Assembly: GCA_026982335.1 (NCBI GenBank)
Contig: JALSHH010000017.1
Span: 1 to 64,000 of the forward strand
Length of the DNA: 64,000 nucleotides
Reading direction: 5' to 3'
Source: Phycisphaerales bacterium
GTDB lineage: Bacteria; Planctomycetota; Phycisphaerae; Phycisphaerales; UBA1924
Shown: positions 1 through 64,000 of the stretch, one piece after another
Numbering within the stretch: position 1 is the stretch's first letter
How the letters are laid out: each line of letters begins with the position of its first letter
Made by a program: the position numbers and the translations under genes
Notes under the pieces: generated by a model
What the model was told of the DNA's origin: nothing
Seen by the model: the letters and a program-made list of their open reading frames with translations, nothing else
Database searches by the model: none

Positions 1-47
1 CCCCCCGTGGTAAAAGTGGTATTCCACTCAGCCTGAAAGGGGTAGTT

Positions 48-362
48 ATGTCGTCGAATAAAGATAAGAAGATGTCGTTTGGATTTGGAGCCGTCTTTGG
101 ACTGCTTTCGCTTGGATTGTTTGTTTCCATCGCGGCGGCTGATTTAGTGCCGATTGGATCGGCTGCACGAACATTGACTTGTACCAGTTCTGGATGCGCT
201 GACGATGCTCTTTTAACCAACGATAAATGTTCCGCGTCGAGCCGCTTTGATATTGCGTGCTGTTGCCGAGCGAATGGGAATGCCGCTTGGACATGTAGTT
301 GTGTTTGGCCGACTGATTGTGAGAATGAAGGAACACGCCGTTGTGATCAGGCGAGCGTGTGA
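48..362 (+). CDS. small exported cysteine-rich protein, unknown function
   Basis: 104 residues. A short charged N-terminus (MSSNKDKK) is followed by a hydrophobic stretch at about residues 10-31, consistent with a signal peptide or anchor. The rest holds ten cysteines in about 70 residues, including a CCC triplet and a CSC motif, so disulfides or metal binding after export are likely. An AAAGGGG-type ribosome site lies just upstream of ATG 48. The stop overlaps the next start (TGATG), and the gene heads a run with a membrane-anchored protein, a MauE-like redox protein and a pseudopilin. I do not recognise a named family. It recalls other small Cys-rich exported peptides of Gram-negative bacteria in build only. 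Confidence 0.6.
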   Translation: MSSNKDKKMSFGFGAVFGLLSLGLFVSIAAADLVPIGSAARTLTCTSSGCADDALLTNDKCSASSRFDIACCCRANGNAAWTCSCVWPTDCENEGTRRCDQASV

Positions 363-1276
363 TGAAAAAGTTGAACACTTTGTCTTGGGTCAAGCTTGTT
401 CTGGTGCTTGGTGTATCCATTCTTGTATTGGGCTATTCGGTGTGGATCACATCGAGTGCGCGATCTGGCTCGCGAGAAAGAAAATCAGAGCGCCTCAATG
501 CGACCGAAGACAGCATGGAATGGGCTCAGGGCTTTGAGATGGTCTCGTTTCAGGCAGTCAAATCAGCACACGAGGGCGATCTTGGAGATGACCAGGCAAT
601 CGATTCGATCGAGTCCGTGCTTGAGAGGGCAAAGGTCTATAACCAAGCAGGGCTTGATGATTCGGCGATTGAGTCGATCGTTCGTGTTGCTTCTGAGTTT
701 ATTTATTACAGATTTGTTCTTGATGATCCAGAAAGATATATTCGGTGGCGTTTACAGCGAGATGATCAGTTTCGGGGTATGGAGGCCTTGTATGTAAAAG
801 CGCAGGTTGCTCTGGATTATGAGGAGTTTTTTGGTGAATCGCTCACCGATCAAACTCCGTTGAGTCAATCGTTCACTCGGCTCTATGAGCATCAAAGGTC
901 GCTCTGGGCAAGCCGATATACACCAATCGGGTATGCTGTCGATCCCGAGAGTGTGTTGGTGGTGAGTGCAACCCATAATCCGATCGTGGGGGAACAAGAT
1001 ATTGACCTTGGGGATCCACAACTGAATCGGTTGTGGCTTGAAACATTGGTTGGGGGACATCGCTCGTGGTTCAGAGGCAAAACGGATCACGACCAACTCA
1101 AAGCCAATCTTGAGAAATATCAGGTGGCGACCGTCGGGATTGTGATCGAATATGAAAACATGGAGCGGCGAACATTGTACCTCGGTATCTTGCGCTCAGG
1201 TACAGGGGGAGATTGGTCTGTCGAAGCTCTTTCAGCGACCGACACAGCGTTCACAGGGGGCCTCATTGAGTTCTAA
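362..1276 (+). CDS. membrane-anchored protein of unknown function
   Basis: 304 residues from ATG 362, whose A is the last base of the upstream TGA; GTG 359 would add one residue. One hydrophobic segment at about residues 10-30 is followed by a charged, soluble, mostly helical domain of about 270 residues rich in Glu and Asp, without a motif I recognise. Such a layout suits a periplasmic protein tethered to the inner membrane. Its tight coupling to the Cys-rich peptide gene before it and the MauE-like gene after it suggests that it works with them, perhaps in export or folding of the small peptide, but that is inference. Confidence 0.65.
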   Translation: MKKLNTLSWVKLVLVLGVSILVLGYSVWITSSARSGSRERKSERLNATEDSMEWAQGFEMVSFQAVKSAHEGDLGDDQAIDSIESVLERAKVYNQAGLDDSAIESIVRVASEFIYYRFVLDDPERYIRWRLQRDDQFRGMEALYVKAQVALDYEEFFGESLTDQTPLSQSFTRLYEHQRSLWASRYTPIGYAVDPESVLVVSATHNPIVGEQDIDLGDPQLNRLWLETLVGGHRSWFRGKTDHDQLKANLEKYQVATVGIVIEYENMERRTLYLGILRSGTGGDWSVEALSATDTAFTGGLIEF

Positions 1277-1289
1277 CAAAACAGAAATC

Positions 1290-1760
1290 ATGGCGAGGAT
1301 GGCCCAGGCACTCGTTGGGGTATTGCTTTGCTACGCAGCGGTGACCAAGGCATTCACTATCCCGATGTTCGCCTTTGTGATTCAATCAACGGTTCCATTT
1401 GCGGGCAATGCATCGACATCGACGCTGATCGTTCTGGCACAGGCTGTCGTGTTTGTCGAAATATTCGTCGGCTCATCCCTTGTTCTTCATTTTTACTCGA
1501 GGCCCATGCGGGTTGTCGCGGTCGGCATGTTTGTTGCCTTCTCAGGCATCTTGTCTATGCAACTCGCGGAAGAAAACCCTATTTCCTGCGGCTGTCTCGG
1601 GATATCACCCGATGGAATGGGGAGTCATGCCGAAATTGTCTTCGGCTTGATGCGGAATGTTTTCCTCATCGCAATTCTGGCTGCGGTGTCCGTGTATAGA
1701 AAACGCGGTTTTTCTCAAAGCGAGCCTAAGGATGTTTCGCAACAAGTACAAAGCGCATAA
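1290..1760 (+). CDS. MauE/DoxX-like integral membrane redox protein
   Basis: 156 residues with four predicted membrane helices (about 8-28, 45-66, 74-92 and 122-142). The SCGCLG motif at Cys100/Cys102 after the third helix is characteristic of the MauE family, named for methylamine dehydrogenase maturation, where such proteins are thought to pass reducing equivalents for disulfide formation. ATG 1290 was chosen because earlier in-frame codons lie inside the preceding gene. It follows that gene by 13 nt and overlaps the pseudopilin gene by 29 nt. Its neighbour is a protein with ten cysteines, which makes a role in cysteine oxidation of that protein attractive but unproven. No methylamine genes are nearby. 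Confidence 0.75.
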   Translation: MARMAQALVGVLLCYAAVTKAFTIPMFAFVIQSTVPFAGNASTSTLIVLAQAVVFVEIFVGSSLVLHFYSRPMRVVAVGMFVAFSGILSMQLAEENPISCGCLGISPDGMGSHAEIVFGLMRNVFLIAILAAVSVYRKRGFSQSEPKDVSQQVQSA

Positions 1761-2487
1761 ACACGGGTTCACACTCATTGAACTCCTCGTCACGATCGGC
1801 GTTATTGTCGTGGTGATTTCCATCATGATCCCCGCATTGAAGCACATGCGTGATCGAGCGATCGTTGTCAAAAGCCTAAGCGGACACCGGAATATTGCCT
1901 CAATGGTGGAGGGGTATGGCATTGACCGGGGCGGACGCCTTCCGTTTCCCTATATCAGACGCGAAGGAACATTCGCCAATCCGATCTACATCGCCTCAGA
2001 ATCCAAGAACGGAGGCTATGTCGCAGCATCCATGGCGTTCCAGGCAAGAATATGGGCATCGTTGATCGTTCGGTCGAATCCAAGTATCGCTGCACTGGTC
2101 TATCAAGGACGGTGGGAACCGATCGCAGGGCGCGATGTGCCCAATGGCTTGATCGGTGGAAGCTTTGTGGCCACTTCCACCATGTTTGCTGATCCTCAGT
2201 TCTTTGGGATCAATCTCGATGAGGTGCATGTCGGGCAGCTTCGTCCAACCCGAACCAGCCAAATCGCTTTTCCATCAAGCAAAGTCATGTTTGAGGATTT
2301 GGAATCATGGGGGCGCATCCCGAGCTCGAACGACGAGAGTCGATCGGCAACCTTTGGCTTTGCTGATGGATCGGCACAGGGAATGTCGCAAAATGAGTTT
2401 ACAGGCGATTGGGTCGAGCGCGCGACCGCTTGGCAAATCGGTCCCGGACACACCACGCTCAACGGGCTCGCTGGGCGAGATCGTTGA
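1732..2487 (+). CDS. type II pseudopilin / prepilin-type N-terminal methylation protein
   Basis: 251 residues. A basic leader of about 11 residues ends in HG, followed by FTLIELLVTIGVIVVV, the class III signal cleaved and methylated by prepilin peptidase, with the conserved Glu at position +5. The globular part ends with FGFADGSAQG, resembling the DG motif near the C-terminus of the prepilin-like (DUF1559-type) proteins abundant in planctomycetes. Start ATG 1732 gives a normal leader length; the reading frame stays open upstream inside the MauE-like gene. The stop abuts the convergent miaA stop with no gap. Likely part of a type II secretion-like or pilus-like assembly; no other such gene is in the window. 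Confidence 0.85.
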   Translation: MFRNKYKAHKHGFTLIELLVTIGVIVVVISIMIPALKHMRDRAIVVKSLSGHRNIASMVEGYGIDRGGRLPFPYIRREGTFANPIYIASESKNGGYVAASMAFQARIWASLIVRSNPSIAALVYQGRWEPIAGRDVPNGLIGGSFVATSTMFADPQFFGINLDEVHVGQLRPTRTSQIAFPSSKVMFEDLESWGRIPSSNDESRSATFGFADGSAQGMSQNEFTGDWVERATAWQIGPGHTTLNGLAGRDR

Positions 2488-3414
2488 TTATGTGTTGAAC
2501 AATGGGCACACCTCGTCGGCGATGTCTTGTGCGCTGCGATTGGCAGCGTTGATCCAGATCGAACCTTCACGAACACGCAATCGCTTGAGCCAGGTGCGTT
2601 GGTTTTTGGCGAATCTTCTCGTATCGATCTTGATGCGTTCGATCGCTTCGTCAAGGGTGCATCGCCCTTCGAAGTGGGCGATGAGTTGTTTGTACCCGAT
2701 GGCTTCGCAGGATTGATCGCCGAACCCGTCAGCATCGAAGATTGCTCGGGCTTCTTCGACGAGTCCGGTGTCGATCATGATCTTGACGCGCTGGTTGATG
2801 CGCGCGTTGATGAGTTCGGTCGGCCAATCGAGCCCGACAAGGACCGCTTCGGGGCGCGAGGTTTTTTCGTGCTCCCATTGTTTCTGAAGCTCAGAAATTG
2901 GCGTACCGGTCTGGAGATAGACCTCCAATGCGCGTCGGGTTCGGCGCAGGTCGGCCCCGTTGATCCGCTCGGCTGCGATCGGATCAACCTCACTCAACAT
3001 GGCTCGGCGATCAGGCTGAGGCATCGTTTCGACTTGTTCTTTGATCGCTTGGGTCGGTTCGGGTGCTGTAAAGAGTCCGTCGAGGAAGGCCTTGACATAG
3101 AGATTCGTCCCGCCAACAACGATGGGGGTAATGTGATCGTTTTGGAGGGTGTCGACGAGCGGGTTGGCGAGACTGAGCCAATCGTGAACAGTGAACCGGT
3201 CTTTGAGGTCAACGATATCAATCAAATGATGGGGGATACCCTGTTGTTCGTCGTCGGTGGGTTTGGCGGTGCCAATGGTGAGGTCGGTGTAGATTTGGTA
3301 GGCATCAGCGGTCACCACTTCGCCAGTAAGTCGAGTGGCGAGTTCGACGGCCAGTGCGGTCTTGCCGCCTGCGGTTGGACCAACGATAACGGGATAGGAG
3401 GGCAAAGACTTCAC
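2488..3414 (-). CDS. miaA: tRNA dimethylallyltransferase
   Basis: 308 residues, the usual MiaA length. The P-loop GPTAGGKTALA is near the N-terminus, followed by DAYQIYTDLTIGTAKPT, where most homologs read DSxQxYxxxxIGTAKP, then HHLID and VVGGTNLYVKA. It transfers a dimethylallyl group to N6 of A37 in tRNAs reading UNN codons, in the cytoplasm. Its start overlaps the stop of the tag gene by 4 nt, so the two are co-translated from the minus strand. It abuts the convergent pseudopilin gene. Confidence 0.95.
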   Translation of the reverse strand: MKSLPSYPVIVGPTAGGKTALAVELATRLTGEVVTADAYQIYTDLTIGTAKPTDDEQQGIPHHLIDIVDLKDRFTVHDWLSLANPLVDTLQNDHITPIVVGGTNLYVKAFLDGLFTAPEPTQAIKEQVETMPQPDRRAMLSEVDPIAAERINGADLRRTRRALEVYLQTGTPISELQKQWEHEKTSRPEAVLVGLDWPTELINARINQRVKIMIDTGLVEEARAIFDADGFGDQSCEAIGYKQLIAHFEGRCTLDEAIERIKIDTRRFAKNQRTWLKRLRVREGSIWINAANRSAQDIADEVCPLFNT

Positions 3415-4001
3415 GCTTCGAGTGTAGGATGCTCGCTAAGATTCGCATATCGAAAGCACTCGATCGTATGGTCGTTCACCATGCCAATGGCTTGCATCAT
3501 GGCGTACATGGTGATGGGGCCTACGAATCGGAACCCGGCTTTTTTGAGGGCTTTGCTCAGGGCCTTGGAGGTCTCGGTTTGGGCCGGCAACTCGGCCAAG
3601 GTCTTGTAGCGGTTCACGATCGGGGTGTGATCGACGAAAGACCAAACAAACTCACTCAGCGTCGTGCCCGATTCGTAGAGTTCGAGGATGGCTTGGGCAT
3701 TGTTGATCGTCGATGCAATCTTAAGTTTATTGCGGATAATCGACGAATCCTGCATCAACCGACCGAAGTCGGCATCGGTGAATCGAGCGACCTTCTCAGG
3801 ATCAAAGCCTTTGAAAAGCTTGCGATAGCCTGCTCGCTTGTTGAGGATGGTCTCCCAACTCAGCCCCGCCTGGGCACCTTCCAAAGTAAGTATCTCGAAA
3901 ATATGGTGTTCATCGAAGTTGGGCACGCCCCACTCGGTGTCGTGATAGTCGATTTCGACCGGGGATTGAGCCCACTGGCATCGGCATTTGGATTCGGACA
4001 T
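3411..4001 (-). CDS. tag: DNA-3-methyladenine glycosylase I
   Basis: 196 residues from ATG 4001. Family features are clear: CRCQW at the N-terminus, YHDTEWGVP, LEGAQAGLSWETIL with the catalytic-pocket Glu, and NDHTIECF near the end, supplying the Cys and His residues of the Tag zinc site. The enzyme excises 3-methyladenine from alkylated DNA. The frame is open further upstream to 4115, but that extension lacks family similarity and would overlap the divergent gene at 4029, so ATG 4001 is preferred. It precedes miaA in a two-gene unit with a 4-nt overlap. Confidence 0.95.
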   Translation of the reverse strand: MSESKCRCQWAQSPVEIDYHDTEWGVPNFDEHHIFEILTLEGAQAGLSWETILNKRAGYRKLFKGFDPEKVARFTDADFGRLMQDSSIIRNKLKIASTINNAQAILELYESGTTLSEFVWSFVDHTPIVNRYKTLAELPAQTETSKALSKALKKAGFRFVGPITMYAMMQAIGMVNDHTIECFRYANLSEHPTLEA

Positions 4002-4028
4002 GTCGGCTGCTCCGTGATATGATTCATC

Positions 4029-4247
4029 GTGAAGGATGATAAGGATATCTCGGTGACACGCGCAGTCGGGCGCTTCTTTGGGCATCTCTGGAGCGCAACA
4101 ACCAAGCCTGTGCAAACGGAGGAGCCCGAATCACAGACAGAAGTCCTCAATCACCAAGTCGATGAGATCAAAGGCGAACTCGACCACAAAAAAGTGATCC
4201 TCCGCAGGACCACCATTGATGAAATTGAAATCCGGGAAGACTCCTGA
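4029..4247 (+). CDS. small charged protein, hypothetical
   Basis: 72 residues from a GTG start, divergent from tag with only 27 nt between. It is rich in Glu, Lys and Asp, without a signal peptide or membrane segment, and the C-terminal half looks like a short coiled coil. No family is recognised and no strong ribosome binding site is visible, so it could be a chance frame. The compact non-overlapping position between tag and the CBS gene favours a real gene. Confidence 0.4.
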   Translation: MKDDKDISVTRAVGRFFGHLWSATTKPVQTEEPESQTEVLNHQVDEIKGELDHKKVILRRTTIDEIEIREDS

Positions 4248-4256
4248 ACAGCCCCA

Positions 4257-4718
4257 CTAAGCAGCCGATTGGAAATCCTGGTCTTGATTGTGGTCTTGTT
4301 CGAGCGCGCTCACCGCCCATCGAACAACATCGCGCATCGTCACGATCCCAATGCAGTGCTTATTGGCATCAACCACAGGCAAACAGGAAATCCGATGATC
4401 GAGCATCACCCGCACAGCAGCCCGCAGCGAGGTATGCTCCCGAACCGCGACAAGCTGACGGGTCATGATTTGATGGGCCCGGCGCTTGAGGCACGAAAGA
4501 TCGGCGGATCGCTCCCCTGGCTTGCCGAGGAATGGCGAGATGTTTTTGAGCAAATCACGGTCTGAGATCACCCCCGCACACTCGCCTGAATCACCTTTGA
4601 CGATGAGGTGATGGTAATGATTGGATTCAAAGAGGTCACGGATAAACTCAACCGTGTCATCCATAAAGATGATTTCGACAGGATGGGTCATGATGTCCTT
4701 GATAACGAGCGGCTTCAA
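4257..4718 (-). CDS. CBS-pair domain protein
   Basis: 153 residues made almost entirely of two CBS motifs: IKDIMTHPVEIIFMDDTVEF at the N-terminus and IMTRQLVAVREHTSLRAAV in the second half, each with the following GVISDRDLL or GIVTMRDVV signature. Such stand-alone pairs bind adenosine nucleotides and act as cytoplasmic energy or ligand sensors. There is no fused effector domain and the partner is unknown. It is transcribed away from the HIT gene. Confidence 0.85.
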   Translation of the reverse strand: MKPLVIKDIMTHPVEIIFMDDTVEFIRDLFESNHYHHLIVKGDSGECAGVISDRDLLKNISPFLGKPGERSADLSCLKRRAHQIMTRQLVAVREHTSLRAAVRVMLDHRISCLPVVDANKHCIGIVTMRDVVRWAVSALEQDHNQDQDFQSAA

Positions 4719-4783
4719 TGCGAATCCTCCAATAGGTACCCAATCCGATGATCGACCCGCCTCAGCAATGGCTACACTGCATT

Positions 4784-5359
4784 ATGGGAACACGAAAAGA
4801 TGAAGGTGAAGCTGTACCGTTTGGGCCGAATGCAATCTGGGCGCCGTGGCGGATGGCGTATTTAGAGAGGGTACACGACGATGATACTCCCGATCGTAAC
4901 CCCGATAACCCACTCGAAAATCACCCAGAATCGAGCGGCAACTTCCTGCTTGATTATTGGAACCAGCCCAAGCACGACAAAGAACACCATGTCCTCGTCC
5001 GCACCGAGCACGGGCTGATTATGCTCAACAAGTACCCCTATTCCAACGGCCATCTGTTGGTGGCCCTTGGCGATGCGCGTCCGAGCTTGACGGACTATGA
5101 GCCCGAGCAGCGGGCCGAACTTTGGAAGCTGGTCGATCGGGCGGCGGCCTTAGTCGAGCGGGCGTTGGAGCCTCAGGGTTTGAATATCGGGGTGAATCAG
5201 GGGCGAGCTGGTGGTGCGGGCGTGCCGAGTCATCTGCATGTGCATGTGATGCCGCGGTGGAACGGGGATACGAACTTTATTACGACGGTGGGGGGGATCC
5301 GGGTGATTCCGTCGGCGTTGGAGATGATGTATGAGCGGTTTGTGCGGGTGGTTGGATAA
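4784..5359 (+). CDS. HIT-family hydrolase / Ap4A phosphorylase-like
   Basis: 191 residues from ATG 4784; ATG 4748 is a possible earlier start adding 12 residues. The histidine triad HLHVHVMPRW lies near the C-terminus, and the N-terminal NAIWAPWRMAYL plus KYPYSNGHLLVA match the branch of HIT proteins that includes bacterial Ap4A phosphorylases and hydrolases. It probably acts on dinucleoside polyphosphates or nucleotidyl conjugates in the cytoplasm. The last 200 bases are markedly G-rich on the coding strand. Confidence 0.85.
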   Translation: MGTRKDEGEAVPFGPNAIWAPWRMAYLERVHDDDTPDRNPDNPLENHPESSGNFLLDYWNQPKHDKEHHVLVRTEHGLIMLNKYPYSNGHLLVALGDARPSLTDYEPEQRAELWKLVDRAAALVERALEPQGLNIGVNQGRAGGAGVPSHLHVHVMPRWNGDTNFITTVGGIRVIPSALEMMYERFVRVVG

Positions 5360-5409
5360 ACCAGCACACCATCGTGTGATACGGTATAATCCATGCAAAG
5401 GGGATAAAA

Positions 5410-5907
5410 ATGAAACGATTCCACATAGCGTTCGTCATCTTGTTTTCAATGGCTCCGTTTTTAGGTGGGTGTGTTGTTGGCCAACAATGGAATGTCACTG
5501 TTGAATCCACTTCCAGAATTGCTGGTCTCGATATTGAAGTGAGTCGTGCAGGAAACGATTTTTGGCGAGTGAGTGCTAAAAACAATACCCGCTATCCAGT
5601 AAGCCTTATCTGGGACGAGAGTTCATATATCAGCACAACTGGAAACAGCTCCCGGCTAGTGAGAGGAAAAACAAGGGTTATTCACTCTGGGCAAGCCCAA
5701 CCAGCATCACCTATCCCACCCGATTCTTTATTGAATGAGGTTTTTATTCGTGAAGGTCTTGTGGGTAGAACAAACGCATTTTACGCCACACCTGTTGGAA
5801 ATCCTGACAATGCGGCTCGCATCTATTTGATGTTTGATGTAAATGGTAAACGAATCCCGTGGACAGCATCGGCTCGCTTTAGCAAACCCGTAAAAACAAA
5901 GAAATGA
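5410..5907 (+). CDS. putative lipoprotein, unknown function
   Basis: 165 residues with a lipoprotein signal: MKRF, a hydrophobic run, then LGGC with the lipidation Cys at residue 21. The mature part contains a beta-rich segment (VSAKNNTRYPVSLIW) that suggests a small immunoglobulin-like fold, but no family is recognised. It has an AAGGGG ribosome site and a perfect TATAAT at 5385-5390, though no clear -35 box. It ends 3 nt before a long palindromic element. Confidence 0.65.
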   Translation: MKRFHIAFVILFSMAPFLGGCVVGQQWNVTVESTSRIAGLDIEVSRAGNDFWRVSAKNNTRYPVSLIWDESSYISTTGNSSRLVRGKTRVIHSGQAQPASPIPPDSLLNEVFIREGLVGRTNAFYATPVGNPDNAARIYLMFDVNGKRIPWTASARFSKPVKTKK

Positions 5908-5909
5908 TC

Positions 5910-6006
5910 GGGTGCCCCGACTCGCCTTCTGAGGCGCAGTCGGGTCTTGGTGGGGGTTCTCGACGCGATCACCCGACTGCGCCGGGGACGGCGAGTCGGG
6001 GCACCC
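5910..6006. repeat. 97-bp imperfect palindrome between convergent genes
   Basis: The 17-bp outer arms 5910-5926 and 5990-6006 are perfect complements, then a 6x6 internal loop, then 13-bp inner arms 5933-5945 and 5971-5983 also perfect, with a 25-nt loop. The arms are GC-rich (GGGTGCCCCGACTCGCC). It fills the gap between a plus-strand stop at 5907 and a minus-strand stop at 6020, so it can act as a hairpin at both transcript ends, although no T-tract follows. The size and internal symmetry resemble a REP-like or small mobile palindromic unit more than a plain terminator. Confidence 0.8.
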
Positions 6007-6019
6007 TTGGGGCATTTGA

Positions 6020-7417
6020 TTAACTCTTCCCCATCTTCCCCGCGAGGAGGAAGGCGAGTTCTAAGGATTGTTGGTAGTTCAATCTTGGGTCGCAGAGTGA
6101 CACATAGTTCTTACTTAAGTCGGCTTCGGTGATGCCGCTGCCGCCGCCGAGGCATTCGGTGACATCTTCGCCGGTGAGTTCGAAGTGGACGCCGCCGAGG
6201 ATTGTGCCGACGGCGTTGTGGGCATCGACGGTGGATTCGAGTTCGCTCAGAATATCATCGAAGTTGCGGGTTTTGATGCCCGAAGCGGTCGTGGTGCCGT
6301 TGCCGTGCATGGGGTCGGTCATCCAGAGCACGGTGCGCCCCTGGGCTTTGACCTTTTCCAACAACGGCGGGAGATTCTGGGCGACCTTGCTCGCACCCAT
6401 CCGCGCGATAAGGACGAGTTTTCCAGCCGTATTGTGCGGGTTGAGCGCGTCGATGAGTTGGATCAGTTCGTCGGGTTGCATGGTTGGGCCAACCTTGACG
6501 CCCACGGGGTTGACGACGCCTCTGAAGAACTCGATGTGCGGGCCGGCGAGTTGTCGATTGCGTTCGCCGATCCAAGGGAGGTGGGTAGTCAGGTCGTAGT
6601 ACCCGGTTCGGCGGGGGACTTGGCGAGTCTGGGCTTGTTCGTAATAAAGATTGAGCCCTTCGTGGGAAGTGTAGAAATCGACACGGGATGAATCTTCGAC
6701 ACGTTGTTCGCCGAGGTTCTGCATGAAGGCCAACCCGTCGGCGAGGGTACGGGACATGTGCTCATACTGCGCCCGTCGCTCGGACGATACGGACGCATTG
6801 TTGAAGAATGTAAGGTCCCAGTATTCTGGATGATGCAAATCCGCGAACCCGCCATCGAGGAGCGAGCGGATGAAGTTGAGGGTCATCGCGGCGTGCTTGT
6901 AGCCTTCGACCATGAGGAACGGGTCGGGGGTGCGGGCGGATTCATTGAAGTCGATCTGGTTGACAAGATCGCCAAAGTAGCTCGGGAGGGTGCAGGGGGT
7001 ACCTGCAATTTCTTGGGTTTCGGTGGACGATGATCGTGGCTTGGCATATTGCCCCGCAAAGCGTCCTATGCGCGTCACGGGCATACGTAAGCCATGGATC
7101 AGGACGAGGGACATCTGTAAGAGGATTTTGAGCTTGTTGGCGATGGGAGTTGAGGAGCATTCGCAGAGCATTTCAGCGCAATCGCCGCCTTGGAGGATGA
7201 AGCGTTTGCCGAGCTGGGCCTGGGCGATCTGGTCGCGGAGCTTCTCGATCTCGCCTGAGGTGACCAAAGGCGGCAGCTCGGCGAGCCGGTCGCGAGCGGC
7301 TTTGAGGGCGGCAGAGTCCGGATAAGTAAAAGGCTTGTCCATCGGACATGCCAACCATGATGATGGTGTCCAGCCTGAGGGTGCTGTGTCGGAATGGTGC
7401 GGTGCGTGATCGGACAT
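6020..7417 (-). CDS. 3-deoxy-7-phosphoheptulonate synthase, class II
   Basis: 465 residues from ATG 7417. Family blocks are visible: FILQGGDCAEM with the metal-binding Cys, RIGRFAGQYAKPRS, VEGYKHAAMTLNF, TSHEGLNLYYEQAQTR, VKVGPTM, WMTDPMHGN and GGVHFELTGEDVTECLGG. Class II DAHP synthase condenses phosphoenolpyruvate with erythrose-4-phosphate, the first step of the shikimate pathway. The frame is open to 7468, but the extra 17 residues are not family-like. This class is the plant and actinobacterial type rather than the AroFGH type. Confidence 0.95.
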   Translation of the reverse strand: MSDHAPHHSDTAPSGWTPSSWLACPMDKPFTYPDSAALKAARDRLAELPPLVTSGEIEKLRDQIAQAQLGKRFILQGGDCAEMLCECSSTPIANKLKILLQMSLVLIHGLRMPVTRIGRFAGQYAKPRSSSTETQEIAGTPCTLPSYFGDLVNQIDFNESARTPDPFLMVEGYKHAAMTLNFIRSLLDGGFADLHHPEYWDLTFFNNASVSSERRAQYEHMSRTLADGLAFMQNLGEQRVEDSSRVDFYTSHEGLNLYYEQAQTRQVPRRTGYYDLTTHLPWIGERNRQLAGPHIEFFRGVVNPVGVKVGPTMQPDELIQLIDALNPHNTAGKLVLIARMGASKVAQNLPPLLEKVKAQGRTVLWMTDPMHGNGTTTASGIKTRNFDDILSELESTVDAHNAVGTILGGVHFELTGEDVTECLGGGSGITEADLSKNYVSLCDPRLNYQQSLELAFLLAGKMGKS

Positions 7418-7510
7418 GGGGGCTCGGATATGGTGTGCAGCGCGTACAAAGTGATACGCCAGGGTCAAAGATCGGCGGTACGCCCTGCCGAATCGTGATA
7501 CAGTGAGGGT

Positions 7511-10063
7511 ATGACCAATCTATCGAACGAAAATGATTCTCCCAAGGGAGAAATCGGGCAATCAGTGTCCCTTCCCATACTTGCAACCCATCAGGACTCA
7601 TCCAAAGGCTGCGCACCGATGATGGGACGCACGAAAATCGCCCGTTGGCGAGCCGGTGTGCTGATCTTGGTCAATGTGCTGATGATCGCCCACCTGATCC
7701 AATGGCTGATCGCAGGCATGACGATTTCACCAATCGAGCCCAGCGAAGCGATGGAAACCCTCGAAGTCGGAGTGATCAATGCCGGAGCGATTTTCTTCCT
7801 GCTTGCACTGATCTCGGTTGTGTTATTTGGACGCTTTTTTTGCGGGTGGCTCTGCCATGTCGTGGCGCTTCAGGATTTATGTGCGTATTGGATGACCAAG
7901 ATCGGAATCCGCCCCAAACCCTTCCGTTCTCGTCTTCTGGTGTATTTCCCCTTTGCACTCGGAATGTATATGTTTGTTTGGCCGACCTTCAAGCGTTTGG
8001 TACTCGCGCCGGTGCTTGAATCGGCCCATATTCATTGGCCCGCATGGTTGCGCCCCGTCGAACCGATTCACCAATATACCACCGCATTAATCGTCGACGA
8101 CTTCTGGGCCACAATGCCCCCTTGGCATATTGCAATTGTGTTTCTTTTTATCTGTGGCTTTGCAGCAGTCTATTTTCTGGGCGCCAAAGGGTTTTGCACC
8201 TATGGGTGCCCATATGCCGCATTTTTGAAGCCCTTAGATAAAGTGGCACCAGTTCGGGTACGGGTCAATGACAATTGCCACCAATGTGGACACTGTACCA
8301 GCGTGTGCACGAGCAATGTACGGGTATCCGAGCAAGTGCGCGATTTTGGAATGGTCGTCGACGCGGGATGTATGAAAACCCTCGATTGCATCAGCACCTG
8401 CCCCAACGACGCCCTTTCGCTTGGATTAGGCAAACCGGCATTGGGCGCAAGGGCCCGATCGCCAGAGACCTATAAGGATGCAAAAATGAAGCGATCGCGT
8501 CGATACGACCTTTCGCTCAAGAGTGAGCTTATTGCCGGCGCCTTATTATTGTGGTTTTTCTTTGCCACGCGTGGACTGCTCGATGCAGTGCCCATGCTGA
8601 TGGCTGGTGGGTTAGCAGCGATCGGTGTGATGATCGTAATGACAAGTATCAAGATCATCTCCGAACCCAATGTCCGAATGTATTCATACCAACTCAAGTT
8701 TAAAGGCAAAATCAAACCTGCAGGGTTTGTGATGCTTCTGGCAGCTGTAGGTTTTCTCGTTGGAAGCATATGGTCTGGCCATGCCCGTTTGATGCGCTGG
8801 CACGGCGATGTACTCTATGCCAAAATTGAGCTGCCTGCGAGCGTGCTGATGCGTGAAGAGTTTCAACCCTCACCAGCCCATCGCCAACTGGCCGAATCAG
8901 CAGTCTGGGCATACCAGCGCGGTGACACTCGAGTCAATGGCGGGTTGGGATGGTCGCTTAATGCAGAACACCGGCTTCGTCTATCCTACTTCCTCACAGT
9001 GCTGGGAAGATACGACGAAGCATTCAAACACATCATGCAGGTAATCGCAGAAGGCAACCCAACAGATCATCTGGTAATTCAGGCCGGCCAACTCTCATCG
9101 AAAATGATTGATGCCAATCCACCAGCCGACCTTTCCCCAAGCGAACTCCAACGCTACAAACGCGATCAACTTGTCGAAGTTTATGACTTTGCCCTTCAGG
9201 TTCACCCCGAGCTTCATCCCACCCGCGCCGAGCTCGCCCGCATCGCCTATTCGATGCAGGACACTGAAAAAGAGTTGTCGTACTGGGACACCGATGTATA
9301 TCACGATGATCCTGTGTTTTTCCTTGCAAAAGCCGGGTATATGAGTTTCATCGGACAGATGGAGAAAACACGCGAAAACTATGACGAAGCACTCCGACAA
9401 GCACTTCAACTCGATCAGCCTGATGCGATGATCATTGACATCGCACGGGCTGCGATGCAAAACCGCATGTTTGATTATGCACTTAAACTGGCCCAGCTCG
9501 CCGTTGATGTCGAAAACGCGGGTGTGTTAACTTGGCTAGCTGCCGGAGAAATCGCCAATATGACCGGCGAATTCGAGCTTGGCAAAAAACGGGCATACCA
9601 CGCTTTGACAATGCCCGGAGTTGATCGCCCAATGGTTCAAATTCGGGCAGCCAATATCCTGGCCCTTCCCGGTGAAAGCGATCAAACTCGCGAATTGCTC
9701 GCCGACGCCGCCTCACGAGCACACAGCCCCTTCGATGTGCTGTACATCACCCAAGGGATGATTCGTGCTGGTGCAACACTTGGCGATGGAAAAATGCTCA
9801 ATCAAGGATTTGAAATTCTGGGTAAAGTTGTGCAAGAAAACCCAGACCTGTATGTAATCCGCCATGACTACGCTTCGATGTTGTATTCAATCGGGCGCCG
9901 AGAGGAAGCCATCGAGCAAATGGAGCTCGTGGCCGAGTTGGATCCAACCAACGCCCTCTTTGCTTCGCGTGTTGCCAGAATGTATCGGCTCATCGAGAAC
10001 GAAGAGCAGGAACAAAAGTGGGAAGCCGAAGCGCTCAAGCGAGAAAAAACGGCCAAAGACTAA
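7511..10063 (+). CDS. NapH/MauN-like membrane ferredoxin protein with C-terminal TPR domain
   Basis: 850 residues. The N-terminal third has about five membrane helices with RFFCGWLCHVVALQDLC, as in NapH/MauN-type electron-transfer proteins, then GFCTYGCPY and two 4Fe-4S motifs: CHQCGHCTSVC and a second Cys set ending CISTCP. Two more helices follow at about residues 340-420. From about residue 450 the protein is a soluble TPR-rich domain (for example RREEAIEQMELVAELDPTN). It probably passes electrons between quinols and a periplasmic or cytoplasmic partner held by the TPRs. No partner reductase is adjacent. The start at 7511 leaves 93 nt to the divergent DAHP synthase start. Confidence 0.85.
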   Translation: MTNLSNENDSPKGEIGQSVSLPILATHQDSSKGCAPMMGRTKIARWRAGVLILVNVLMIAHLIQWLIAGMTISPIEPSEAMETLEVGVINAGAIFFLLALISVVLFGRFFCGWLCHVVALQDLCAYWMTKIGIRPKPFRSRLLVYFPFALGMYMFVWPTFKRLVLAPVLESAHIHWPAWLRPVEPIHQYTTALIVDDFWATMPPWHIAIVFLFICGFAAVYFLGAKGFCTYGCPYAAFLKPLDKVAPVRVRVNDNCHQCGHCTSVCTSNVRVSEQVRDFGMVVDAGCMKTLDCISTCPNDALSLGLGKPALGARARSPETYKDAKMKRSRRYDLSLKSELIAGALLLWFFFATRGLLDAVPMLMAGGLAAIGVMIVMTSIKIISEPNVRMYSYQLKFKGKIKPAGFVMLLAAVGFLVGSIWSGHARLMRWHGDVLYAKIELPASVLMREEFQPSPAHRQLAESAVWAYQRGDTRVNGGLGWSLNAEHRLRLSYFLTVLGRYDEAFKHIMQVIAEGNPTDHLVIQAGQLSSKMIDANPPADLSPSELQRYKRDQLVEVYDFALQVHPELHPTRAELARIAYSMQDTEKELSYWDTDVYHDDPVFFLAKAGYMSFIGQMEKTRENYDEALRQALQLDQPDAMIIDIARAAMQNRMFDYALKLAQLAVDVENAGVLTWLAAGEIANMTGEFELGKKRAYHALTMPGVDRPMVQIRAANILALPGESDQTRELLADAASRAHSPFDVLYITQGMIRAGATLGDGKMLNQGFEILGKVVQENPDLYVIRHDYASMLYSIGRREEAIEQMELVAELDPTNALFASRVARMYRLIENEEQEQKWEAEALKREKTAKD

Positions 10064-10357
10064 ACCTTACGACACACAACACCAATTCAAAAACTTGCGA
10101 AACAGCGCGAAGTTTGCGCACATCATACAATCCAAACACTTCTTGCGCAATTTGAACCGAATTCGAGCACCCATTCTTTATTTTCCACCCCGGAGCGGTC
10201 GATCACGACTAAACACACCCTATTTGGAATAGGCGTGCACTGTGTGTTGCCAACTCGGCGGCACTCATCATCTCGGCCCAAATCAGTTCCAGATTCATCT
10301 CAAAGGGCCCAACACAATACACCGCCCATATCCTTATTGGGCACACGGAGACCAGTC
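10064..10357. other. non-coding interval before the histone-like gene
   Basis: 294 bases. It holds a short hairpin, cctatt at 10219-10224 pairing with aatagg at 10228-10233 around a 3-nt loop, but no T-tract. No convincing promoter boxes or coding frame are seen; the open frame continuing upstream of the histone-like start has no Lys/Arg repeat character. Confidence 0.5.
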
Positions 10358-11014
10358 ATGGCCACACGAACCAAGAAACACCCAGCCAAGAAAACTGCCA
10401 AAAGCACCACCACACGCAAACCCGCCAAAAAGACAGCTGCAAGAAAAACGACAACGAAAAAATCCCCTGCAAAAAGGAAGACCACCGCACGCAAAGTCGC
10501 CAAGAAGACCACGACACGCAAGCCTGCTGCTCGCAAAACAACCACGAAAAAGACCGCGACACGCAAGCCTACTGCCCGTAAAACCACTGCTCGCAAACCT
10601 GCTGCACGCAAGGTCGCCAAGAAAACCACGACTCGCAAGACCACAACCCGCAAAACCGCAGCCCAAAAGACTCCAACGCGCAAGCCCACAGCAAAGAAAA
10701 CCGTTCGCAAGGTCGCCAAGAAAACCACAACCCGCAAGCCAGCAACGCGTAAAGGCACTGCGCGCAAGGCTGCAACACGCAAGGCTGCAACACGCAAGCC
10801 AGCAACACGCAAGCCAGCAACGCGCAAAACCACCGCGCGTAAGGTCGCCAAGAAGACCACAACTCGTAAAACCACTGCTCGTAAGACCGCTGCACGCAAG
10901 ACGGCAGCCCGTAAGCCTGCTGCTCGCAAGACCACCTCGCGCAAGGCGGTCGCAGGGCGTATCGGACGCAAGTCCGCAGCACGCAAGTCGGCACCTCGCC
11001 GTCGTGCTGCTTGA
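10358..11014 (+). CDS. histone H1-like Lys/Ala/Thr-rich protein
   Basis: 218 residues from ATG 10358 (MATRTKK), almost entirely built from Lys, Arg, Ala, Thr and Pro in short repeats such as KKTTTRKPAARKTT and RKVAKK. This composition matches the H1-like C-terminal-tail proteins of bacteria (BpH1, Hc1 and AlgP types), which bind DNA non-specifically and compact it. No globular domain is present. The repeats make antisense and alternative frames long and repetitive, and those are shadows. A strong intrinsic terminator follows. Confidence 0.9.
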   Translation: MATRTKKHPAKKTAKSTTTRKPAKKTAARKTTTKKSPAKRKTTARKVAKKTTTRKPAARKTTTKKTATRKPTARKTTARKPAARKVAKKTTTRKTTTRKTAAQKTPTRKPTAKKTVRKVAKKTTTRKPATRKGTARKAATRKAATRKPATRKPATRKTTARKVAKKTTTRKTTARKTAARKTAARKPAARKTTSRKAVAGRIGRKSAARKSAPRRRAA

Positions 11015-11339
11015 TCGCCAAGCAATCTTTTTATCATCACCAACCACACAGATCGCTGACCCAAATGGGTCAGCGTTTATTTTGTGTGTGTCACTTTCGA
11101 TCAATCGCAAGGGTCCGTATAAATACTTTTTTCGCACCAACCATTGTTATCGCGCGTCAGATTTTGCATATTCGATACAGCATCACCTGAAAACCACAGA
11201 GAAATCATCCATCTCCTTTTTCCCGTGTTGTTTCGGCGCATACTCAGATAAGTCACCGTCAGCGTCTCGCCGAAGCCCATGACATTGGTCACAAGTTGAA
11301 AACGAATCCTTGGAAACCCAAGGAATAAGGAGAGAAGAA
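11015..11339. other. intergenic region holding a terminator and the leader of a PEP-CTERM gene
   Basis: 325 bases. The first part carries the terminator of the histone-like gene (11054-11083). The rest is upstream of the thioester-domain-like gene; an AT-rich TATAAATAC run occurs near 11117, without a matching -35 box. The AAGGAGAGAAG immediately before ATG 11340 is a strong ribosome binding site. Confidence 0.5.
11054..11083 (+). terminator. intrinsic terminator of the histone-like gene
   Basis: Perfect 9-bp stem CGCTGACCC (11054-11062) with GGGTCAGCG (11067-11075), AAAT loop, followed by TTTATTTT. Confidence 0.9.
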
Positions 11340-12017
11340 ATGAAATCAGTACTCACCGCTGCAGCTGTTTGTGCAATCACTTCAGGAGTCGCCTTGGCCG
11401 ACACTGTTGATGTTCAGTACACCGGTTTGGCCGGAGGCTCGAATGCTTCACATCTCTGGGTTGAAGGCGGCACCTACTACGCCGGTCAGATGATGCACGA
11501 ATTCACCAGCGGCCCCCGTGCCGGTGAGGTGTTTGGCACCTTCTGTATTGACTTTTCTGAACCAGCCAATACCAACGGTGCAACCTACGACATCGTCGAC
11601 ATCGCCGATGCCCCGATGCCCGGAACACCTTACGGGCAGGTCATCGCTGACAAAATCAATGCTGTAGTCGCCAACGCAGCAGCACTGGGCTGGATCGACA
11701 ACCAACTCCAAGCCGACGCAAGCCAGAGCGACTACCTTGCCAAAATGGGCGCTATCCAGGCTGCCGTCTGGGAGGCCTTTGGCTCGAACATTGAAATCAA
11801 TAACGCAGCCACCTCATCGTCGCTGGCAACCTACTACAACATCCTAACCGATGCCCAGACCTTTGATGACTCGTTGCGTCTCAATGGATTGCGAGCAATC
11901 GTCGCGGCGGGACAACAGGACATGCTCTATGTTGTACCGCTTCCACCAGCCGCCTTCGCAGGACTGGGCATGCTCGGTGGGATCGCAGGCATCCGTACCA
12001 TCCGCCGAAGAAAGTAA
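11340..12017 (+). CDS. PEP-CTERM-type exported protein with thioester-domain-like motifs
   Basis: 225 residues from ATG 11340, preceded by AAGGAGAGAAG. A signal peptide ends near LA-D at residue 20/21. The body has GTFCIDFSEP (Cys69) and GAIQAAVWEAF (Gln140), which match in order and spacing the Cys and Gln motifs of bacterial thioester domains, where an internal Cys-Gln thioester lets an adhesin bind host or surface amines. The tail VPLPPAAFAGLGMLGGI, a hydrophobic helix and RRRK form a PEP-CTERM/VPLPA-type sorting signal recognised by an exosortase. The thioester assignment is inference from motifs. A near-identical tail occurs on the protein at 12380. Confidence 0.8.
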   Translation: MKSVLTAAAVCAITSGVALADTVDVQYTGLAGGSNASHLWVEGGTYYAGQMMHEFTSGPRAGEVFGTFCIDFSEPANTNGATYDIVDIADAPMPGTPYGQVIADKINAVVANAAALGWIDNQLQADASQSDYLAKMGAIQAAVWEAFGSNIEINNAATSSSLATYYNILTDAQTFDDSLRLNGLRAIVAAGQQDMLYVVPLPPAAFAGLGMLGGIAGIRTIRRRK

Positions 12018-12379
12018 CCCGGCTTCATCGGCTACTCAACACAAGCTCACCTTGGAAAATTCTAAGGTGGGCTTTTTACATGCCCATTTACATGCCCATT
12101 GCCCACATGTCTGACAAGGAGGTTATCAGCCCCTACCTCACGAAAGCACCGCGGCTTGCCAGCAAAATATCGCCTTTTTTGTCAATACAAGGTCGATTTG
12201 GTTGAATAATCGTCACCATCGGATATCTTAGTGGGCAGAGGACGATATTTCATAATGATACCCACTGGACCAGCTTCCATGTCCGAGCTGGCGGTTTTGG
12301 TGGGAAGAAGCACAAGCCCAGCACAAAGTCTATGGGCTCGAAACACAGAAGCTGAAACACAGAAAACGAGGGTACCCAC
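12018..12379. other. intergenic region between the two PEP-CTERM genes
   Basis: 362 bases. It contains the terminator at 12044-12077, a 6-bp hairpin (ccagct...agctgg, near 12268-12289) and an 11-bp direct repeat gaaacacagaa at 12340-12350 and 12354-12364 just before ATG 12380. No coding frame is supported. No clear -35/-10 pair was found. Confidence 0.5.
12044..12077 (+). terminator. intrinsic terminator after the thioester-like PEP-CTERM gene
   Basis: Ten-base arms AGCTCACCTT (12044-12053) and AAGGTGGGCT (12064-12073) pair with one G-T, followed by TTTTT to 12077. Confidence 0.85.
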
Positions 12380-12862
12380 ATGTTTCTGGATTCCATTCAC
12401 AAAAACACCGCCGTCGTGGCGCTCACGGCTGCTACCGGGGTAATCGCCCCTTTGGCCCACGCCCAAAGCAACCCTATAAACCAAATATCAACCTACTTCC
12501 CGTTGGATCTGGTTACCTTCCGTGTCGCCACAGAGACGCCCCAAAATACTTCGACTGCTTTGAACGCACCAGATACCCAATACATGCCTGCCCAACAAGG
12601 CGATGTTGTTCTTCCACCCGCCAGGGTGTTCATCCCCGTTTTGGGTCAAAGCAACAACCGCAATAACGGACAAACCAACAGCTTTGATCTCTCAACGATT
12701 ACCAGTTCAGGTGTTCGACTTGGTGCTGCCAACATGAACAACACTCGGTTCACTGCCAAAGAAGACAACCTCAATGTGGTCCCCCTACCACCAGCTGCCT
12801 TTGCTGGTCTTGGGATGCTCGCGGGAATCGCAGGTATCCGATACCTGCGAAATCGGAAATAA
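12380..12862 (+). CDS. small PEP-CTERM-type exported protein
   Basis: 160 residues. The N-terminus MFLDSIHKNTAVVALTAATG plus IAPLAHAQ is a signal peptide with cleavage after AHA. The central 100 residues are Asn/Thr/Gln-rich and of unknown fold. The C-terminus VPLPPAAFAGLGMLAGIAG, a hydrophobic helix and RNRK is a PEP-CTERM/VPLPA-type sorting signal, almost identical to that of the protein at 11340. Likely surface anchored after exosortase processing; no exosortase gene lies in the window. Confidence 0.8.
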   Translation: MFLDSIHKNTAVVALTAATGVIAPLAHAQSNPINQISTYFPLDLVTFRVATETPQNTSTALNAPDTQYMPAQQGDVVLPPARVFIPVLGQSNNRNNGQTNSFDLSTITSSGVRLGAANMNNTRFTAKEDNLNVVPLPPAAFAGLGMLAGIAGIRYLRNRK

Positions 12863-12894
12863 CACTTCGTGCCTTATCCACAGCTCGTTGACAT

Positions 12895-12920
12895 GCCCTG
12901 TCTTTTGACGGGGCGTTTTT
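12895..12920 (+). terminator. intrinsic terminator after the second PEP-CTERM gene
   Basis: Seven-base arms GCCCTGT (12895-12901) and ACGGGGC (12908-12914) with a 6-nt loop, then GTTTTT to 12920. Confidence 0.85.
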
Positions 12921-12925
12921 ATGTG

Positions 12926-13147
12926 TCAGCAGGGTTCGTTCGTCTCGTTGGCCAAACCAAGTATCTCTTGATAAGACTCACCAGGCACGATCTCGCCTTG
13001 GATTTCGAGGAATCGTCCTTCAAAGCAAGCCGAGCAGTTGCCCAAGCAATCTTTGCTTGGAATCCCGCGCGCAATCAAATCCTGCCGCTCAGCGAGATTG
13101 CGCGGATTATTGATACAGAAACGAACTGGAGGTTTGGAAGAACTCAT
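12926..13147 (-). CDS. DUF1450-like small protein
   Basis: 73 residues from ATG 13147. It opens with VRFCINN and has DCLGNCSAC (Cys34, Cys38, Cys41), then EGRFLEIQGEIV, which follows the pattern of the DUF1450/YuzB family: an N-terminal FCxNN, a CLGYCGxC-type cluster, and a LVNGExV strand. The family resembles thioredoxin-like small iron-sulfur ferredoxins, and the four cysteines would fit metal or cluster binding. A TTG start at 13177 is possible. Function is unknown. Confidence 0.65.
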   Translation of the reverse strand: MSSSKPPVRFCINNPRNLAERQDLIARGIPSKDCLGNCSACFEGRFLEIQGEIVPGESYQEILGLANETNEPC

Positions 13148-13197
13148 GTGCCAAGGATAGCCTGCGTGAGATTCCAAAACAGTAACCCGCTGCTCGA

Positions 13198-13437
13198 TCA
13201 GTCGAACATGCCCGGACGAAGCATAATCTTTTCCACCCGCTCAAGTCGGACTTGAAGCTCCTTATTCTGCTGATCAAGCTCCGCGATCTGTGCATCTTTC
13301 TCTGCACGAAGCTCCTGAATGGCGTCGATAATAAGTGCCTCGTACCCGGCCATATCGAGGGTGTAGTACCCGTCGTCGACCTGCTTGACCCATTCGGGAA
13401 TCACAGCCTGGCACCAAGCATCTGATTTCTCCTTCGA
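13198..13437 (-). pseudogene. C-terminal fragment of a Peptidase_S74-like (intramolecular chaperone) protein
   Basis: An open stretch of 79 codons begins directly after the fcl stop codon, in the same frame. It reads AVIPEWVKQVDDGYYTLDM, then YEALIIDAIQELRAE and a coiled coil, the usual C-terminal end of S74 endosialidase-chaperone tails on large surface proteins. There is no ATG in frame; the best start is GTG 13404 (68 residues), without a nearby ribosome site. The natural reading is a remnant of a larger gene cut off by rearrangement next to fcl, although expression as a small protein cannot be excluded. Confidence 0.5.
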
Positions 13438-14445
13438 TCACATCCGCGCTTCTGGATCATCGCGATGGTTTTTGAACCATTCGATCGTCCGTTTCATACC
13501 TTCTTCAAACCCGACCTTCGCCTCCCACCCCATCAGGTCTTTGGCCTGTTGGACATCGAGGCACCGCCGGGGTTGCCCGTCGGGTTTGGTGGGGTCCCAT
13601 TTGATTTTTTCTTCGATGGTTTCTTCGGTGGCAAAACCGGTGAATTTGGCGATCATGTGGACCAGGTCTTTGATTGTAATCTCCATGTTGGTGCCCAAGT
13701 TGATCGGGGTAGGATCGTCGATTTTCTCGGCTGCGGTGAGGAGGCCATCGGCACAGTCATCAATGTAAAGAAATTCGCGGCTTGCGCTCCCGGTGCCCCA
13801 GACGGGGAGGAATTCATCGCCTCGGTCGAGGGCCTCGACGCATTTGCGGATCAGGGCGGGGATGACATGCGATGAATCGAGATTGAAGTTATCCCAAGGC
13901 CCATACAAATTCACCGGCAGCACAAAACTCGACTTCATGCCATATTGCAGTTTGTAGGCATCGAGCATCTGCCACGCCGCCTTCTTGGCGATGCCATAAG
14001 GCGCGTTGGTGACTTCTGGATACCCGTTCCAGAGGTTTTCTTCTTTGAATGGAATCGGTGTCAAGTTTGGATAGGCGCAGATGGTTCCGGTTTGGATGAA
14101 CTTGCCATCGCGTTCGATAAGTCCGTCAACTCTGGCCTGCTCAATCAGGTGCAAAGCCATCGCCATGTTGGCATAAAAATATCGCCCAGGGTTTTTCATG
14201 TTCGCACCGATGCCCCCGACCTCGGCTGCGAGATGGATCACCATCGTCGCCTTGTCTTTGCCGAAGCAATCGTTGTAGAGCGAGACGCAGGCATCTTTCT
14301 CAGTCAGGTCATAGTTCACCGAGCGGGGGATGAAGATTTGGTGGTCTTCAACGCCTCGATTACGGAGCCCTTCGACGATGTGTCGGCCGAGGAATCCAGA
14401 TCCGCCGGTGATGATGATGCGTTGGTTTGACCAGTTGATAGACAT
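13438..14445 (-). CDS. fcl: GDP-L-fucose synthase
   Basis: 335 residues from ATG 14445. The Rossmann motif GGSGFLGRHI is at the N-terminus and the SDR catalytic pair is in YGIAKKAAW. AAEVGGIGAN and FLYIDDCADGL are typical of GDP-fucose synthase (WcaG/Fcl). The usual catalytic Ser of the SSCIYP motif reads Thr here (GTICAYP). It converts GDP-4-keto-6-deoxymannose, the product of Gmd, to GDP-L-fucose by epimerisation and NADPH reduction. Its partner gmd lies 3.2 kb away at 17650 on the same strand. The longer open frame to 14679 is not family-like. Confidence 0.93.
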   Translation of the reverse strand: MSINWSNQRIIITGGSGFLGRHIVEGLRNRGVEDHQIFIPRSVNYDLTEKDACVSLYNDCFGKDKATMVIHLAAEVGGIGANMKNPGRYFYANMAMALHLIEQARVDGLIERDGKFIQTGTICAYPNLTPIPFKEENLWNGYPEVTNAPYGIAKKAAWQMLDAYKLQYGMKSSFVLPVNLYGPWDNFNLDSSHVIPALIRKCVEALDRGDEFLPVWGTGSASREFLYIDDCADGLLTAAEKIDDPTPINLGTNMEITIKDLVHMIAKFTGFATEETIEEKIKWDPTKPDGQPRRCLDVQQAKDLMGWEAKVGFEEGMKRTIEWFKNHRDDPEARM

Positions 14446-14542
14446 ATTTGTAAACCTCTTCTGCGGTGTCTCTTGGGTAAGTCGAATCATAGAGCCGATA
14501 GAATGGGTTGTGTAAAAACCCGCCCATTGCCCCGAGGACCTC

Positions 14543-15793
14543 ATGACCAAACCTCGATCTTCATCTTCTTTCGGCGTGCTCGGATGGGTGCGTCGCCGGA
14601 TACTTCCCAAAGCTTCCAAACTCTGTGCGTTGCTTGGATTGCTGATCTTGGGCGCTTGGGTCACCGGGCGAGTGCTCACAGATCAGTATCAGTGGTCGCA
14701 GTATCTCTGGTGGATTCCTCCAATCTGGATGATTGGGTCGGCGTGGGGACTGCTGTTGATGTCAGCAGCCTTGGCCCTCTTCGCCCGTCGGCTCGGCGGC
14801 ATCTTTCTGCGCCCGGTGCTGCTCATCGCGTGCATTGGTTCGACCGGATACCTGATCTTGGGCGTCTGGCATATGCACCGGGTGGTGCTGCCCAAGTCAA
14901 TCCCCGATGATGCGATCCGCATTGCCCATTGGAATCAGGCTGCCAAAAAGATTGATCAAGAGTCTTTCGGACAATGGATACTCGATGAACAAATCGACAT
15001 CGCCCTGATCGCCAATGCCCGATGGGGAAAGGATCGCCAAATCCTCCTCGATGCGCTCGCCGGATATGCTCCGCTCGATCGTGAGCGATGGGTAAATTAT
15101 TCCTATCGTATCAAAGGGAAACCTTCGCATTTCTGGATTCAAAGCCAAGCACTAATCGCGTCGCGCTACCCAATGATCCGCACCGGCCGGGTCGCATTTG
15201 GATCTGCCAAACGCGAACAAGTCCTCACACATTCGAGCTCAGGGCTTGGATGGGTGATGTTCATCGAGTTTGATCTTGGAAATGATGCGAAGATTTCCTC
15301 GGATGAGCCAGATCCTCTCGTCGTGTGGTTTGTCGATTTGCCTTCATCGCCTTCCACCTTCCGCCAGAAGATGATGCGCCAAGCCCGCCAAGCCATCGAG
15401 CAATGGGACGGCTCGGGCTGGGAAATAGGGCCTCATGTGTGGGAGCAAAAAACCTTTATAAGTAAACCATTCCCTGATCCGGATCTCATCATTGGTGACT
15501 TCAACACCCTACGAAGCTCAGACTCACTCAAACGCATCGCACCAGACATGCGCGACGCCTTTGAAATGGTTGGATACGGGCGTGGGCGTTCATGGATCCC
15601 CGGAAACAAGAACCGGCTTGCCCGCCTGCCGATCAAACTCGCGGACTGGCACATTGACCTCTCATTGGTGGGCAAAGACTGGCAGACGACGCGGTATCGC
15701 ATCGAAAACGGAAGCGACTGGGGCTCGACGGAGCATCGGATTCAAATTGTTGATGTCGCCGAGAAAGTACCCGAATCAATTCCTTTCCCTTAG
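14543..15793 (+). CDS. membrane-anchored endonuclease/exonuclease/phosphatase-fold protein, active site incomplete
   Basis: 416 residues. Three membrane helices (about 30-115) precede an EEP-fold domain. Fold landmarks are visible: AHWNQ, IIGDFN (the Asp and Asn pair), and GSTEHR near the end. The metal-binding Glu usually found in an LQE/LLE segment reads IALIANARW here, so catalysis by the standard mechanism is doubtful. Its paralog at 24941 keeps that residue. Substrate unknown. Confidence 0.75.
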   Translation: MTKPRSSSSFGVLGWVRRRILPKASKLCALLGLLILGAWVTGRVLTDQYQWSQYLWWIPPIWMIGSAWGLLLMSAALALFARRLGGIFLRPVLLIACIGSTGYLILGVWHMHRVVLPKSIPDDAIRIAHWNQAAKKIDQESFGQWILDEQIDIALIANARWGKDRQILLDALAGYAPLDRERWVNYSYRIKGKPSHFWIQSQALIASRYPMIRTGRVAFGSAKREQVLTHSSSGLGWVMFIEFDLGNDAKISSDEPDPLVVWFVDLPSSPSTFRQKMMRQARQAIEQWDGSGWEIGPHVWEQKTFISKPFPDPDLIIGDFNTLRSSDSLKRIAPDMRDAFEMVGYGRGRSWIPGNKNRLARLPIKLADWHIDLSLVGKDWQTTRYRIENGSDWGSTEHRIQIVDVAEKVPESIPFP

Positions 15794-16009
15794 AGCGATA
15801 CCCACTCGAACGAATTTGGAGCCCCGGCAACAATAATGTCGTTGACCAATGAATGCCAGAAGAAACCGGAATCAATCCAACCCTGACCAAGCGACAACTG
15901 ATACCTGACGAACCAAGCCGAGCCCAAAGCGTTAGACAAACGAACGAATCCGTGCCCGTGCCACCGCTCTTATGCCCTGCAATACCTGTTTTTGGACAAT
16001 TTATATCGC

Positions 16010-16043
16010 AATATCTTGACATGGTGATATTTTGAACTATACT
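16010..16043 (+). promoter_or_regulatory. promoter with overlapping ArsR-type operator
   Basis: TTGACA at 16016-16021 and TATACT at 16038-16043 are separated by 16 bp. The inverted pair AATATC (16010-16015) and GATATT (16026-16031) with a 10-bp spacer overlaps the -35 and spacer, as expected of an ArsR-family operator. The predicted start of transcription coincides with ATG 16050, which suggests a leaderless transcript. Confidence 0.75.
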
Positions 16044-16049
16044 GTCAAT

Positions 16050-16352
16050 ATGCCCAATCTTTCGGACATCACGGATTTCGATTCATTGGCCCAAGCTTCA
16101 GAGTGCCTCAAGACGATGGCACATCCGGTGCGGCTGCGGATGATCGAGGTGCTTCTGGATCACCGCCTTACCGTTGGTGAGATCGCCGATTTATGCCAGA
16201 TTCGCCCGAATGTGGCTTCGGAGCACCTCACCAAGATGCGTGATCGCGGATTGCTTGATATGGACAAGGAAGGTCGACAAGTATTTTATACCATCGCCGA
16301 GCCGGGGTTACGATCTATCATGCAGTGCATCCGTGCCCGATTTGGAACCTGA
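16050..16352 (+). CDS. ArsR-family winged-helix repressor
   Basis: 100 residues from ATG 16050. HTH features run from MAHPVRLRMIEVLL through VGEIADLC and NVASEHLTKMRDRGLL to QVFYTIAEPGLRS. It lacks the CVC metal site of ArsR/SmtB proper, but Cys49 (IADLC) and Cys93 in the last helix lie where BigR/SqrR-type persulfide sensors keep their reactive pair. It precedes two YeeE/YedE genes by 89 nt, so the likely role is sulfide- or persulfide-responsive control of that operon and of itself. A TTG at 16032 would be an earlier start but lies in the operator. Confidence 0.88.
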   Translation: MPNLSDITDFDSLAQASECLKTMAHPVRLRMIEVLLDHRLTVGEIADLCQIRPNVASEHLTKMRDRGLLDMDKEGRQVFYTIAEPGLRSIMQCIRARFGT

Positions 16353-16441
16353 CGCCTCACAAAGAAACAGGAGCCTTACCCGTTTTTATTCGCCCAAACG
16401 CATCTAAAAGTCACGACATTTCAACCTTTTGGAGTTTCGCC

Positions 16442-17026
16442 ATGAAACGCACACGCTGGTCTCCGTATCTCGCAGGCGCCCTCCTCGGGGTGCTCTCTTG
16501 GATCACCTTTGCCACGATGCACAAAGCTTTGGGCGTCTCGACGACCCCGGTGCGAATCGTCTCTGGAGTCGAGCGGGCGATTGCCCCTCAGGCTGCTGCT
16601 GAGAACGCATATGTCACCAAATACGCAGGCACCGCCCAAGAACCCAAACCGATCATCGAATGGCAGTTTGCCCTCGTTGCGATGCTCGCACCAGGCGCAT
16701 TCATCGGCGCGAAGTTCTTTGGAAACGAACAACGCGACCCCGAGTATGTCCCCGAACTCTGGTCCAAACGGTTTGGCCCTTCACGAGCACTGCGATACAC
16801 CGGCGCCCTGATCGGCGGAGCGATTCTTATCTATGGCGCTCGCATGGCGGGTGGATGCACCTCAGGACATGCACTCTCGGGGGGGATGCAGCTTTCGATT
16901 TCTGGCTGGATTTTCATGGCAGCCTTTTTCATCGCCGGCGTACCCACCGCTTTGTTTCTCTATGGCACCGAGAGAACGCCCACCAACACATCGGCCCAAG
17001 CCGACACTGACAAGGGAGCTCACTGA
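16442..17026 (+). CDS. YeeE/YedE-family sulfur transport protein, first half-subunit
   Basis: 194 residues from ATG 16442. Membrane helices are at about 8-26, 80-98, 124-144 and 157-178. The motif GARMAGGCTSGHALSGG carries the conserved Cys of the YeeE/YedE (DUF395) family, thiosulfate-type importers in which cysteines relay the sulfur substrate. The protein is about half the length of fused YeeE, and the next gene gives the other half. The stop overlaps the next start by 1 nt (TGATG). Confidence 0.88.
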   Translation: MKRTRWSPYLAGALLGVLSWITFATMHKALGVSTTPVRIVSGVERAIAPQAAAENAYVTKYAGTAQEPKPIIEWQFALVAMLAPGAFIGAKFFGNEQRDPEYVPELWSKRFGPSRALRYTGALIGGAILIYGARMAGGCTSGHALSGGMQLSISGWIFMAAFFIAGVPTALFLYGTERTPTNTSAQADTDKGAH

Positions 17027-17616
17027 TGAACACACTCACACTCGCCAGCGCATGGATTGATTCGCCAAGCAAACTTATCTTGGGCGCCCTCACCGGACTG
17101 GCCTTTGGATTTTTGCTCCAGCGTGGATCGGTCACCCGATTCAGCACCATCGTCGATCAGCTTCGACTCAAAGATTTCACAGTCCTCAAAGTCATGCTCA
17201 CCGCAATTGTGGTCGGAGGAATCGGTATCTACGCAATGCGAGCCTTTGGCATGGATATCCCCCTGCATATCAAAGGAACTAAGGTCTTGGGCGTGGTGCT
17301 CGGCGGTGGAATCTTTGGCATCGGAATGGCGATCCTCGGATATTGCCCCGGAACGGTTATCGCAGCGGTCGGCGATGGTTCACGCCATGCGTGGTTTGGA
17401 ATTCTCGGAATGTTTGTCGGTGCCATCGCCTACACCCAGACCTATCCGCTGATCAAAGATCCGATCCTTTCCAAAGGCGATCTGGGCAAGATTACGCTGG
17501 CAAGCGAGCTTGGATGGCCGCCGCTCTTGGTCTTTGTGCCTCTCGGACTCGGCGCAATCGTGTTCTTTCTGACACTTAAAAAGTGGGACCGATCATCCGG
17601 AACACTCGATTGGTAA
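17026..17616 (+). CDS. YeeE/YedE-family sulfur transport protein, second half-subunit
   Basis: 196 residues with five or more membrane segments. FGFLLQRGSVTRF and ILGYCPGTVIAAVGDG match the YeeE/YedE half-protein that carries the second conserved Cys. Translationally coupled to the first half-subunit. Together with the ArsR gene it forms a three-gene operon for inorganic sulfur uptake or sulfane handling; no rhodanese or sulfur dioxygenase gene is attached. Confidence 0.88.
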   Translation: MNTLTLASAWIDSPSKLILGALTGLAFGFLLQRGSVTRFSTIVDQLRLKDFTVLKVMLTAIVVGGIGIYAMRAFGMDIPLHIKGTKVLGVVLGGGIFGIGMAILGYCPGTVIAAVGDGSRHAWFGILGMFVGAIAYTQTYPLIKDPILSKGDLGKITLASELGWPPLLVFVPLGLGAIVFFLTLKKWDRSSGTLDW

Positions 17617-17649
17617 CAAGATACATAAACAAACCGGCCAGTACGCTGC

Positions 17650-18708
17650 TTACTGATCGTGCCCGGTGAACTCGGGCAGTTTGTGACCTGCATCTTTGAG
17701 TGTCTTCTCGCGAGCAGCAAGCTCCATGTCGTGCTCGACCATCATCGCAGCAAGCTCTTCGACGGTGGTCTCGGGAACCCATCCAAGTTTCTCCTTGGCT
17801 TTGCTCGGATCGCCCAAGAGCAAATCGACTTCGGCGGGACGCAGGTATCGTGGATCGAACTCGACATGATCGTCGAAATTGAGCCCCACGGAGTTGAACG
17901 CCATCTCGGCGAACTCACGCACCGATATCGTTCGTCCGGTTGCTACGACATAATCATCGGCTTCGGGCATTTGCAGCATCATCCACATCATCTTTACATA
18001 ATCACCCGCAAAACCCCAATCGCGCTTGGCATCAAGATTCCCAAGATACACCTTGTCCTGCATACCGAGTTTGATGCGCCCGACCGCTCGAGTAATCTTG
18101 CGAGTCACAAAGGTTTCACCTCGGCGTGGTGATTCATGGTTGAAGAGAATCCCACACGATGCGTGCATGCCGTAGGATTCACGGAAGTTGACCGTTGCCC
18201 AATGCGCCATGACCTTGGCGCACGAGTAGGGCGAGCGTGGCCAGAACGGCGTCGTTTCTTTCTGAGGCACCTCGAGCACCTTGCCGTACATCTCAGATGA
18301 TGAGGCCTGGTAGTACCGGACTTCCTGCCCAGACTTGTCCTGAAAATCCCGAATCGCTTCGAGTAATCGCAGCGCCCCCATCCCAACGGTGTCGGCAGTG
18401 TAGATCGGCATGTCGAACGACACGCGGACATGTGACTGGGCACCGAGGTTATAGACTTCGTGAGGCTTCACCGTATCAATAACTTTGCTGATGTTGTTGG
18501 CATCGCAGAGATCACCATAGTGAAGTTTGAGTCTCGCCCCATCAAGATGTGGGTCTTGGTAGATATCATCGAGTCGTTCGGTGTTAAACGACGAGGCCCT
18601 TCGAATGATGCCGTGAACTTCGTAACCCTTGGCGAGAAGAAACTCGGCAAGGTAGGAACCATCTTGCCCGGTGATGCCGGTGATCAGTGCGCGTTTGGGA
18701 TCGCTCAT
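17650..18708 (-). CDS. gmd: GDP-mannose 4,6-dehydratase
   Basis: 352 residues from ATG 18708. [15 protein letters not shown] is the nucleotide-binding motif; SSSEMYGK and [10 protein letters not shown] hold the catalytic Thr/Ser-Glu and Tyr-Lys; [16 protein letters not shown] and [13 protein letters not shown] are Gmd signatures. It makes GDP-4-keto-6-deoxy-D-mannose, the substrate of Fcl at 13438. The upstream frame to 18810 has no family similarity. A 7-bp palindrome lies 51 nt upstream of the start. Confidence 0.96.
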
Positions 18709-18759
18709 GGTGTGTGGTCTTCCGCAATGTGGGTGGGCCCAGTGTATTCTTCTCGGACG

Positions 18760-18774
18760 AACTCGATTCGAGTT
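18760..18774. promoter_or_regulatory. 15-bp palindrome upstream of gmd
   Basis: AACTCGA and TCGAGTT flank a single T. Perfect symmetry at -52 to -66 from the gmd start suggests an operator, but no regulator is known. Confidence 0.25.
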
Positions 18775-18895
18775 GTATTGTTGGGACGGTATGGACTCAT
18801 CGGCAAACAAAGCCGCCCGATTGACCCAGAATTACGATTGAATCAGAACCTTTGTACGCCCATCACCCGGATTTGGATCGCCGATTTCACCCAAA

Positions 18896-20245
18896 TCAAG
18901 GCATACCGATCGGCTTGATCTGCGTCGCGATCGGCTCGGCGCTGCGCATCGAGTTGATGGTCACCGCACCGAGCACCAAGCCCAGCACCACCGACCCGAA
19001 CAGAACCCGGCGAGCATGCTGGCTGATGGATGAAGATCGGGCAAGAATCAACACAATCATCATCAAAAGCATCGGCTCGTGATATCGCTGCCAACTCGCA
19101 TGATTGGCGCTCTGGGCAAGGGTGAAGGCCACGAAACTCCCGATCCAAATCCACGCATCGCGCCGGGTGGCAAGCGTAAGCCACACGCTCAGGGCAATTG
19201 CCCCTGCGATCGAGCCAAGCATGATGATCGGCGAGCGATCGGCGATCACCGGGAACTTGCCGATCAAATTCCACCATCCGCCGTAGCGACCCGCCTCATA
19301 CGAATACGACGATTCGGGAATGATCCCAAGCCCGCCCCCGACAACGGCTGCGAAGATGATCCATACCCCTTGATATTTCCATGCCTCTTTGAGCATCGGC
19401 CAAAGCATGGGTGCAAAGAACACACTCAGGATGGCGAGCTGCGTAAGGATGAATCCGGGCGTGGCAAGGTTCGGGCCTTGGTGATTGTCATGGAAAGTCG
19501 GCGGGACCAACCCGCCCCACATGAGCATAAACCAAACCAATGCAGCAAACGCCGGAATGGTGCAAACCAAGGCAACCAAAGCACGCCCAACGCGCTCGAA
19601 GATGGATGAAAACAGCCCCATCGGCGTCGGCGTCTGATCCGATGAACCCAACCAAGCGCTGAGCCAAATCACGCCTGCGATCCAGATATGAACCTGCCGC
19701 ATCCAAATGAGCCCCCAAAGGATCACCCCTGAGAGCACCCATGTTTTCCATAAAGAAGCTGGTTGAAGTGCAAAAAGCAGAATCGCCAAAACGCCCAACC
19801 AGCCAGCATTGTCGGGCAAAAGCCAAATGCCGGGATAGAGGACATACATCGAACCGAGCATCGGCAGCATCAGAACAATCGCCCCTTTGCCAAACCGGGC
19901 AGCGATGACCCAACCCAAGAGTGCAAAAAAAGCGAGTGTCCAAAAGCTGGCGATGAGCTGGATACCCGTGTGCCCAATGCCCATCTTGACCAGAGGCGAA
20001 AGCAACAGATGATACCCAGGTGTGGTCGCAGAAGGATAATCAGACAGGTCTGGATTGGGCAGCTCGTCAGCGAACTGTTCAATCGCAGGCCAATGGAAGA
20101 GCAGGTCATCCGATGCTCCACGACCCGAGAGATTGCCCGAGAGCACCACCGGCCAACTCACGATCACCAATAAGCACACAATACCAGCCACCGCCCAAAG
20201 CCGATCATTGGTATTGCCTGTATGATCTTCATCAAGAACACCCAT
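18896..20245 (-). CDS. polytopic membrane protein, GT-C-like glycosyltransferase candidate
   Basis: 449 residues with about ten hydrophobic helices. The first extracytoplasmic loop reads ASDDLLFHWPAIEQFADELP followed by SATTPGYHLLLSPL, an acidic-loop pattern like that of GT-C enzymes, and specifically like the ALG10 type. If so, it would move a sugar from a polyprenyl-phosphate donor in the periplasm, which fits the neighbouring polyprenyl-type transferase gene and the fucose and exopolysaccharide genes. Family assignment is tentative. Confidence 0.6.
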   Translation of the reverse strand: MGVLDEDHTGNTNDRLWAVAGIVCLLVIVSWPVVLSGNLSGRGASDDLLFHWPAIEQFADELPNPDLSDYPSATTPGYHLLLSPLVKMGIGHTGIQLIASFWTLAFFALLGWVIAARFGKGAIVLMLPMLGSMYVLYPGIWLLPDNAGWLGVLAILLFALQPASLWKTWVLSGVILWGLIWMRQVHIWIAGVIWLSAWLGSSDQTPTPMGLFSSIFERVGRALVALVCTIPAFAALVWFMLMWGGLVPPTFHDNHQGPNLATPGFILTQLAILSVFFAPMLWPMLKEAWKYQGVWIIFAAVVGGGLGIIPESSYSYEAGRYGGWWNLIGKFPVIADRSPIIMLGSIAGAIALSVWLTLATRRDAWIWIGSFVAFTLAQSANHASWQRYHEPMLLMMIVLILARSSSISQHARRVLFGSVVLGLVLGAVTINSMRSAEPIATQIKPIGMP

Positions 20246-20365
20246 CGCTCACCCTATCGGCTCGATGGGGCCCAGATTCTTGGTTTGGGCAAGAATGTTG
20301 ATTTTTCTGCGCCCAACCTCGAGCGGTTTTGTACGAACCTTTGAGTTCGCCGAGTGGTTGTGTCG

Positions 20366-21433
20366 ATGCCTAGAACGAAAAACAGAACGAAAAACAGAAC
20401 GAAAAACAGGACAAAAATGCCCCCCGAAACACGACCCAATCCGGCTTCCCAAGATGACCGGCCCGTCGGCGGGTTGATTGCGGGATTGATTCGGCTCGCC
20501 CGTCCGCACCAATGGACGAAGGGTATCTTTGTGCTCATCGGGCCTTTGTTTGCCATCGCCGACGGCAAGCTCAGCGACATGCCCCGCACAGAACTCGCTC
20601 TGGCGGTCGGGCTCACCTTTCTTGGGTTCTGTCTGGCTGCTTCTGGATGTTATGTGTTCAATGACTTGGCCGATGTTCAGCGTGACCAGGCGCATCCGCG
20701 CAAAAGACGCCGACCACTGGCCTGTGGACAGGTTCCCGTCGGAGTGGCGAAGGTTTTTGGAGTTCTTTCGCTCATTGTCAGCCTTGGATCGGTGCTCGGC
20801 GTCCCCGCAGAACTCCGAATCTGGGTTCTTGGACTCATCGTCCTCTACATCGTCAATGTGATGCTCTATTCATCCGGGCTCAAACATATTGTGATTGTCG
20901 ATGTGCTCTCGCTTTCCTCCGGGTTTGTGATCCGGGTGTTGGGAGGATGTGCTGCGGTAGGGGTGACCCCTTCGACTTGGCTGCTCAATGCGACGCTGTT
21001 TTTGAGCATGTTTCTGGCCTTTGGCAAACGCCTGGGTGAACGCCGGCACATGGGCTCAGAAGAGGCCGCCACGGCTGCCCGTGATGTCCAACAACACTAT
21101 TCCGACCAGATGCTCCGCATGTTCGTCGTTGTGACCGGCGTCGCAACCCTTTTGACCTACACAGGTTATGTGCAAAGCCAAGAACTGAGCTACATGTACA
21201 CCTTTGCTTCTAGACAGGGTGGTCTAGACGATGGGGGGTTTGGGATGAATTTGCTCTGGATCACGGTGGCCCCTGCGACTTTGGCTTTGTTGCGGACCAT
21301 CACGCTGTTGATGCGCGGGCGGTATGACGATCCAACCGAGCTTGCTCTGCACGACAACATGGTGCGCCTGGCAGGGTTAATCTTCGTGGCCACAACGGTC
21401 ATTGTGATCTGGATTCACATGAATCCTGCCTAA
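20366..21433 (+). CDS. UbiA-family prenyltransferase, decaprenyl-phosphate phosphoribosyltransferase-like
   Basis: 355 residues from ATG 20366, or 338 from ATG 20417. The core has RPHQWTKGIFV, NDLADVQRDQAHPRKRRRP (the NDxxDxxxD motif) and SGLKHIVIVDVLSLSSGFVI, with about eight membrane helices. This pattern is closest to the UbiA branch that makes decaprenylphosphoryl-5-phosphoribose from PRPP in actinobacteria. The N-terminus encodes RTKN four times through a 12-bp tandem repeat; the shorter start would exclude it. No epimerase partner pair is beside it. Confidence 0.82.
   Translation: MPRTKNRTKNRTKNRTKMPPETRPNPASQDDRPVGGLIAGLIRLARPHQWTKGIFVLIGPLFAIADGKLSDMPRTELALAVGLTFLGFCLAASGCYVFNDLADVQRDQAHPRKRRRPLACGQVPVGVAKVFGVLSLIVSLGSVLGVPAELRIWVLGLIVLYIVNVMLYSSGLKHIVIVDVLSLSSGFVIRVLGGCAAVGVTPSTWLLNATLFLSMFLAFGKRLGERRHMGSEEAATAARDVQQHYSDQMLRMFVVVTGVATLLTYTGYVQSQELSYMYTFASRQGGLDDGGFGMNLLWITVAPATLALLRTITLLMRGRYDDPTELALHDNMVRLAGLIFVATTVIVIWIHMNPA
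20372..20407 (+). repeat. 12-bp tandem repeat, three perfect copies plus a degenerate fourth
   Basis: The unit AGAACGAAAAAC occurs at 20372-20383, 20384-20395 and 20396-20407, with a decayed copy to 20419. It is in frame with the UbiA-family gene and would add RTKN units. Confidence 0.9.
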
Positions 21434-21492
21434 TTTCCTCAATTTCTTGAATCTTTTCCCTGTGGGTATGGTAATTCTTGCGTACCAGCCTG

Positions 21493-21671
21493 GCGCATAA
21501 TCTGCGCTCCGGCGATTCTGGATTTGTGGGCCATCTGGCAACGGCACCGATAGGAGCCATGCTAACCGGTGCCTCACCAGGTGGCCAGGATGATACGACG
21601 CCGATTTTGTCGACCCGCACAACGCGTATGTGGGTCACGGCACACATTAAAACGCCCGGACAATCGTCCGG
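21493..21671 (+). promoter_or_regulatory. structured leader upstream of the zinc protease gene
   Basis: The gap before the protease holds several strong helices: GCGCA/TGCGC near 21494-21507; a long hairpin in which 21529-21538 pairs with 21577-21586 (one G-T) and 21543-21549 pairs with 21567-21573 around a 17-nt loop; an 8-bp stem near 21612-21637; and CCGGAC/GTCCGG at 21656-21671. Nested helices separated by a small internal loop look like a folded 5' untranslated RNA. It does not match a riboswitch class that I can recall. Confidence 0.45.
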
Positions 21672-21716
21672 CATAATTCGGAGCCCCAGTGGCTGTGACC
21701 AAATGGAGTGATGTAC

Positions 21717-24700
21717 ATGAATAGGGATCAATCAAAACGCATGTCGGTGAGCATGTTCACCGCAATCGCCGGCGCTGTGGTGGGCATTTCAGCGATGACA
21801 ACCGGCTCAGCGATCGCGCAGGGCAACACCATCAACGAACCAATCCACGATGCCACCCCGCAAGAGGGCATCGACTTCGCCGCGATGGCTGCAATGGCTG
21901 CTCGTGGTGGCGGCGGATCGGGGGCATCGTCCAAAGATGGACTCAAATCCTGGAAAGATATCTCAAAAGATTTTACCAAAGTGATCTCGACCGCCGACGG
22001 CAACTCGTTCTACAACCTCTATATCAATAAAAAAACCAATCAGGTACTCGCCGAGCTCCCGCGTGGATATGAAAATCAAAACCACTTCTTCGCAATGACC
22101 GTTGCCGGCGGTGAGATTTTCGCCGGATTGCAATCAGGCGATCTGTATACCAAGTGGAGAAGGATCGGAAATCGTCTGGCGTTGATTCAGCCTCAGATTG
22201 CGGTGCGTTCGACAGGTGATCAAGAATCGAAGGATTCGGTCGAAACCGTCTTCACTGATCGCGTGCTTTTGGATGTCCCAATCTTGGCAACTGGACCAAA
22301 CGGTCAGCCTGTGATTGATCTCGACGATTTGCTTGTGGGCAAAGCGAGTGTCTTTTTCCGAGGCTCGGCCCGCGGACTCAACAAAAATCTAACTGTTGTG
22401 GATTCAATCAAGGCTTTCCCCCAAAACATAGAAATCCGATTCGAAGGCCCCGTCGCGGGGGGAACGATAAAGAAATTTCATTATTCGATTTCCCACATCC
22501 AAGGTTCGCGCGGATTCAAACCACGCATGGCCGACCAGCGTGTCGGTTATTTCGTGACAACTTATACCGATTTGGGTAAATATGACGCCAAAGAGAAAAG
22601 TCGGCGAATGATTAACCGCTGGCACCTCGAAAAAGCCGACCCGAAACTGGCCCTGAGCCCACCCAAAGAACCCATCGTCTACTACATCGAACATACCGTA
22701 CCAATTCGGTATCGGAGGTGGGTACGCCAAGGTGTCGAGAGCTGGAACGATGCGTTCCGTAAAATTGGCATCGACGGCGCAATCCAAGTGCGGTATCAGG
22801 ACAAAGCCACCGGCGTGAACATGGACAAAGACCCCGAAGATGTACGCTACAACTTTATCCGATGGATTTCCAACGACATCGCCACCGCAATCGGCCCATC
22901 ACGGGTCAATCCGATGACGGGTCAAATTCTCGATGCCGATGTCATCCTCACCGATGGATGGGCGCGAGTATTCACCTATCGGTGGGAAGACTTGTTGGGT
23001 TCATTGGCAACCGAAGGATACGCTCCAGCAACGCTTGAGTGGCTCGAAGAAAATCCCAAGTGGGACCCACGCCTTCGATTGGCATCACCTCAACAGCGAG
23101 AACAAATTCTCCTCGAACGCCAAGCGAACAAACTTGCCGAACATGACCACGCCATGAATACTGCTGCACTTGATGCCGGCGGGTTCGTCCCCGGATCAAA
23201 CATGATCGGCTACAACGAGTTCGACGGACTCAGCGGCCGGGCATCGCAAGTCTCAGGCATGTGCATGGCAGCGACGGGCAAAGCACTCGATCTGGCCAAT
23301 ATGCGAATGTACCTGAGCATGGTCGACATGTTCGTTGCCAACATGAAAGAAATGGATGCTTTGAAATCCTCCAGCGACGGGACAGACGAACCAGAGATTG
23401 ATCCAGAAACTCTCGAAATGATCCGCAAGCAACTCGAAGAAAATCCAGGCCTTCGCGCCATGATCCCACCTGAATATCTGGCGATGCTTGAAAAAGCAGA
23501 CGAACCAGAAAAAAAGGTTGACGATGCTGAGGAAGAAAGCGAAGGCAACGAAGACAAGCCTAAGAAAGAAGATGTCCAGATGATCGATGGCGTGCCCGAG
23601 TGGTTCGTTGGTCCGATGCTCGCAGAGCTCGTTGCCCACGAGGTTGGACACACCCTCGGACTGCGTCATAACTTCAAAGGCTCGAGCGTCTATGACCTTG
23701 ATGTGATCAACTCGAAAGAAATGAAAGATGTCAAACCATGGTCGGCATCGGTAATGGACTACAACGGAATCAATATCCGCATGCCTGGATCAGGTGAAAT
23801 CCAGGGAAACTACTCTTCTGATGGCATCGGTCCTTATGACTTCTGGGCGATTGAATATGGATACACCACAGGCGACTTGGACAAGGTTCTCTCCCGTGTC
23901 TCTGAGCCAGAACTGGCCTACGCCACCGATGAAGATACCTTTGGCCCAGACCCACGCGCCCGACGCTATGACCTCTCGGAAAATCCGCTGGACTATGCCA
24001 ACTCTCAAATGGAACTGGTCCGGGTAATTCGCAAGGGATTAACAGACAAATTCGTCAAAGACGGCGACTCTTGGTCGCGCGCCCGTCGAGGATACCTGAT
24101 CTCGCTAAGTACCCAAATGCAAAGTCTTTCAATGATGGCAAATTGGGTTGGATCGGCATATGTCTATCGCGACAAAAAAGGAGATCCAGGCGATCGGGCA
24201 CCAATTGAAATTGTACCTGTCGAGCGCCAGCGTGCTGCGTTGCAGTTCGTGATCGACAATGCGTTCAATGATGAAGCCTTCGGCATCACTCCCGAACTCT
24301 TGGCTCATACCACAGTTGACAAGTGGTGGGATGATTTCCGAAGCGTCTTCGCGGATTCGGCCATGCCGATCCATGATCGCGTGATGGGCATGCAGGCGTC
24401 GGCCTTGACGATGCTGCTCAACCCACAGACTGTCCAACGGGTGTACGACTACGAGCTCTTCGTTCCTGAAGACCAAGACGCATTGACCTTGGCCGAACTG
24501 ATGGAAACGGTTACCGAGTCGATCTGGTCCGAGGTTGGCGAAAAGGCAACCAAGAAGTACACAACACGCAAACCGATGATTTCATCGTTGCGTCGCAACC
24601 TTCAGCGTGAGCACCTTGATCGGTTGATCGATATGGCCTTTGAAACCCGCGGATTCAACTCTTCGACCAAGCCAGTCAAGATGCTCTCGACAATGCACCT

Positions 24701-24836
24701 TCGTTCGATCAAGAAGCATGTGGATACGACGCTCGAATCAGGCGACAAGCTCGACGCTTACACCCGTGCCCATCTCGAAGAAATCTCGACCCGGGTCGGC
24801 AAGGCGCTCGACGCGAACTACATGTATTCTCGGTAA
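21717..24836 (+). CDS. secreted zinc-dependent metalloprotease (DUF5117/DUF4953-like)
   Basis: 1039 residues from ATG 21717, which has TGGAG 8 nt upstream; GTG 21708 and ATG 21711 are alternatives. The signal peptide ends at AIAQG. The zinc site HEVGHTLGLRH is at residues 641-651, the extended metzincin-like form HExxHxxGxxH. Preceding landmarks FVTTYTDLGKYDAKEK and YYIEHTVPIRYRRWVRQGV are typical of this large family, common in planctomycetes and Bacteroidetes. A strongly acidic, low-complexity insert (Glu/Asp/Lys rich) lies at about residues 600-625 just before the active site. Probably acts outside the cytoplasm on proteins or peptides. Confidence 0.88.
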   Translation: MNRDQSKRMSVSMFTAIAGAVVGISAMTTGSAIAQGNTINEPIHDATPQEGIDFAAMAAMAARGGGGSGASSKDGLKSWKDISKDFTKVISTADGNSFYNLYINKKTNQVLAELPRGYENQNHFFAMTVAGGEIFAGLQSGDLYTKWRRIGNRLALIQPQIAVRSTGDQESKDSVETVFTDRVLLDVPILATGPNGQPVIDLDDLLVGKASVFFRGSARGLNKNLTVVDSIKAFPQNIEIRFEGPVAGGTIKKFHYSISHIQGSRGFKPRMADQRVGYFVTTYTDLGKYDAKEKSRRMINRWHLEKADPKLALSPPKEPIVYYIEHTVPIRYRRWVRQGVESWNDAFRKIGIDGAIQVRYQDKATGVNMDKDPEDVRYNFIRWISNDIATAIGPSRVNPMTGQILDADVILTDGWARVFTYRWEDLLGSLATEGYAPATLEWLEENPKWDPRLRLASPQQREQILLERQANKLAEHDHAMNTAALDAGGFVPGSNMIGYNEFDGLSGRASQVSGMCMAATGKALDLANMRMYLSMVDMFVANMKEMDALKSSSDGTDEPEIDPETLEMIRKQLEENPGLRAMIPPEYLAMLEKADEPEKKVDDAEEESEGNEDKPKKEDVQMIDGVPEWFVGPMLAELVAHEVGHTLGLRHNFKGSSVYDLDVINSKEMKDVKPWSASVMDYNGINIRMPGSGEIQGNYSSDGIGPYDFWAIEYGYTTGDLDKVLSRVSEPELAYATDEDTFGPDPRARRYDLSENPLDYANSQMELVRVIRKGLTDKFVKDGDSWSRARRGYLISLSTQMQSLSMMANWVGSAYVYRDKKGDPGDRAPIEIVPVERQRAALQFVIDNAFNDEAFGITPELLAHTTVDKWWDDFRSVFADSAMPIHDRVMGMQASALTMLLNPQTVQRVYDYELFVPEDQDALTLAELMETVTESIWSEVGEKATKKYTTRKPMISSLRRNLQREHLDRLIDMAFETRGFNSSTKPVKMLSTMHLRSIKKHVDTTLESGDKLDAYTRAHLEEISTRVGKALDANYMYSR

Positions 24837-24863
24837 TCACCTTTGATTCTCAATACCCCACAC

Positions 24864-24893
24864 AGGCAGCTCACTCGGGCTGCCTGTTTTTTT
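24864..24893 (+). terminator. intrinsic terminator after the metalloprotease gene
   Basis: AGGCAGC (24864-24870) pairs with GCTGCCT (24879-24885), 8-nt loop, followed by G and seven T. Confidence 0.92.
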
Positions 24894-24940
24894 CTGCCAG
24901 TGTGCATAAGCATGGGTGATCGGCACGATAAAGGGGTGAG

Positions 24941-25975
24941 ATGTGTGAACATGCTGACCCTCTATCCAAACCAAGGAAACGATCGAAGTTTGTGACTACT
25001 TTGGTCTGGATGATTACCACTTTGCTTGTGCCGTTGTGTTTGGCGTGGGTTGCTGGACAATGGATCTATTGGTTTGATATTCTTGCTTCGCAGCAGATGC
25101 TGATCGGATGGGTCGCGTTGAGTCTCGGGGGCCTGATATTCGCTGGGAGGCGATGGATTGCCGGGTCAATCTGTGTTGTGCTTGCGCTGGTCTCGTTATA
25201 CCCCGTATTTGTTGGGCGAACGCTCTTGCTGCCAAAAGTTGACCTTGATCGCAAGCTCGATGGGGTGATCCGGGTTGTTTCCTTCAATATTTTTCCTTTG
25301 AACGAGTTGTGGAGAACAAACTTTGAGACAATCCTTCAATATGACGCAGATATTCTTGTGCTGCTCGAAACCCATCCTGAACTCAGTCGATCTATCCAAA
25401 AGCACAATTTTCTTGAGGCAACACCGTACCAATCATGGGGCCATCGCCCGTGGATGGATCAAGAAACCTCTTCTGCCTTTATTCTCAGCCAATGGCCCAC
25501 AGAAATCATTCAGGCAAAGGATGATGATGGTTTTCGGCAACATCACCTCTATATGCAAGTCAAGAGCCCCCTGGGAAATGTGGTTGTTGGGTTAATGCAC
25601 CCCGCATCGCCAAGAACCAAGTCGCGTTGGGCACGGGGGAACCGGGTGATTGAATCACAAGCAAATGTGTCTCGGCAGATACAAATCATGACCGGAGCGC
25701 CTGTACTTGTCGGCGCCGATCTCAACGCTGGTCCAGCCCAACTTCGAGCAAGGACGCTGCGCAAAGCAGGGTTGCGAACGAGTAAGCCGGTGTTGCATCC
25801 CGACGGCAGTTTCCCAGCCAACACCTCTGTCCCACCAGTACTGCGTGTCCAACTCGATGATGTCTGGTCGCTTGGCAACATTGAACCAATCGCATGGAAA
25901 ATGGTCGAGCTTGTAGGCAGCGATCACCAAGCAATCATTGTCGATTTCAAGATCGTCGGCGAACCAGATTCATGA
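24941..25975 (+). CDS. membrane-anchored endonuclease/exonuclease/phosphatase-family protein
   Basis: 344 residues. Three N-terminal membrane helices (about 23-100) lead to an EEP domain with VVSFNIF, ILVLLETHPE (metal-binding Glu), VGADLNAGP (Asp and Asn) and GSDHQAIIVDF (terminal Asp-His). All expected catalytic positions are present. The layout matches the paralog at 14543, which has lost the Glu. It probably hydrolyses a phosphodiester or phosphomonoester at the membrane surface. AAGGGG precedes the start. Its 3' end overlaps the convergent flippase gene by 29 nt. Confidence 0.82.
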   Translation: MCEHADPLSKPRKRSKFVTTLVWMITTLLVPLCLAWVAGQWIYWFDILASQQMLIGWVALSLGGLIFAGRRWIAGSICVVLALVSLYPVFVGRTLLLPKVDLDRKLDGVIRVVSFNIFPLNELWRTNFETILQYDADILVLLETHPELSRSIQKHNFLEATPYQSWGHRPWMDQETSSAFILSQWPTEIIQAKDDDGFRQHHLYMQVKSPLGNVVVGLMHPASPRTKSRWARGNRVIESQANVSRQIQIMTGAPVLVGADLNAGPAQLRARTLRKAGLRTSKPVLHPDGSFPANTSVPPVLRVQLDDVWSLGNIEPIAWKMVELVGSDHQAIIVDFKIVGEPDS

Positions 25976-27563
25976 TCCGTCTCCGCTCTGAAGATTCAAG
26001 CACAAATCCATAGCTGCAAACAGCATACACAAGCCCAAACACCCCGAGCGAGCCGAGCATCCAAACCCAATCAATTGATCGGCCAAGCTCCGCCGTAATA
26101 CTTTGGGTGAATCCAAGATCGCCGATACGCCCGCCAGTTGCAAGCACGCTCAACGAACATGCAATCGCAATCCCAACAGCAACCATTGGCTTTGTGAGTG
26201 CCAACAAAAGCGATGCAGGTTTGATGTGCAAGCACCGCCCCGCGATGATCGGAAGTCCAAAGAGGTGAACAACAAGCAGAACCAACGCGAAAATCGCGGG
26301 CGGAACATAGAGTATCATGGATTCCGGAAGCGTAAACATCAGCACGATCGAAACGATGGGAGCAAAGAGGCCGCCAGCAAATATCCACGGTGCGTAGGCT
26401 TTGACAAATCCAGCGCCGTAAAGAATAATGAGCCAAGTATCCGAGATCGCGCGTGCAGCGAGAGCGACCGAGAGAATCCGCGACATATAAACCGCAACAG
26501 GCATCACGGTTTCATAGTCTTCGAGCGATCGCCCGACCCAAAGATCAAAGATCGGCCAGCCATAGACAAAGACGCCCGCAGCGGCGGGAAGTGTAATCAT
26601 CGCAGCGAGTTTGGTCTGGATATTAATCAGCTTCTGGAGTTGCTTGCGCGATTCTTCCGAATCGTCACCAGAAGCCAGCCGGGCACTCACCGCATCAGAC
26701 CCAAACTGCACACCAGTGGTCACCATGCGAATATAGGCGACAAACCGAAACCCGATCCCCCAAGCAGCATTGACAAGTGCACCAAAAAAGAGGTTGAGCA
26801 GCAACGGAGGGATCATCTCGTGAAGATTCATTGCGACCTGCACGCCGGTGTTCCACGAGAAAGTAGAGAAAACCTGCGAGCGCGCATCTTTGTCGCTTCC
26901 TTTGATACGAAACTTGAGCCGATGATCCGATCGAATCATGATCCACGAAGCGATTAACAGCCCCAGAGAGGCGATCCCTCCCCATGTGATGCCGTGGAGC
27001 GCAAGCCCGAGCGCCGGATCGTCGATCGCGATCACATACCCGAGTATCAACACCGAGAGAATGTTGCCTGTGCGCACGCCGATGTACCAAATATTGTATT
27101 CAATGAATCGCTCTTTGACGAGATACATGTTGAACATCGGTGCCAGAAGAATCATGGCTGCGGTATAGAGCCCGTGCCCGACAACAAACCAGCGGGCCGG
27201 TCCGATGAACTCATCTGGTATTTTGAAAAATGGGATCAGCGCAAAGACGACCCCAAAGCTGATGGTCGAGAGCACGGTGCACCCGAGTGCGATGAGACAA
27301 ATCGTGGCGTAACTCTTCCGGAAAGCCTCTTCGCCAGCATGGTGCGCCTGCCCGAGTTCTCGAACCAGAGATTGTTGAATGATTTGACGAAAAATCCCAG
27401 CAAGCCCGATATTGGCGCCCAAAAGGGAGATGATCCCAAAGGCAGCATCCCCGAGCCAACGAATCGTCAGCGGGACGACAATGATTCCTAGAGTCAGCGT
27501 TGTGAAAAGCCTGGCGTAGTTTGAAAAAATGCGAACGATGCTTTTGCGAGACTCAGATGCCAT
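25947..27563 (-). CDS. polysaccharide biosynthesis flippase (Wzx/MATE-like)
   Basis: 538 residues from ATG 27563, which has AGGAG 8 nt upstream. About fourteen membrane helices begin with NYARLFTTLTLGIIVVPLTI, the usual opening of the polysaccharide biosynthesis/Wzx family, with WLGDAAFGIISL following. It would move lipid-linked oligosaccharides across the inner membrane for the exopolysaccharide assembled by the genes downstream. Convergent overlap of 29 nt with the EEP gene. Confidence 0.88.
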   Translation of the reverse strand: MASESRKSIVRIFSNYARLFTTLTLGIIVVPLTIRWLGDAAFGIISLLGANIGLAGIFRQIIQQSLVRELGQAHHAGEEAFRKSYATICLIALGCTVLSTISFGVVFALIPFFKIPDEFIGPARWFVVGHGLYTAAMILLAPMFNMYLVKERFIEYNIWYIGVRTGNILSVLILGYVIAIDDPALGLALHGITWGGIASLGLLIASWIMIRSDHRLKFRIKGSDKDARSQVFSTFSWNTGVQVAMNLHEMIPPLLLNLFFGALVNAAWGIGFRFVAYIRMVTTGVQFGSDAVSARLASGDDSEESRKQLQKLINIQTKLAAMITLPAAAGVFVYGWPIFDLWVGRSLEDYETVMPVAVYMSRILSVALAARAISDTWLIILYGAGFVKAYAPWIFAGGLFAPIVSIVLMFTLPESMILYVPPAIFALVLLVVHLFGLPIIAGRCLHIKPASLLLALTKPMVAVGIAIACSLSVLATGGRIGDLGFTQSITAELGRSIDWVWMLGSLGVFGLVYAVCSYGFVLESSERRRIMNLVRRRS

Positions 27564-27689
27564 TGGATATACTCCTGCCATCACAGTATTCTTGATGATG
27601 TCTGTAAATTCGGATGAACTCTATACAAACTTCAACCGATAATAATCTGATATTCGACCCGTGAAACCGATAAATCCCCGCAGGTGTCT

Positions 27690-29039
27690 ATGCCAGTTCC
27701 AATTCTCATAGCCTTGATTTCCTTTGGGTTGATCGCCGGGTTGATTTATCTTCTGGGGTTGACAAAGAAATGGGGCATACTGCTCCCCTTTGCGGGAATG
27801 ATGCTCTTTTCTTCGATGGCCTTGCCATTGACCTGGAATGATCGCTTGAACCCAACGGTTTGGCTCCCGCTTCAATCAACCCGGTCCTCGCTATTCTTCG
27901 CTTCTGGAATTGCTGCCACGCTCGTTGTTTTGTTTCAAATCAACCGTATGCGAGGAAAACATATTTCTGTTTCTGCCTATATACTCTTCTTTATTGGGCT
28001 CTACGGGGCTCTGCTTCGGTTTGTTCATGGCGATGCCGCCGATGGTGCATTCTCAGTCGTTTTCACACTCTTCACCCTCACCCCGCTCTTGCTTGCCGCT
28101 GCGATCGTCATTGATGAATTCCAAGACCTTCGTTTGATCTTTCGTTCAATCGCATTGGTCAACATCGCATGGGTTGGCATGGTCTTTGTCCAAATCGCGG
28201 TCAATCCCAAGTTTGTTATGCAAGGCAATGAGTACCGATTTGTCGGGCTTCTTTCAAACCCACAGCACTCCGGCGTGCTGATGGCGTTTCTTTGTGTGAT
28301 CGTACTCTGGCTATTGCTCAATGATCAGCGAAAATACAAAATCATCTTCATCGGATTGTTGAGCATTAATGGGCTGCTTCTGCTCTGGACTGGATCGAGA
28401 ACTGGGCTTGGCATGGCGGTCATCGGCACCAGCGCTGTGCTCTACAGCAGGGCAGGACGAGCAATTCTGCTACTCCCACTTGTAGGAATTCTGGGATATA
28501 TCAGTCTGAAAATCATGGTTGATGTGGTTGGTATAGACCTTGGGTTTGAGCGGATGGCAAGCACAGAAAACACCCGAACAGATGCGTGGCTTATGCTTAT
28601 TGAAACGGCAAAGGAAAGCCCGCTCTTTGGCGTTGGCATGGGAGAGATGGATCGAAGCGAAAATAGCTGGCTCTATGGATATGCCTCGTACGGCATCGGC
28701 ATGCTCATCCTTCTGCTCCTCATGACCTTTGTTTCGATGGTCGAAATTGCCAAATCCATCAAATATCGATTTACTATGCCTCACGAGTATCGTCCGTACC
28801 TCGATGTGCTTATCGGAATCATGCTCATGTATTATGCGGGTGCTGTGCTTGAGGGATACATGATCTCGCGAGTATCAGTGACCATATGCGTGTTTATGGT
28901 TGCCTCTGTCGCCAATATCAATATCCGAAAACTCGCAGTCCAAAATCATGATTACGCGTACGACGAAAACTTATACGAAGAATATTCGCACCAAGACTCA
29001 TCAAATAAATATGACGACTACGACCACAGCGATCGTTAA
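27690..29039 (+). CDS. O-antigen polymerase/ligase-like membrane protein
   Basis: 449 residues with about eleven membrane helices and the Wzy_C-type feature LLLWTGSRTGLGMAVIG, followed by a large loop ending ESPLFGVGMGEMDRSENSWL, where O-antigen ligases and polymerases keep their GxG-N-H region. The last 40 residues are soluble and rich in Tyr and Asp. Divergent from the flippase gene, so export and polymerisation of the glycan may share a control region at 27564-27689. GTG 27684 is an alternative start. Confidence 0.82.
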   Translation: MPVPILIALISFGLIAGLIYLLGLTKKWGILLPFAGMMLFSSMALPLTWNDRLNPTVWLPLQSTRSSLFFASGIAATLVVLFQINRMRGKHISVSAYILFFIGLYGALLRFVHGDAADGAFSVVFTLFTLTPLLLAAAIVIDEFQDLRLIFRSIALVNIAWVGMVFVQIAVNPKFVMQGNEYRFVGLLSNPQHSGVLMAFLCVIVLWLLLNDQRKYKIIFIGLLSINGLLLLWTGSRTGLGMAVIGTSAVLYSRAGRAILLLPLVGILGYISLKIMVDVVGIDLGFERMASTENTRTDAWLMLIETAKESPLFGVGMGEMDRSENSWLYGYASYGIGMLILLLLMTFVSMVEIAKSIKYRFTMPHEYRPYLDVLIGIMLMYYAGAVLEGYMISRVSVTICVFMVASVANINIRKLAVQNHDYAYDENLYEEYSHQDSSNKYDDYDHSDR

Positions 29040-29108
29040 CATCGCCCTACCCATCGCATAGTTCGCGCAAAGAGCTCGTATACAGGATTCCGTTTTATGC
29101 CCGGATGT

Positions 29109-30266
29109 TCACCCACCGCTCGCGCGAATATAAAACTGTTCAAACTCTTTGATGATCTTGTCTGGGTGCATTTGGTCAAATATCCACGCACGCCCAGCCT
29201 GCCCGCGGGCTTTGAGGGCTTCTTTATCACTCGTAAGCCCAGCAATGGTATCGGCAATCGAACGATCCTTCTGCTCACAAATCGACGCTTGCGCCTGATC
29301 TTGAAGCTCAGGCCAAGTATCGACCCCTTTGGTCGTGACGATCGTCGTACCCGCTGCAAGCGACTCGTAAAGCACAAATCCAAAATTTTCCTGACTCGTA
29401 GGCAATACGAACAAATCGGCTGCCTGATAGAGCGATACTTTCTCATCACCGACAACCAGACCCAGAAACGCGACCTCATCTTCAAGTCCAAGCTCTTTGA
29501 TCAAAGCCTTGAGTGATGCTTCGTATGACTTGTCGCCATCACCTGCAATCAATAACCGGTGCGGGTTCCCCTGGTCACGAAGAATCTTCACCGCCCGGAT
29601 CAGGTGCTCGACACCTTTTTTGTAATGCAGACGCGAGAGGTACAGCAAGACCGGATCGCCCGTATCGAACATCGGGAATTTTTCACGGGCGATCTTTTCG
29701 CCGGGCATCTTCTCGTAGGGATCAAGATTGAGCAGGTTGGGAATCACGATTCCCTGCGTGCCCGGGAACCATTTCTTTGATTGCGCCAACTCGCCCTCTG
29801 CGGTGCTGTGGATCAGGGCGGCGCTGTTGAGCATCTTTGAACCGCCGGTCTTGAGATAGAACAGCTTCTTGGCCCGACGTTGATCCATACACCAATCGTC
29901 GAGCATCCCGCGCAACGAAATCACATAAGGCACGCCCGCCTGACGAGACATCCTCGTCACACGCCTTGCCAACGGCGTCCACAACCCATGCGCATGCACA
30001 ACATCCGCCTGGGCGATCCCATCGGCAATAAGCTTCTTCTGCGCAGCAGGGGCATACATCCCCGTCGCATACTCTTTTCCCAACTCAATGGTGCATGGAT
30101 TATTCTGTGGATTTGATCGCCACGCTGAGGGCGCGTCGGTATCTTCTTGGGTGATGATGCTCACGCGGTGCCCACGCTGGGCGAGCTTGGTGCTCAGGTC
30201 GATGATCGCACGAACCGGGCCGCCGCTGGAAAAGTTGAGGTTTCGAATGGAGTGAACGATGTTCAT
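29109..30266 (-). CDS. glycosyltransferase family 4 protein
   Basis: 385 residues, GT-B fold. The N-terminus MNIVHSIRNLNFSSGGPVRA and VVHAHGLW are the acceptor domain; LLYLSRLHYKKGVEHLIRA, LLIAGDGD and LPTSQENFGFVLYESLAAG with the conserved EX7E donor-site motif mark a retaining GT4. Its start overlaps the stop of the GT2 gene by 4 nt, placing it last in a four-gene minus-strand unit (two acetyltransferases, GT2, GT4). Confidence 0.93.
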   Translation of the reverse strand: MNIVHSIRNLNFSSGGPVRAIIDLSTKLAQRGHRVSIITQEDTDAPSAWRSNPQNNPCTIELGKEYATGMYAPAAQKKLIADGIAQADVVHAHGLWTPLARRVTRMSRQAGVPYVISLRGMLDDWCMDQRRAKKLFYLKTGGSKMLNSAALIHSTAEGELAQSKKWFPGTQGIVIPNLLNLDPYEKMPGEKIAREKFPMFDTGDPVLLYLSRLHYKKGVEHLIRAVKILRDQGNPHRLLIAGDGDKSYEASLKALIKELGLEDEVAFLGLVVGDEKVSLYQAADLFVLPTSQENFGFVLYESLAAGTTIVTTKGVDTWPELQDQAQASICEQKDRSIADTIAGLTSDKEALKARGQAGRAWIFDQMHPDKIIKEFEQFYIRASGG

Positions 30267-31186
30267 GTATGATCCGCTGTGTCAGGCTGGGCCTTGTGAT
30301 TGGCTGATACTTGATAGGCAAGCTTATCACCACGATCTACTGCGGTCAGATCGGGCCGATTGAGCTCGCGCACTTTGAGCACGATCATATACTCGTACAT
30401 CGCCTGCAATCGGCAATAAGTCCACCCGGCTCGCCCATCGAGAAACCCCCGCCCGAGCACGAACATATATACAAACTTGAGCGTAGGGCGCATCGGCATC
30501 CGGAACGAGATGTTCTTGAGCTCGAGCCGACGGGTGTTGCGATCGGCAGCAAACAGGTTCCCGATCTTGACCGGAGTCTCCCTGAGCGCCCGCACGGTTT
30601 CGATTGCTTCATAGCTCGAATACCGATTATGACGATCGATCCACTCGTGAATACCCTTGGAAAAGTTGTAGTGGACGAAGTGCTCTTTGAGATACCCAAT
30701 CTCACCTTGGACCATCGGCACCGGATTGGCATCGCGCGCAAAGCGAATATGAGGCGGCTGAAAAAACCGCATAATGTTCCCAGGCCGCATCGCGTGCTTG
30801 AGCCACTTGCCTCGAAAAATATTCTTGCGCCCACAGTAATACGCGACCGGATCGTTACCCTCTTTCGAGCACTTGCCCGCATCCCAATCGGCTGCGATTG
30901 CCTCAATTTCGCTGCGCAACTCGGGCGTCATCCGTTCGTCAGCATCAAGATAAAACACCCACCGATATTTGAACTCGATGTTTTCCATCGCCCAGTTCTG
31001 ATGATTGCCCCGCCCGTCGTAAGCTCGCTCGAACCACCGCGCACCAGCAGCTTCGCTGATCTCCTTGGTCCGATCCGTCGAGAGTGAATCGAGCACGACA
31101 ATGTCGTCCGCCCACGAAACCGATTCGAGCAACCCAGGGAGGTTGTCTTCTTCGTTGAGCGTCTGGATAAAAATCGAAATACTCAT
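30263..31186 (-). CDS. glycosyltransferase family 2 protein
   Basis: 307 residues from ATG 31186. SISIFIQTLNEEDNLPGLL is the GT2 N-terminus, DSLSTDRTKEI is the nucleotide-sugar site and YLDADERMTPEL holds the DxD metal motif. This WaaE/KdtX-like subgroup adds sugars to lipid A core or exopolysaccharide. Coupled by 4-nt overlaps to the genes on both sides. The frame is open upstream to 31501 but that part overlaps the acetyltransferase gene. Confidence 0.93.
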   Translation of the reverse strand: MSISIFIQTLNEEDNLPGLLESVSWADDIVVLDSLSTDRTKEISEAAGARWFERAYDGRGNHQNWAMENIEFKYRWVFYLDADERMTPELRSEIEAIAADWDAGKCSKEGNDPVAYYCGRKNIFRGKWLKHAMRPGNIMRFFQPPHIRFARDANPVPMVQGEIGYLKEHFVHYNFSKGIHEWIDRHNRYSSYEAIETVRALRETPVKIGNLFAADRNTRRLELKNISFRMPMRPTLKFVYMFVLGRGFLDGRAGWTYCRLQAMYEYMIVLKVRELNRPDLTAVDRGDKLAYQVSANHKAQPDTADHT

Positions 31187-31749
31187 CCGCTGCCCACCTT
31201 CTCTGGCGCATCCTTGAGCACCCGATCTCGGATTGGCTTGGCCGGCGTACCAACACAGACCTTCCACGCGGGCAAGTCGGTAAACACGCTCGACCGCGCT
31301 CCGACGACCGTGTGATCGCCGACACTCGTCCCAGGCCCAACAAATACATCGGCTGCGATCCAAACCCCCTCGCCGATGACGATCGGCATGGGGGTCAAAG
31401 GGCGCTTGACAAGATCGAAGTCGTGCGTCGCGCCGCAAAGATACGAATATTGACTCACCGTCGAATGTTCGCCAATACGAACCCGGGCAACGCAGTAGCA
31501 ATCCACATCATCCGCCAGCGTCGCAAAGTCGCCCATCGTCAGATTCCAAGGCCCCCAGATCTTGGCCCTGGGATACACCCGCGATTTCATCGTCACATCC
31601 GCACCAAAGAGCCTGAGCAGCATCGCACGCCAGCGATGACACGGACGCGGGCTCCACCGAAAGAGTGTTCCCTGCACCAGGCCCCAGAGCACGCGCATCG
31701 CACGGTTCTTGATGCTGTGCGGGCTCGATATGGTCGGCCCCTTACCCAT
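31183..31749 (-). CDS. left-handed beta-helix acyltransferase (WcaF-like)
   Basis: 188 residues from ATG 31749. Hexapeptide repeats run from about residue 60, with QYSYLCGATHDFDLVKRPL, IGEGVWIAADVFVGPGTSVG and VGARSSVFTDLPAWKVCVG, as in the WcaF/colanic-acid acetyltransferase family. It probably O-acetylates a sugar of the local exopolysaccharide from acetyl-CoA. It starts inside the end of a paralogous gene (8-nt overlap). Confidence 0.9.
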   Translation of the reverse strand: MGKGPTISSPHSIKNRAMRVLWGLVQGTLFRWSPRPCHRWRAMLLRLFGADVTMKSRVYPRAKIWGPWNLTMGDFATLADDVDCYCVARVRIGEHSTVSQYSYLCGATHDFDLVKRPLTPMPIVIGEGVWIAADVFVGPGTSVGDHTVVGARSSVFTDLPAWKVCVGTPAKPIRDRVLKDAPEKVGSG

Positions 31750-32494
31750 GCTGCCCAACCCTGGAATCAGTGGGGGACGCTGATGCGTCGTCGGGTTCAG
31801 GCGAGAGTGTTTCGCCGGTATCTGTATCCACCAACCGACGAGCCTTGACTGGTTTGGCTGGCGAACCAACACACACCGTCCACTGAGGCAAATCACGCAC
31901 CACATTGGCCCGCGCACCAACCACGACGCCGTCGCCGATGCGAATGCCTGGTGCAATATAGGTATCGGTTGCAATCCAGCAATCTTCGCCGATATGCACC
32001 GGAATCCGAACCAACGGAAAATCAAGGCGTTCAAAATCGTGTGTTCCGGCGCAAACATGCACAAACTGACTCACAATCGATCGGTCCCCGATGGTAATAG
32101 GCCCGAGCGAATACAGATACACCGCATCGCCGAGCTGGACATGATCGCCGATATCAAGATTCCAAGGCACCTCCACACGCACCGTATTGCGAAGCAACTC
32201 GACCTGCCCAACCTTGGCACCAAAGAGCCTGAGCAAAAATGCCCGCCATCGGTCGGCCCGGCGGGGTGAAAACCGAAAAAGCGTCGCCTGCACCATATTC
32301 CAGATCAATCGGCGCACTTTTTCTCGCATACGGAAATGGCCAACAATCGTTCCTTGGGGCAATCCCTTGAGCGAAATCGAATCCAGTGTGAGCCCCGCCG
32401 AACCGGCTGTCTGCACCCTTTTCACCCCTTTGGAGCCAGAATTTCGCCCCGCCCGAACATTATCGGACCTTGATTGTGATTCTTGTGCATTCAT
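31742..32494 (-). CDS. left-handed beta-helix acyltransferase (WcaF-like), paralog
   Basis: 250 residues. The last 170 residues match the downstream gene closely in pattern: FVHVCAGTHDFERLDFPL, IGEDCWIATDTYIAPGIRIG and VGARANVVRDLPQWTVCVG. An extra 60-residue basic/Ser-rich N-terminus (SRSDNVRAGRNSGSKGVKR) is not part of the fold and may be a linker or a mis-set start. First gene of the minus-strand glycan unit; divergent from the GT4 gene at 32601. Confidence 0.88.
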   Translation of the reverse strand: MNAQESQSRSDNVRAGRNSGSKGVKRVQTAGSAGLTLDSISLKGLPQGTIVGHFRMREKVRRLIWNMVQATLFRFSPRRADRWRAFLLRLFGAKVGQVELLRNTVRVEVPWNLDIGDHVQLGDAVYLYSLGPITIGDRSIVSQFVHVCAGTHDFERLDFPLVRIPVHIGEDCWIATDTYIAPGIRIGDGVVVGARANVVRDLPQWTVCVGSPAKPVKARRLVDTDTGETLSPEPDDASASPTDSRVGQHG

Positions 32495-32600
32495 GACCTG
32501 ATCACTCTACTGTGTGCCTCCCTGACCGGTTCACTGTATCGGCCATTTCCCCCCCACGATGTATTCATGCCACCAAAGGAGCTTGAAGGAATCGCCGACT

Positions 32601-34004
32601 ATGCTCATACCTTCTCATTTGTCGCTGGAGGATGCTTTGCCAACAACCCGCGTGGTTATTCTGAATCAATATTATGTCCCCGATGTCGCCTCGACCGGGC
32701 ATCTTTTGCATGAACTCGCGGTCGAACTCGCCAAACTCGGTTTCGAAGTCGAAGTCCTCACCGGCCGCCCTTCCTATGGCCCACCCGACACTTGGCAGGA
32801 TTGCCCGCTTCGAGAGACCATCGATGATGTGAAAATCCATCGACTCAAAGTTGCCCGATTTGACAAAAATTTCCTCCCCGGCAGGGCATTCAACTACCTC
32901 ACCTTCGTCATCCCGATGATCCTCACCATCCTCTTCACCTCGAAAAAGAGCACCGTCTACCTCTACACCACCAATCCGCCATTCCTCGGCACGATCGGAT
33001 GGTTCGTTTCGTTGTTCCGCAAACATCACTATGTCACCCTGCTCCATGACGCCCATCCGCAACTGGGCATCTGGGTCGGCACCTTCAAGAAAGGCTCGAT
33101 GATCGAACGGGTATGGATGGCCCTCAACCGACGCAAATACAAACGCACCAAAGAAGCAATCGTCCTGTGCAGCGCAGCCAAAAAACTCGTCGCCAACACC
33201 TACCCAATCGCCCCCGAACATGTCCATGTCATCCCCAACTGGGCCGACGGCGACGCCCTTTTCCCAAAGCCCAAAGCCGAATCCCCAATCGCCCAACAAA
33301 ACGGATTCATCGACGATTTCATCCTGCTCTACTCCGGCAACATGGGACTCTATTACGACTTCGACACCGTGCTCGAAGCCACCAAACTCCTCAAAGACGA
33401 ACCCTTCAAACTCGTCCTTGTCGGCGGCGGAGGCAAACAATCTGCCATCGAAAATCACATCAAAGAACACAACATGACCAATGTCGTCATGCTCCCCTAC
33501 CAACCCTTCGAGCAACTCAACGATTCCTTCAACGCCTGCGATGCCTCGCTCGTCACCATCGCCAAAGGCATCGAAGGCATCAGCTTCCCGAGCAAACTCT
33601 ACACCTCGCTCGCGGTCGGCAAGGCAATCGTCGCACTCTCCGAAGATTGGTCTGAACTCCGAAAGATCGTCGAACACAACAACTGCGGCGTCTGGTCGGC
33701 CCTAGGCGACGCCCAAGGACTCGCCGACCAACTCCGCGAACTCATTCATAATAAAGCCAAAACCCAAGCAATGGGACAAAACGCCCGCACCGTCTTCGAT
33801 AAAGGCTATACCCGTCAGGTCTGTGCTGCCAAATACGCCGAGGTACTCAAACTCGCCGACCCACAGTTTTCCGCTGATGAAACCGCACGGCGCCGCGAAC
33901 AACTCGCCAAATGGCTCGCCCGCGGCGCAGCCATTGTCGATATCGACCAACCCAACCAAACAAATCAGCCCAAAGCTCGTACGCCCGCTGGAGACCAATC
34001 GTGA
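32601..34004 (+). CDS. glycosyltransferase family 4 protein (WbuB-like)
   Basis: 467 residues from ATG 32601. RVVILNQYYVPDVASTGHLL and VEVLTGRPSYGP are typical of WbuB/WcaI-type GT4 enzymes; LLYSGNMGLYYDFDTVLEA begins the donor domain and FPSKLYTSLAVGKAIVAL holds the sugar-nucleotide loop. The C-terminal 40 residues are hydrophilic. GTGA overlap with the formyltransferase gene that follows. A 370-codon frame on the opposite strand inside this gene is a composition artefact. Confidence 0.92.
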   Translation: MLIPSHLSLEDALPTTRVVILNQYYVPDVASTGHLLHELAVELAKLGFEVEVLTGRPSYGPPDTWQDCPLRETIDDVKIHRLKVARFDKNFLPGRAFNYLTFVIPMILTILFTSKKSTVYLYTTNPPFLGTIGWFVSLFRKHHYVTLLHDAHPQLGIWVGTFKKGSMIERVWMALNRRKYKRTKEAIVLCSAAKKLVANTYPIAPEHVHVIPNWADGDALFPKPKAESPIAQQNGFIDDFILLYSGNMGLYYDFDTVLEATKLLKDEPFKLVLVGGGGKQSAIENHIKEHNMTNVVMLPYQPFEQLNDSFNACDASLVTIAKGIEGISFPSKLYTSLAVGKAIVALSEDWSELRKIVEHNNCGVWSALGDAQGLADQLRELIHNKAKTQAMGQNARTVFDKGYTRQVCAAKYAEVLKLADPQFSADETARRREQLAKWLARGAAIVDIDQPNQTNQPKARTPAGDQS

Positions 34005-34777
34005 ACAACATCGACGATCGAAAACTCAAGCTCGTCTTTGTCACCGAAGACGATCCGCTCTATGTCATCCGATTCTTCGAGATTTTCTTCGATGAGTACC
34101 CAGCCGACCAGATCGAAATCATCGGCGTCTCCGTCCAAGAAGCCTTTCACGAACCCAAGTGGAAGACCGCCAAACGCATCTTCAACTTCTACGGGCCCAT
34201 CGACTTCTTCAAACTCCTCGCCCGCTATTTCAAGGCCAAAATCCGAGGCGATTCGATCGTCAAACTTGCCAAAGAGAAAAACCTGCCGATCATCGAGTGC
34301 AGCTCGGTCAATGATCCGGACTACATTGCCAAACTCAAGGACCTCGAACCCGACATCGTGGCATCGGTCGCTGCTCCAGAAATTTTCAAGAAGGGCATCC
34401 TCTCTGTGCCCACACTCGGGTGCATCAATATTCATTCAGGCAAACTCCCAATCTACCGAGGCATGATGCCCAACTTCTGGCAACTCCTCCACGGCGAAAA
34501 ACACGCCGTCGTCACCGTGCACGAAATGGTCGAAAAACTCGACGCCGGCGATATCCTCGGGACCATCAACTGGCCTTTGCACGACAACGATTCACTCGAT
34601 CGCGTCATCACCGGCACCAAGCAAGACGGTGCCCGACTGATGATGGAAATCATCCTCAAGATGAAAGCTGGCGAAGCCGTCGCCGAGCCCTTGGATATGA
34701 GCAACAAAAAATACTTCCGCTTCCCCCAGCGCAAAGATGTCAAAGCCTTCCGAAAACGCGGGCATAAAATGATCTAA
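34001..34777 (+). CDS. methionyl-tRNA formyltransferase-like sugar N-formyltransferase
   Basis: 258 residues from GTG 34001, overlapping the GT4 stop by 4 nt. The formyl-transfer core is clear: PTLGCINIHSGKLPIYRGM with the Asn and His, and EMVEKLDAGDIL with the Asp of the N-H-D triad. It lacks the C-terminal anticodon-arm domain of Fmt, and its location among glycosyltransferases points to a 10-formyl-tetrahydrofolate-dependent amino-sugar formyltransferase. Substrate is unknown. Confidence 0.85.
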   Translation: MNNIDDRKLKLVFVTEDDPLYVIRFFEIFFDEYPADQIEIIGVSVQEAFHEPKWKTAKRIFNFYGPIDFFKLLARYFKAKIRGDSIVKLAKEKNLPIIECSSVNDPDYIAKLKDLEPDIVASVAAPEIFKKGILSVPTLGCINIHSGKLPIYRGMMPNFWQLLHGEKHAVVTVHEMVEKLDAGDILGTINWPLHDNDSLDRVITGTKQDGARLMMEIILKMKAGEAVAEPLDMSNKKYFRFPQRKDVKAFRKRGHKMI

Positions 34778-34789
34778 GCGAGCGACTAC

Positions 34790-35659
34790 ATGCCCAAGTT
34801 CCATACCACCCAAGCTGCCATGTCAATTGATGTTGAAGACTGGTTTCAAGTCGAAAACCTCAAAGGCGTCATCGCGCGCAATACATGGGATGAGCGCGAG
34901 CTGCGCGTCGAAGCCAATACCGACAAAATGCTCACATTGATGGACAAGCACAATGTCAAATCCACCTGCTTCATCCTCGGGTGGGTCGCTGAAAAATGCC
35001 CATCGCTCATCAAACGCATCGCCGACGCCGGGCACGAAATAGCATCGCACGGCTACGGGCACGACCTGATCTATAACCTCTCCCAAAACCAGTTCCGCGA
35101 AGATATGAAACGCGGCATCGGCATTGTCGAAGACCTCACCGGCACCAAAATCCGAGGCTACCGTGCCCCGTCATTCTCCATCACCGATTGGTCAATCGAC
35201 ATCCTCCAAGAACTCGGACTCACCTACGACTCCTCCGCCTTCCCAACCCTCGCCCACGACCGCTATGGCAAACTCGAAGGCATGGACTCAGGTAAACCCA
35301 TTGTCGAAATCCGACCCGGATTCCACGAAGTTTGTGTCTCGGTACTCAAAATCGGCCAAAAAGGTGTCCCTTGGGCAGGCGGGGGATACTTTCGTCTCCT
35401 CCCCTACCCGTTATTCAAGTGGGGGGTCAAACGGATCCTCAAATCCAATACGCCCTATGTTTTCTATATCCACCCGTGGGAAGTCGACCCTGACCAACCT
35501 AAAACGACCGGACTCCAGAAATCACATAAATTCCGCCACTACAACAATTTGAACAAGTGCGCCGCCCGCTTTGACAACCTGCTTGGTGCATTCGATTGGC
35601 GACCCATCGGCGAGTTTCTCGATGACTACCTCACCAAAAATCCACCGACTTCCGATTGA
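34790..35659 (+). CDS. polysaccharide deacetylase, PEP-CTERM exopolysaccharide type
   Basis: 289 residues. MSIDVEDWFQVENL at the N-terminus is the signature of the deacetylases that accompany XrtA/PEP-CTERM exopolysaccharide loci; the metal-site motif follows as ASHGYGHDLIY, then RGYRAPSFSIT and FYIHPWEVDPDQP. It removes N-acetyl groups from the exported or lipid-linked polysaccharide. It lies 12 nt after the formyltransferase gene in the same unit. Its presence connects the glycan locus with the PEP-CTERM proteins at 11-13 kb. Confidence 0.92.
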   Translation: MPKFHTTQAAMSIDVEDWFQVENLKGVIARNTWDERELRVEANTDKMLTLMDKHNVKSTCFILGWVAEKCPSLIKRIADAGHEIASHGYGHDLIYNLSQNQFREDMKRGIGIVEDLTGTKIRGYRAPSFSITDWSIDILQELGLTYDSSAFPTLAHDRYGKLEGMDSGKPIVEIRPGFHEVCVSVLKIGQKGVPWAGGGYFRLLPYPLFKWGVKRILKSNTPYVFYIHPWEVDPDQPKTTGLQKSHKFRHYNNLNKCAARFDNLLGAFDWRPIGEFLDDYLTKNPPTSD

Positions 35660-35700
35660 TCTACGATTGACATTGCAGTTCATGGGCATACACTCGCCAT

Positions 35701-36750
35701 ATGAAACTGCGACTCATTCTCAATGCCGTTAGCTGTTCACTCGTCCTTGGCTTTGCCAGCACCGGTGCCCATGCCTTGTGCCCCACCGACACATTTGTTT
35801 CAACCGACAAAGCGATTGATGCCCAAAACGCCCGCCCCGGCGTGCTCATCATGGCCCACGGCGGAAGCGAAGCATGGAACCAAGCCGTCGAGCAGGCCAT
35901 CGCTCCGCTCAAAGGCACCTATCCCATCGAAATCGCCTATGGCATGGCCAAAACCTCCACCATGCACGCGGCAGTAGAACGACTCGAAGACCAAGGCGTC
36001 AACACCATCGCCGTCGTACGAATGTTCATCTCAGGATCGAGCTTCCTTGACAAAACCGAATACATCCTCGGGCTTCGTCATTCGCTCGAAGGGGACATGC
36101 ACTCCAAAGACATGAAGGGGCATGGTTCAAAGATGTCCATGTCTCCAATGGACCGCAAGATGGGCGACAAGATGGGCGACATGGACAACAACAAATCAAC
36201 AAACGACAAGCCTCAGGATGTGGGTGGACATTCGATGGAAGCACCGATGCCCATCGACTCCGATTCCACCTTCATCCTCAGCACCGATGGCGTCTCGGCA
36301 TCGACACTCGTCGACGACATCCTGATCGACCGTGTGCGAGCTTTGAGCATTGACCCATCCACCGAAAGCCTCCTCATCCTCGCCCACGGCCCAGGTGATG
36401 ACGAGGAAAACAAACAATGGCTCATCGACATGCAGCGCCGAACCGAGCGCCTGAACTCGCTGGGCAACTTCATCGATATCCGATGCGAAACACTCCGCGA
36501 AGATTGGCCAGGACAACGGGCCGAGGCTGAAAAACGCATCCGCGCATTTGTGCAGTCCAACAACAAGGCAGGAAACCGCGTCATCGTCATCCCCTTCCGC
36601 ATCGCCGGGTTTGGACCCTACAGCGAAGTCCTCGATGGTTTGGATTACATCGCGGACCAACGCGGCTTTAGCCCACATCCCAACATAACCGCATGGATCG
36701 ACCAAACAGCGCGAGAACTACTTCCCATGCTCCCAGCACGCATCAACTAA
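35701..36750 (+). CDS. exported CbiX/SirB-like chelatase-fold protein with Met/His/Asp-rich insert
   Basis: 349 residues with a signal peptide (MKLRLILNAVSCSLVLG, cleavage near AHA). Two half-domains follow: PGVLIMAHGGSEAWNQAV at about residue 49 and LLILAHGPGDDEENKQWL at about residue 223, both with the AHG histidine used for metal binding in CbiX/SirB sirohydrochlorin chelatases. Between them, at residues 131-180, lies a stretch dense in Met, His, Asp and Lys (for example MHSKDMKGHGSKMSM and DKMGDMDNN). Export of this fold is unusual, since tetrapyrrole chelatases are cytoplasmic, so a role in periplasmic metal binding or delivery is more likely. Confidence 0.78.
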   Translation: MKLRLILNAVSCSLVLGFASTGAHALCPTDTFVSTDKAIDAQNARPGVLIMAHGGSEAWNQAVEQAIAPLKGTYPIEIAYGMAKTSTMHAAVERLEDQGVNTIAVVRMFISGSSFLDKTEYILGLRHSLEGDMHSKDMKGHGSKMSMSPMDRKMGDKMGDMDNNKSTNDKPQDVGGHSMEAPMPIDSDSTFILSTDGVSASTLVDDILIDRVRALSIDPSTESLLILAHGPGDDEENKQWLIDMQRRTERLNSLGNFIDIRCETLREDWPGQRAEAEKRIRAFVQSNNKAGNRVIVIPFRIAGFGPYSEVLDGLDYIADQRGFSPHPNITAWIDQTARELLPMLPARIN

Positions 36751-37793
36751 CTCATCATCACCGGCTCGGCAGGAGGTTGGTGCCATTGAGCATTCTCGTT
36801 CTTGCCACTCTCCATATACCACTTGACCATCCGGTCGATGCCCTCTTTCAGCGGAACTTTGGGCTGATAACCAACCTCGAGGAGCTTGTCGGCCTCGAAC
36901 TTCGTCTCAGTCTTGAACATCTTCTTAACCCGAGCCGTCGAAATCGGCAGGTTCTTGCCAGTAAGCTTGATGACGATATCAAACGGCAATCCCAACAACA
37001 TCCCCATTGCATAAGGCATCGCTGGTGCAGGCTTTTTGCCCAAACAGGCACTCACCGTGTTGGAAATCTCCGTGCTTGTCAAATCTGGCTTATCGATATA
37101 GTTGAAAATCTCGAACGCTTCGATGGCACGACTGGGTTGTTCGTCAAGCATCCCCTTGAGAAACAGCGTCGCATGGACAATATTTTCGACATAGCTAAGC
37201 GATTTGATATTCGTACCTGGCCCGAACCGAAAATACTTACCCGAATCAATCTGACGGATCAACGAATACATATTGGCAAAGTTGTCGATCCCAAAAGTCA
37301 CAGTGGGGCGGATGATGAGTGCATTTCGTCCATCACCTTGATTAACCCAATTACTAAACACACCTTCGCCTTTGAGCTTGGACCCACCATAGGGCGAGTT
37401 GGGCGCAGTTGGTGCGGTTTCTTCATGAGGCGTTGGCGCATCGCCATAGACCGCTACGGTGGAATAGAACACCAGCTCCTTCACCCCGGCCCGATCCATC
37501 GCCTCGCAGACCATCTGTGAGCCATATTCATTGACTGAGTAGTAAGTCTCGTCGGCGATCCCGAAATCATGGTGGGCTGCTGCCAGATTAACAACCATAT
37601 CCACACCGATCATGGCGCGATCAAGGGCCTTGGGATCACGGATATCGCCTTTGACAAACGCCGATTGAGATGCGAGCGAACCCGGAGCCGGGTCAACAAG
37701 ATCAATCGTAACCAGTTCATGCCCCAGCGCTGCCAGATCACGATGGAAGTAGGCCCCGATAAAACCTGAGCCGCCGGTAATGAGTATCTTCAA
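36747..37793 (-). CDS. extended SDR NAD-dependent epimerase/dehydratase
   Basis: 348 residues. The N-terminal GGSGFIGAYF is the nucleotide motif and STVAVYGD plus YGGSKLKGE supply the catalytic Ser-Tyr-Lys. It belongs with nucleotide-sugar 4-epimerases/dehydratases; the C-terminus (residues 255-310) is atypical, with a more hydrophobic segment (PYAMGMLLGLPFDIVIKL) than classical GalE. Probable role in nucleotide-sugar supply for the nearby glycan genes. Its end overlaps the convergent chelatase gene by 4 nt. Confidence 0.85.
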   Translation of the reverse strand: MKILITGGSGFIGAYFHRDLAALGHELVTIDLVDPAPGSLASQSAFVKGDIRDPKALDRAMIGVDMVVNLAAAHHDFGIADETYYSVNEYGSQMVCEAMDRAGVKELVFYSTVAVYGDAPTPHEETAPTAPNSPYGGSKLKGEGVFSNWVNQGDGRNALIIRPTVTFGIDNFANMYSLIRQIDSGKYFRFGPGTNIKSLSYVENIVHATLFLKGMLDEQPSRAIEAFEIFNYIDKPDLTSTEISNTVSACLGKKPAPAMPYAMGMLLGLPFDIVIKLTGKNLPISTARVKKMFKTETKFEADKLLEVGYQPKVPLKEGIDRMVKWYMESGKNENAQWHQPPAEPVMMS

Positions 37794-37943
37794 AGTAGAC
37801 CCCTAACAATCCAAGACTGACTGTCCAAAGCCGAACTCCCCGTCCCATCCCCCGCCATGTGTCGATTATACGATCAACGATGGACCCGGTTCATTTCTGC
37901 TTCCATACTCGGCATTTTCGCCCACCTCGTCGCGTGATATCCG

Positions 37944-39893
37944 CTAAAACCCACCAAACATCACCGGCGCAAGCACCACACAGATCACCCCACATAAAAT
38001 TGTCAAAGGCCCACCAAACTTGGTGTAATCCGTCCACTTGTATCCACCAGGCCCCATCACCATCAAATTCGTCTGGTACCCGATCGGCGTTGAGAACTCA
38101 CAACTCGCCGACACCGTGATTGCCACGATAAATGGCATCGGGTTATACTGCTGTTCCAAAGCAATCCCAATCGCAATCGGGAACATCAGCACGGCTGCTG
38201 CATTGTTGGTCATCGTAGCCGTAAAGACGGTCGTGAGCAGGTAGATCGCCGCGAGCAACCCATAAGGACCAAGCGAAGCACACACCGCCACAATCGCGTG
38301 CGAAATATCGGCTGCCAACCCGGTGTTGATCATCGCCTGCCCGATTCCAAACGATGCGCCGATGACCGTCAAAATCTGAAAATCCACCCCACGCCTCGCT
38401 TGGGGTCCAGTGCAACATCGCGTCACCACCATCAACCCCGCTGCGAGCATCGCAGCCGTCATCGGCTCGAACACACTCAACGAGAGTAAAATCACCAACA
38501 AAGCCAAAATCGCCACCGCAATCCAAGCACGATCATGACGCAAAGCAGCGGGTGTTATGCGCTCATTGACCAGATAAAAATCACCAATCGATCCAAACCG
38601 ATCTGAGAAACCCTGCGGCGCTTCGAGCAAGAGGGTATCGCCGGGGCGCAATCGAATCTCACCAAGTTTGCCAGGGATCTGTTGTCCCTGACGACGCACC
38701 GCAACGACCACCGCACCGTAGCGCGTACGAATCCCCGATTGACGAATTGTCAACCCCACCAGCGATGAGTTGTTCGAAACCACCGCTTCAACGATCCGCA
38801 GGTTGGGACGATAGTGCTTGTCGGGCTGAGCATCACCACCCTCGCGACGCCCATGGGTTTCGGTCGTCGAAGGCACCAACCCCTTGATCTGCTGAAGCTC
38901 GACCACCGATTCGAGCTGACCGACAAAGACCAGCACATCGCCCTCTTGAATGACTTCCGTCGGCGAAACCGCCACAATCGAATCGTCATCCCGTTCGATC
39001 CGCGATAAAAACAGCCCCGGTAAGTTCCGCAGGTTCGCCTCCTCGACCGTCTTCCCCACAATTGGGCTCTCGGGATTGACCTTGAGCGCTGCGTGATACC
39101 CCTGCCCACGCACCTCGGCATCAGCAATCGGGTCCGTCCGCTCGGGCAATAACTTGCGCCCAAAGATCAAGATGTACGCCACCCCGAGAATCGCGATCGG
39201 TAGCCCGACCTTGGCCAGGGTGAACATCCCAAACTTGAGCGCGGGGTTATCCTCACTCACCGGCAACCCATTGCTCGTGACCTGCTCATCAGCGAGCAGC
39301 TTCGAGGTAATCACATTGGTCGAAGTCCCAATGAGTGTACACACCCCACCCAGAATCGACGCAAACGACAAAGGCATAAAAAGCCTGCTTGGCGCAATCC
39401 GACATCGTCTGGCTACGCCCGCAAGCGTCGGCAAGAACATCGCTACGATCGGCGTATTGTTTATAAATGCACTCATCGCAGCAACCGGAAGCGTCAACCG
39501 AATCTGCGCACTGCGTTCATCTTTGGGACGGCCGATCAAAACCGTGGTGATACGACTCATTGCCCCCGTCTCTTTCATCGCGGCAGCCACGATATACAAC
39601 ATCGCGACCGTAATCACCCCTTGATTGGCAAACCCCTGCACCGCCTCTTGAGGCTCGAGTACCCCAAAGATCAAAAGCACCAAAAGCACACCCATCATGA
39701 TGATGTCAGGTGCAAAACGACCCATCGCCATTGTGCCCACCATAAGCACAAGCATGATGCCGGTCAAAATGGGTTCCCAGTTGCCCAATGCGTGTGAATC
39801 CTTGCGCTGCACACCTGATCGTGCGATCAGGGGAGGGTTACTCTGCCTCTTGCCCGATCCCAAGCTCCCTGATTGCCCGGAGCAATACCCCAT
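37944..39893 (-). CDS. SLC13-family anion transporter with two RCK_C domains
   Basis: 649 residues from ATG 39893, which has GAGGA close upstream; GTG 39812 is an alternative nearer the first helix. About eleven membrane helices are split by two TrkA-C-type domains (YHAALKVNPESPIVGKTVEE and VSNNSSLVGLTIRQSG regions). Helical repeats such as FINNTPIVAMFLPTL and TMTNNAAAVLMFPIA are the SLC13/DASS signature, matching SAC1-type sulfate or other dianion transporters. Its 5' end overlaps cysQ, so it is co-expressed with cysC and cysQ; sulfate import for PAPS synthesis is the likely job. Confidence 0.85.
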   Translation of the reverse strand: MGYCSGQSGSLGSGKRQSNPPLIARSGVQRKDSHALGNWEPILTGIMLVLMVGTMAMGRFAPDIIMMGVLLVLLIFGVLEPQEAVQGFANQGVITVAMLYIVAAAMKETGAMSRITTVLIGRPKDERSAQIRLTLPVAAMSAFINNTPIVAMFLPTLAGVARRCRIAPSRLFMPLSFASILGGVCTLIGTSTNVITSKLLADEQVTSNGLPVSEDNPALKFGMFTLAKVGLPIAILGVAYILIFGRKLLPERTDPIADAEVRGQGYHAALKVNPESPIVGKTVEEANLRNLPGLFLSRIERDDDSIVAVSPTEVIQEGDVLVFVGQLESVVELQQIKGLVPSTTETHGRREGGDAQPDKHYRPNLRIVEAVVSNNSSLVGLTIRQSGIRTRYGAVVVAVRRQGQQIPGKLGEIRLRPGDTLLLEAPQGFSDRFGSIGDFYLVNERITPAALRHDRAWIAVAILALLVILLSLSVFEPMTAAMLAAGLMVVTRCCTGPQARRGVDFQILTVIGASFGIGQAMINTGLAADISHAIVAVCASLGPYGLLAAIYLLTTVFTATMTNNAAAVLMFPIAIGIALEQQYNPMPFIVAITVSASCEFSTPIGYQTNLMVMGPGGYKWTDYTKFGGPLTILCGVICVVLAPVMFGGF

Positions 39894-40869
39894 GAATCCT
39901 CGGCGGAGCACAGACAATGCCCTCGTTCTTCTCAAGACCTCGCCCATGCGAAAAATCGAGGTTGTGCCCAAAGATATCAGTCACAAAAGCACCCGACTCG
40001 CACGCAATGCAGCATCCCGCAGCATGATCCCAGATCCGCTCGACATACCCCTTACGCGTCGGTAGCCTCAAATATGCATCGGCCTGACCACGCGCAACAA
40101 CAGCATATTTGCACTGCGAATCCAATCGCGCAGGCTCACCAACTGTGCCAAGCCCGTTGGCTTCGATCCAGTCCAGAATCCGGTCCGTATCCGATACATT
40201 GCTGTGTGCCTTCTCAACCGACCCACAGACTGAGATCAGCTCGGATTCGTCATGATCGAGCCGAGTGATGCGGATCGATTCGGCATTGCCGTCATCACAC
40301 CGCGACTCCCAAACCCCCTCGCCTTTGATCGCATAATACAACGACCCATGCTTATCGCGCTCATCGAAGGGCATCGACATATCAATCGCCAAGTTCGGAC
40401 ACCCCATGACTCCAATCGTCGGCGTACCGTCCTCGATAAACCCCAAAGCCACCGCATATTGCTGATTTCGCAAAAATCCCTTCGTCCCATCAATCGGATC
40501 AAGCGTCCAGAACTTGCGGTGGGTCGTATCTCCCGCCCCCATATCAACCGCCGTGAGCACCAAATCGGGTGTTGCTTCGTCCCAGACCTCTTTGGCCGCT
40601 GCCACCACTGCGTCAAGAATCAACGCATTATCCTCATCGCGCAAGAAGGTCGAAGTTTCTTCTGCGACCATCACAAACTCGCCAATATGCTGCTTGAGCA
40701 CCATCGCCACAACCGCCTGGGCTGCATAATCGGCAACCGTCACCGGACTCTTGTCGTCCTTGGTGATCGAGCGAACGGCATCGAGATTATTTTGAACCTC
40801 CTGGCAAACAATAGATGCAACTGCGACCGCTTGGCGTCCGGCAGCAGCGTATTGGGCATGATCAATCAT
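39838..40869 (-). CDS. cysQ: 3'(2'),5'-bisphosphate nucleotidase (CysQ/HAL2 type)
   Basis: 343 residues. SPVTVADYAAQAVV, AEETS, WTLDPIDGTKGFL and a late WDHAAGCCIACESGA contain the metal-binding Asp and Glu residues of the inositol-monophosphatase-like HAL2 family. It hydrolyses 3'-phosphoadenosine 5'-phosphate (PAP), the by-product of sulfotransferases, to AMP. Position between cysC and the SLC13 gene, and near a sulfotransferase gene, fits removal of PAP made by sulfation. Confidence 0.92.
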   Translation of the reverse strand: MIDHAQYAAAGRQAVAVASIVCQEVQNNLDAVRSITKDDKSPVTVADYAAQAVVAMVLKQHIGEFVMVAEETSTFLRDEDNALILDAVVAAAKEVWDEATPDLVLTAVDMGAGDTTHRKFWTLDPIDGTKGFLRNQQYAVALGFIEDGTPTIGVMGCPNLAIDMSMPFDERDKHGSLYYAIKGEGVWESRCDDGNAESIRITRLDHDESELISVCGSVEKAHSNVSDTDRILDWIEANGLGTVGEPARLDSQCKYAVVARGQADAYLRLPTRKGYVERIWDHAAGCCIACESGAFVTDIFGHNLDFSHGRGLEKNEGIVCAPPRIHGVLLRAIRELGIGQEAE

Positions 40870-40875
40870 GACAAT

Positions 40876-41541
40876 TCACTTTCGTATGTGTGATGCGTTC
40901 TGGGGAATGATATCGTGCCTCACCAACGCTGCAACAAGCTCGTCAGCCGCTTTTTCAACATCCAACTCCCCCGTCTTCACCTCAATCTCAGGATTCACAG
41001 GCACCTCATACGGATCATCAATCCCCGTAAACCCCTTGATCTCACCCGCCCGCGCCTTCTTATAAAGCCCTTTAGGATCGCGCTGTTCGCAGATTTCGAT
41101 CGGGGTGTTGATAAAGACTTCAAGAAAAATCAGCCCGGCATCCTCATGAATCTGGCGGACCTGATCCCGGTCTTTCTGGTACGGCGAGATAAAACTCGAA
41201 ATCGTCACCACCCCCGCATCAGCAAAAAGTTTGGCCACCTCACCGATACGACGAATATTCTCTTTGCGATCGTCAGCTCCGAATCCCAAATTGGCATTGA
41301 GCCCATGCCGAACATTGTCCCCATCGAGCCGATACGCCAAAACCCCGCGAGCATTGAGGACATGCTCAAGGGCCACACCCACAGTCGATTTGCCTGATCC
41401 TGAAAGCCCAGTGAGCCAAAGCGTGCACCCTTGGTGTCCCAGAACCCGTGCTCGATCCTCTCGATTTACCTTACCGTCATGCCAAACGACATTGGTAGAC
41501 TGATTTACAGATTGCTGATTGGGGGGGTGCGAATCGCTCAA
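40876..41541 (-). CDS. cysC: adenylylsulfate (APS) kinase
   Basis: 221 residues. P-loop GLSGSGKSTVGVAL, RLDGDNVRHGLNANLGF, FISPYQKDRDQVR and KGLYKKARAGEIKGFTGID are all APS-kinase motifs. It phosphorylates APS to PAPS. Six nt separate it from cysQ. It is divergent from cysD, so both halves of the pathway share the 41542-41804 interval. The N-terminal 30 residues are hydrophilic and variable. Confidence 0.95.
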   Translation of the reverse strand: MSDSHPPNQQSVNQSTNVVWHDGKVNREDRARVLGHQGCTLWLTGLSGSGKSTVGVALEHVLNARGVLAYRLDGDNVRHGLNANLGFGADDRKENIRRIGEVAKLFADAGVVTISSFISPYQKDRDQVRQIHEDAGLIFLEVFINTPIEICEQRDPKGLYKKARAGEIKGFTGIDDPYEVPVNPEIEVKTGELDVEKAADELVAALVRHDIIPQNASHIRK

Positions 41542-41804
41542 GGCTCAATCTCCAGCGGGTGCCAGTGTATGCTCGAAATAGACAATATCGTTCAATGCCG
41601 GGACAGGCACGATTATCGGGCCTCAATCGATCGTGAATATGCGAAATCCCGGTCTATACTTCGGCTCAATAGTCCCACGAATCCCGGTTTCTCGCTCTTG
41701 AAGGGTGAAAGATCGGTCGATGGGTGAGAAAGACAGACACGAGAAGACAGGCGCAATCACGCTATTGCCTATTTGAGAAAATACCCAAGCGGAGACTTTC
41801 CCTC

Positions 41805-42743
41805 ATGACCTCGGCGACAGAACCAACCGGTGCGTCTTCACACTACAAACTCACCCACCTCAAGGCCCTCGAAGCCGAAGCCATCCACATCATGCGCGAG
41901 GTGGCCGCCCAATTCGAAAAACCCGCCCTGATGTTCTCAGGCGGAAAAGACTCCATCGTCATGGTCCGATTGGCTGAAAAAGCCTTCCGCCCCGCCAAGT
42001 TCCCCTTCCCCCTCCTCCACATTGACACCGGGCATAATTTCCCCGAAGCCCTCGCCTTCCGCGATAAACTTGTCGAAGACATCGGCGAACGACTGATCGT
42101 CCACAAGGTCCAAGACCTCATCGACCGCGGCGACGCGGCTGAGGACCCAGGGCCATTCCCCTCGCGCAACCGTGCCCAAATCCCGACACTCCTCGATGCG
42201 ATCGACAAATATCAGTTCGATGCACTCTTCGGCGGTGCCCGGCGCGACGAAGAAAAAGCACGCGCCAAAGAACGCATCTTCTCCTTTCGAGACGACTTTG
42301 GACAGTGGGACCCCAAAAACCAACGCCCCGAACTCTGGAACCTCTACAACGGCCGACACCGCATGGGCGAGAACATCCGCGTTTTCCCGATTTCGAACTG
42401 GACCGAGATGGATGTCTGGCAATACATCATGCTCGAAAATATCGAAATCCCCGGACTCTACTTCTCACACAAACGCGATGTGGTTAAACGCCGAGGCCAA
42501 CTCGTACCCATCGGCGATGACCCCTTCGGACCCCGTGACGGCGAAACTATCATCAACTGCACCGTTCGCTTCCGTACCGTCGGCGACATGAGTTGCACCG
42601 CCGCCACTGATTCGCCCGCATCAAATCTCGAAGAAATCGTCGCCGAAGTCGCCGCCGCCCGAGCATCCGAACGCGGCGCACGCATGGACGACAAAACCAA
42701 CGAAGCCGCGATGGAAGATCGCAAAAAAGAAGGATACTTCTAG
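41805..42743 (+). CDS. cysD: sulfate adenylyltransferase, small subunit
   Basis: 312 residues from ATG 41805. FSGGKDSIVMVRLAEKAF is the PP-loop; FPLLHIDTGHNFPEAL, GGARRDEEKARAKERIFSFR and FPISNWTEMDVW are CysD motifs. With CysN it makes APS from ATP and sulfate. Three nt separate it from cysN. Confidence 0.96.
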   Translation: MTSATEPTGASSHYKLTHLKALEAEAIHIMREVAAQFEKPALMFSGGKDSIVMVRLAEKAFRPAKFPFPLLHIDTGHNFPEALAFRDKLVEDIGERLIVHKVQDLIDRGDAAEDPGPFPSRNRAQIPTLLDAIDKYQFDALFGGARRDEEKARAKERIFSFRDDFGQWDPKNQRPELWNLYNGRHRMGENIRVFPISNWTEMDVWQYIMLENIEIPGLYFSHKRDVVKRRGQLVPIGDDPFGPRDGETIINCTVRFRTVGDMSCTAATDSPASNLEEIVAEVAAARASERGARMDDKTNEAAMEDRKKEGYF

Positions 42744-42746
42744 GAC

Positions 42747-44090
42747 ATGTCTGCCCAAACCCAATCCAAAACCGACTTCTCAACCGATCCCAATGCCAAC
42801 AAAGGCATGGATTTCTCTACCGACGCCTACCTCGATATGGATCTGCTCCGCTTCCTCACCTGCGGCAGCGTCGACGACGGTAAATCCACACTCATCGGTC
42901 GGCTCCTCTACGATTCAAAGTCGATCTTTGAAGACCAACTCGAAGCCGCCGAGTCTGCCTCGCTCTCGCGTGGCGATCAACGCATGGACCTCGCCCTGCT
43001 TACCGACGGGCTTCGCGCCGAGCGCGAGCAAGGCATCACCATTGATGTTGCCTATCGCTACTTCGCCACCCCAAAGCGTAAGTTCATCATCGCCGACTGT
43101 CCCGGACATGTGCAATACACCCGCAACATGGTGACCGGCGCATCGACCGCGAATCTCGCGTTGATCCTCATCGACGCCCGTCATGGCGTGATCGAACAAA
43201 CCCGCCGACACTCGTTCATCACCAGCCTCTTGCGGATTCCGCACTTGGTCGTCTGTGTGAACAAAATGGACCTTGTGGACTGGTCACAGGAAACCTACGA
43301 CAAAATCCGCGAAGAATTCGAAGAATTCGCTGCCCGCTTCGAAATCACCGACATCACCTTTGTCCCCATGTCCGCCCTCACCGGCGACAATGTCGTCAAC
43401 CGATCCCAAAATATGGATTGGTACCAAGGCCCATCATTGTTGCACCATCTTGAAAATGTGCACATCGCAGGCGATCGGGACATGATCGACCCACGCTTCC
43501 CCGTCCAATGGGTCATCCGCCCCCAAGGCGACGAACACCATGACTACCGAGGCTACGGCGGCCAAATCGCTTCAGGCGTCTTCCAAGTCGGCGACGAAAT
43601 CATCGCGCTCCCATCGGGGATGGAATCAAAAATCAAATCCATCGACATCGGAGGCGTACCTCAACCATTGGCCACCCCCCCGATGAGCGTCTCGATCCAA
43701 CTCGAAGACGACATCGACATCTCCCGTGGAGACATGCTCTGCCGACCCAACAACCAACCAACCTCAGGCCAAGATATCGACGCGATGGTCGTCTGGATGG
43801 CGGAAACCCCAATGAAGGTCGGTAAAAAATACACCGTCCGGCACACCTCTAACGAGGCCAGATGCATCATCAAAAACCTCAACTATCGGCTCGACATCAA
43901 AACCCTCCACCGGGTCGAAGAGGCAGAAGATCTCAAACTCAACGAAATCGGACGGATCGCCATCCGCACGACCAAGCCACTGTTTTATGATCCCTACCGA
44001 CAATGCCGCGTGACGGGCAGTTTCATCATCGTTGATGAACAGACCAACAACACCGTCGGCGCCGCGATGATCATCGGCGAAACAAGCTAA
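42747..44090 (+). CDS. cysN: sulfate adenylyltransferase, large (GTPase) subunit
   Basis: 447 residues. GTPase motifs are GSVDDGKSTLIGRLLYD (G1), DCPGHVQYTRNM (G3) and NKMDLV (G4), followed by EF-Tu-like beta domains. The enzyme uses GTP hydrolysis to drive APS formation with CysD. It has no C-terminal APS-kinase domain, which is supplied by the separate cysC gene across the divergent promoter. No cysH, cysI or cysJ reductase gene lies in the window. Confidence 0.96.
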   Translation: MSAQTQSKTDFSTDPNANKGMDFSTDAYLDMDLLRFLTCGSVDDGKSTLIGRLLYDSKSIFEDQLEAAESASLSRGDQRMDLALLTDGLRAEREQGITIDVAYRYFATPKRKFIIADCPGHVQYTRNMVTGASTANLALILIDARHGVIEQTRRHSFITSLLRIPHLVVCVNKMDLVDWSQETYDKIREEFEEFAARFEITDITFVPMSALTGDNVVNRSQNMDWYQGPSLLHHLENVHIAGDRDMIDPRFPVQWVIRPQGDEHHDYRGYGGQIASGVFQVGDEIIALPSGMESKIKSIDIGGVPQPLATPPMSVSIQLEDDIDISRGDMLCRPNNQPTSGQDIDAMVVWMAETPMKVGKKYTVRHTSNEARCIIKNLNYRLDIKTLHRVEEAEDLKLNEIGRIAIRTTKPLFYDPYRQCRVTGSFIIVDEQTNNTVGAAMIIGETS

Positions 44091-44137
44091 CAGATAAACA
44101 TACCCAGTTCGTGCGCTTCACCGCCTATCCTTGACCC

Positions 44138-44869
44138 ATGTCAAAGAATATGGACATCCGCATTCTCTCGATCGGCACCCTCGCTGCTCATCCGCTTTGG
44201 AATGAGCGCCATCCCGTCCGCACTGGACATTCCACCACCACCTTGATCCAAACAGGAGACGCCAAAATCATCGTCGATCCTGGTCTCCCCGCTCCCGCCC
44301 TCAAAGCCCGACTCGGCGAACGCGCCGGCTTGACCCCCGAAGTAATCACCCATGTCTTCCTCACCAGCTTCAATCCCGAATGCCGACGCGGAATCGGAAT
44401 CTTTGACAAAGCAGACTGGCTCATCGGCGAACAAGAACGCGAAGCCGTCGGCGTACCCATTGCCCAATCCCTCGCACGCCTGGCTCAAAACAAAGAGCTC
44501 GCCGAACACGCAGACGAAAAGTTCGATGAATCCCAGCAATCCATGCTCAAAATCCTCCAACAGGATGTCGCCGAACTCGCCCGTTGTCAACCCGCCCCCG
44601 ATTCAATCATCGACAATGTCGATCTCTTTCCGCTGCCGGGATTCAGCCCCGGACTCTGCGGGCTGCTCCTCGCCGAACTCTCACGCACCACCCTGATCTG
44701 CGGCGATGCCATCCCAACCGCCGAACACCTCGATCAAGGCAAAGTCCTCCCCACCTGTGCCAATCGCAAACTCGCCCAAGAAAGTTTCAAAGAGGCCATC
44801 GAAATCGCCGATGCGCTCATCCTCGGGCGTGATAACATCATCATCAACCCCACCAAAAGCGGAATCTAA
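44138..44869 (+). CDS. metallo-beta-lactamase-fold protein with missing metal ligands
   Basis: 243 residues. IIVDPGLPAPALKARL and ITHVFLTS match the start of MBL-fold hydrolases, but the HxHxDH signature expected next reads SFNPECRRGIGIF, and the usual PGHTPG reads LPGFSPGLCG. CGDAI retains the second metal-site Asp region. It therefore keeps the fold pattern but has lost the first histidine cluster and is likely a non-catalytic or altered homolog. It sits 47 nt after cysN and before the sulfotransferase gene, which suggests a link with sulfate activation. Confidence 0.7.
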   Translation: MSKNMDIRILSIGTLAAHPLWNERHPVRTGHSTTTLIQTGDAKIIVDPGLPAPALKARLGERAGLTPEVITHVFLTSFNPECRRGIGIFDKADWLIGEQEREAVGVPIAQSLARLAQNKELAEHADEKFDESQQSMLKILQQDVAELARCQPAPDSIIDNVDLFPLPGFSPGLCGLLLAELSRTTLICGDAIPTAEHLDQGKVLPTCANRKLAQESFKEAIEIADALILGRDNIIINPTKSGI

Positions 44870-44933
44870 ACGCATTTGAATACCCCGCACAACCCAGCCC
44901 AGAGCGGCAACGATAAGACGATAATAAATACCC

Positions 44934-46433
44934 ATGGCACTCAATCCACAACGCGCCAAACAGCTCTACGCCGTGCTTACCAAGATCAACACAGCGATCG
45001 AAGCAGAGCAAACCACCTCGGCGCTGAAAAAACTTGAGGAACTCAACACCAAATATCCCAACGAACCCATGATCCTCACTCTCTTGGGCAAGGTCAATTC
45101 CAAAATGGGACGACACGCCGAAGCCATCGAAAGCTTCGAAAAAGCGGTCAAAGCCGATGCCAAAAACGCCGACACCCGGTTCCAGCTCGCCCTCGCACTC
45201 CAAAAAGGCGGCCGATACGACGAAGCACTCGTCGAATATGAACGGGCACTCTACTACAACCCAAACCACTTCCTCGCCCTGCGCCACAAATGTTCGGTGC
45301 TCACCGACCTTGACCGCAACGAAGAAGCACTCAAAACATGGAAGACCCTGTGTAAATCAAGCCAAGGCCAAAGCACTGATCCATCCATACAACTCGCAAT
45401 CGCCATCTCGGGGGCAAGACTCGCTCCCAAGGTCATTGACCCCAAAGAATCCATTGCCAACTTGCAGCGATATGTCGAAAACGAATCATGCGAAAAAAGC
45501 ATGCGCATCGCCGGATACTGGCAACTCGGCCGACTCTGTGATCACCTCAAAGCACATGACGATGCCTTTGCCTATTGGAAGAAAAGCAAAGAACTCAACA
45601 AAAAACAATGGGTGCCCCAGGACCACTCCAAACGAATCGATCAACTGATCACCTGCTGGACAAGCAATGCCAATATTCCATTCTCAAGCACCGACGGCTC
45701 ACGGCTGATCTTCATCGTCGGCATGATGCGCTCTGGAACCTCACTCACCGAACAAATGATCGCCCAAACTCAAGGCGTTACACCCGGCGGCGAGATGAAT
45801 GCCATCTCGCGCCAAATCGCGCCGATCGAACCCAACACCAAAGAGTTTGTCCCCTACACCCGCCCATTGCCCTACACCAAACGGCTCTATACCAAGCCCA
45901 TAATCGAAAAAATGGCCCAGACTGCGATGCAAATGTACAACCAGGTTGCACGCGATGGGCGCATCACCGATAAGCAACCATTCAACTACGCTTATGTACC
46001 TTTGATTGCCCATATGTTTCCAGGCTGCAAGATCATCCACTGCGTACGCAATCCGATGGATTGCTGCCTCTCAAACTACACCCAAGCCTTCTCGCGCCCA
46101 CACCCGCAAACCCACGATCTCTACTGGATTGGACGATATTACCGCGACTACGAACGGCTCATGCAAGCTTGGCATACACTCCCCGAAGTAGACATGATCA
46201 ACCTCCACTACGAAGAACTCGTCACCGACCCAGAAACCCAGTCCAAACGCGTGATGGAGTTTCTCGGGCTCGAATGGAATCAAAACATCCTCGACTTCCA
46301 CAAATCCCCCCGCACCGTCTCCACTGCTTCGCGCGACCAGGTCCGCAAGCCCGTCTACACCAGCTCCGTCCAAAAATACAAAAACTACGAACACCACCTC
46401 GACCAACTCAAATGCGGACTGGGCATCAAATAA
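44934..46433 (+). CDS. TPR-domain sulfotransferase
   Basis: 499 residues. The N-terminal half consists of TPR repeats (for example MGRHAEAIESFEKAVKADAK and GGRYDEALVEYERALYYNP). The C-terminal half has the PAPS 5'-phosphosulfate loop IVGMMRSGTSLTEQM and DKQPFNYAYVPLI with IHCVRNPMDCCLSNY, the 3'-phosphate motif, typical of Sulfotransfer_3 proteins with N-terminal TPRs. It would transfer sulfate from PAPS, made by CysDNC next door, to a carbohydrate or tyrosyl acceptor. No signal peptide, so cytoplasmic. Confidence 0.9.
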   Translation: MALNPQRAKQLYAVLTKINTAIEAEQTTSALKKLEELNTKYPNEPMILTLLGKVNSKMGRHAEAIESFEKAVKADAKNADTRFQLALALQKGGRYDEALVEYERALYYNPNHFLALRHKCSVLTDLDRNEEALKTWKTLCKSSQGQSTDPSIQLAIAISGARLAPKVIDPKESIANLQRYVENESCEKSMRIAGYWQLGRLCDHLKAHDDAFAYWKKSKELNKKQWVPQDHSKRIDQLITCWTSNANIPFSSTDGSRLIFIVGMMRSGTSLTEQMIAQTQGVTPGGEMNAISRQIAPIEPNTKEFVPYTRPLPYTKRLYTKPIIEKMAQTAMQMYNQVARDGRITDKQPFNYAYVPLIAHMFPGCKIIHCVRNPMDCCLSNYTQAFSRPHPQTHDLYWIGRYYRDYERLMQAWHTLPEVDMINLHYEELVTDPETQSKRVMEFLGLEWNQNILDFHKSPRTVSTASRDQVRKPVYTSSVQKYKNYEHHLDQLKCGLGIK

Positions 46434-46468
46434 ATGCAGAACCTGACACACTCGACCTATCCTCTTCC

Positions 46469-47287
46469 ATGCACATCCTCCTCACCAACGACGACGGACT
46501 CCACGCTCTAGGAATCAAAGCACTTCATACGCACCTCGTCGGCTCACACCATCATCCCAATCCACTTGGCGAGGTCTTTACTGTCGCCCCGCTCACTGTT
46601 CAATCTGCCACCTCCCACGGCATCACTTTTCACTCACCCCTCATGACCAAAGAAACCACTATCAATAATTGCCCCGCCGTGGCAGTCGATGGCAGACCTG
46701 CCGATTGCACCAAGCTCGCGCTGACCAATCTTTGGCCTGAAAAATACGGACAAGGCGCCCGCCCAGACCTGGTGGTTTCAGGTATGAACGCTGGGGCCAA
46801 CTGTGGAATTAATGTTCTTTATTCTGGTACGGTTGCAGCAGCCATCGAAGCTGCGTTCCTCGGAGTCCCCGCCATTGCCGTCTCTCTGCACCTCGATCGA
46901 GAACTCAAAACCGATCGACCCAACCCGGATTTCGATTTCGCAGCCCGCACCGCTCGGCGTGTGCTCGATCAACTCCTCGCTGGCGGATTGCCCAATCCTC
47001 ACGAAATCCTCTCAATCAATATCCCCGCGACGGGCCGACTCACAGAAGATGCTCCGATCAAGGTCTGCCCGATGAATACCCACGCCATGATCGATTGCTT
47101 CGACGAACGCACCTCGCCTTCAGGGGAACGCTATTTTTGGGCCTCGGGCTCGGGGCTTGATTTTCACGGCGCCGATGCGGGTACCGATGTTCCCGAGCTC
47201 CTCGATGGCATCATCACCGTCACGCCTTTGAGCTACGACCTAACCGATCGCGCCCGGATGAGCTTTTGGTCCGATCGGGTTGAGTAG
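46469..47287 (+). CDS. surE: 5'-nucleotidase SurE
   Basis: 272 residues from ATG 46469. MHILLTNDDGLHALGI holds the metal-binding Asp pair, then VDGRPADCTKLAL and LVVSGMNAGANCGINVLYSG with the remaining Asn and Ser ligands. It dephosphorylates nucleoside monophosphates and short polyphosphates in the cytoplasm. The open frame runs upstream to 46061 inside the sulfotransferase gene, but that part is out-of-frame shadow. Confidence 0.93.
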   Translation: MHILLTNDDGLHALGIKALHTHLVGSHHHPNPLGEVFTVAPLTVQSATSHGITFHSPLMTKETTINNCPAVAVDGRPADCTKLALTNLWPEKYGQGARPDLVVSGMNAGANCGINVLYSGTVAAAIEAAFLGVPAIAVSLHLDRELKTDRPNPDFDFAARTARRVLDQLLAGGLPNPHEILSINIPATGRLTEDAPIKVCPMNTHAMIDCFDERTSPSGERYFWASGSGLDFHGADAGTDVPELLDGIITVTPLSYDLTDRARMSFWSDRVE

Positions 47288-47357
47288 TTCATAAAAAATC
47301 AGCCGACCATTCAAATGAACAATCGACCGACCATTTCTCACATACGATTTGCTCAAA

Positions 47358-48239
47358 TCAACAAGCCTGATCCGGGTCGTTAAGTATTTCAGTCAGTTTT
47401 TCAATAAGATCACTGATCATTTCTTCGGTCAATTTGAGATCTTCGAGGACTTCTGTTTGAATCTTTGGGTTCGGATTATCGAGCTTCATCCCGCCTTTGA
47501 CCATCGAGGCGATCACATCGGCTGCATGCACAACATAAACAATCTTCTTACACTCCGATGGTGCCTGTGTCGGGTTATGGTGAAAACCGGCAGAGGCGAT
47601 AAACGGTGCGGGGAATTTCCACTTCTCGCAGAGTCCCTTGCCAAAGTCCTGATGATTGGCGCCAAAGATTTCTTCTTCGTTGTCAATCAACGAAACGCTC
47701 GGGTTTCCATTTTCGTCAATATTGCACCGATCAATCGCATCAATAAGTTTTGAGCGATCGTACTGCATTTCAACCATCACCCCGATGTCATGGATCAATC
47801 CTGCAAGGTACGCCTCATCGCCAAGCCCCATCCCCAGCCGATCCGAAAGTATCTTGCTTGCAATCGCTACCGCATTGGAATGATCCCATAAGTCCTTGGC
47901 ACTACAAAACGGCGTAAGCTCGCCTCCGCGGAACAACTTGGCTAATGATGCTGCAATCGCGATGTTCTTGACCGCGTTGAGTCCGAGCATCACAATCGCT
48001 CGGTTAATCGAAGCAATCTGCCCAGGCAAGCCGTAAAACGATGAGTTGACGACTTTGAGAATTCGTGAGCACAACGCCGGATCATTACTGATAACCTCAT
48101 GCAAATCTTGGGCCGAGCTCGAAGGATCTTCCACAAGATCGATAATCTTGAGCGTCACCTCTGGTAGTGTTGCAATATGCGAAATCTCTTTCAGTGCACC
48201 GGCAACAGATGATTCGCGTTGTTCCTGAGTCGTCGTCAT
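47358..48239 (-). CDS. HDOD-domain signalling protein
   Basis: 293 residues from ATG 48239. ISHIATLPEVTLKIIDLVED opens the HDOD fold, followed by VISNDPALCSRILKVVNSSF and INRAIVMLGLNAVKNIA. LAGLIHDIG is present as in active HD domains, though HDOD proteins usually do not hydrolyse nucleotides. No receiver or GGDEF domain is attached. Such proteins act in two-component and motility control, and this one lies near the flagellar glycosylation genes. The last 50 residues form a charged helix. Confidence 0.88.
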   Translation of the reverse strand: MTTTQEQRESSVAGALKEISHIATLPEVTLKIIDLVEDPSSSAQDLHEVISNDPALCSRILKVVNSSFYGLPGQIASINRAIVMLGLNAVKNIAIAASLAKLFRGGELTPFCSAKDLWDHSNAVAIASKILSDRLGMGLGDEAYLAGLIHDIGVMVEMQYDRSKLIDAIDRCNIDENGNPSVSLIDNEEEIFGANHQDFGKGLCEKWKFPAPFIASAGFHHNPTQAPSECKKIVYVVHAADVIASMVKGGMKLDNPNPKIQTEVLEDLKLTEEMISDLIEKLTEILNDPDQAC

Positions 48240-48356
48240 TCTTCGCTCCCCGTATAGAAATAGGTGGTTTTGGTATTGTCCACATCGACCCACAACGAAC
48301 ACCACTTTGGCCTTCGTCCGACAATCACACAAAAATCGTCACCGTTACTCAGGAGT

Positions 48357-48398
48357 TTTGCCAAGATGCCCAAATAATCGGCATGGACCTTTGGCAAA
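48357..48398 (-). terminator. hairpin just after the neuC stop
   Basis: TTTGCCAA (48357-48364) pairs with TTGGCAAA (48391-48398), with an inner ATGCC/GGCAT helix. It lies 6 nt beyond the end of the nonulosonate operon, but there is no T-tract on the minus strand, so a terminator or mRNA-stabilising hairpin. Confidence 0.4.
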
Positions 48399-48404
48399 GA
48401 TGAA

Positions 48405-49538
48405 TCAATACACACAGCGCTTGCGAATAAGATCTGGACAAGCCAAGTCAGTCGCGCCAAGAATTGCTGCGATGCGCTCGCCAGCGTGTCCATCGCCAAA
48501 TGGATGTATTGATCGTGCATAGTCCGGATTTGTTATTGCATCAAACGCCTGCCGAATCGAATCCACATCCTCCTTTGCGTGCATCGTCCACCCATCACAT
48601 CGCTCGCGTCCAGATTGCCGGTTTCCAATATCCACACTCGGACACCCAATTGCGCTGCACTCGATCAACCCCGCTGACGAGTTGCCCACCAACGCCCCAC
48701 CCACATTGCCAACTCGTTTGAGCAGCCCAACAAATTGTGTCCGCACAAGTTGAGGCAAGACCTGCACATCAATCGGCGCCGATTCAATTGCATCCATAAT
48801 CCCGCGTCGCCCAGGATCAAGATTTGGATGTAAAACCAACACCCGTTTGTCCGAAAAAGCGTGAAAAATAAGCCCCATCACTGCCTGTTCTGCTTCATCC
48901 TCACGCCCGATCGGGTGCATCAAAATCACCACCTCAGGCGACCCCAACTCCGCAAACGCCCCGTCACCCATCGCCGGAATTTCATCGAGTCCATCAATCG
49001 CAGGCGAACCGACCACATGCACACTGTTCGAATCCTCGCCCATCTTGATAATCCGCTCCGCGCTCGTTTGCGTCACAGGAAAATGGATATGAGCAAGCTT
49101 CGTAATCGCATGGCGCATCGCCTCGTCCGCTACCCCTTCCGCCCGATCGCCACCATGAATATGCGCCAATGGATACCCGCCAATGCTCGCTGCACTCGCC
49201 GCAGCGAACGCCTCGATCCGATCCCCAAGCACGACGACACAATCCGGCTCATTCATTTCAAATGATCGCCCAAAACGAGCAATCCCTTTACCCAACGCCT
49301 CGACATCCGCCAACCGCCCGACCTTGCCCACTGTCTGCATCGGGATCGTGTCCGCAATCCCAAACTCCGCCTTCACCTCCCGAAAAGTAACTGCAGGCTG
49401 CACCAAATGTGACCCAGCAACCACCACCCGTAGCTCACAGCTTGTTTGTGCATGGACTGCATACATCACAGGCCGAAGCAACCCAAACTCCGCCCGCGTC
49501 CCGGTAACAATCATGATCTTCTTCAACTCGTCAGTCAT
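48405..49538 (-). CDS. neuC: NeuC-type hydrolysing nucleotide-sugar 2-epimerase
   Basis: 377 residues. IMIVTGTRAEFGLLRPVMYA, VVLGDRIEAFAAASAA and HIHGGDRAEGVADEAMRHAI are NeuC/NnaA signatures of the UDP-N-acetylglucosamine 2-epimerase family; it releases the 2-epimer sugar needed by NeuB. In sialic acid synthesis the product is ManNAc; in legionaminic acid synthesis the 6-deoxy-di-N-acetyl analogue (LegG). Start overlaps the neuB stop by 4 nt; last gene of the unit. Confidence 0.9.
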   Translation of the reverse strand: MTDELKKIMIVTGTRAEFGLLRPVMYAVHAQTSCELRVVVAGSHLVQPAVTFREVKAEFGIADTIPMQTVGKVGRLADVEALGKGIARFGRSFEMNEPDCVVVLGDRIEAFAAASAASIGGYPLAHIHGGDRAEGVADEAMRHAITKLAHIHFPVTQTSAERIIKMGEDSNSVHVVGSPAIDGLDEIPAMGDGAFAELGSPEVVILMHPIGREDEAEQAVMGLIFHAFSDKRVLVLHPNLDPGRRGIMDAIESAPIDVQVLPQLVRTQFVGLLKRVGNVGGALVGNSSAGLIECSAIGCPSVDIGNRQSGRERCDGWTMHAKEDVDSIRQAFDAITNPDYARSIHPFGDGHAGERIAAILGATDLACPDLIRKRCVY

Positions 49539-50623
49539 TCAAAATCTTCTTCCACCATCGGCACATCCGCCTCGATTTCCCGGCAAACCGTGCGGCCAAC
49601 AACGGTATCCAACTCGTATGCCAACATCCCCGTACCCGGGCGTTTGATCGTCAGCATCTCTCGCGTGATGATGGTACCTGGCGCAATGGCACGCGCACTG
49701 ATGATTGATTGCCGCGAGACTTCCCGCACATCGCGCTCGCAATCAAGAACTCGTTTTTCGGTTGGTCCAAAATAAGTCAAAAATAGCTCCTTCGACCGAA
49801 CCCCTTTGAGCACTTCAACACTGTCATCATTGAAATAAGCATTCTGCCCATATCGCACATATGCCGCGAAATCCTCTGGATTCAACGAAGCGGCATGATC
49901 TGGGCCGGCAGCGCTCGTGTCATAAGTAAAATGTTTCTCAAAAATGCACACATTGAGTGGAGTAAGCAACCGGACGGGATGGTGCGAAACGGTATGGTCG
50001 CTGTATCCAATTGGACAATCCAACACAGCCATCAATGCGTCACACCCACCCAAAGCTGCATCTTCAAGCGCAGCCGGATAACAACTCACGCACTGCAACA
50101 CCGCCAACCGATCCTTCGCACCCTCAAGCCACCCAGCCGCCCGTACCACCTCATCAAGCGTGCTCGCTCCCGTGCTCACAATCATCGGCTTGCCCGTTGC
50201 CATCAACGCCTCGAGCAAAGGGCGGTTCACAATGTCCGGGCTCGCCGATTTATACGCATCCCACGCCAAAGTCTCGGCCACCTTGACCAACTCCGTGCTA
50301 AACACCGTCACAATCGCATGAATACCGCGTTCGTGCGCACGATCAACGACTTGCGCCATCTCATCAATCGTCAACTCCAACCTTCGCAACATCTCGATCG
50401 AGTCTGTCTCGCCCGCATTCCTCTGATACGCTGCGAGTTTGGCCGCCTTGCTCATCAGCCGATCTGTCTCAAAGAACTGCAGCTTCACTGCATCGGCCCC
50501 GGAATCCGCCGCCGCATCGGTCAACTCCAACGCGCGCGAAACCTCACCATCATGATTCACCCCGATCTCAGCGATGATGTATGGCCCATGGTTGAGTCCA
50601 ATCTTCCGATCACCGATCTGCAT
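49535..50623 (-). CDS. neuB: sialic/legionaminic acid synthase with SAF domain
   Basis: 362 residues. YIIAEIGVNHDGEVSRALEL, AVKLQFFE, VSTGASTLDEV and CPIGYSDHT belong to the NeuB TIM barrel; the last 70 residues are a SAF/antifreeze-like domain (RAIAPGTIITREMLTIKRPG). It condenses phosphoenolpyruvate with an N-acylated hexose to a nonulosonic acid. Whether the substrate is ManNAc or a bacillosamine derivative cannot be told; no LegB/LegC/LegH genes are in the window, and NeuC-NeuB-NeuA alone suffice for CMP-Neu5Ac. Overlaps neuA by 14 nt. Confidence 0.92.
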   Translation of the reverse strand: MQIGDRKIGLNHGPYIIAEIGVNHDGEVSRALELTDAAADSGADAVKLQFFETDRLMSKAAKLAAYQRNAGETDSIEMLRRLELTIDEMAQVVDRAHERGIHAIVTVFSTELVKVAETLAWDAYKSASPDIVNRPLLEALMATGKPMIVSTGASTLDEVVRAAGWLEGAKDRLAVLQCVSCYPAALEDAALGGCDALMAVLDCPIGYSDHTVSHHPVRLLTPLNVCIFEKHFTYDTSAAGPDHAASLNPEDFAAYVRYGQNAYFNDDSVEVLKGVRSKELFLTYFGPTEKRVLDCERDVREVSRQSIISARAIAPGTIITREMLTIKRPGTGMLAYELDTVVGRTVCREIEADVPMVEEDFE

Positions 50624-51344
50624 GAACCACTCTCTCCTTTAATATCGCATCCGCGACGACCTGATCAATCCGCGAATCGATATCAATCACATCACCTTCA
50701 CCTGTGATAATCCCTCGCCGATCATTCCCCAAAAAACAGTGGGGGCCATCCGCCGCGTTCAATCTTTTCATCAATGCTTCAGGCGTCAACGCAATCACGC
50801 CGCCATCGGGAATCTGTGCGTCAGGCAAGTCTTGTCGACGGAAACAATTGTGATACAACACTTCACCTTCCCAAGGCAACACTGACCCATCATTGGCAAC
50901 TTTCACCATCCACCATGGGTGATGCTTACCCACCGCTGCAAAACTCTGCACACTATCGCACCGAGATTCAACCAACAACTTCACTGCATCATCAATCAGC
51001 GACTCAGGGCGAACCGGTACATTGGCATACAAAATCACAATCGGCACATCGGGCGATCCAACTGCTTCATACGCATGCCTTGCAGCATCATCGATTATCG
51101 CAGTGTCATGAGCAAGCCGGGCAGGGCGATTGACAACCCTACACCCAATTCTGTGTGCACATTCGTTAACATCAGCATCATCCGATGACACCACAATCGT
51201 CCCGACTGATCGTGCACCCATCGCTGCCTCGATCGTCCATTGCACACAAGGTTTGCCCGCGAGCATCGCCGAGTTTTTGCCCGGCAACCCCTTCGACCCC
51301 GCCCTTGCCAAAATAATTGCCAATGCACCAGAATCAATCATCAT
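50610..51344 (-). CDS. neuA: CMP-nonulosonic acid cytidylyltransferase
   Basis: 244 residues. ALAIILARAGSKGLPGKN is the nucleotidyltransferase motif, VVSSDDADV and RPARLAHD follow as in NeuA/LegF enzymes. It activates the nonulosonic acid with CTP. The start directly abuts the stop of the Maf fusion gene (ATG 51344 or 51341). Expected partner: the glycosyltransferase Maf, whose gene precedes it. Confidence 0.92.
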   Translation of the reverse strand: MMIDSGALAIILARAGSKGLPGKNSAMLAGKPCVQWTIEAAMGARSVGTIVVSSDDADVNECAHRIGCRVVNRPARLAHDTAIIDDAARHAYEAVGSPDVPIVILYANVPVRPESLIDDAVKLLVESRCDSVQSFAAVGKHHPWWMVKVANDGSVLPWEGEVLYHNCFRRQDLPDAQIPDGGVIALTPEALMKRLNAADGPHCFLGNDRRGIITGEGDVIDIDSRIDQVVADAILKERVVHADR

Positions 51345-54300
51345 TCACGCTGCACTCTCACCGGCATCAACCAACCCCAAAGGCTTGGGCTCCGTCCGCA
51401 CCGATCGCATCGTACCGAGCATCTTTTGATACGCTTGTTCAACTCCCTCATCAAAGACATTGATCTGTCCAATGGGCCGACCACGACAATCGACCACCAT
51501 ACCATCACATTGAATATACATCGTTGAACGATCGAGCTGTTTCTGTCTTGCGCTTGGAATTGGAAGCGGATAAATTCGCTGATCAACTGCATGCCCAGGC
51601 AATGGGTCAATCACCGCCGACCCACAAAGCATCATCCACTTGTCGTAAAATTGTTCAATCTCTTCATACACAGCATCACAACGCGTAATCCGCGGCACAA
51701 ACCATGGATAACTCATTCCCCCCTGTGCACGCATTCTTTGAAGCTCATCAAAAATCATCTGAATCCGGACATACATCTCTTCAAACCGGTCCATTCCTGT
51801 CAACGCTGCATAAGTTCGTCGGGACTCGGCAAGCACATCAACCGACAAAATATCAATCCCTGACTCAAGCAATTCATCAGCGTCGACTCCTTCACGGAGC
51901 AAGTCTGTCCGAAACTCAACACTGGCAACCCCATCTTCTTTGGCCAAATGAATAAACCCAATTGCATCAGGGTGCATCAATGGATCGCCCACACCATCGA
52001 AGGCAACCGCAATATCTTCGCGCAACTTGCTTGCTTGAGTAAAAATCCTGTGTGCCTGCGCAAGGGTCAGTACCGGACGCTCCACAGGCTCAATGGATTG
52101 GCGTTTCCACAATCCCCAACTCCCGTTGACCAATCGCCCGGTACATGTTTCAAGCACAATCGTCCGCGGACACGATCGGGCAACACGGTGATGAGCCTGC
52201 ACATAGGCTTCTACACACGCAACCCCTTCGTCACGCACCGAGACTTGCTGATATGCCTGGCGCATTGCTTGGATCCGTTCCGACGAATCAGCGATCATCC
52301 GCACACCGGCATCGCGCATTGCTGGAGCAATCTCCACACACACACCTTTGGCAATCGGATCAAACTGAGGCGTAATCGGAATATACCCCACCAACGAACC
52401 AAAAGTCGCAAAATGATTTCCACCTTCGCCACATGACTGGGCCAGTGAATCAATCGTCACCCGATCAACCACCATCGTCCCGAGCCCAGGGACCGCCTGT
52501 GAAAAAGCAATCCGCTTTTGCGTGTCTTGGCGCCGATACCGATCCACAGTTTGATCCACAAGCCGAGGATCAATCATCGCCCAGTCGCCCCCAACAATCG
52601 CGCAGCTGTCAATCTCATAAGCGTGCATCACTGAGGAAAGCAAACCAAACTCAACTTGCTCATCATACACGCTGAGCATCCCGATCGACCCACGCCAGCA
52701 TTCGCTCGATTGCACCCGGGCACCCCCGACACGGCAAGTTCGCCGACGGAATCGAGTTGGATCAACCCCCGCAATCTGCACCGGCAAACGCAATGTCAGC
52801 GATCCAATAAACCCACGAATCGTTTCTGGTTCTGGCGTTACGATCGTAATCCCATCAAGTTCCTTGGTCTGATCGAGTCGGGCGAGTGTCAACTCAAAAA
52901 TATTGAGTCCGCCGACAATCGGAACATCGAGTCCTCGGCGTGTACCCAAGCCACCAAACTCAGGATCGGCAAACACCACCGCATGCACCCGCGATCGTGA
53001 GGCGACATCATCCTGTAAACCCACAACTGAATTTGAATCTCTCTTGAAATCAGGAAAATGTATTTTTGTTTCATGAAGGCTATTGGTTTGCTTCGGCGCT
53101 TTACCAAGCAAAGTGGACTTGGCGCTACGGAGTTGATCGGCAACCGATTTGGCTGCGTCGCGAGTCCACTCGACATTGGTAATGTCACGCTGAATTTGAA
53201 GCTCCTGACGATCGAGCACGCTCGTATCAGTGCTCATCTCAATCACACGATCTTTCTTCATTCGATTCAGCACCCCAACTTGATTCACTGTCTGAACCAA
53301 ACCAAAGGCAACAGACAATTCCATCACTCGTTCCCCAATGGACTGCACCTCAACGATCAGCTTGTTGATCTTGCGTTGATCCCCGCGATGAGCGATCATT
53401 GCATTGAGCAACCCAATCGATTGCTCACAGAGATAGATGATCCGCTCGCAATCTTCGATGGTCGAATCGAGTCGGTTGTATATCTTATTCTTCCGCTGTT
53501 CATTGCCCAAAGTGCGGTCGGTTGTTGCAGGGATGATGATCGGATCGGGCGAGCCATAGTGTGCAACCGCCTCTTTGAATGTCATAATCTTTGTATGTTG
53601 TTTGCGCACGCCCCCTTGGGTTGCGTCAATCACCGTCAACCCCTCGAGCGCGTCCTTCTGGAAACTCGCTTCAAACTGTGCCAAGTAGGTTGACATCTGC
53701 TCGTCAGCATAAATCGAGCGCCCATAGACATCCATCTTCTTGCGCAATAACCCTTTCATCCGAACAATCCGTTGCCATTCCATCATCTCGAGCGTGTTGT
53801 GTGCATTGAGCTCACCCGCCCAGACCTGATGAATCGCTGCTCCAGCCGAATAGTACTGCCCATCGGTAAACCCAAGATCTTGCCCGATGAAGATCACCGG
53901 ATCACACCCGAGATGCCGGGCGAAGTAGTAACACAGATGTGCCACCGTCGCCCCCATCGGTAGCGTGCCCATCTCGCGAGCCAACGCTTCGCCGAGTAGA
54001 TTATCGAGCATTTTGTCGCTTACACAGAGCACTTCGCCAGGAAACGCATCAAGAATGGCAGGATTGGCCTTCGCCTCAACCACCAGTCGAACTCCCTCGA
54101 CATCAGCCGGGGTAAGCCCCTCGTAGAACCGTTTGCTGATCTCGTGATAATCCAGTGCTGCCACAAAGTCGGGTTTGATTCCGCGCTTGAGCATCTGCTT
54201 GAGCACAGTCTGCACCGCGATGACCACGACCGAGCTTCGCACCTTCGGATCTTTGAGTAGATCAATATTGCGTTTCAAACTTGGTCCCGCTGAAACCACC

Positions 54301-55058
54301 ACCGCAGATTTGCCCTTACATACATCCTTGAGCACCTCTATCCCTGCGCTGGTGGTGTAATAGTCCAGATTCATCAACGCATTGCGAAAACTCGTCTGCG
54401 AGTTGGCCAAAGTCGTAATCACATGAGTTCGCGTGGCTTTGAGCACATCGTGGAAAATATTCCCAAACCGAGTTCCTTCATCACCGAGTCGCCGAATGCT
54501 CGGCGGATGATTGAGTATCTCCACACCAAGCCCAATCACTGCTTCGATCCCTTCAAATATCTGACTCAATGCTGAGGGGTCATCTGGATTGGTCACCAGG
54601 AAAAATCGCTTAGAATCAAACATTTCTGTATAGTCAACTCGCTCAAGTACCGCACGAAGTAGTCCAAGATCAGACTCGAAGCAAATCACCACTCCACACG
54701 AACCCAACCGTTCGAGCAGTACACCACAGTGATACCCCACCCCAAATCCGACCACCGCACAACACGCCACTTTGGATGGGTCAAGTTGTTGGGCAAATCG
54801 GCGCGCTTCGTGCATCGGCTTGCGCTTCGATGCCAGTGCTACCCCATCGAGCTCAATACTCAACACACCTTCGTCCGTTTCTACAAACCGAGCACCAGGA
54901 TGAGATTGCGCTGTCTCGATTACTTTGGCCGCTCTCGGATTGTGCCGCCCAAGTGCTGCAAGATTTTTCATAAGTACTGCGTTGGAAGCCGCTCCCTGAT
55001 CACCATCATCAGGGGTATTTCCGTTCGAACACAGCGCATTGAGCTGAGCATAATCCAT
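51345..55058 (-). CDS. three-domain protein: Maf (DUF115) glycosyltransferase, nucleotidyltransferase-like, cysteine-less radical-SAM/SPASM-like
   Basis: 1237 residues from ATG 55058; GTG/TTG starts up to 55097 are possible. Domain 1 (about 190-640) has the motility accessory factor core SAVVVSAGPSLKRNIDLL and VIFIGQDLGFTDG, proteins that transfer nonulosonic acids to flagellin Ser/Thr. Domain 2 (about 691-940) resembles cytidylyl/MobA-type nucleotidyltransferases (HAVVFADPEFGGLG, VPIVGGLNIFELTLARL). Domain 3 (about 965-1200) follows the radical-SAM plan: IVLETCTGRLVNGSWGLWK in place of the CxxxCxxC strand, AFDGVGDPLMHPD and a SPASM-like end STMYIQCDGMVVDCRG, but the three cluster cysteines are absent. 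Head of the neuA-neuB-neuC operon. Domain 1 is sure; domains 2 and 3 are inferred. Confidence 0.88.
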   Translation of the reverse strand: MDYAQLNALCSNGNTPDDGDQGAASNAVLMKNLAALGRHNPRAAKVIETAQSHPGARFVETDEGVLSIELDGVALASKRKPMHEARRFAQQLDPSKVACCAVVGFGVGYHCGVLLERLGSCGVVICFESDLGLLRAVLERVDYTEMFDSKRFFLVTNPDDPSALSQIFEGIEAVIGLGVEILNHPPSIRRLGDEGTRFGNIFHDVLKATRTHVITTLANSQTSFRNALMNLDYYTTSAGIEVLKDVCKGKSAVVVSAGPSLKRNIDLLKDPKVRSSVVVIAVQTVLKQMLKRGIKPDFVAALDYHEISKRFYEGLTPADVEGVRLVVEAKANPAILDAFPGEVLCVSDKMLDNLLGEALAREMGTLPMGATVAHLCYYFARHLGCDPVIFIGQDLGFTDGQYYSAGAAIHQVWAGELNAHNTLEMMEWQRIVRMKGLLRKKMDVYGRSIYADEQMSTYLAQFEASFQKDALEGLTVIDATQGGVRKQHTKIMTFKEAVAHYGSPDPIIIPATTDRTLGNEQRKNKIYNRLDSTIEDCERIIYLCEQSIGLLNAMIAHRGDQRKINKLIVEVQSIGERVMELSVAFGLVQTVNQVGVLNRMKKDRVIEMSTDTSVLDRQELQIQRDITNVEWTRDAAKSVADQLRSAKSTLLGKAPKQTNSLHETKIHFPDFKRDSNSVVGLQDDVASRSRVHAVVFADPEFGGLGTRRGLDVPIVGGLNIFELTLARLDQTKELDGITIVTPEPETIRGFIGSLTLRLPVQIAGVDPTRFRRRTCRVGGARVQSSECWRGSIGMLSVYDEQVEFGLLSSVMHAYEIDSCAIVGGDWAMIDPRLVDQTVDRYRRQDTQKRIAFSQAVPGLGTMVVDRVTIDSLAQSCGEGGNHFATFGSLVGYIPITPQFDPIAKGVCVEIAPAMRDAGVRMIADSSERIQAMRQAYQQVSVRDEGVACVEAYVQAHHRVARSCPRTIVLETCTGRLVNGSWGLWKRQSIEPVERPVLTLAQAHRIFTQASKLREDIAVAFDGVGDPLMHPDAIGFIHLAKEDGVASVEFRTDLLREGVDADELLESGIDILSVDVLAESRRTYAALTGMDRFEEMYVRIQMIFDELQRMRAQGGMSYPWFVPRITRCDAVYEEIEQFYDKWMMLCGSAVIDPLPGHAVDQRIYPLPIPSARQKQLDRSTMYIQCDGMVVDCRGRPIGQINVFDEGVEQAYQKMLGTMRSVRTEPKPLGLVDAGESAA

Positions 55059-55252
55059 CCGATTCTCCAGCGTGACCCATTCAACAAACAGGCACAATCG
55101 CCCAATACTTCATGGGCGCACCATCTCCGCGGGTTCTCTTTGTCCCGGATTATCGGCCCTTCTCCTCTGCCGACTCCATTTTCCATGCAACCGAGCACCC
55201 AATACTACCTGTATACCCCTTCATGAAAACCCAAAAATAAGGGCAATCAAAC

Positions 55253-55882
55253 ATGCAAAGCACCATCTTTGAACCTACCAACCTGCCCGAACTGCCTCAA
55301 CCCGGGTTCATCAATCAGTGGGTACTCGAATCACCAACTCCTCTGGCTTTGGCTTCTTTGGCAATCGTAACAATTCTCTTTGGTACCCTCCGCACCACCC
55401 AATACGCCAAGAAGATCGGTATCCCTGTATTGGCAGCTGGGTTGATATTCGCAGGAACACTATTTCTGGTCGGCTTCTTCATCACCACGGATGCCGAAAA
55501 CCTCAAAACAAAATCACACGCACTCGTCAACGCAATCACGGAAACTGACCGATTATCGCTCGAATCATTGCTTGATGAACAAGTTCGTGTGCAAACGCGG
55601 TTTACATCTCGATCCGGCCGGGTGCGCATCCTTGATTTGGCCCAGGCACAAGTTGCCCCAATCATCGAATCCGCTGTGATCAAAGAAGTCCGCACCGGAC
55701 TCTATGGCCCGCAAATCGCACGCACCTACATCAAAATCAAAACCAAAGGCGACATGATCCCCCCACTGAGCTGGTGGATGCTCGATTGGACTCGCCTATC
55801 ACCAACATCAGATAACTGGGTCGTTACCCACATCGAGCCACTTTGGATCCAAGGGATCACCAACCCGGCAGGCTCCAAATAG
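55253..55882 (+). CDS. membrane protein with two N-terminal helices, unknown function
   Basis: 209 residues. Helices at about 30-46 and 58-76 are followed by a soluble domain of 130 residues (LKTKSHALVNAITETDRLSL then LDEQVRVQTRF) that looks like an NTF2/SnoaL-type alpha+beta fold. AAGGG precedes ATG 55253. Divergent from the Maf fusion gene, convergent with the lipoprotein gene. No known family is assigned. Confidence 0.65.
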   Translation: MQSTIFEPTNLPELPQPGFINQWVLESPTPLALASLAIVTILFGTLRTTQYAKKIGIPVLAAGLIFAGTLFLVGFFITTDAENLKTKSHALVNAITETDRLSLESLLDEQVRVQTRFTSRSGRVRILDLAQAQVAPIIESAVIKEVRTGLYGPQIARTYIKIKTKGDMIPPLSWWMLDWTRLSPTSDNWVVTHIEPLWIQGITNPAGSK

Positions 55883-55928
55883 ACTCCTCCAAGAATTCCA
55901 CAGTTTTTTCCTAAACGAAAGTTCCGGT

Positions 55929-56852
55929 TTATTTCTCCGGAATACCCACCAACTGACTCGATTGAAGCCGGGTGATATGACCACTTTCTGAACGGATTTT
56001 CTCGTTAATCCCCTGCCCATTGAGCAAGTTGTTCGGAAATCGCTTGCGCAACGCTCGAAGCTCACGCGATTGGGTCGGAGGCTTGGTCGTTGCGTCAAAA
56101 TCTCGTTCACCAAAGACCCCGACCGTCACCATGCTTCGGGCCGGTGCATGATAATAAAATGCCATCTCCCCCTGAGCACGCAACACACGCACCGCATCCT
56201 CAGCCGCTTTGCGAAAAGCTGCCAAATCCTGAGCACTGGGCATTTGATAATCCGCCCGCCCATAGATCCCGATCTGAAGCGTATAAATGGCCCGATCCCC
56301 AAACCGCTGCTTGACGGTCCGTAAATCGTATGACGGGTTCGACCCTCGAAGTGCCTCACTTGTCGGAGGCGTTATGAGCGCCTGCTCGAAAATTTTTACA
56401 CCATTGATCTCGATCTGCTGAATCCTTTTGAGATCACGAACCGCCTGTGGGTCTTCCTTGCCCAGATAGTCGCCATAGGCAATGACCAATCCAGTCGATC
56501 GCTGCTCAATTTTGGCCTCTTTGAGTCCGGCCTGACCCTGAACAATCGCGAGCATTTCCTTGGCCCGGCGCATCCCCTCGTTGCCTCCACGCCCAACCTT
56601 TGAGAGCACGATCGACCATCCGCCGATATTCTCGCGCGCCAAAAGCAACTCTTCATCATCGAGCCCGAGCCCGGGTGATGGAGTATCTTTGGGTTCTGGC
56701 GCAAAAACCGCGCCTGATTGGTCGGCATAAAATGCCGCATCTTGATCACTTCGCGCCTGATCGCCTCCGCACCCGACGAGCAAAACGCCCAGAATCCCGA
56801 CCAAAGTCAGTTTGCAAACCGGAATACGCTGTAAGTTTGGATATACGAACAA
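55929..56852 (-). CDS. putative lipoprotein, unknown function
   Basis: 307 residues starting at TTG 56852, which has AGGAGG exactly 8 nt upstream; no ATG gives a sensible signal. The leader MFVYPNLQRIPVCKLTLVG runs into LLVGCGG, a lipobox with the lipidation Cys. The mature part has two related halves around IVLSKVGRGGNEGMRRAKEM and YTLQIGIYGRADYQMPS, the second reminiscent of an SPOR-like alpha/beta repeat. Outer-membrane or periplasmic location is expected. Confidence 0.7.
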   Translation of the reverse strand: MFVYPNLQRIPVCKLTLVGILGVLLVGCGGDQARSDQDAAFYADQSGAVFAPEPKDTPSPGLGLDDEELLLARENIGGWSIVLSKVGRGGNEGMRRAKEMLAIVQGQAGLKEAKIEQRSTGLVIAYGDYLGKEDPQAVRDLKRIQQIEINGVKIFEQALITPPTSEALRGSNPSYDLRTVKQRFGDRAIYTLQIGIYGRADYQMPSAQDLAAFRKAAEDAVRVLRAQGEMAFYYHAPARSMVTVGVFGERDFDATTKPPTQSRELRALRKRFPNNLLNGQGINEKIRSESGHITRLQSSQLVGIPEK

Positions 56853-57157
56853 ACTCAATACCTCCTTGTGTTGACAATTTTTATGCCTTGAAACCAAAAT
56901 TGCTGAAATCTTTTCGCAGGTCCTGTTGTATGTTATACTTCCTAAGTGGTTCATTTGTCATGGGTTACCCGGCTTGATCGAAATTCGTTTGTTTTTTGAG
57001 TACGACCAGAAGTTCCGTCGATACACAACTCTAGGAGTGGTTGGAAGAGTCGTTCCAACAACTAGATATAGTGGGTGCCTCGTGGTGGGCACATATTGGT
57101 GGTACAAATAATGGGTTGAGACAGACCCAAAGGCAGACCAGAAAAGAGGCTTTCTCT

Positions 57158-57466
57158 ATGAGTGATATTTCTCCGATCAACACTTCGGCGCCGCGTCAGG
57201 CAGGACGGATTTCGGCTGACTCTTTGGTAGCCCCAAGAATCGCCGACGCCAGCGCCGACCCAATCCGAGGCCGTGGTGGAGCCCGGACAGACGATCGCGT
57301 TGAGTTCTCCCGAGTGGCACACTACTTGAGTCAACTCCAAGCCGAACCGACATCGAGCAGCGATCTTGTCGGCCGGGTTCGATCGCAGATCAAGGCGGGC
57401 ACTTACCTGACCGAGGACAAGCTCTCAGTTGCAATCGACGAACTTCTCGATGATATCAGTCTCTGA
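57158..57466 (+). CDS. flgM: anti-sigma-28 factor FlgM
   Basis: 102 residues from ATG 57158 with AGAGG upstream. The polar, disordered N-terminal half and the C-terminal helices RVRSQIKAGTYLTEDKLSVA plus AIDELLDDI match FlgM, which holds FliA until the flagellar hook is complete. It shows the organism is flagellated and fits the flagellin-glycosylation operon nearby. No other flagellar structural gene is in the window. A strong terminator follows 75 nt later. Confidence 0.85.
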   Translation: MSDISPINTSAPRQAGRISADSLVAPRIADASADPIRGRGGARTDDRVEFSRVAHYLSQLQAEPTSSSDLVGRVRSQIKAGTYLTEDKLSVAIDELLDDISL

Positions 57467-57540
57467 TCTTGATATACCCTGATACACTCAGCACAAGGTC
57501 GTACACCCGTTTATATGTTCTTCTGTCGCTTACCTCATCG

Positions 57541-57571
57541 CTGCACCTCAACAATGGGTGCAGTGTTTTTT
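57541..57571 (+). terminator. intrinsic terminator after flgM
   Basis: CTGCACC (57541-57547) pairs with GGTGCAG (57557-57563), followed by TG and six T. Confidence 0.9.
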
Positions 57572-57619
57572 GTGTATATTGCCTTTCAAACTCCCTTTAG
57601 GTCGCACTTCTCAGACCAG

Positions 57620-58642
57620 TTACTTCCAGAGCTCTTCCAAAGCGATCAGCCCCGCGCCAACCATTCCCGCATCGTCCCCAAGAATACCCGCTTCAACACT
57701 TACATTGCGCAATGACTCGGGAAAAACCTCACGCCGAACCGAATCACGCACAATGTCAACATAAGGCTCACCAATAGCGTGAACCAAACCGCCCCCGAGC
57801 ACCACCCGATCAAGACTCAAAAGCGTCACCGCTGAGGCAATCGCCATCCCGAGTCGATCCGCCGAATCATCGACCACCGTCCGCACGAGATCATCGCCTT
57901 GTTCGTAGGCCATTGCGAGCACTTTGGATTTGATCTTGTGAAGTTTTCCATCGGTCAGGCTCGTCACCAACGAAGGATGATTTGACCGGATGAGCTTGAC
58001 GAGCTCGTGGGCGATGGCGGTGCGTGAGCAATTGTGTTCAACTGATCGCGATCCCAAATGTGCTCCAGGCAATAAAATCATGTGTCCAATCTCGCCTGCG
58101 GAATAATGAGCGCCACGATGGAGCTGGGAGTTAATGATCAACCCACCTCCAACCCCAGTGCCGACCCAAACACCAAGCATATTGGCCGTTTCATTGCCGA
58201 TGCCCGCACGCCACTCGCCATAGACCGCAACATTGACATCATTATCCGCATACACCGGCACCGAAAGTCGGTCCGACAACCCCATCACCACTGGCGCATT
58301 GTTCCACCGTAAATTTACCGCTTCAATTACGATACCTTTTTCAGGATCAATCGGTCCAGGCACCCCAAGCCCTGCAGTGTGAATTGCTGACATCGGAATC
58401 TTTGCTTCTTCGCACGCCTGCCGGGCGGCAGCTGCCATTCGGTCCATGATGGCTTCAAAACCTGAATCAACCTCGGTTTTGACCTTCGCGCGCCCGAGCA
58501 CCACCCCATGTTCATTGATGACCCCTGCCTGGATATTGGTACCGCCAAGATCGATCCCAAGGGCGAGTTTGGGACGATCCCCATCAGCATCAATCCCATC
58601 GAGGGGAAAACCTTGCCGAGTGTGTGTTGATTCGTCAGCCAT
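57620..58642 (-). CDS. ROK-family sugar kinase
   Basis: 340 residues. LALGIDLGGTNIQAGVI is the ATP site, GLGVPGPIDPEKG and YADNDVNVAVYGEW the sugar site, WVGTGVGGGLIINSQLHRGA and GEIGHM the ROK signature. The zinc motif CxCGxxGC that normally follows GH is replaced by LGSRSVEHNC, so all three cysteines of the family pattern are lost at their usual places. A glucokinase or N-acetyl-hexosamine kinase is likely; a supply role for nonulosonate precursors is possible. Confidence 0.9.
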   Translation of the reverse strand: MADESTHTRQGFPLDGIDADGDRPKLALGIDLGGTNIQAGVINEHGVVLGRAKVKTEVDSGFEAIMDRMAAAARQACEEAKIPMSAIHTAGLGVPGPIDPEKGIVIEAVNLRWNNAPVVMGLSDRLSVPVYADNDVNVAVYGEWRAGIGNETANMLGVWVGTGVGGGLIINSQLHRGAHYSAGEIGHMILLPGAHLGSRSVEHNCSRTAIAHELVKLIRSNHPSLVTSLTDGKLHKIKSKVLAMAYEQGDDLVRTVVDDSADRLGMAIASAVTLLSLDRVVLGGGLVHAIGEPYVDIVRDSVRREVFPESLRNVSVEAGILGDDAGMVGAGLIALEELWK

Positions 58643-58743
58643 CGGTGAATCTCCTGGTCAAACCATACACCCAAATCCATCGGGATGATAGAGCAAAGTA
58701 TTCAGAATCATGCCTGGAATATATGCCAATGGGCACAGACCAA

Positions 58744-59652
58744 TCAGCACAGCCAAGTTTGTAGTATTCGGCATGCTGGCGCAGCTTGGCCGACCAACCC
58801 TGAATCAACCTGACCAATCACAAAGAGTGTCGATCCACTCCCCGAGACATGCGCAGGCTTGCCGATCTTGTCTTCGATCGCCGATTTGATCGCTCCAAGC
58901 CCATTTCCAAGCCCACAGGCTGGAATTTGCAGGTCATTAAAAAGTCCATCAGTATCCACCACAGACCTGCGGGTCAGCTTATAAATCGTATCACGAGCAA
59001 GTGTATGCCCGGGCCCGATCTGTTCATCAAAAGCCCGATACACCCGCCCGGTCGAACATTCGAACCCAGGAAAAATCAGTGTGATTGGTTCGCCTGCACA
59101 CCTTGAATCAAGCCTGGTGATCTTCTCGCCAACACCTTCAATAATCGCAGGTCGAGGAACCTGTTTCCCCGAATCAAGAAAGAAAGGCACATCCGATCCG
59201 AGTTTCATCGCCAACTTAACGAGTGTCGTCTGGTTGAGTTGCAAATCAAAAAGCCTGTTGATCCCCATGAGCACACTTGCTGCGTCGCTCGACCCGCCGC
59301 CGAGCCCACCACCAGCAGGAATGGATTTCGATATCCGAATCAAAACTGGAAGCTGATGTCCGACATGGGCTTCGAACAGCTTGTGCGCACGCACCGCGAG
59401 GTCCTGCTCCATCTCCCAATCAACAGGTTCGTCCTTGTTTTCTTTCTTTGCCCATCCGATCGAATACATCGATTCCTGATCTTGGCTCAACGGACAAATC
59501 TCGATGCGATCGAACAACTCAATCGCGTGCATCCACGAGCAGATCGGATGAAGCCCCCCAGGCACACTCGACTTGCCGATCGCCAGTGCCAGGTTGACTT
59601 TGGCATGAGCCCGGAGGATCAATCTGGTTTGCCTCAAGTGGGGTTGGTGCAT
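58744..59652 (-). CDS. ispE: 4-diphosphocytidyl-2-C-methyl-D-erythritol kinase
   Basis: 302 residues. AHAKVNLALAIG near the N-terminus, PAGGGLGGGSSDAASVL (ATP loop of GHMP kinases) and VSGSGSTLFVI at the C-terminus are diagnostic. It phosphorylates CDP-methylerythritol in the non-mevalonate isoprenoid pathway. It is divergent from the Nif3-like gene with 68 nt between starts. Confidence 0.93.
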   Translation of the reverse strand: MHQPHLRQTRLILRAHAKVNLALAIGKSSVPGGLHPICSWMHAIELFDRIEICPLSQDQESMYSIGWAKKENKDEPVDWEMEQDLAVRAHKLFEAHVGHQLPVLIRISKSIPAGGGLGGGSSDAASVLMGINRLFDLQLNQTTLVKLAMKLGSDVPFFLDSGKQVPRPAIIEGVGEKITRLDSRCAGEPITLIFPGFECSTGRVYRAFDEQIGPGHTLARDTIYKLTRRSVVDTDGLFNDLQIPACGLGNGLGAIKSAIEDKIGKPAHVSGSGSTLFVIGQVDSGLVGQAAPACRILQTWLC

Positions 59653-59720
59653 CCCCAGACTCTAGCGCACCTACAATCGGGCAGCCGAGACCGGCCTTTC
59701 ATGAAAAATGGAGCCAAACG

Positions 59721-60875
59721 ATGATTGTGCAAGACCTCATCAACACGATGGAACGCATCGCCCCGCTCAAGCATGCAGAAGACTGGGATAAGGTCGGGCT
59801 CCAACTCGGCGTAGTCTCGCGTGAAATTACCGGCCCGATCCTGCTGACCATCGACCTGACCGAACGCGTTTTGGCTGAAGCCCTTGATATCAACGCCAGC
59901 GCAATCATCGCCTATCACCCACCGATCTGGACGCCCTTGGATGCTTTGGTTGACGCAACCCACACCCAGCGCATTGTCCGCGGAGCGATCGAAGCGGGGA
60001 TGATGATCTACTCGCCTCACACCGCCCTCGATGCAGCAGCAGGAGGCATCACCGACTGGCTCTGCGAAGGAATTAGCGCACCTCCGGGCCACGCAGCACC
60101 CGATGAAATCCATGGCGACTGCCGAGCCCTCGAGCCTGCAATTGGAGGCGACACCAGCCGAGAAGTCAAAGTCATCACCTTTGTCCCCAACGACGAAGTT
60201 GATGCACTCCGCAATGCACTGGGCACCGCTGGGGCAGGCGGCATGGGGAACTACCACTTGGTGTCATTCAACACCCCCGGACAAGGCACCTTCCTTCCCC
60301 AAGCCGGTGCCAAACCCACCATCGGACAAGTTGGCTCACTTGAACGAGTCGATGAAACTCGGATCGAGATGGTTTGCTCGCGCCATGCCCTGGCGCTGGT
60401 GATCGAAACCCTCAAAGAGTTTCACCCCTACGAAACCCCTGCCTATGACATTGTTGAGCTGATCCCTGAGCCCATCCGCAAAATCGGCGCAGGACGCCGA
60501 CTCGTGCTCGATCAGCCCGTTGCTGTGACCCAACTCGTCGATCGGCTCCGAGCCCATCTCGATCGTTCCCGAATTCGCTATGCTTTGGCCACCGATGAAG
60601 ATCACAAGTTCAAAACCATCGGCGTGGTGCCAGGCTCAGGCGGCTCATTGGCCCAACTTGCCAAACGCGAAGGATGCGAACTGCTCATCACCGGCGAGAT
60701 GACTCACCACGAAATCCTCGCTGCAAGCCAATCAGGACTCAGCATCCTCTTGGCTGGACACACCAACACTGAACGAGGCTACCTCAAAAGGCTTCGCTCC
60801 AAACTCCTCGACCAACTCCCCGATGCCCAAATTATGCTGAGCAAAGTTGATCGCGACGAGATCAAAATTGGTTGA
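59721..60875 (+). CDS. Nif3-like dinuclear metal-centre protein
   Basis: 384 residues. DWDKVGLQLG, IAYHPPIW, MIYSPHTALDAAAGGITDWL and a late TGEMTHHEIL supply the His, Asp and Glu ligands of the Nif3/YqfO (GTP cyclohydrolase 1 type 2 homolog) family, with the PII-like middle domain (VKVITFVPNDEVDALRNAL) at about residues 150-260. Conserved but of uncertain biochemical role. The start has AATGGAG upstream. Confidence 0.92.
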   Translation: MIVQDLINTMERIAPLKHAEDWDKVGLQLGVVSREITGPILLTIDLTERVLAEALDINASAIIAYHPPIWTPLDALVDATHTQRIVRGAIEAGMMIYSPHTALDAAAGGITDWLCEGISAPPGHAAPDEIHGDCRALEPAIGGDTSREVKVITFVPNDEVDALRNALGTAGAGGMGNYHLVSFNTPGQGTFLPQAGAKPTIGQVGSLERVDETRIEMVCSRHALALVIETLKEFHPYETPAYDIVELIPEPIRKIGAGRRLVLDQPVAVTQLVDRLRAHLDRSRIRYALATDEDHKFKTIGVVPGSGGSLAQLAKREGCELLITGEMTHHEILAASQSGLSILLAGHTNTERGYLKRLRSKLLDQLPDAQIMLSKVDRDEIKIG

Positions 60876-60904
60876 AAATGCTGGTTGAAAGCTTCAGGCC
60901 TTCG

Positions 60905-61438
60905 TTATTCATCCGAAGATGCACCGCCCGACCCCATATTGATCGTGCCTGAGAGTTCAAGAACCGCCTTGGGCACCTTGAGCTCGGCATCAAAGAGCAC
61001 TTCGGACAACCGCCCGGGCGGGATGTATTGCACAGTGCCCACAAGCGAATAGCTCACCTCGCCCGAGCGATTGATCGATTCGATCGGAAGCACCGCCGGG
61101 AGGGTGAAGGTATGCGACGAATACATATGCAGCGTGATCTCAGGACTACGCACCCCTAAGAACACTTCAATCCCATCGAGCTCGACCGCATAATGCACCT
61201 GCCGAAGCGGGATCGGCTCTTTGTTGGGGTTGGTCGCCTCGATGGAAAATTCGATCACCGATCGTTCATGACCCTGCTCGATCTCGCGCACACCAACCGC
61301 CTGAAATGTTGGTGCCAATGCCTTGTTGCACCCGCTCAACACCAAGCCCGATCCGGCAATCAATACGCCCATCATGATTTTCATGAACAAGGCAGGTCGA
61401 AACACAGCATCTGATCGGTCATTCTTTGGTACATTCAT
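60905..61438 (-). CDS. LEA14-like (WHy-domain) lipoprotein
   Basis: 177 residues from ATG 61438. A leader reaching VLSGCNK gives a lipobox. The mature part holds FSIEATNPNKEPIPLRQVHY, the WHy/LEA type 2 strand with the NPN motif, then YAVELDGIEVFLG and a C-terminal TVQYIPPGRLSEVLFDAEL. Periplasmic proteins of this family are linked to stress. The open frame extends upstream to 61663 without family similarity. Confidence 0.85.
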   Translation of the reverse strand: MNVPKNDRSDAVFRPALFMKIMMGVLIAGSGLVLSGCNKALAPTFQAVGVREIEQGHERSVIEFSIEATNPNKEPIPLRQVHYAVELDGIEVFLGVRSPEITLHMYSSHTFTLPAVLPIESINRSGEVSYSLVGTVQYIPPGRLSEVLFDAELKVPKAVLELSGTINMGSGGASSDE

Positions 61439-61520
61439 CACCCACGAGCGTAGCACACCTGCGCCCAATCTGCACACATGGACATGAACTCGAGCATAAA
61501 CTCGATATGCATGGACGGCG

Positions 61521-62063
61521 CTAAGCATTTTGTGCATCGGCTTGTGCATCGACAACGGTGCGTGGATCGAGCCCGTTTTCGATCGCGGTGATTTTATGAA
61601 CTCGTCGTTCGTGTCGGCCGCCTTCGAATTCCGTGCCCATCCATACCTCGACGATCTTGTCAATCAGCCGTTCACCGAGCAAATCTGCCGAAAGGCACAG
61701 CACATTGGCATCGTTGTGCGAGCGAGAAAGCTGGGCAGTGAGCTCATCATGGACCAGTGCTGCTCGAAGTCCTTTGACCTTGTTGGCTGCGATCGACATC
61801 CCGATCCCAGTACCACAAATCAGCACCCCTCGATCGGCATGCCCAGCATTGATTTCTTGCCCGACAAGATACGCCTGTTCGGGATAGTCACATTTCCCCT
61901 TTTCGCATGTTCCAACAATGTTGGCCTGGTATCCAAGGCCAATCAGGGTGTCGCGGACAAGCTCGGCGGTGTGCATCCCACGATGATCCGCCCCAATGGC
62001 CACGCGCAACACTGAAGAATCTGAAACAGAGTCTAAAGCAGAGGATGAAGGCGAATCCGTCAT
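61521..62063 (-). CDS. rpiB: ribose-5-phosphate isomerase B
   Basis: 180 residues. RVAIGADHRGMHTAELV, CDYPEQAYLVGQEINAG and VLICGTGIGMSIAANKVKG are RpiB motifs, with the catalytic Cys region in ICGTG. It interconverts ribose-5-phosphate and ribulose-5-phosphate. The start overlaps the stop of the phosphatase gene by 4 nt. The C-terminus is about 20 residues longer than usual. Confidence 0.93.
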   Translation of the reverse strand: MTDSPSSSALDSVSDSSVLRVAIGADHRGMHTAELVRDTLIGLGYQANIVGTCEKGKCDYPEQAYLVGQEINAGHADRGVLICGTGIGMSIAANKVKGLRAALVHDELTAQLSRSHNDANVLCLSADLLGERLIDKIVEVWMGTEFEGGRHERRVHKITAIENGLDPRTVVDAQADAQNA

Positions 62064-62509
62064 GTGAGCATCTCCTTGAATCTGGTCCGGATCAATCGTT
62101 CGAGCTCGTCAGCCACCTCACGATAGACCTCGACAGGTTGCCCGATTGGATCGGCAATGGGATGAATCGCATCGAGCGGAAAAACTTTATCTGCTGATTC
62201 GGGCACCATCGCGATCACCGCATGGGCGTGGGCAGGAGTCATGGTAAAAATGACCCCGGCCCGGTCAATAAGCTGGGCGGTGAGCTGCTTCGATCGGTGC
62301 CCGTTCAAATCAATTCCTCGATCACCAAGCACCTCAATTGCCTGAAGCGATGCCCCATGCCCATCCTCGGCAGCCACCCCCGCCGAATCCACCGTAATGG
62401 TCCTTTCTGAGGGTTCAGACCCATCAATAATTGCCTGAGCGATTGCCTGAGCCATTGGCGATCGGCAGGTGTTTCCAGTACAAACAAATAAGACACAGGT
62501 GTTGAACAT
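62060..62509 (-). CDS. low-molecular-weight protein tyrosine phosphatase
   Basis: 149 residues from ATG 62509. VLFVCTGNTCRSPMAQAI is the CX5R phosphate loop, and the catalytic Asp is in PLDAIHPIADPIGQPVEVY near the C-terminus. YwlE/Wzb-like; in Gram-negatives often controls capsule kinases or protein-arginine phosphate. Co-translated with rpiB. The frame open to 62689 has no family similarity. Confidence 0.92.
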   Translation of the reverse strand: MFNTCVLFVCTGNTCRSPMAQAIAQAIIDGSEPSERTITVDSAGVAAEDGHGASLQAIEVLGDRGIDLNGHRSKQLTAQLIDRAGVIFTMTPAHAHAVIAMVPESADKVFPLDAIHPIADPIGQPVEVYREVADELERLIRTRFKEMLT

Positions 62510-62706
62510 CAACTTCGTTACGCCTTTCTTCACATTCCGATTCCGCGATCCACCGGCACCCTTCTCGCCCTTATTTTCGGAAAACTTTTTCCAGGAATTT
62601 TTTTCCCCCGGCGAATCACCCTTCCCCCGTAAAATCCTGTTTTCAATCAATTCGTTTGAACAGGCAAAGGGTAACGCAAATCGACACATGATGCAATTTT
62701 ACAAAT

Positions 62707-62715
62707 TATGGATAA
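62707..62715 (-). promoter_or_regulatory. DnaA box, one mismatch
   Basis: TATGGATAA, one change from TGTGGATAA (reverse of TTATCCACA). Confidence 0.6.
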
Positions 62716-62751
62716 CTCGAAACCAACCGATGAGTATTTTTAGGTGAACAA

Positions 62752-62760
62752 TGTGGATAA
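62752..62760 (-). promoter_or_regulatory. DnaA box, perfect
   Basis: TGTGGATAA, exact complement of the TTATCCACA consensus. Confidence 0.85.
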
Positions 62761-62840
62761 CTTGCAAGAGAAAGGTTGACAACGATAGCCACGAGTGATT
62801 AGGGTATAGGACGAAGGAAAAAACTGGGTCACATTCATGC

Positions 62841-62849
62841 TGTGGATCA
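62841..62849 (-). promoter_or_regulatory. DnaA box, one mismatch
   Basis: TGTGGATCA, matches consensus in eight of nine positions. Confidence 0.6.
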
Positions 62850-62921
62850 CCGACCTGGTTTTGTAAACGCTCACCGCAGCCTCTCCACTGGGCTGCTTAG
62901 TTGATTGAAAGCAGTTCAACT

Positions 62922-64000
62922 ATGCCAGACCATGATTATCAGGTCTTGGACGATGTCCTTGCGCACATCCGTGCCGAACACCCTGCGGTTGCCCGCAGGT
63001 GGTTTGACGAACTTGAACCTTTGGGTATTGTTTCAGGGGCCTTTGGTGTCCGTGCCCATTCGGATCTTCATCGCGATTATCTCCGTCGAAACGGACTTGA
63101 TGCTTTTAATGACGCGGTGCGTTCAGTCACCGGTCAGCTCATTGCCGTTCGAATGCTCGGCCCCGATGATGAGTGGATCTCAGCACCCTCCAATGCCCAA
63201 TCAACCTCCCAATCGGTCAGCAAATCTGCCAAATCGCACCTCATTTCTGTGAATGATTCTCCAGATGCCCCCGCTTCTGAGCCTCATACCAATATTGAGG
63301 TGCTGACCGATACTTCGGCCTTCGCGTCGGCCGTGTCAGCATACAATCCCATACAGAGACCAAAATCAAAACGAACCCATATTTCCTCCGAACGCGCCTG
63401 GCTCGACCACAATGATGCGTTACCGATCAATCCTGACTATGGATTCGAGCAATTTGTCATCGGCGAAAACAACCAAATTCCTCACGCAGCAGCCATCGCC
63501 GTCTCCGAAAATCCCGGACATGCCTACAACCCACTCTTTATCCATGGGGGGGTCGGACTCGGAAAGACCCACCTGCTCCAAGCCATCTGCCTGAGAATCA
63601 AACAACAGCATCCCGGAATCACAATGCGATACCTCTCATGCGATGGGTTCATGACCCAATACATCAACGCGGTTCAATCCGCCCGGATGGTCGAGTTCCG
63701 ACACGCCTTTCGCGATATTGACCTCTTGGTCATCGATGACATCCATTTTCTTGCCAAGCGAGACCGAACACAAGAAGAATTCTTCCACACCTTCAACGAC
63801 CTCTACCAAACCAACAAACAAATCATCATCAGCTCAGACTCACCTCCCGAAGATATCCCCAATCTCGAAGATCGACTGACTTCACGGTTCCTGTGGGGAT
63901 TGGTCGTTCAGATTGAAAAACCTGGATTCGAGACCCGGGTTGAAATCCTCAAACGCAAAGCCCATGACCGCGGGCTTGAGCTCCCTGACAATATCGCCAG
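62922..64000 (+). CDS. dnaA: chromosomal replication initiator DnaA, 5' part (runs off the window)
   Basis: 359 complete codons are inside the window. A short domain I (HPAVARRWFDELEPLGI) and a Ser-rich linker lead into domain III: DYGFEQFVIGENNQIPHAAA, Walker A GGVGLGKTHLLQAI and Walker B LLVIDDIHFL, then EDRLTSRFLWGLVVQIEKPG. The DNA-binding domain IV is beyond the end. DnaA boxes lie 73 to 215 nt upstream. DnaA opens the origin and binds its own promoter. Confidence 0.97.
   Translation, partial: MPDHDYQVLDDVLAHIRAEHPAVARRWFDELEPLGIVSGAFGVRAHSDLHRDYLRRNGLDAFNDAVRSVTGQLIAVRMLGPDDEWISAPSNAQSTSQSVSKSAKSHLISVNDSPDAPASEPHTNIEVLTDTSAFASAVSAYNPIQRPKSKRTHISSERAWLDHNDALPINPDYGFEQFVIGENNQIPHAAAIAVSENPGHAYNPLFIHGGVGLGKTHLLQAICLRIKQQHPGITMRYLSCDGFMTQYINAVQSARMVEFRHAFRDIDLLVIDDIHFLAKRDRTQEEFFHTFNDLYQTNKQIIISSDSPPEDIPNLEDRLTSRFLWGLVVQIEKPGFETRVEILKRKAHDRGLELPDNIA

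Follow-up and report, generated by a model that had tools for sequence, protein, structure and literature searches.

A Maf-type glycosyltransferase of Phycisphaerales fused to a cytidylyltransferase-like and radical-SAM/SPASM-like module, probably a silent partner in nonulosonate transfer

Why should a Maf glycosyltransferase carry a long C-terminal extension built from the folds of two other enzymes? The question is raised by a gene on the minus strand of the window, i.e., the whole 64,000-nt stretch of DNA that was analysed. As the original prediction claimed, a single ORF of 1237 AA is present there and stands at the head of a neuA-neuB-neuC operon.

The fused gene, its operon and its Maf part

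The genes of the operon, identified by profile matches, and the N-terminal features of the fused product are as follows:

51345..55058, minus strand: fused protein (Maf, cytidylyltransferase-like and radical-SAM/SPASM-like parts), 1237 AA without internal stop
53079..55058, minus strand: Maf glycosyltransferase part, residues 1-660 (NCBIfam PseD/Maf and Foldseek 5mu5)
53862..54383, minus strand: central MptE-like / Maf_flag10 domain, residues 226-399 (PF01973, E 1.1e-35)
52998..53078, minus strand: linker, residues 661-687, predicted disordered (pLDDT <50; model residues 621-647)
50610..51344, minus strand: NeuA/PseF-type CMP-nonulosonate synthetase (CTP_transf_3, E 2.8e-17; PseF, E 2.2e-20, below cut-off)
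49535..50623, minus strand: NeuB nonulosonate synthase (PF03102, E 2e-59; NeuB_NnaB, E 2.6e-80, below cut-off)
48405..49538, minus strand: NeuC UDP-GlcNAc 2-epimerase (TIGR03568, 282 bits, above the cut-off of 235.9)

The fused ORF starts with an ATG at 55058, preceded by a GGAG stretch, and this start is conserved in the nearest orthologue, L062 (...MDYAQLNALCS). The NeuA ORF begins directly behind its stop; NeuB overlaps NeuA by 14 bases and NeuC overlaps NeuB by 4 bases. The genome (92% complete) contains only one PF01973 match, the fused protein itself, and four flagellin matches. The position of NeuA, and this single PF01973 match together with four flagellins, were counted for the reading of the extension as a partner of Maf that is set out below. 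A frameshift or missed stop, named at the outset as what would undo the claim, is excluded as the origin of the fusion, which recurs at 32 of the 59 planctomycete loci examined, all in a single clade.

The identity of the N-terminal part as Maf was confirmed by profile and fold. PF01973 matched with 123.4 bits (cut-off 34.6), and G258, S260, D303, H305, H374, Q393 and D394 of the central domain are invariant in 30 fused proteins. The NCBIfam PseD/Maf model matched residues 104-650 (E 2.4e-23) with 82.6 bits, below its curated cut-off of 670; judged by these scores, the Maf part is homologous to PseD/Maf and lies outside that equivalog. For a model of residues 41-1237, Foldseek gave as the best PDB match the Maf crystal structure 5mu5 (E 3.7e-18, 720 columns), with a TMt of 0.44 and an rmsd of 12.3, so that the relative placing of the domains is not closely matched. 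A phmmer search with the Maf part found no 5mu5 match by sequence, only 6-hydroxymethylpterin kinase entries; it was the fold search that found 5mu5, described in an excerpt of PMC11339370 as a three-domain protein. According to the same paper, sialylation by CbMaf was obtained with the E. coli strain EV136. With the Maf family, including CbMaf of Clostridium botulinum and Magnetospirillum Maf, the protein thus shares PF01973 and its best fold, and it is encoded beside neuABC in a genome with flagellins; it differs in about 550 extra residues that form two more folded domains. The fused enzyme probably puts sialic-acid-like sugars on flagella; transfer of nonulosonic acid to Ser/Thr of flagellin is suggested by context, namely the neuABC operon and the four flagellin matches.

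Folds and missing residues of the C-terminal module

Identity to the nearest orthologue is 56% over residues 661-705, vs. 83% in Maf and about 75% in the C-terminal module. The module consists of a cytidylyltransferase-like followed by a radical-SAM/SPASM-like domain, predicted as a confident single fold (pLDDT 93, pTM 0.92):

52224..52946, minus strand: pseudo-cytidylyltransferase domain, about residues 705-945 (Foldseek 6oew; hhalign to NeuA)
52689..52718, minus strand: motif R781...W788-R789-G790 in this domain (residues shared by all of 30 fused proteins)
51582..52223, minus strand: radical-SAM-like barrel, about residues 946-1159 (Foldseek; TIGR04321)
52107..52151, minus strand: site of the lost CxxxCxxC, E970-W984, ETCTGRLVNGSWGLW (alignments with L119 and spirochete members)
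51978..51995, minus strand: retained GxGDPL motif, G1022-L1027 (D1025 invariant and the others nearly so in 30 fused proteins)
51384..51581, minus strand: SPASM-like end, about residues 1160-1225 (one of four SPASM cysteine positions filled)

Both folds had been named from sequence, and structure prediction bore them out. The first domain matched the cytidylyltransferase 6oew in Foldseek (TMt 0.72) and NeuA in hhalign (93.8%, E 1.8e-7), where the loop residues differ; Pfam sequence models gave no match to this domain of the window protein. In CMP-sugar synthetases, an N-terminal loop with Arg and Lys is catalytic. This PF02348-type loop reads ARAGSKGLPGKN in the neighbouring NeuA and is aligned with ADPEFGGLGTRRG in the module. 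That the extension supplies the activated sugar, as suggested in the original prediction, is unlikely, since it lacks the loop residues which the neighbouring NeuA has kept. The R-W-S..WRGG pattern occurs in most of the members in which the module is a separate gene (split members).

The radical-SAM-like half gave Foldseek matches to SuiB, viperin, BlsE, DesII and MoaA, and also to SkfB and PqqE, indicating that the partial-barrel fold is present. By sequence profile, its nearest PDB relatives are BtrN and BlsE, enzymes with sugar-like or nucleoside substrates. Unlike SuiB, BlsE, DesII and BtrN, to which it is linked by fold and profile, the module of the window protein has no CxxxCxxC and an incomplete set of SPASM cysteines. 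The absence of the cluster motif, suspected from the outset, proved real: the alignment showed it in none of the 59 planctomycete modules, window protein included, which rules out an ordinary radical SAM enzyme. The SPASM cysteines are reduced to at most two of four in the 32 fused members, and all four are found in 17 of the 27 split ones. That cysteines at other sites still make this half an iron-sulfur enzyme, as the split members with up to four SPASM cysteines might suggest, deserves hardly any credence in view of the 0/59 count for the C...C..C pattern and the low cysteine number in fused members. The module enzymes seem, from these alignments, to have lost their chemistry. The retained GxGDPL motif, which we take to be the counterpart of the GGE motif with which radical SAM enzymes bind SAM, could reflect residual ligand chemistry and was counted against a silent partner.

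Distribution in planctomycetes and the role of the module

The 59 planctomycete loci comprise the 32 fused ones and 27 with the module as a separate gene, of which 21 have Maf directly upstream. Maf is fused to or directly adjoins the module at 53 of 59 loci, which was counted for a partner role; counted against it were the six split loci with no Maf in the fetched stretch. The contigs of two of these, L110 and L112, measure 9 and 12 kb. In high-GC genomes the length of an open frame is by itself an inflated measure of fusion; L105, L108 and L111, with Maf in another frame, were counted as split. L118 was counted as a member for its radical-SAM half and Maf neighbour, without a cytidylyltransferase-like profile match. 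L119 and L120 were rejected; they are genuine radical SAM proteins with CxxxCxxC and no cytidylyltransferase-like profile match. Fusion is the rule in the four Phycisphaerales families where it was seen and is not peculiar to one genome.

The module is present in 21/21 genomes of the genus and 57/61 relatives (own genome counted in both). From 73 genomes with a module match, 42 were taken as members (nine of the same family on matches alone), 2 were rejected and 29 left out; flagellin was found in 40 of these 42 vs. 221 of 392 planctomycetes in the draw, a comparison that ignores kinship and was counted for a partner role. Three observations speak against a partner role. The module match is absent from six flagellin-bearing genomes of family f9 of the same class, most flagellin-bearing planctomycetes in the draw have no module match, and the module persists in two flagellin-negative genomes in which Maf is shortened and NeuB and NeuC are absent from the stretch. 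No relatives of the module were found in viral_contigs; for plasmids (25 records), only the radical-SAM half was matched among the 20 listed.

Comparison with the orthologue gave dN/dS values of 0.19 and 0.10 in the module halves and 0.09 in Maf. Values of 0.1-0.2 point to purifying selection and argue against module decay. The view of the module as a functionless, decaying leftover of an ancestral fusion would suit the loss of both cluster-ligand sets and the end of the module, which is variable in length and sequence across members. It is already disfavoured and very improbable, given a dN/dS of 0.10-0.19 vs. an orthologue with about 75% module identity, the occurrence of the module throughout the genus and in nearly all relatives, and its confident single fold.

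With the cluster motif and most SPASM ligands lost under purifying selection, action without radical chemistry is therefore most likely. We consider it probable that a Maf flagellin glycosyltransferase is here permanently joined to a catalytically silent partner in nonulosonate transfer, probably with donor handling and/or docking of flagellin as its function. Domain identities, the operon, conserved gene order, the single clade of the fusion, the pattern of losses, selection and co-occurrence come from computation; the partner role, donor handling and docking are inferred. The partner would descend from a protein with CMP-sugar-synthetase-like and radical SAM/SPASM domains; in planctomycetes the cluster motif of radical SAM enzymes is gone, and in the fused form most SPASM ligands as well, with selection still purifying. 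NeuA would make CMP-nonulosonate, the pseudo-cytidylyltransferase pocket would hold this donor and present it to Maf, and the pseudo-radical-SAM half would be a scaffold, possibly also a flagellin dock. The two other mechanisms suggested in the original prediction, a hand-over of the activated sugar and a degenerate barrel that serves for binding, are still the foremost candidates. Also counted for this reading were the lack of CxxxCxxC in all 59 modules, the lost NeuA loop residues, the low dN/dS and the precedent of Caulobacter FlmG.

Alternatively, the module could act chiefly on the acceptor side, the pseudo-radical-SAM/SPASM half binding flagellin or a flagellin-chaperone pair and thereby determining which substrate Maf selects, and the cytidylyltransferase-like half being structural only. 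We regard this as rather unlikely: the fold matches do include the peptide-modifying radical SAM enzymes SuiB, SkfB and PqqE, but the invariant R781/W788/R789/G790 sit in the cytidylyltransferase-like half and the nearest PDB sequence relatives, BtrN and BlsE, are enzymes of sugar-like or nucleoside substrates. FlmG fits an acceptor-side role as well; in an excerpt of PMC7591256 it is described as a modular cytoplasmic flagellin glycosyltransferase whose extra, N-terminal flagellin-binding domain confers substrate choice. Compared by description only, that domain differs from the extension of the window protein, which is C-terminal and made of pseudo-enzyme folds.

The spirochete sister clade

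The resemblance to SPASM proteins of spirochetes, put forward as a hunch in the original prediction, was borne out: TIGR04321 (spiroSPASM) is a homologue of the module, which stands outside that family as its sister clade. N-terminal domains of the module matched TIGR04321 in hhalign (96.8%, E 2.3e-10). The window protein scored 37.7 bits (HMM 183-483 of 510 over residues 915-1213) and the top score among ten split relatives scanned was 159 bits, both below the cut-off of 250; L104 matched HMM 75-506. A 'quick' tree with several long branches placed the two as sister clades with an SH-aLRT of 98-99. The homology extends along the module with the same domain order, and a cytidylyltransferase gene is nearby in both phyla (two genes downstream in all three spirochete operons annotated, which was counted for the partner reading). 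The spirochete proteins differ in forming a separate clade, the planctomycete module being below cut-off, in being unfused to Maf in the loci seen, and in having all four SPASM cysteines in 73/75 members vs. one of four in the window protein. In 26 stretches (4-20 kb) around the spirochete gene, which in some of them lies near a contig end, a planctomycete-built profile found no neighbouring Maf. The spirochete N-terminal domain gave no direct match to the NeuA profile (2.7%). Both results were counted against the partner reading. TIGR04347, a haloarchaeal family named pseudo-SAM/SPASM in NCBIfam, matched divergent split members, with weak similarity only.

TIGR04321 was found in 181 of the 198 spirochete genomes drawn, and a PF01973 match, by domain match alone, in all 181. 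The 8 genomes without PF01973 also lack TIGR04321 (Fisher p 4.8e-10 for co-occurrence over 198 genomes, kinship ignored and PF01973 by domain match alone). This co-occurrence was counted for the partner reading; against it, 9 have PF01973 and no TIGR04321 match at E 1e-40. By homology, the module is a cousin of an unstudied protein present in most spirochete genomes examined. Literature searches returned no paper on the fusion or naming TIGR04321 by accession or family name among the matches listed, and an excerpt of a Treponema flagellin study (PMC9481697) gave no lead on glycosylation genes.

CxxxCxxC is intact in 23 of the 75 spirochete loci, a non-random set (26 obtained via a FlaB pattern, and 29 best-scoring and 20 hand-picked lower-scoring from the 198 draw). 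SL293, at a contig end, was excluded from the tree, and SL295 has an unresolved base as X; SL328 has no SPASM cysteines, probably from a stop inside its match. Parsimony gave 10 changes in cluster state, 15 losses if no regain is allowed and 10 losses with branches <80 collapsed, suggesting some ten or more losses of CxxxCxxC within spirochetes. The members that keep it could be radical enzymes on the same sugar, and the planctomycete module could still be active with other chemistry, e.g., a cluster-free change of the CMP-sugar or the transferred sugar via the GxGDPL pocket. GxGDPL and D799/D825 (30 fused proteins) are conserved despite cluster loss, and dN/dS is low. Yet none of the catalytic motifs known from non-radical reactions was recognised in the module, and fused members hold at most two of four SPASM cysteines; we find such activity improbable.

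Returning to the silent partner, TIGR04321 and its planctomycete sister may form one family of Maf partners in which the radical cluster was lost repeatedly, the protein was kept and the lasting job is non-radical, a wider proposal that we hold as tentative and on balance somewhat doubtful. If true, the ancestor would be a radical SAM enzyme with a CMP-sugar-binding domain, the planctomycete cluster would have been lost once, at the base of the clade, and the lasting job, which nearly all spirochetes would need, would be to handle the donor or to serve assembly in the Maf-dependent glycosylation of flagellin. The family looks like a natural series of stepwise chemistry loss, from the full motif through a decaying motif and SPASM cysteines only to few or none. 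From the fusion and the gene order in planctomycetes, TIGR04321 gains its first concrete partner, Maf, and hence a testable job in flagellin glycosylation.

The fused gene and its operon

The gene under study encodes a single product with no internal stop:

51345-55058, minus strand: Maf joined to a cytidylyltransferase-like and a radical-SAM/SPASM-like domain, 1237 residues

By its coordinates, the stop codon of this ORF is immediately followed by the start codon (ATG, 51344) of a NeuA-like gene, and NeuA/NeuB and NeuB/NeuC overlap by 14 and 4 bases, respectively. Because of these junctions, the fused gene, NeuA, NeuB and NeuC look like four translationally coupled genes. NeuC exceeded its curated cut-off (282 bits, cut-off 235.9), and NeuB (269.9 bits, cut-off 399.65) and NeuA (73.2 bits to the PseF model, cut-off 205.7) stayed below theirs. 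These matches suggest that the sugar of the pathway is probably a nonulosonic acid, perhaps Neu5Ac-like. Immediately behind the neu genes, on the same strand, lies an HDOD-domain protein (47358-48332). A few kb from the operon, positions 39838-46433 hold a sulfate-activation set (inositol-monophosphatase/CysQ-like, APS kinase, CysD-like PAPS-reductase-domain protein and CysN-like GTPase; Cys names inferred) adjoining a TPR protein with sulfotransferase domain PF13469, together perhaps a sulfation system.

The Maf part was matched by PF01973 at residues 226-399 (E 1.1e-35) and by the Maf/PseD model at residues 104-650 (E 2.4e-23, below the model's cut-off). For the structure model of residues 41-1237 (pLDDT 87, pTM 0.79, 30 sequences), the best PDB match was 5mu5, the Magnetospirillum Maf crystal structure (E 3.7e-18, TMt 0.44, rmsd 12.3 over 720 columns). 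The window's genome, which is 92% complete, has a single PF01973 match and four flagellin matches; most spirochete genomes listed have three or four PF01973 matches.

Excerpts of PMC11339370 give three domains for the Maf whose structure is known, whereas the window protein carries two further ones. The literature searched, with preprints and most subscription journals outside it, held no paper on spiro-SPASM/TIGR04321. "Motility accessory factor" with "radical SAM" gave two Campylobacter papers with no sign of a link, and among the matches listed for the SPASM domain combined with either Maf or spirochete flagella there was no paper on the fusion. Thus, as far as could be found, Maf with two further domains is a new architecture.

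Folds and conserved residues of the C-terminal module

The C-terminal two-domain module was modeled separately (51348-53018, 68 sequences; pLDDT 93.3, pTM 0.92). Foldseek matched its first half to the Leptospira cytidylyltransferase 6oew (E 1.1e-8, TMt 0.72) and CMP-Kdo synthetase, and its second half to SuiB, viperin, BlsE, SkfB, DesII, MoaA and PqqE. In profile searches against PDB sequences, the nearest were 6oew (9.4e-7) for the first half, and BtrN (8.8e-12) and BlsE (9.9e-9) for the second. The nucleotidyltransferase-like and radical-SAM-like folds of the original prediction therefore survived the check by predicted structure that it had set for itself.

Residues 661-687 form a linker predicted by the model to be disordered, and conservation at residues 661-705 is below that of the rest of the protein. 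Across 30 fused proteins, no substitution occurs at R781, W788, R789, G790, D799 or W826, and few or none at D825 and in the GxGDPL stretch (G1022-L1027). In the alignment, the loop ARAGSKGLPGKN of the neighbouring NeuA is replaced by ADPEFGGLGTRRG in the cytidylyltransferase-like half, suggesting that this half probably no longer activates the sugar. Against the nearest orthologue, dN/dS (NG86) was 0.19 in the cytidylyltransferase-like half and 0.10 in the radical-SAM-like half, compared with 0.09 in Maf; as judged from these low values for both halves, the module is under purifying selection.

Fusion, cysteine loss and flagellin among planctomycetes

The module was matched in 57 of 61 genomes of relatives (own genome included) and in 73/392 genomes of the phylum, many of the latter being weak matches to the radical SAM part alone. 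We examined 61 loci (the window plus 60 fetched stretches, each 7-20 kb long) and accepted 59 as members; the other two encode genuine radical SAM proteins. The module is fused to Maf in 32 members and is a separate gene in 27, with Maf directly upstream on the same strand in 21 of these split loci. The fusion maps as one change on the tree. At the loci examined, the module is fused in families f1-f4 of the order and split in f5 and f6. At one split locus (L114, 7616-12722) the module lies between two ORFs, each matching the Maf profile.

NeuA follows the fused gene in 30/32 loci. The two others, L089 and L100, belong to members of the order in which the module is retained and Maf is shortened; neither NeuB nor NeuC is present in the fetched stretch, and no flagellin match was found in their genomes (G042 and G054). 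Their state may reflect either decay following loss of flagella or reuse.

Flagellin occurs in 221/392 genomes of the phylum draw and in 40 of 42 genomes counted as module-bearing (Fisher p 8e-9, ignoring kinship). The 42 comprise the own genome, nine of the same family counted on their hits alone and, with ORFs examined, 17 from the order and 15 that are more distant. Across the 31 genomes of family and order, 25 had both, four neither, two the module only and none flagellin only (p 5e-4). The module match was absent from six f9 genomes of the same class and from most of the other planctomycetes with flagellin in the draw, which counts against a general need for the module.

The radical SAM cluster motif CxxxCxxC is present in none of the 59 planctomycete members. 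All four SPASM cysteines are kept in 17/27 split members (three or more in 22) and in 0/32 fused members, which have two at most.

The spirochete cousin and the proposed role of the module

In its second half, the module of the window protein matched the spirochete family TIGR04321 (spiroSPASM) weakly (37.7 bits); ten divergent split relatives scored 71-159 bits, several along most of the model and all under the cut-off of 250. The N-terminal domains of the planctomycete and spirochete groups matched at 96.8% probability over 195 columns, and the spirochete domain matched NeuA directly at 2.7% only. TIGR04321 was found in 27/30 spirochete genomes first chosen by FlaB pattern and in 181/198 of the phylum draw (170 above cut-off). 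PF01973 was present in 190/198, and all eight genomes without it also lacked TIGR04321 (p 4.8e-10).

CxxxCxxC is retained in 23/75 spirochete members (24 counting one with an insertion), and all four SPASM cysteines in 73/75. On a quick tree the cluster state changed at least 10 times within spirochetes; if no regain is allowed, the count is 15 losses, falling to 10 once weak branches are collapsed. Half-decayed motifs with one or two cysteines remain in SL277 and SL285.

With the planctomycete-built profile, no Maf was found beside TIGR04321 in 26 stretches. By length alone, the next ORF downstream is of 328-391 aa in 21 of these. In three annotated loci, the directly downstream ORFs (317-340 aa) are:

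L271, 10734-11687
L283, 10626-11603
L287, 10707-11729

None had an NCBIfam match, and those of L271 and L287 had no Pfam match. By eye, this ORF looks like a GT-A-like glycosyltransferase; a GGFD...YWQ..DFG.R stretch is present in the downstream ORFs printed. A cytidylyltransferase follows, alone in L287 and, in L271 and L283, within a protein of 825-880 aa that also has PseG-like and methyltransferase regions; therefore, a CMP-sugar context is common to both phyla. Treponema denticola PseI is critical in flagellin production, according to excerpts of a review (PMC9862357).

The domains, the operon, one fusion clade, the loss pattern, selection and co-occurrence were observed by computation, and we infer that the module serves Maf as a silent partner. 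A residual, non-radical activity of the module is a possible alternative. Excerpts on FlmG (PMC7591256) offer the precedent of a modular flagellin glycosyltransferase. A silent partner might handle the donor for Maf, a step which we favour tentatively, and docking of flagellin by the module would be the next choice.
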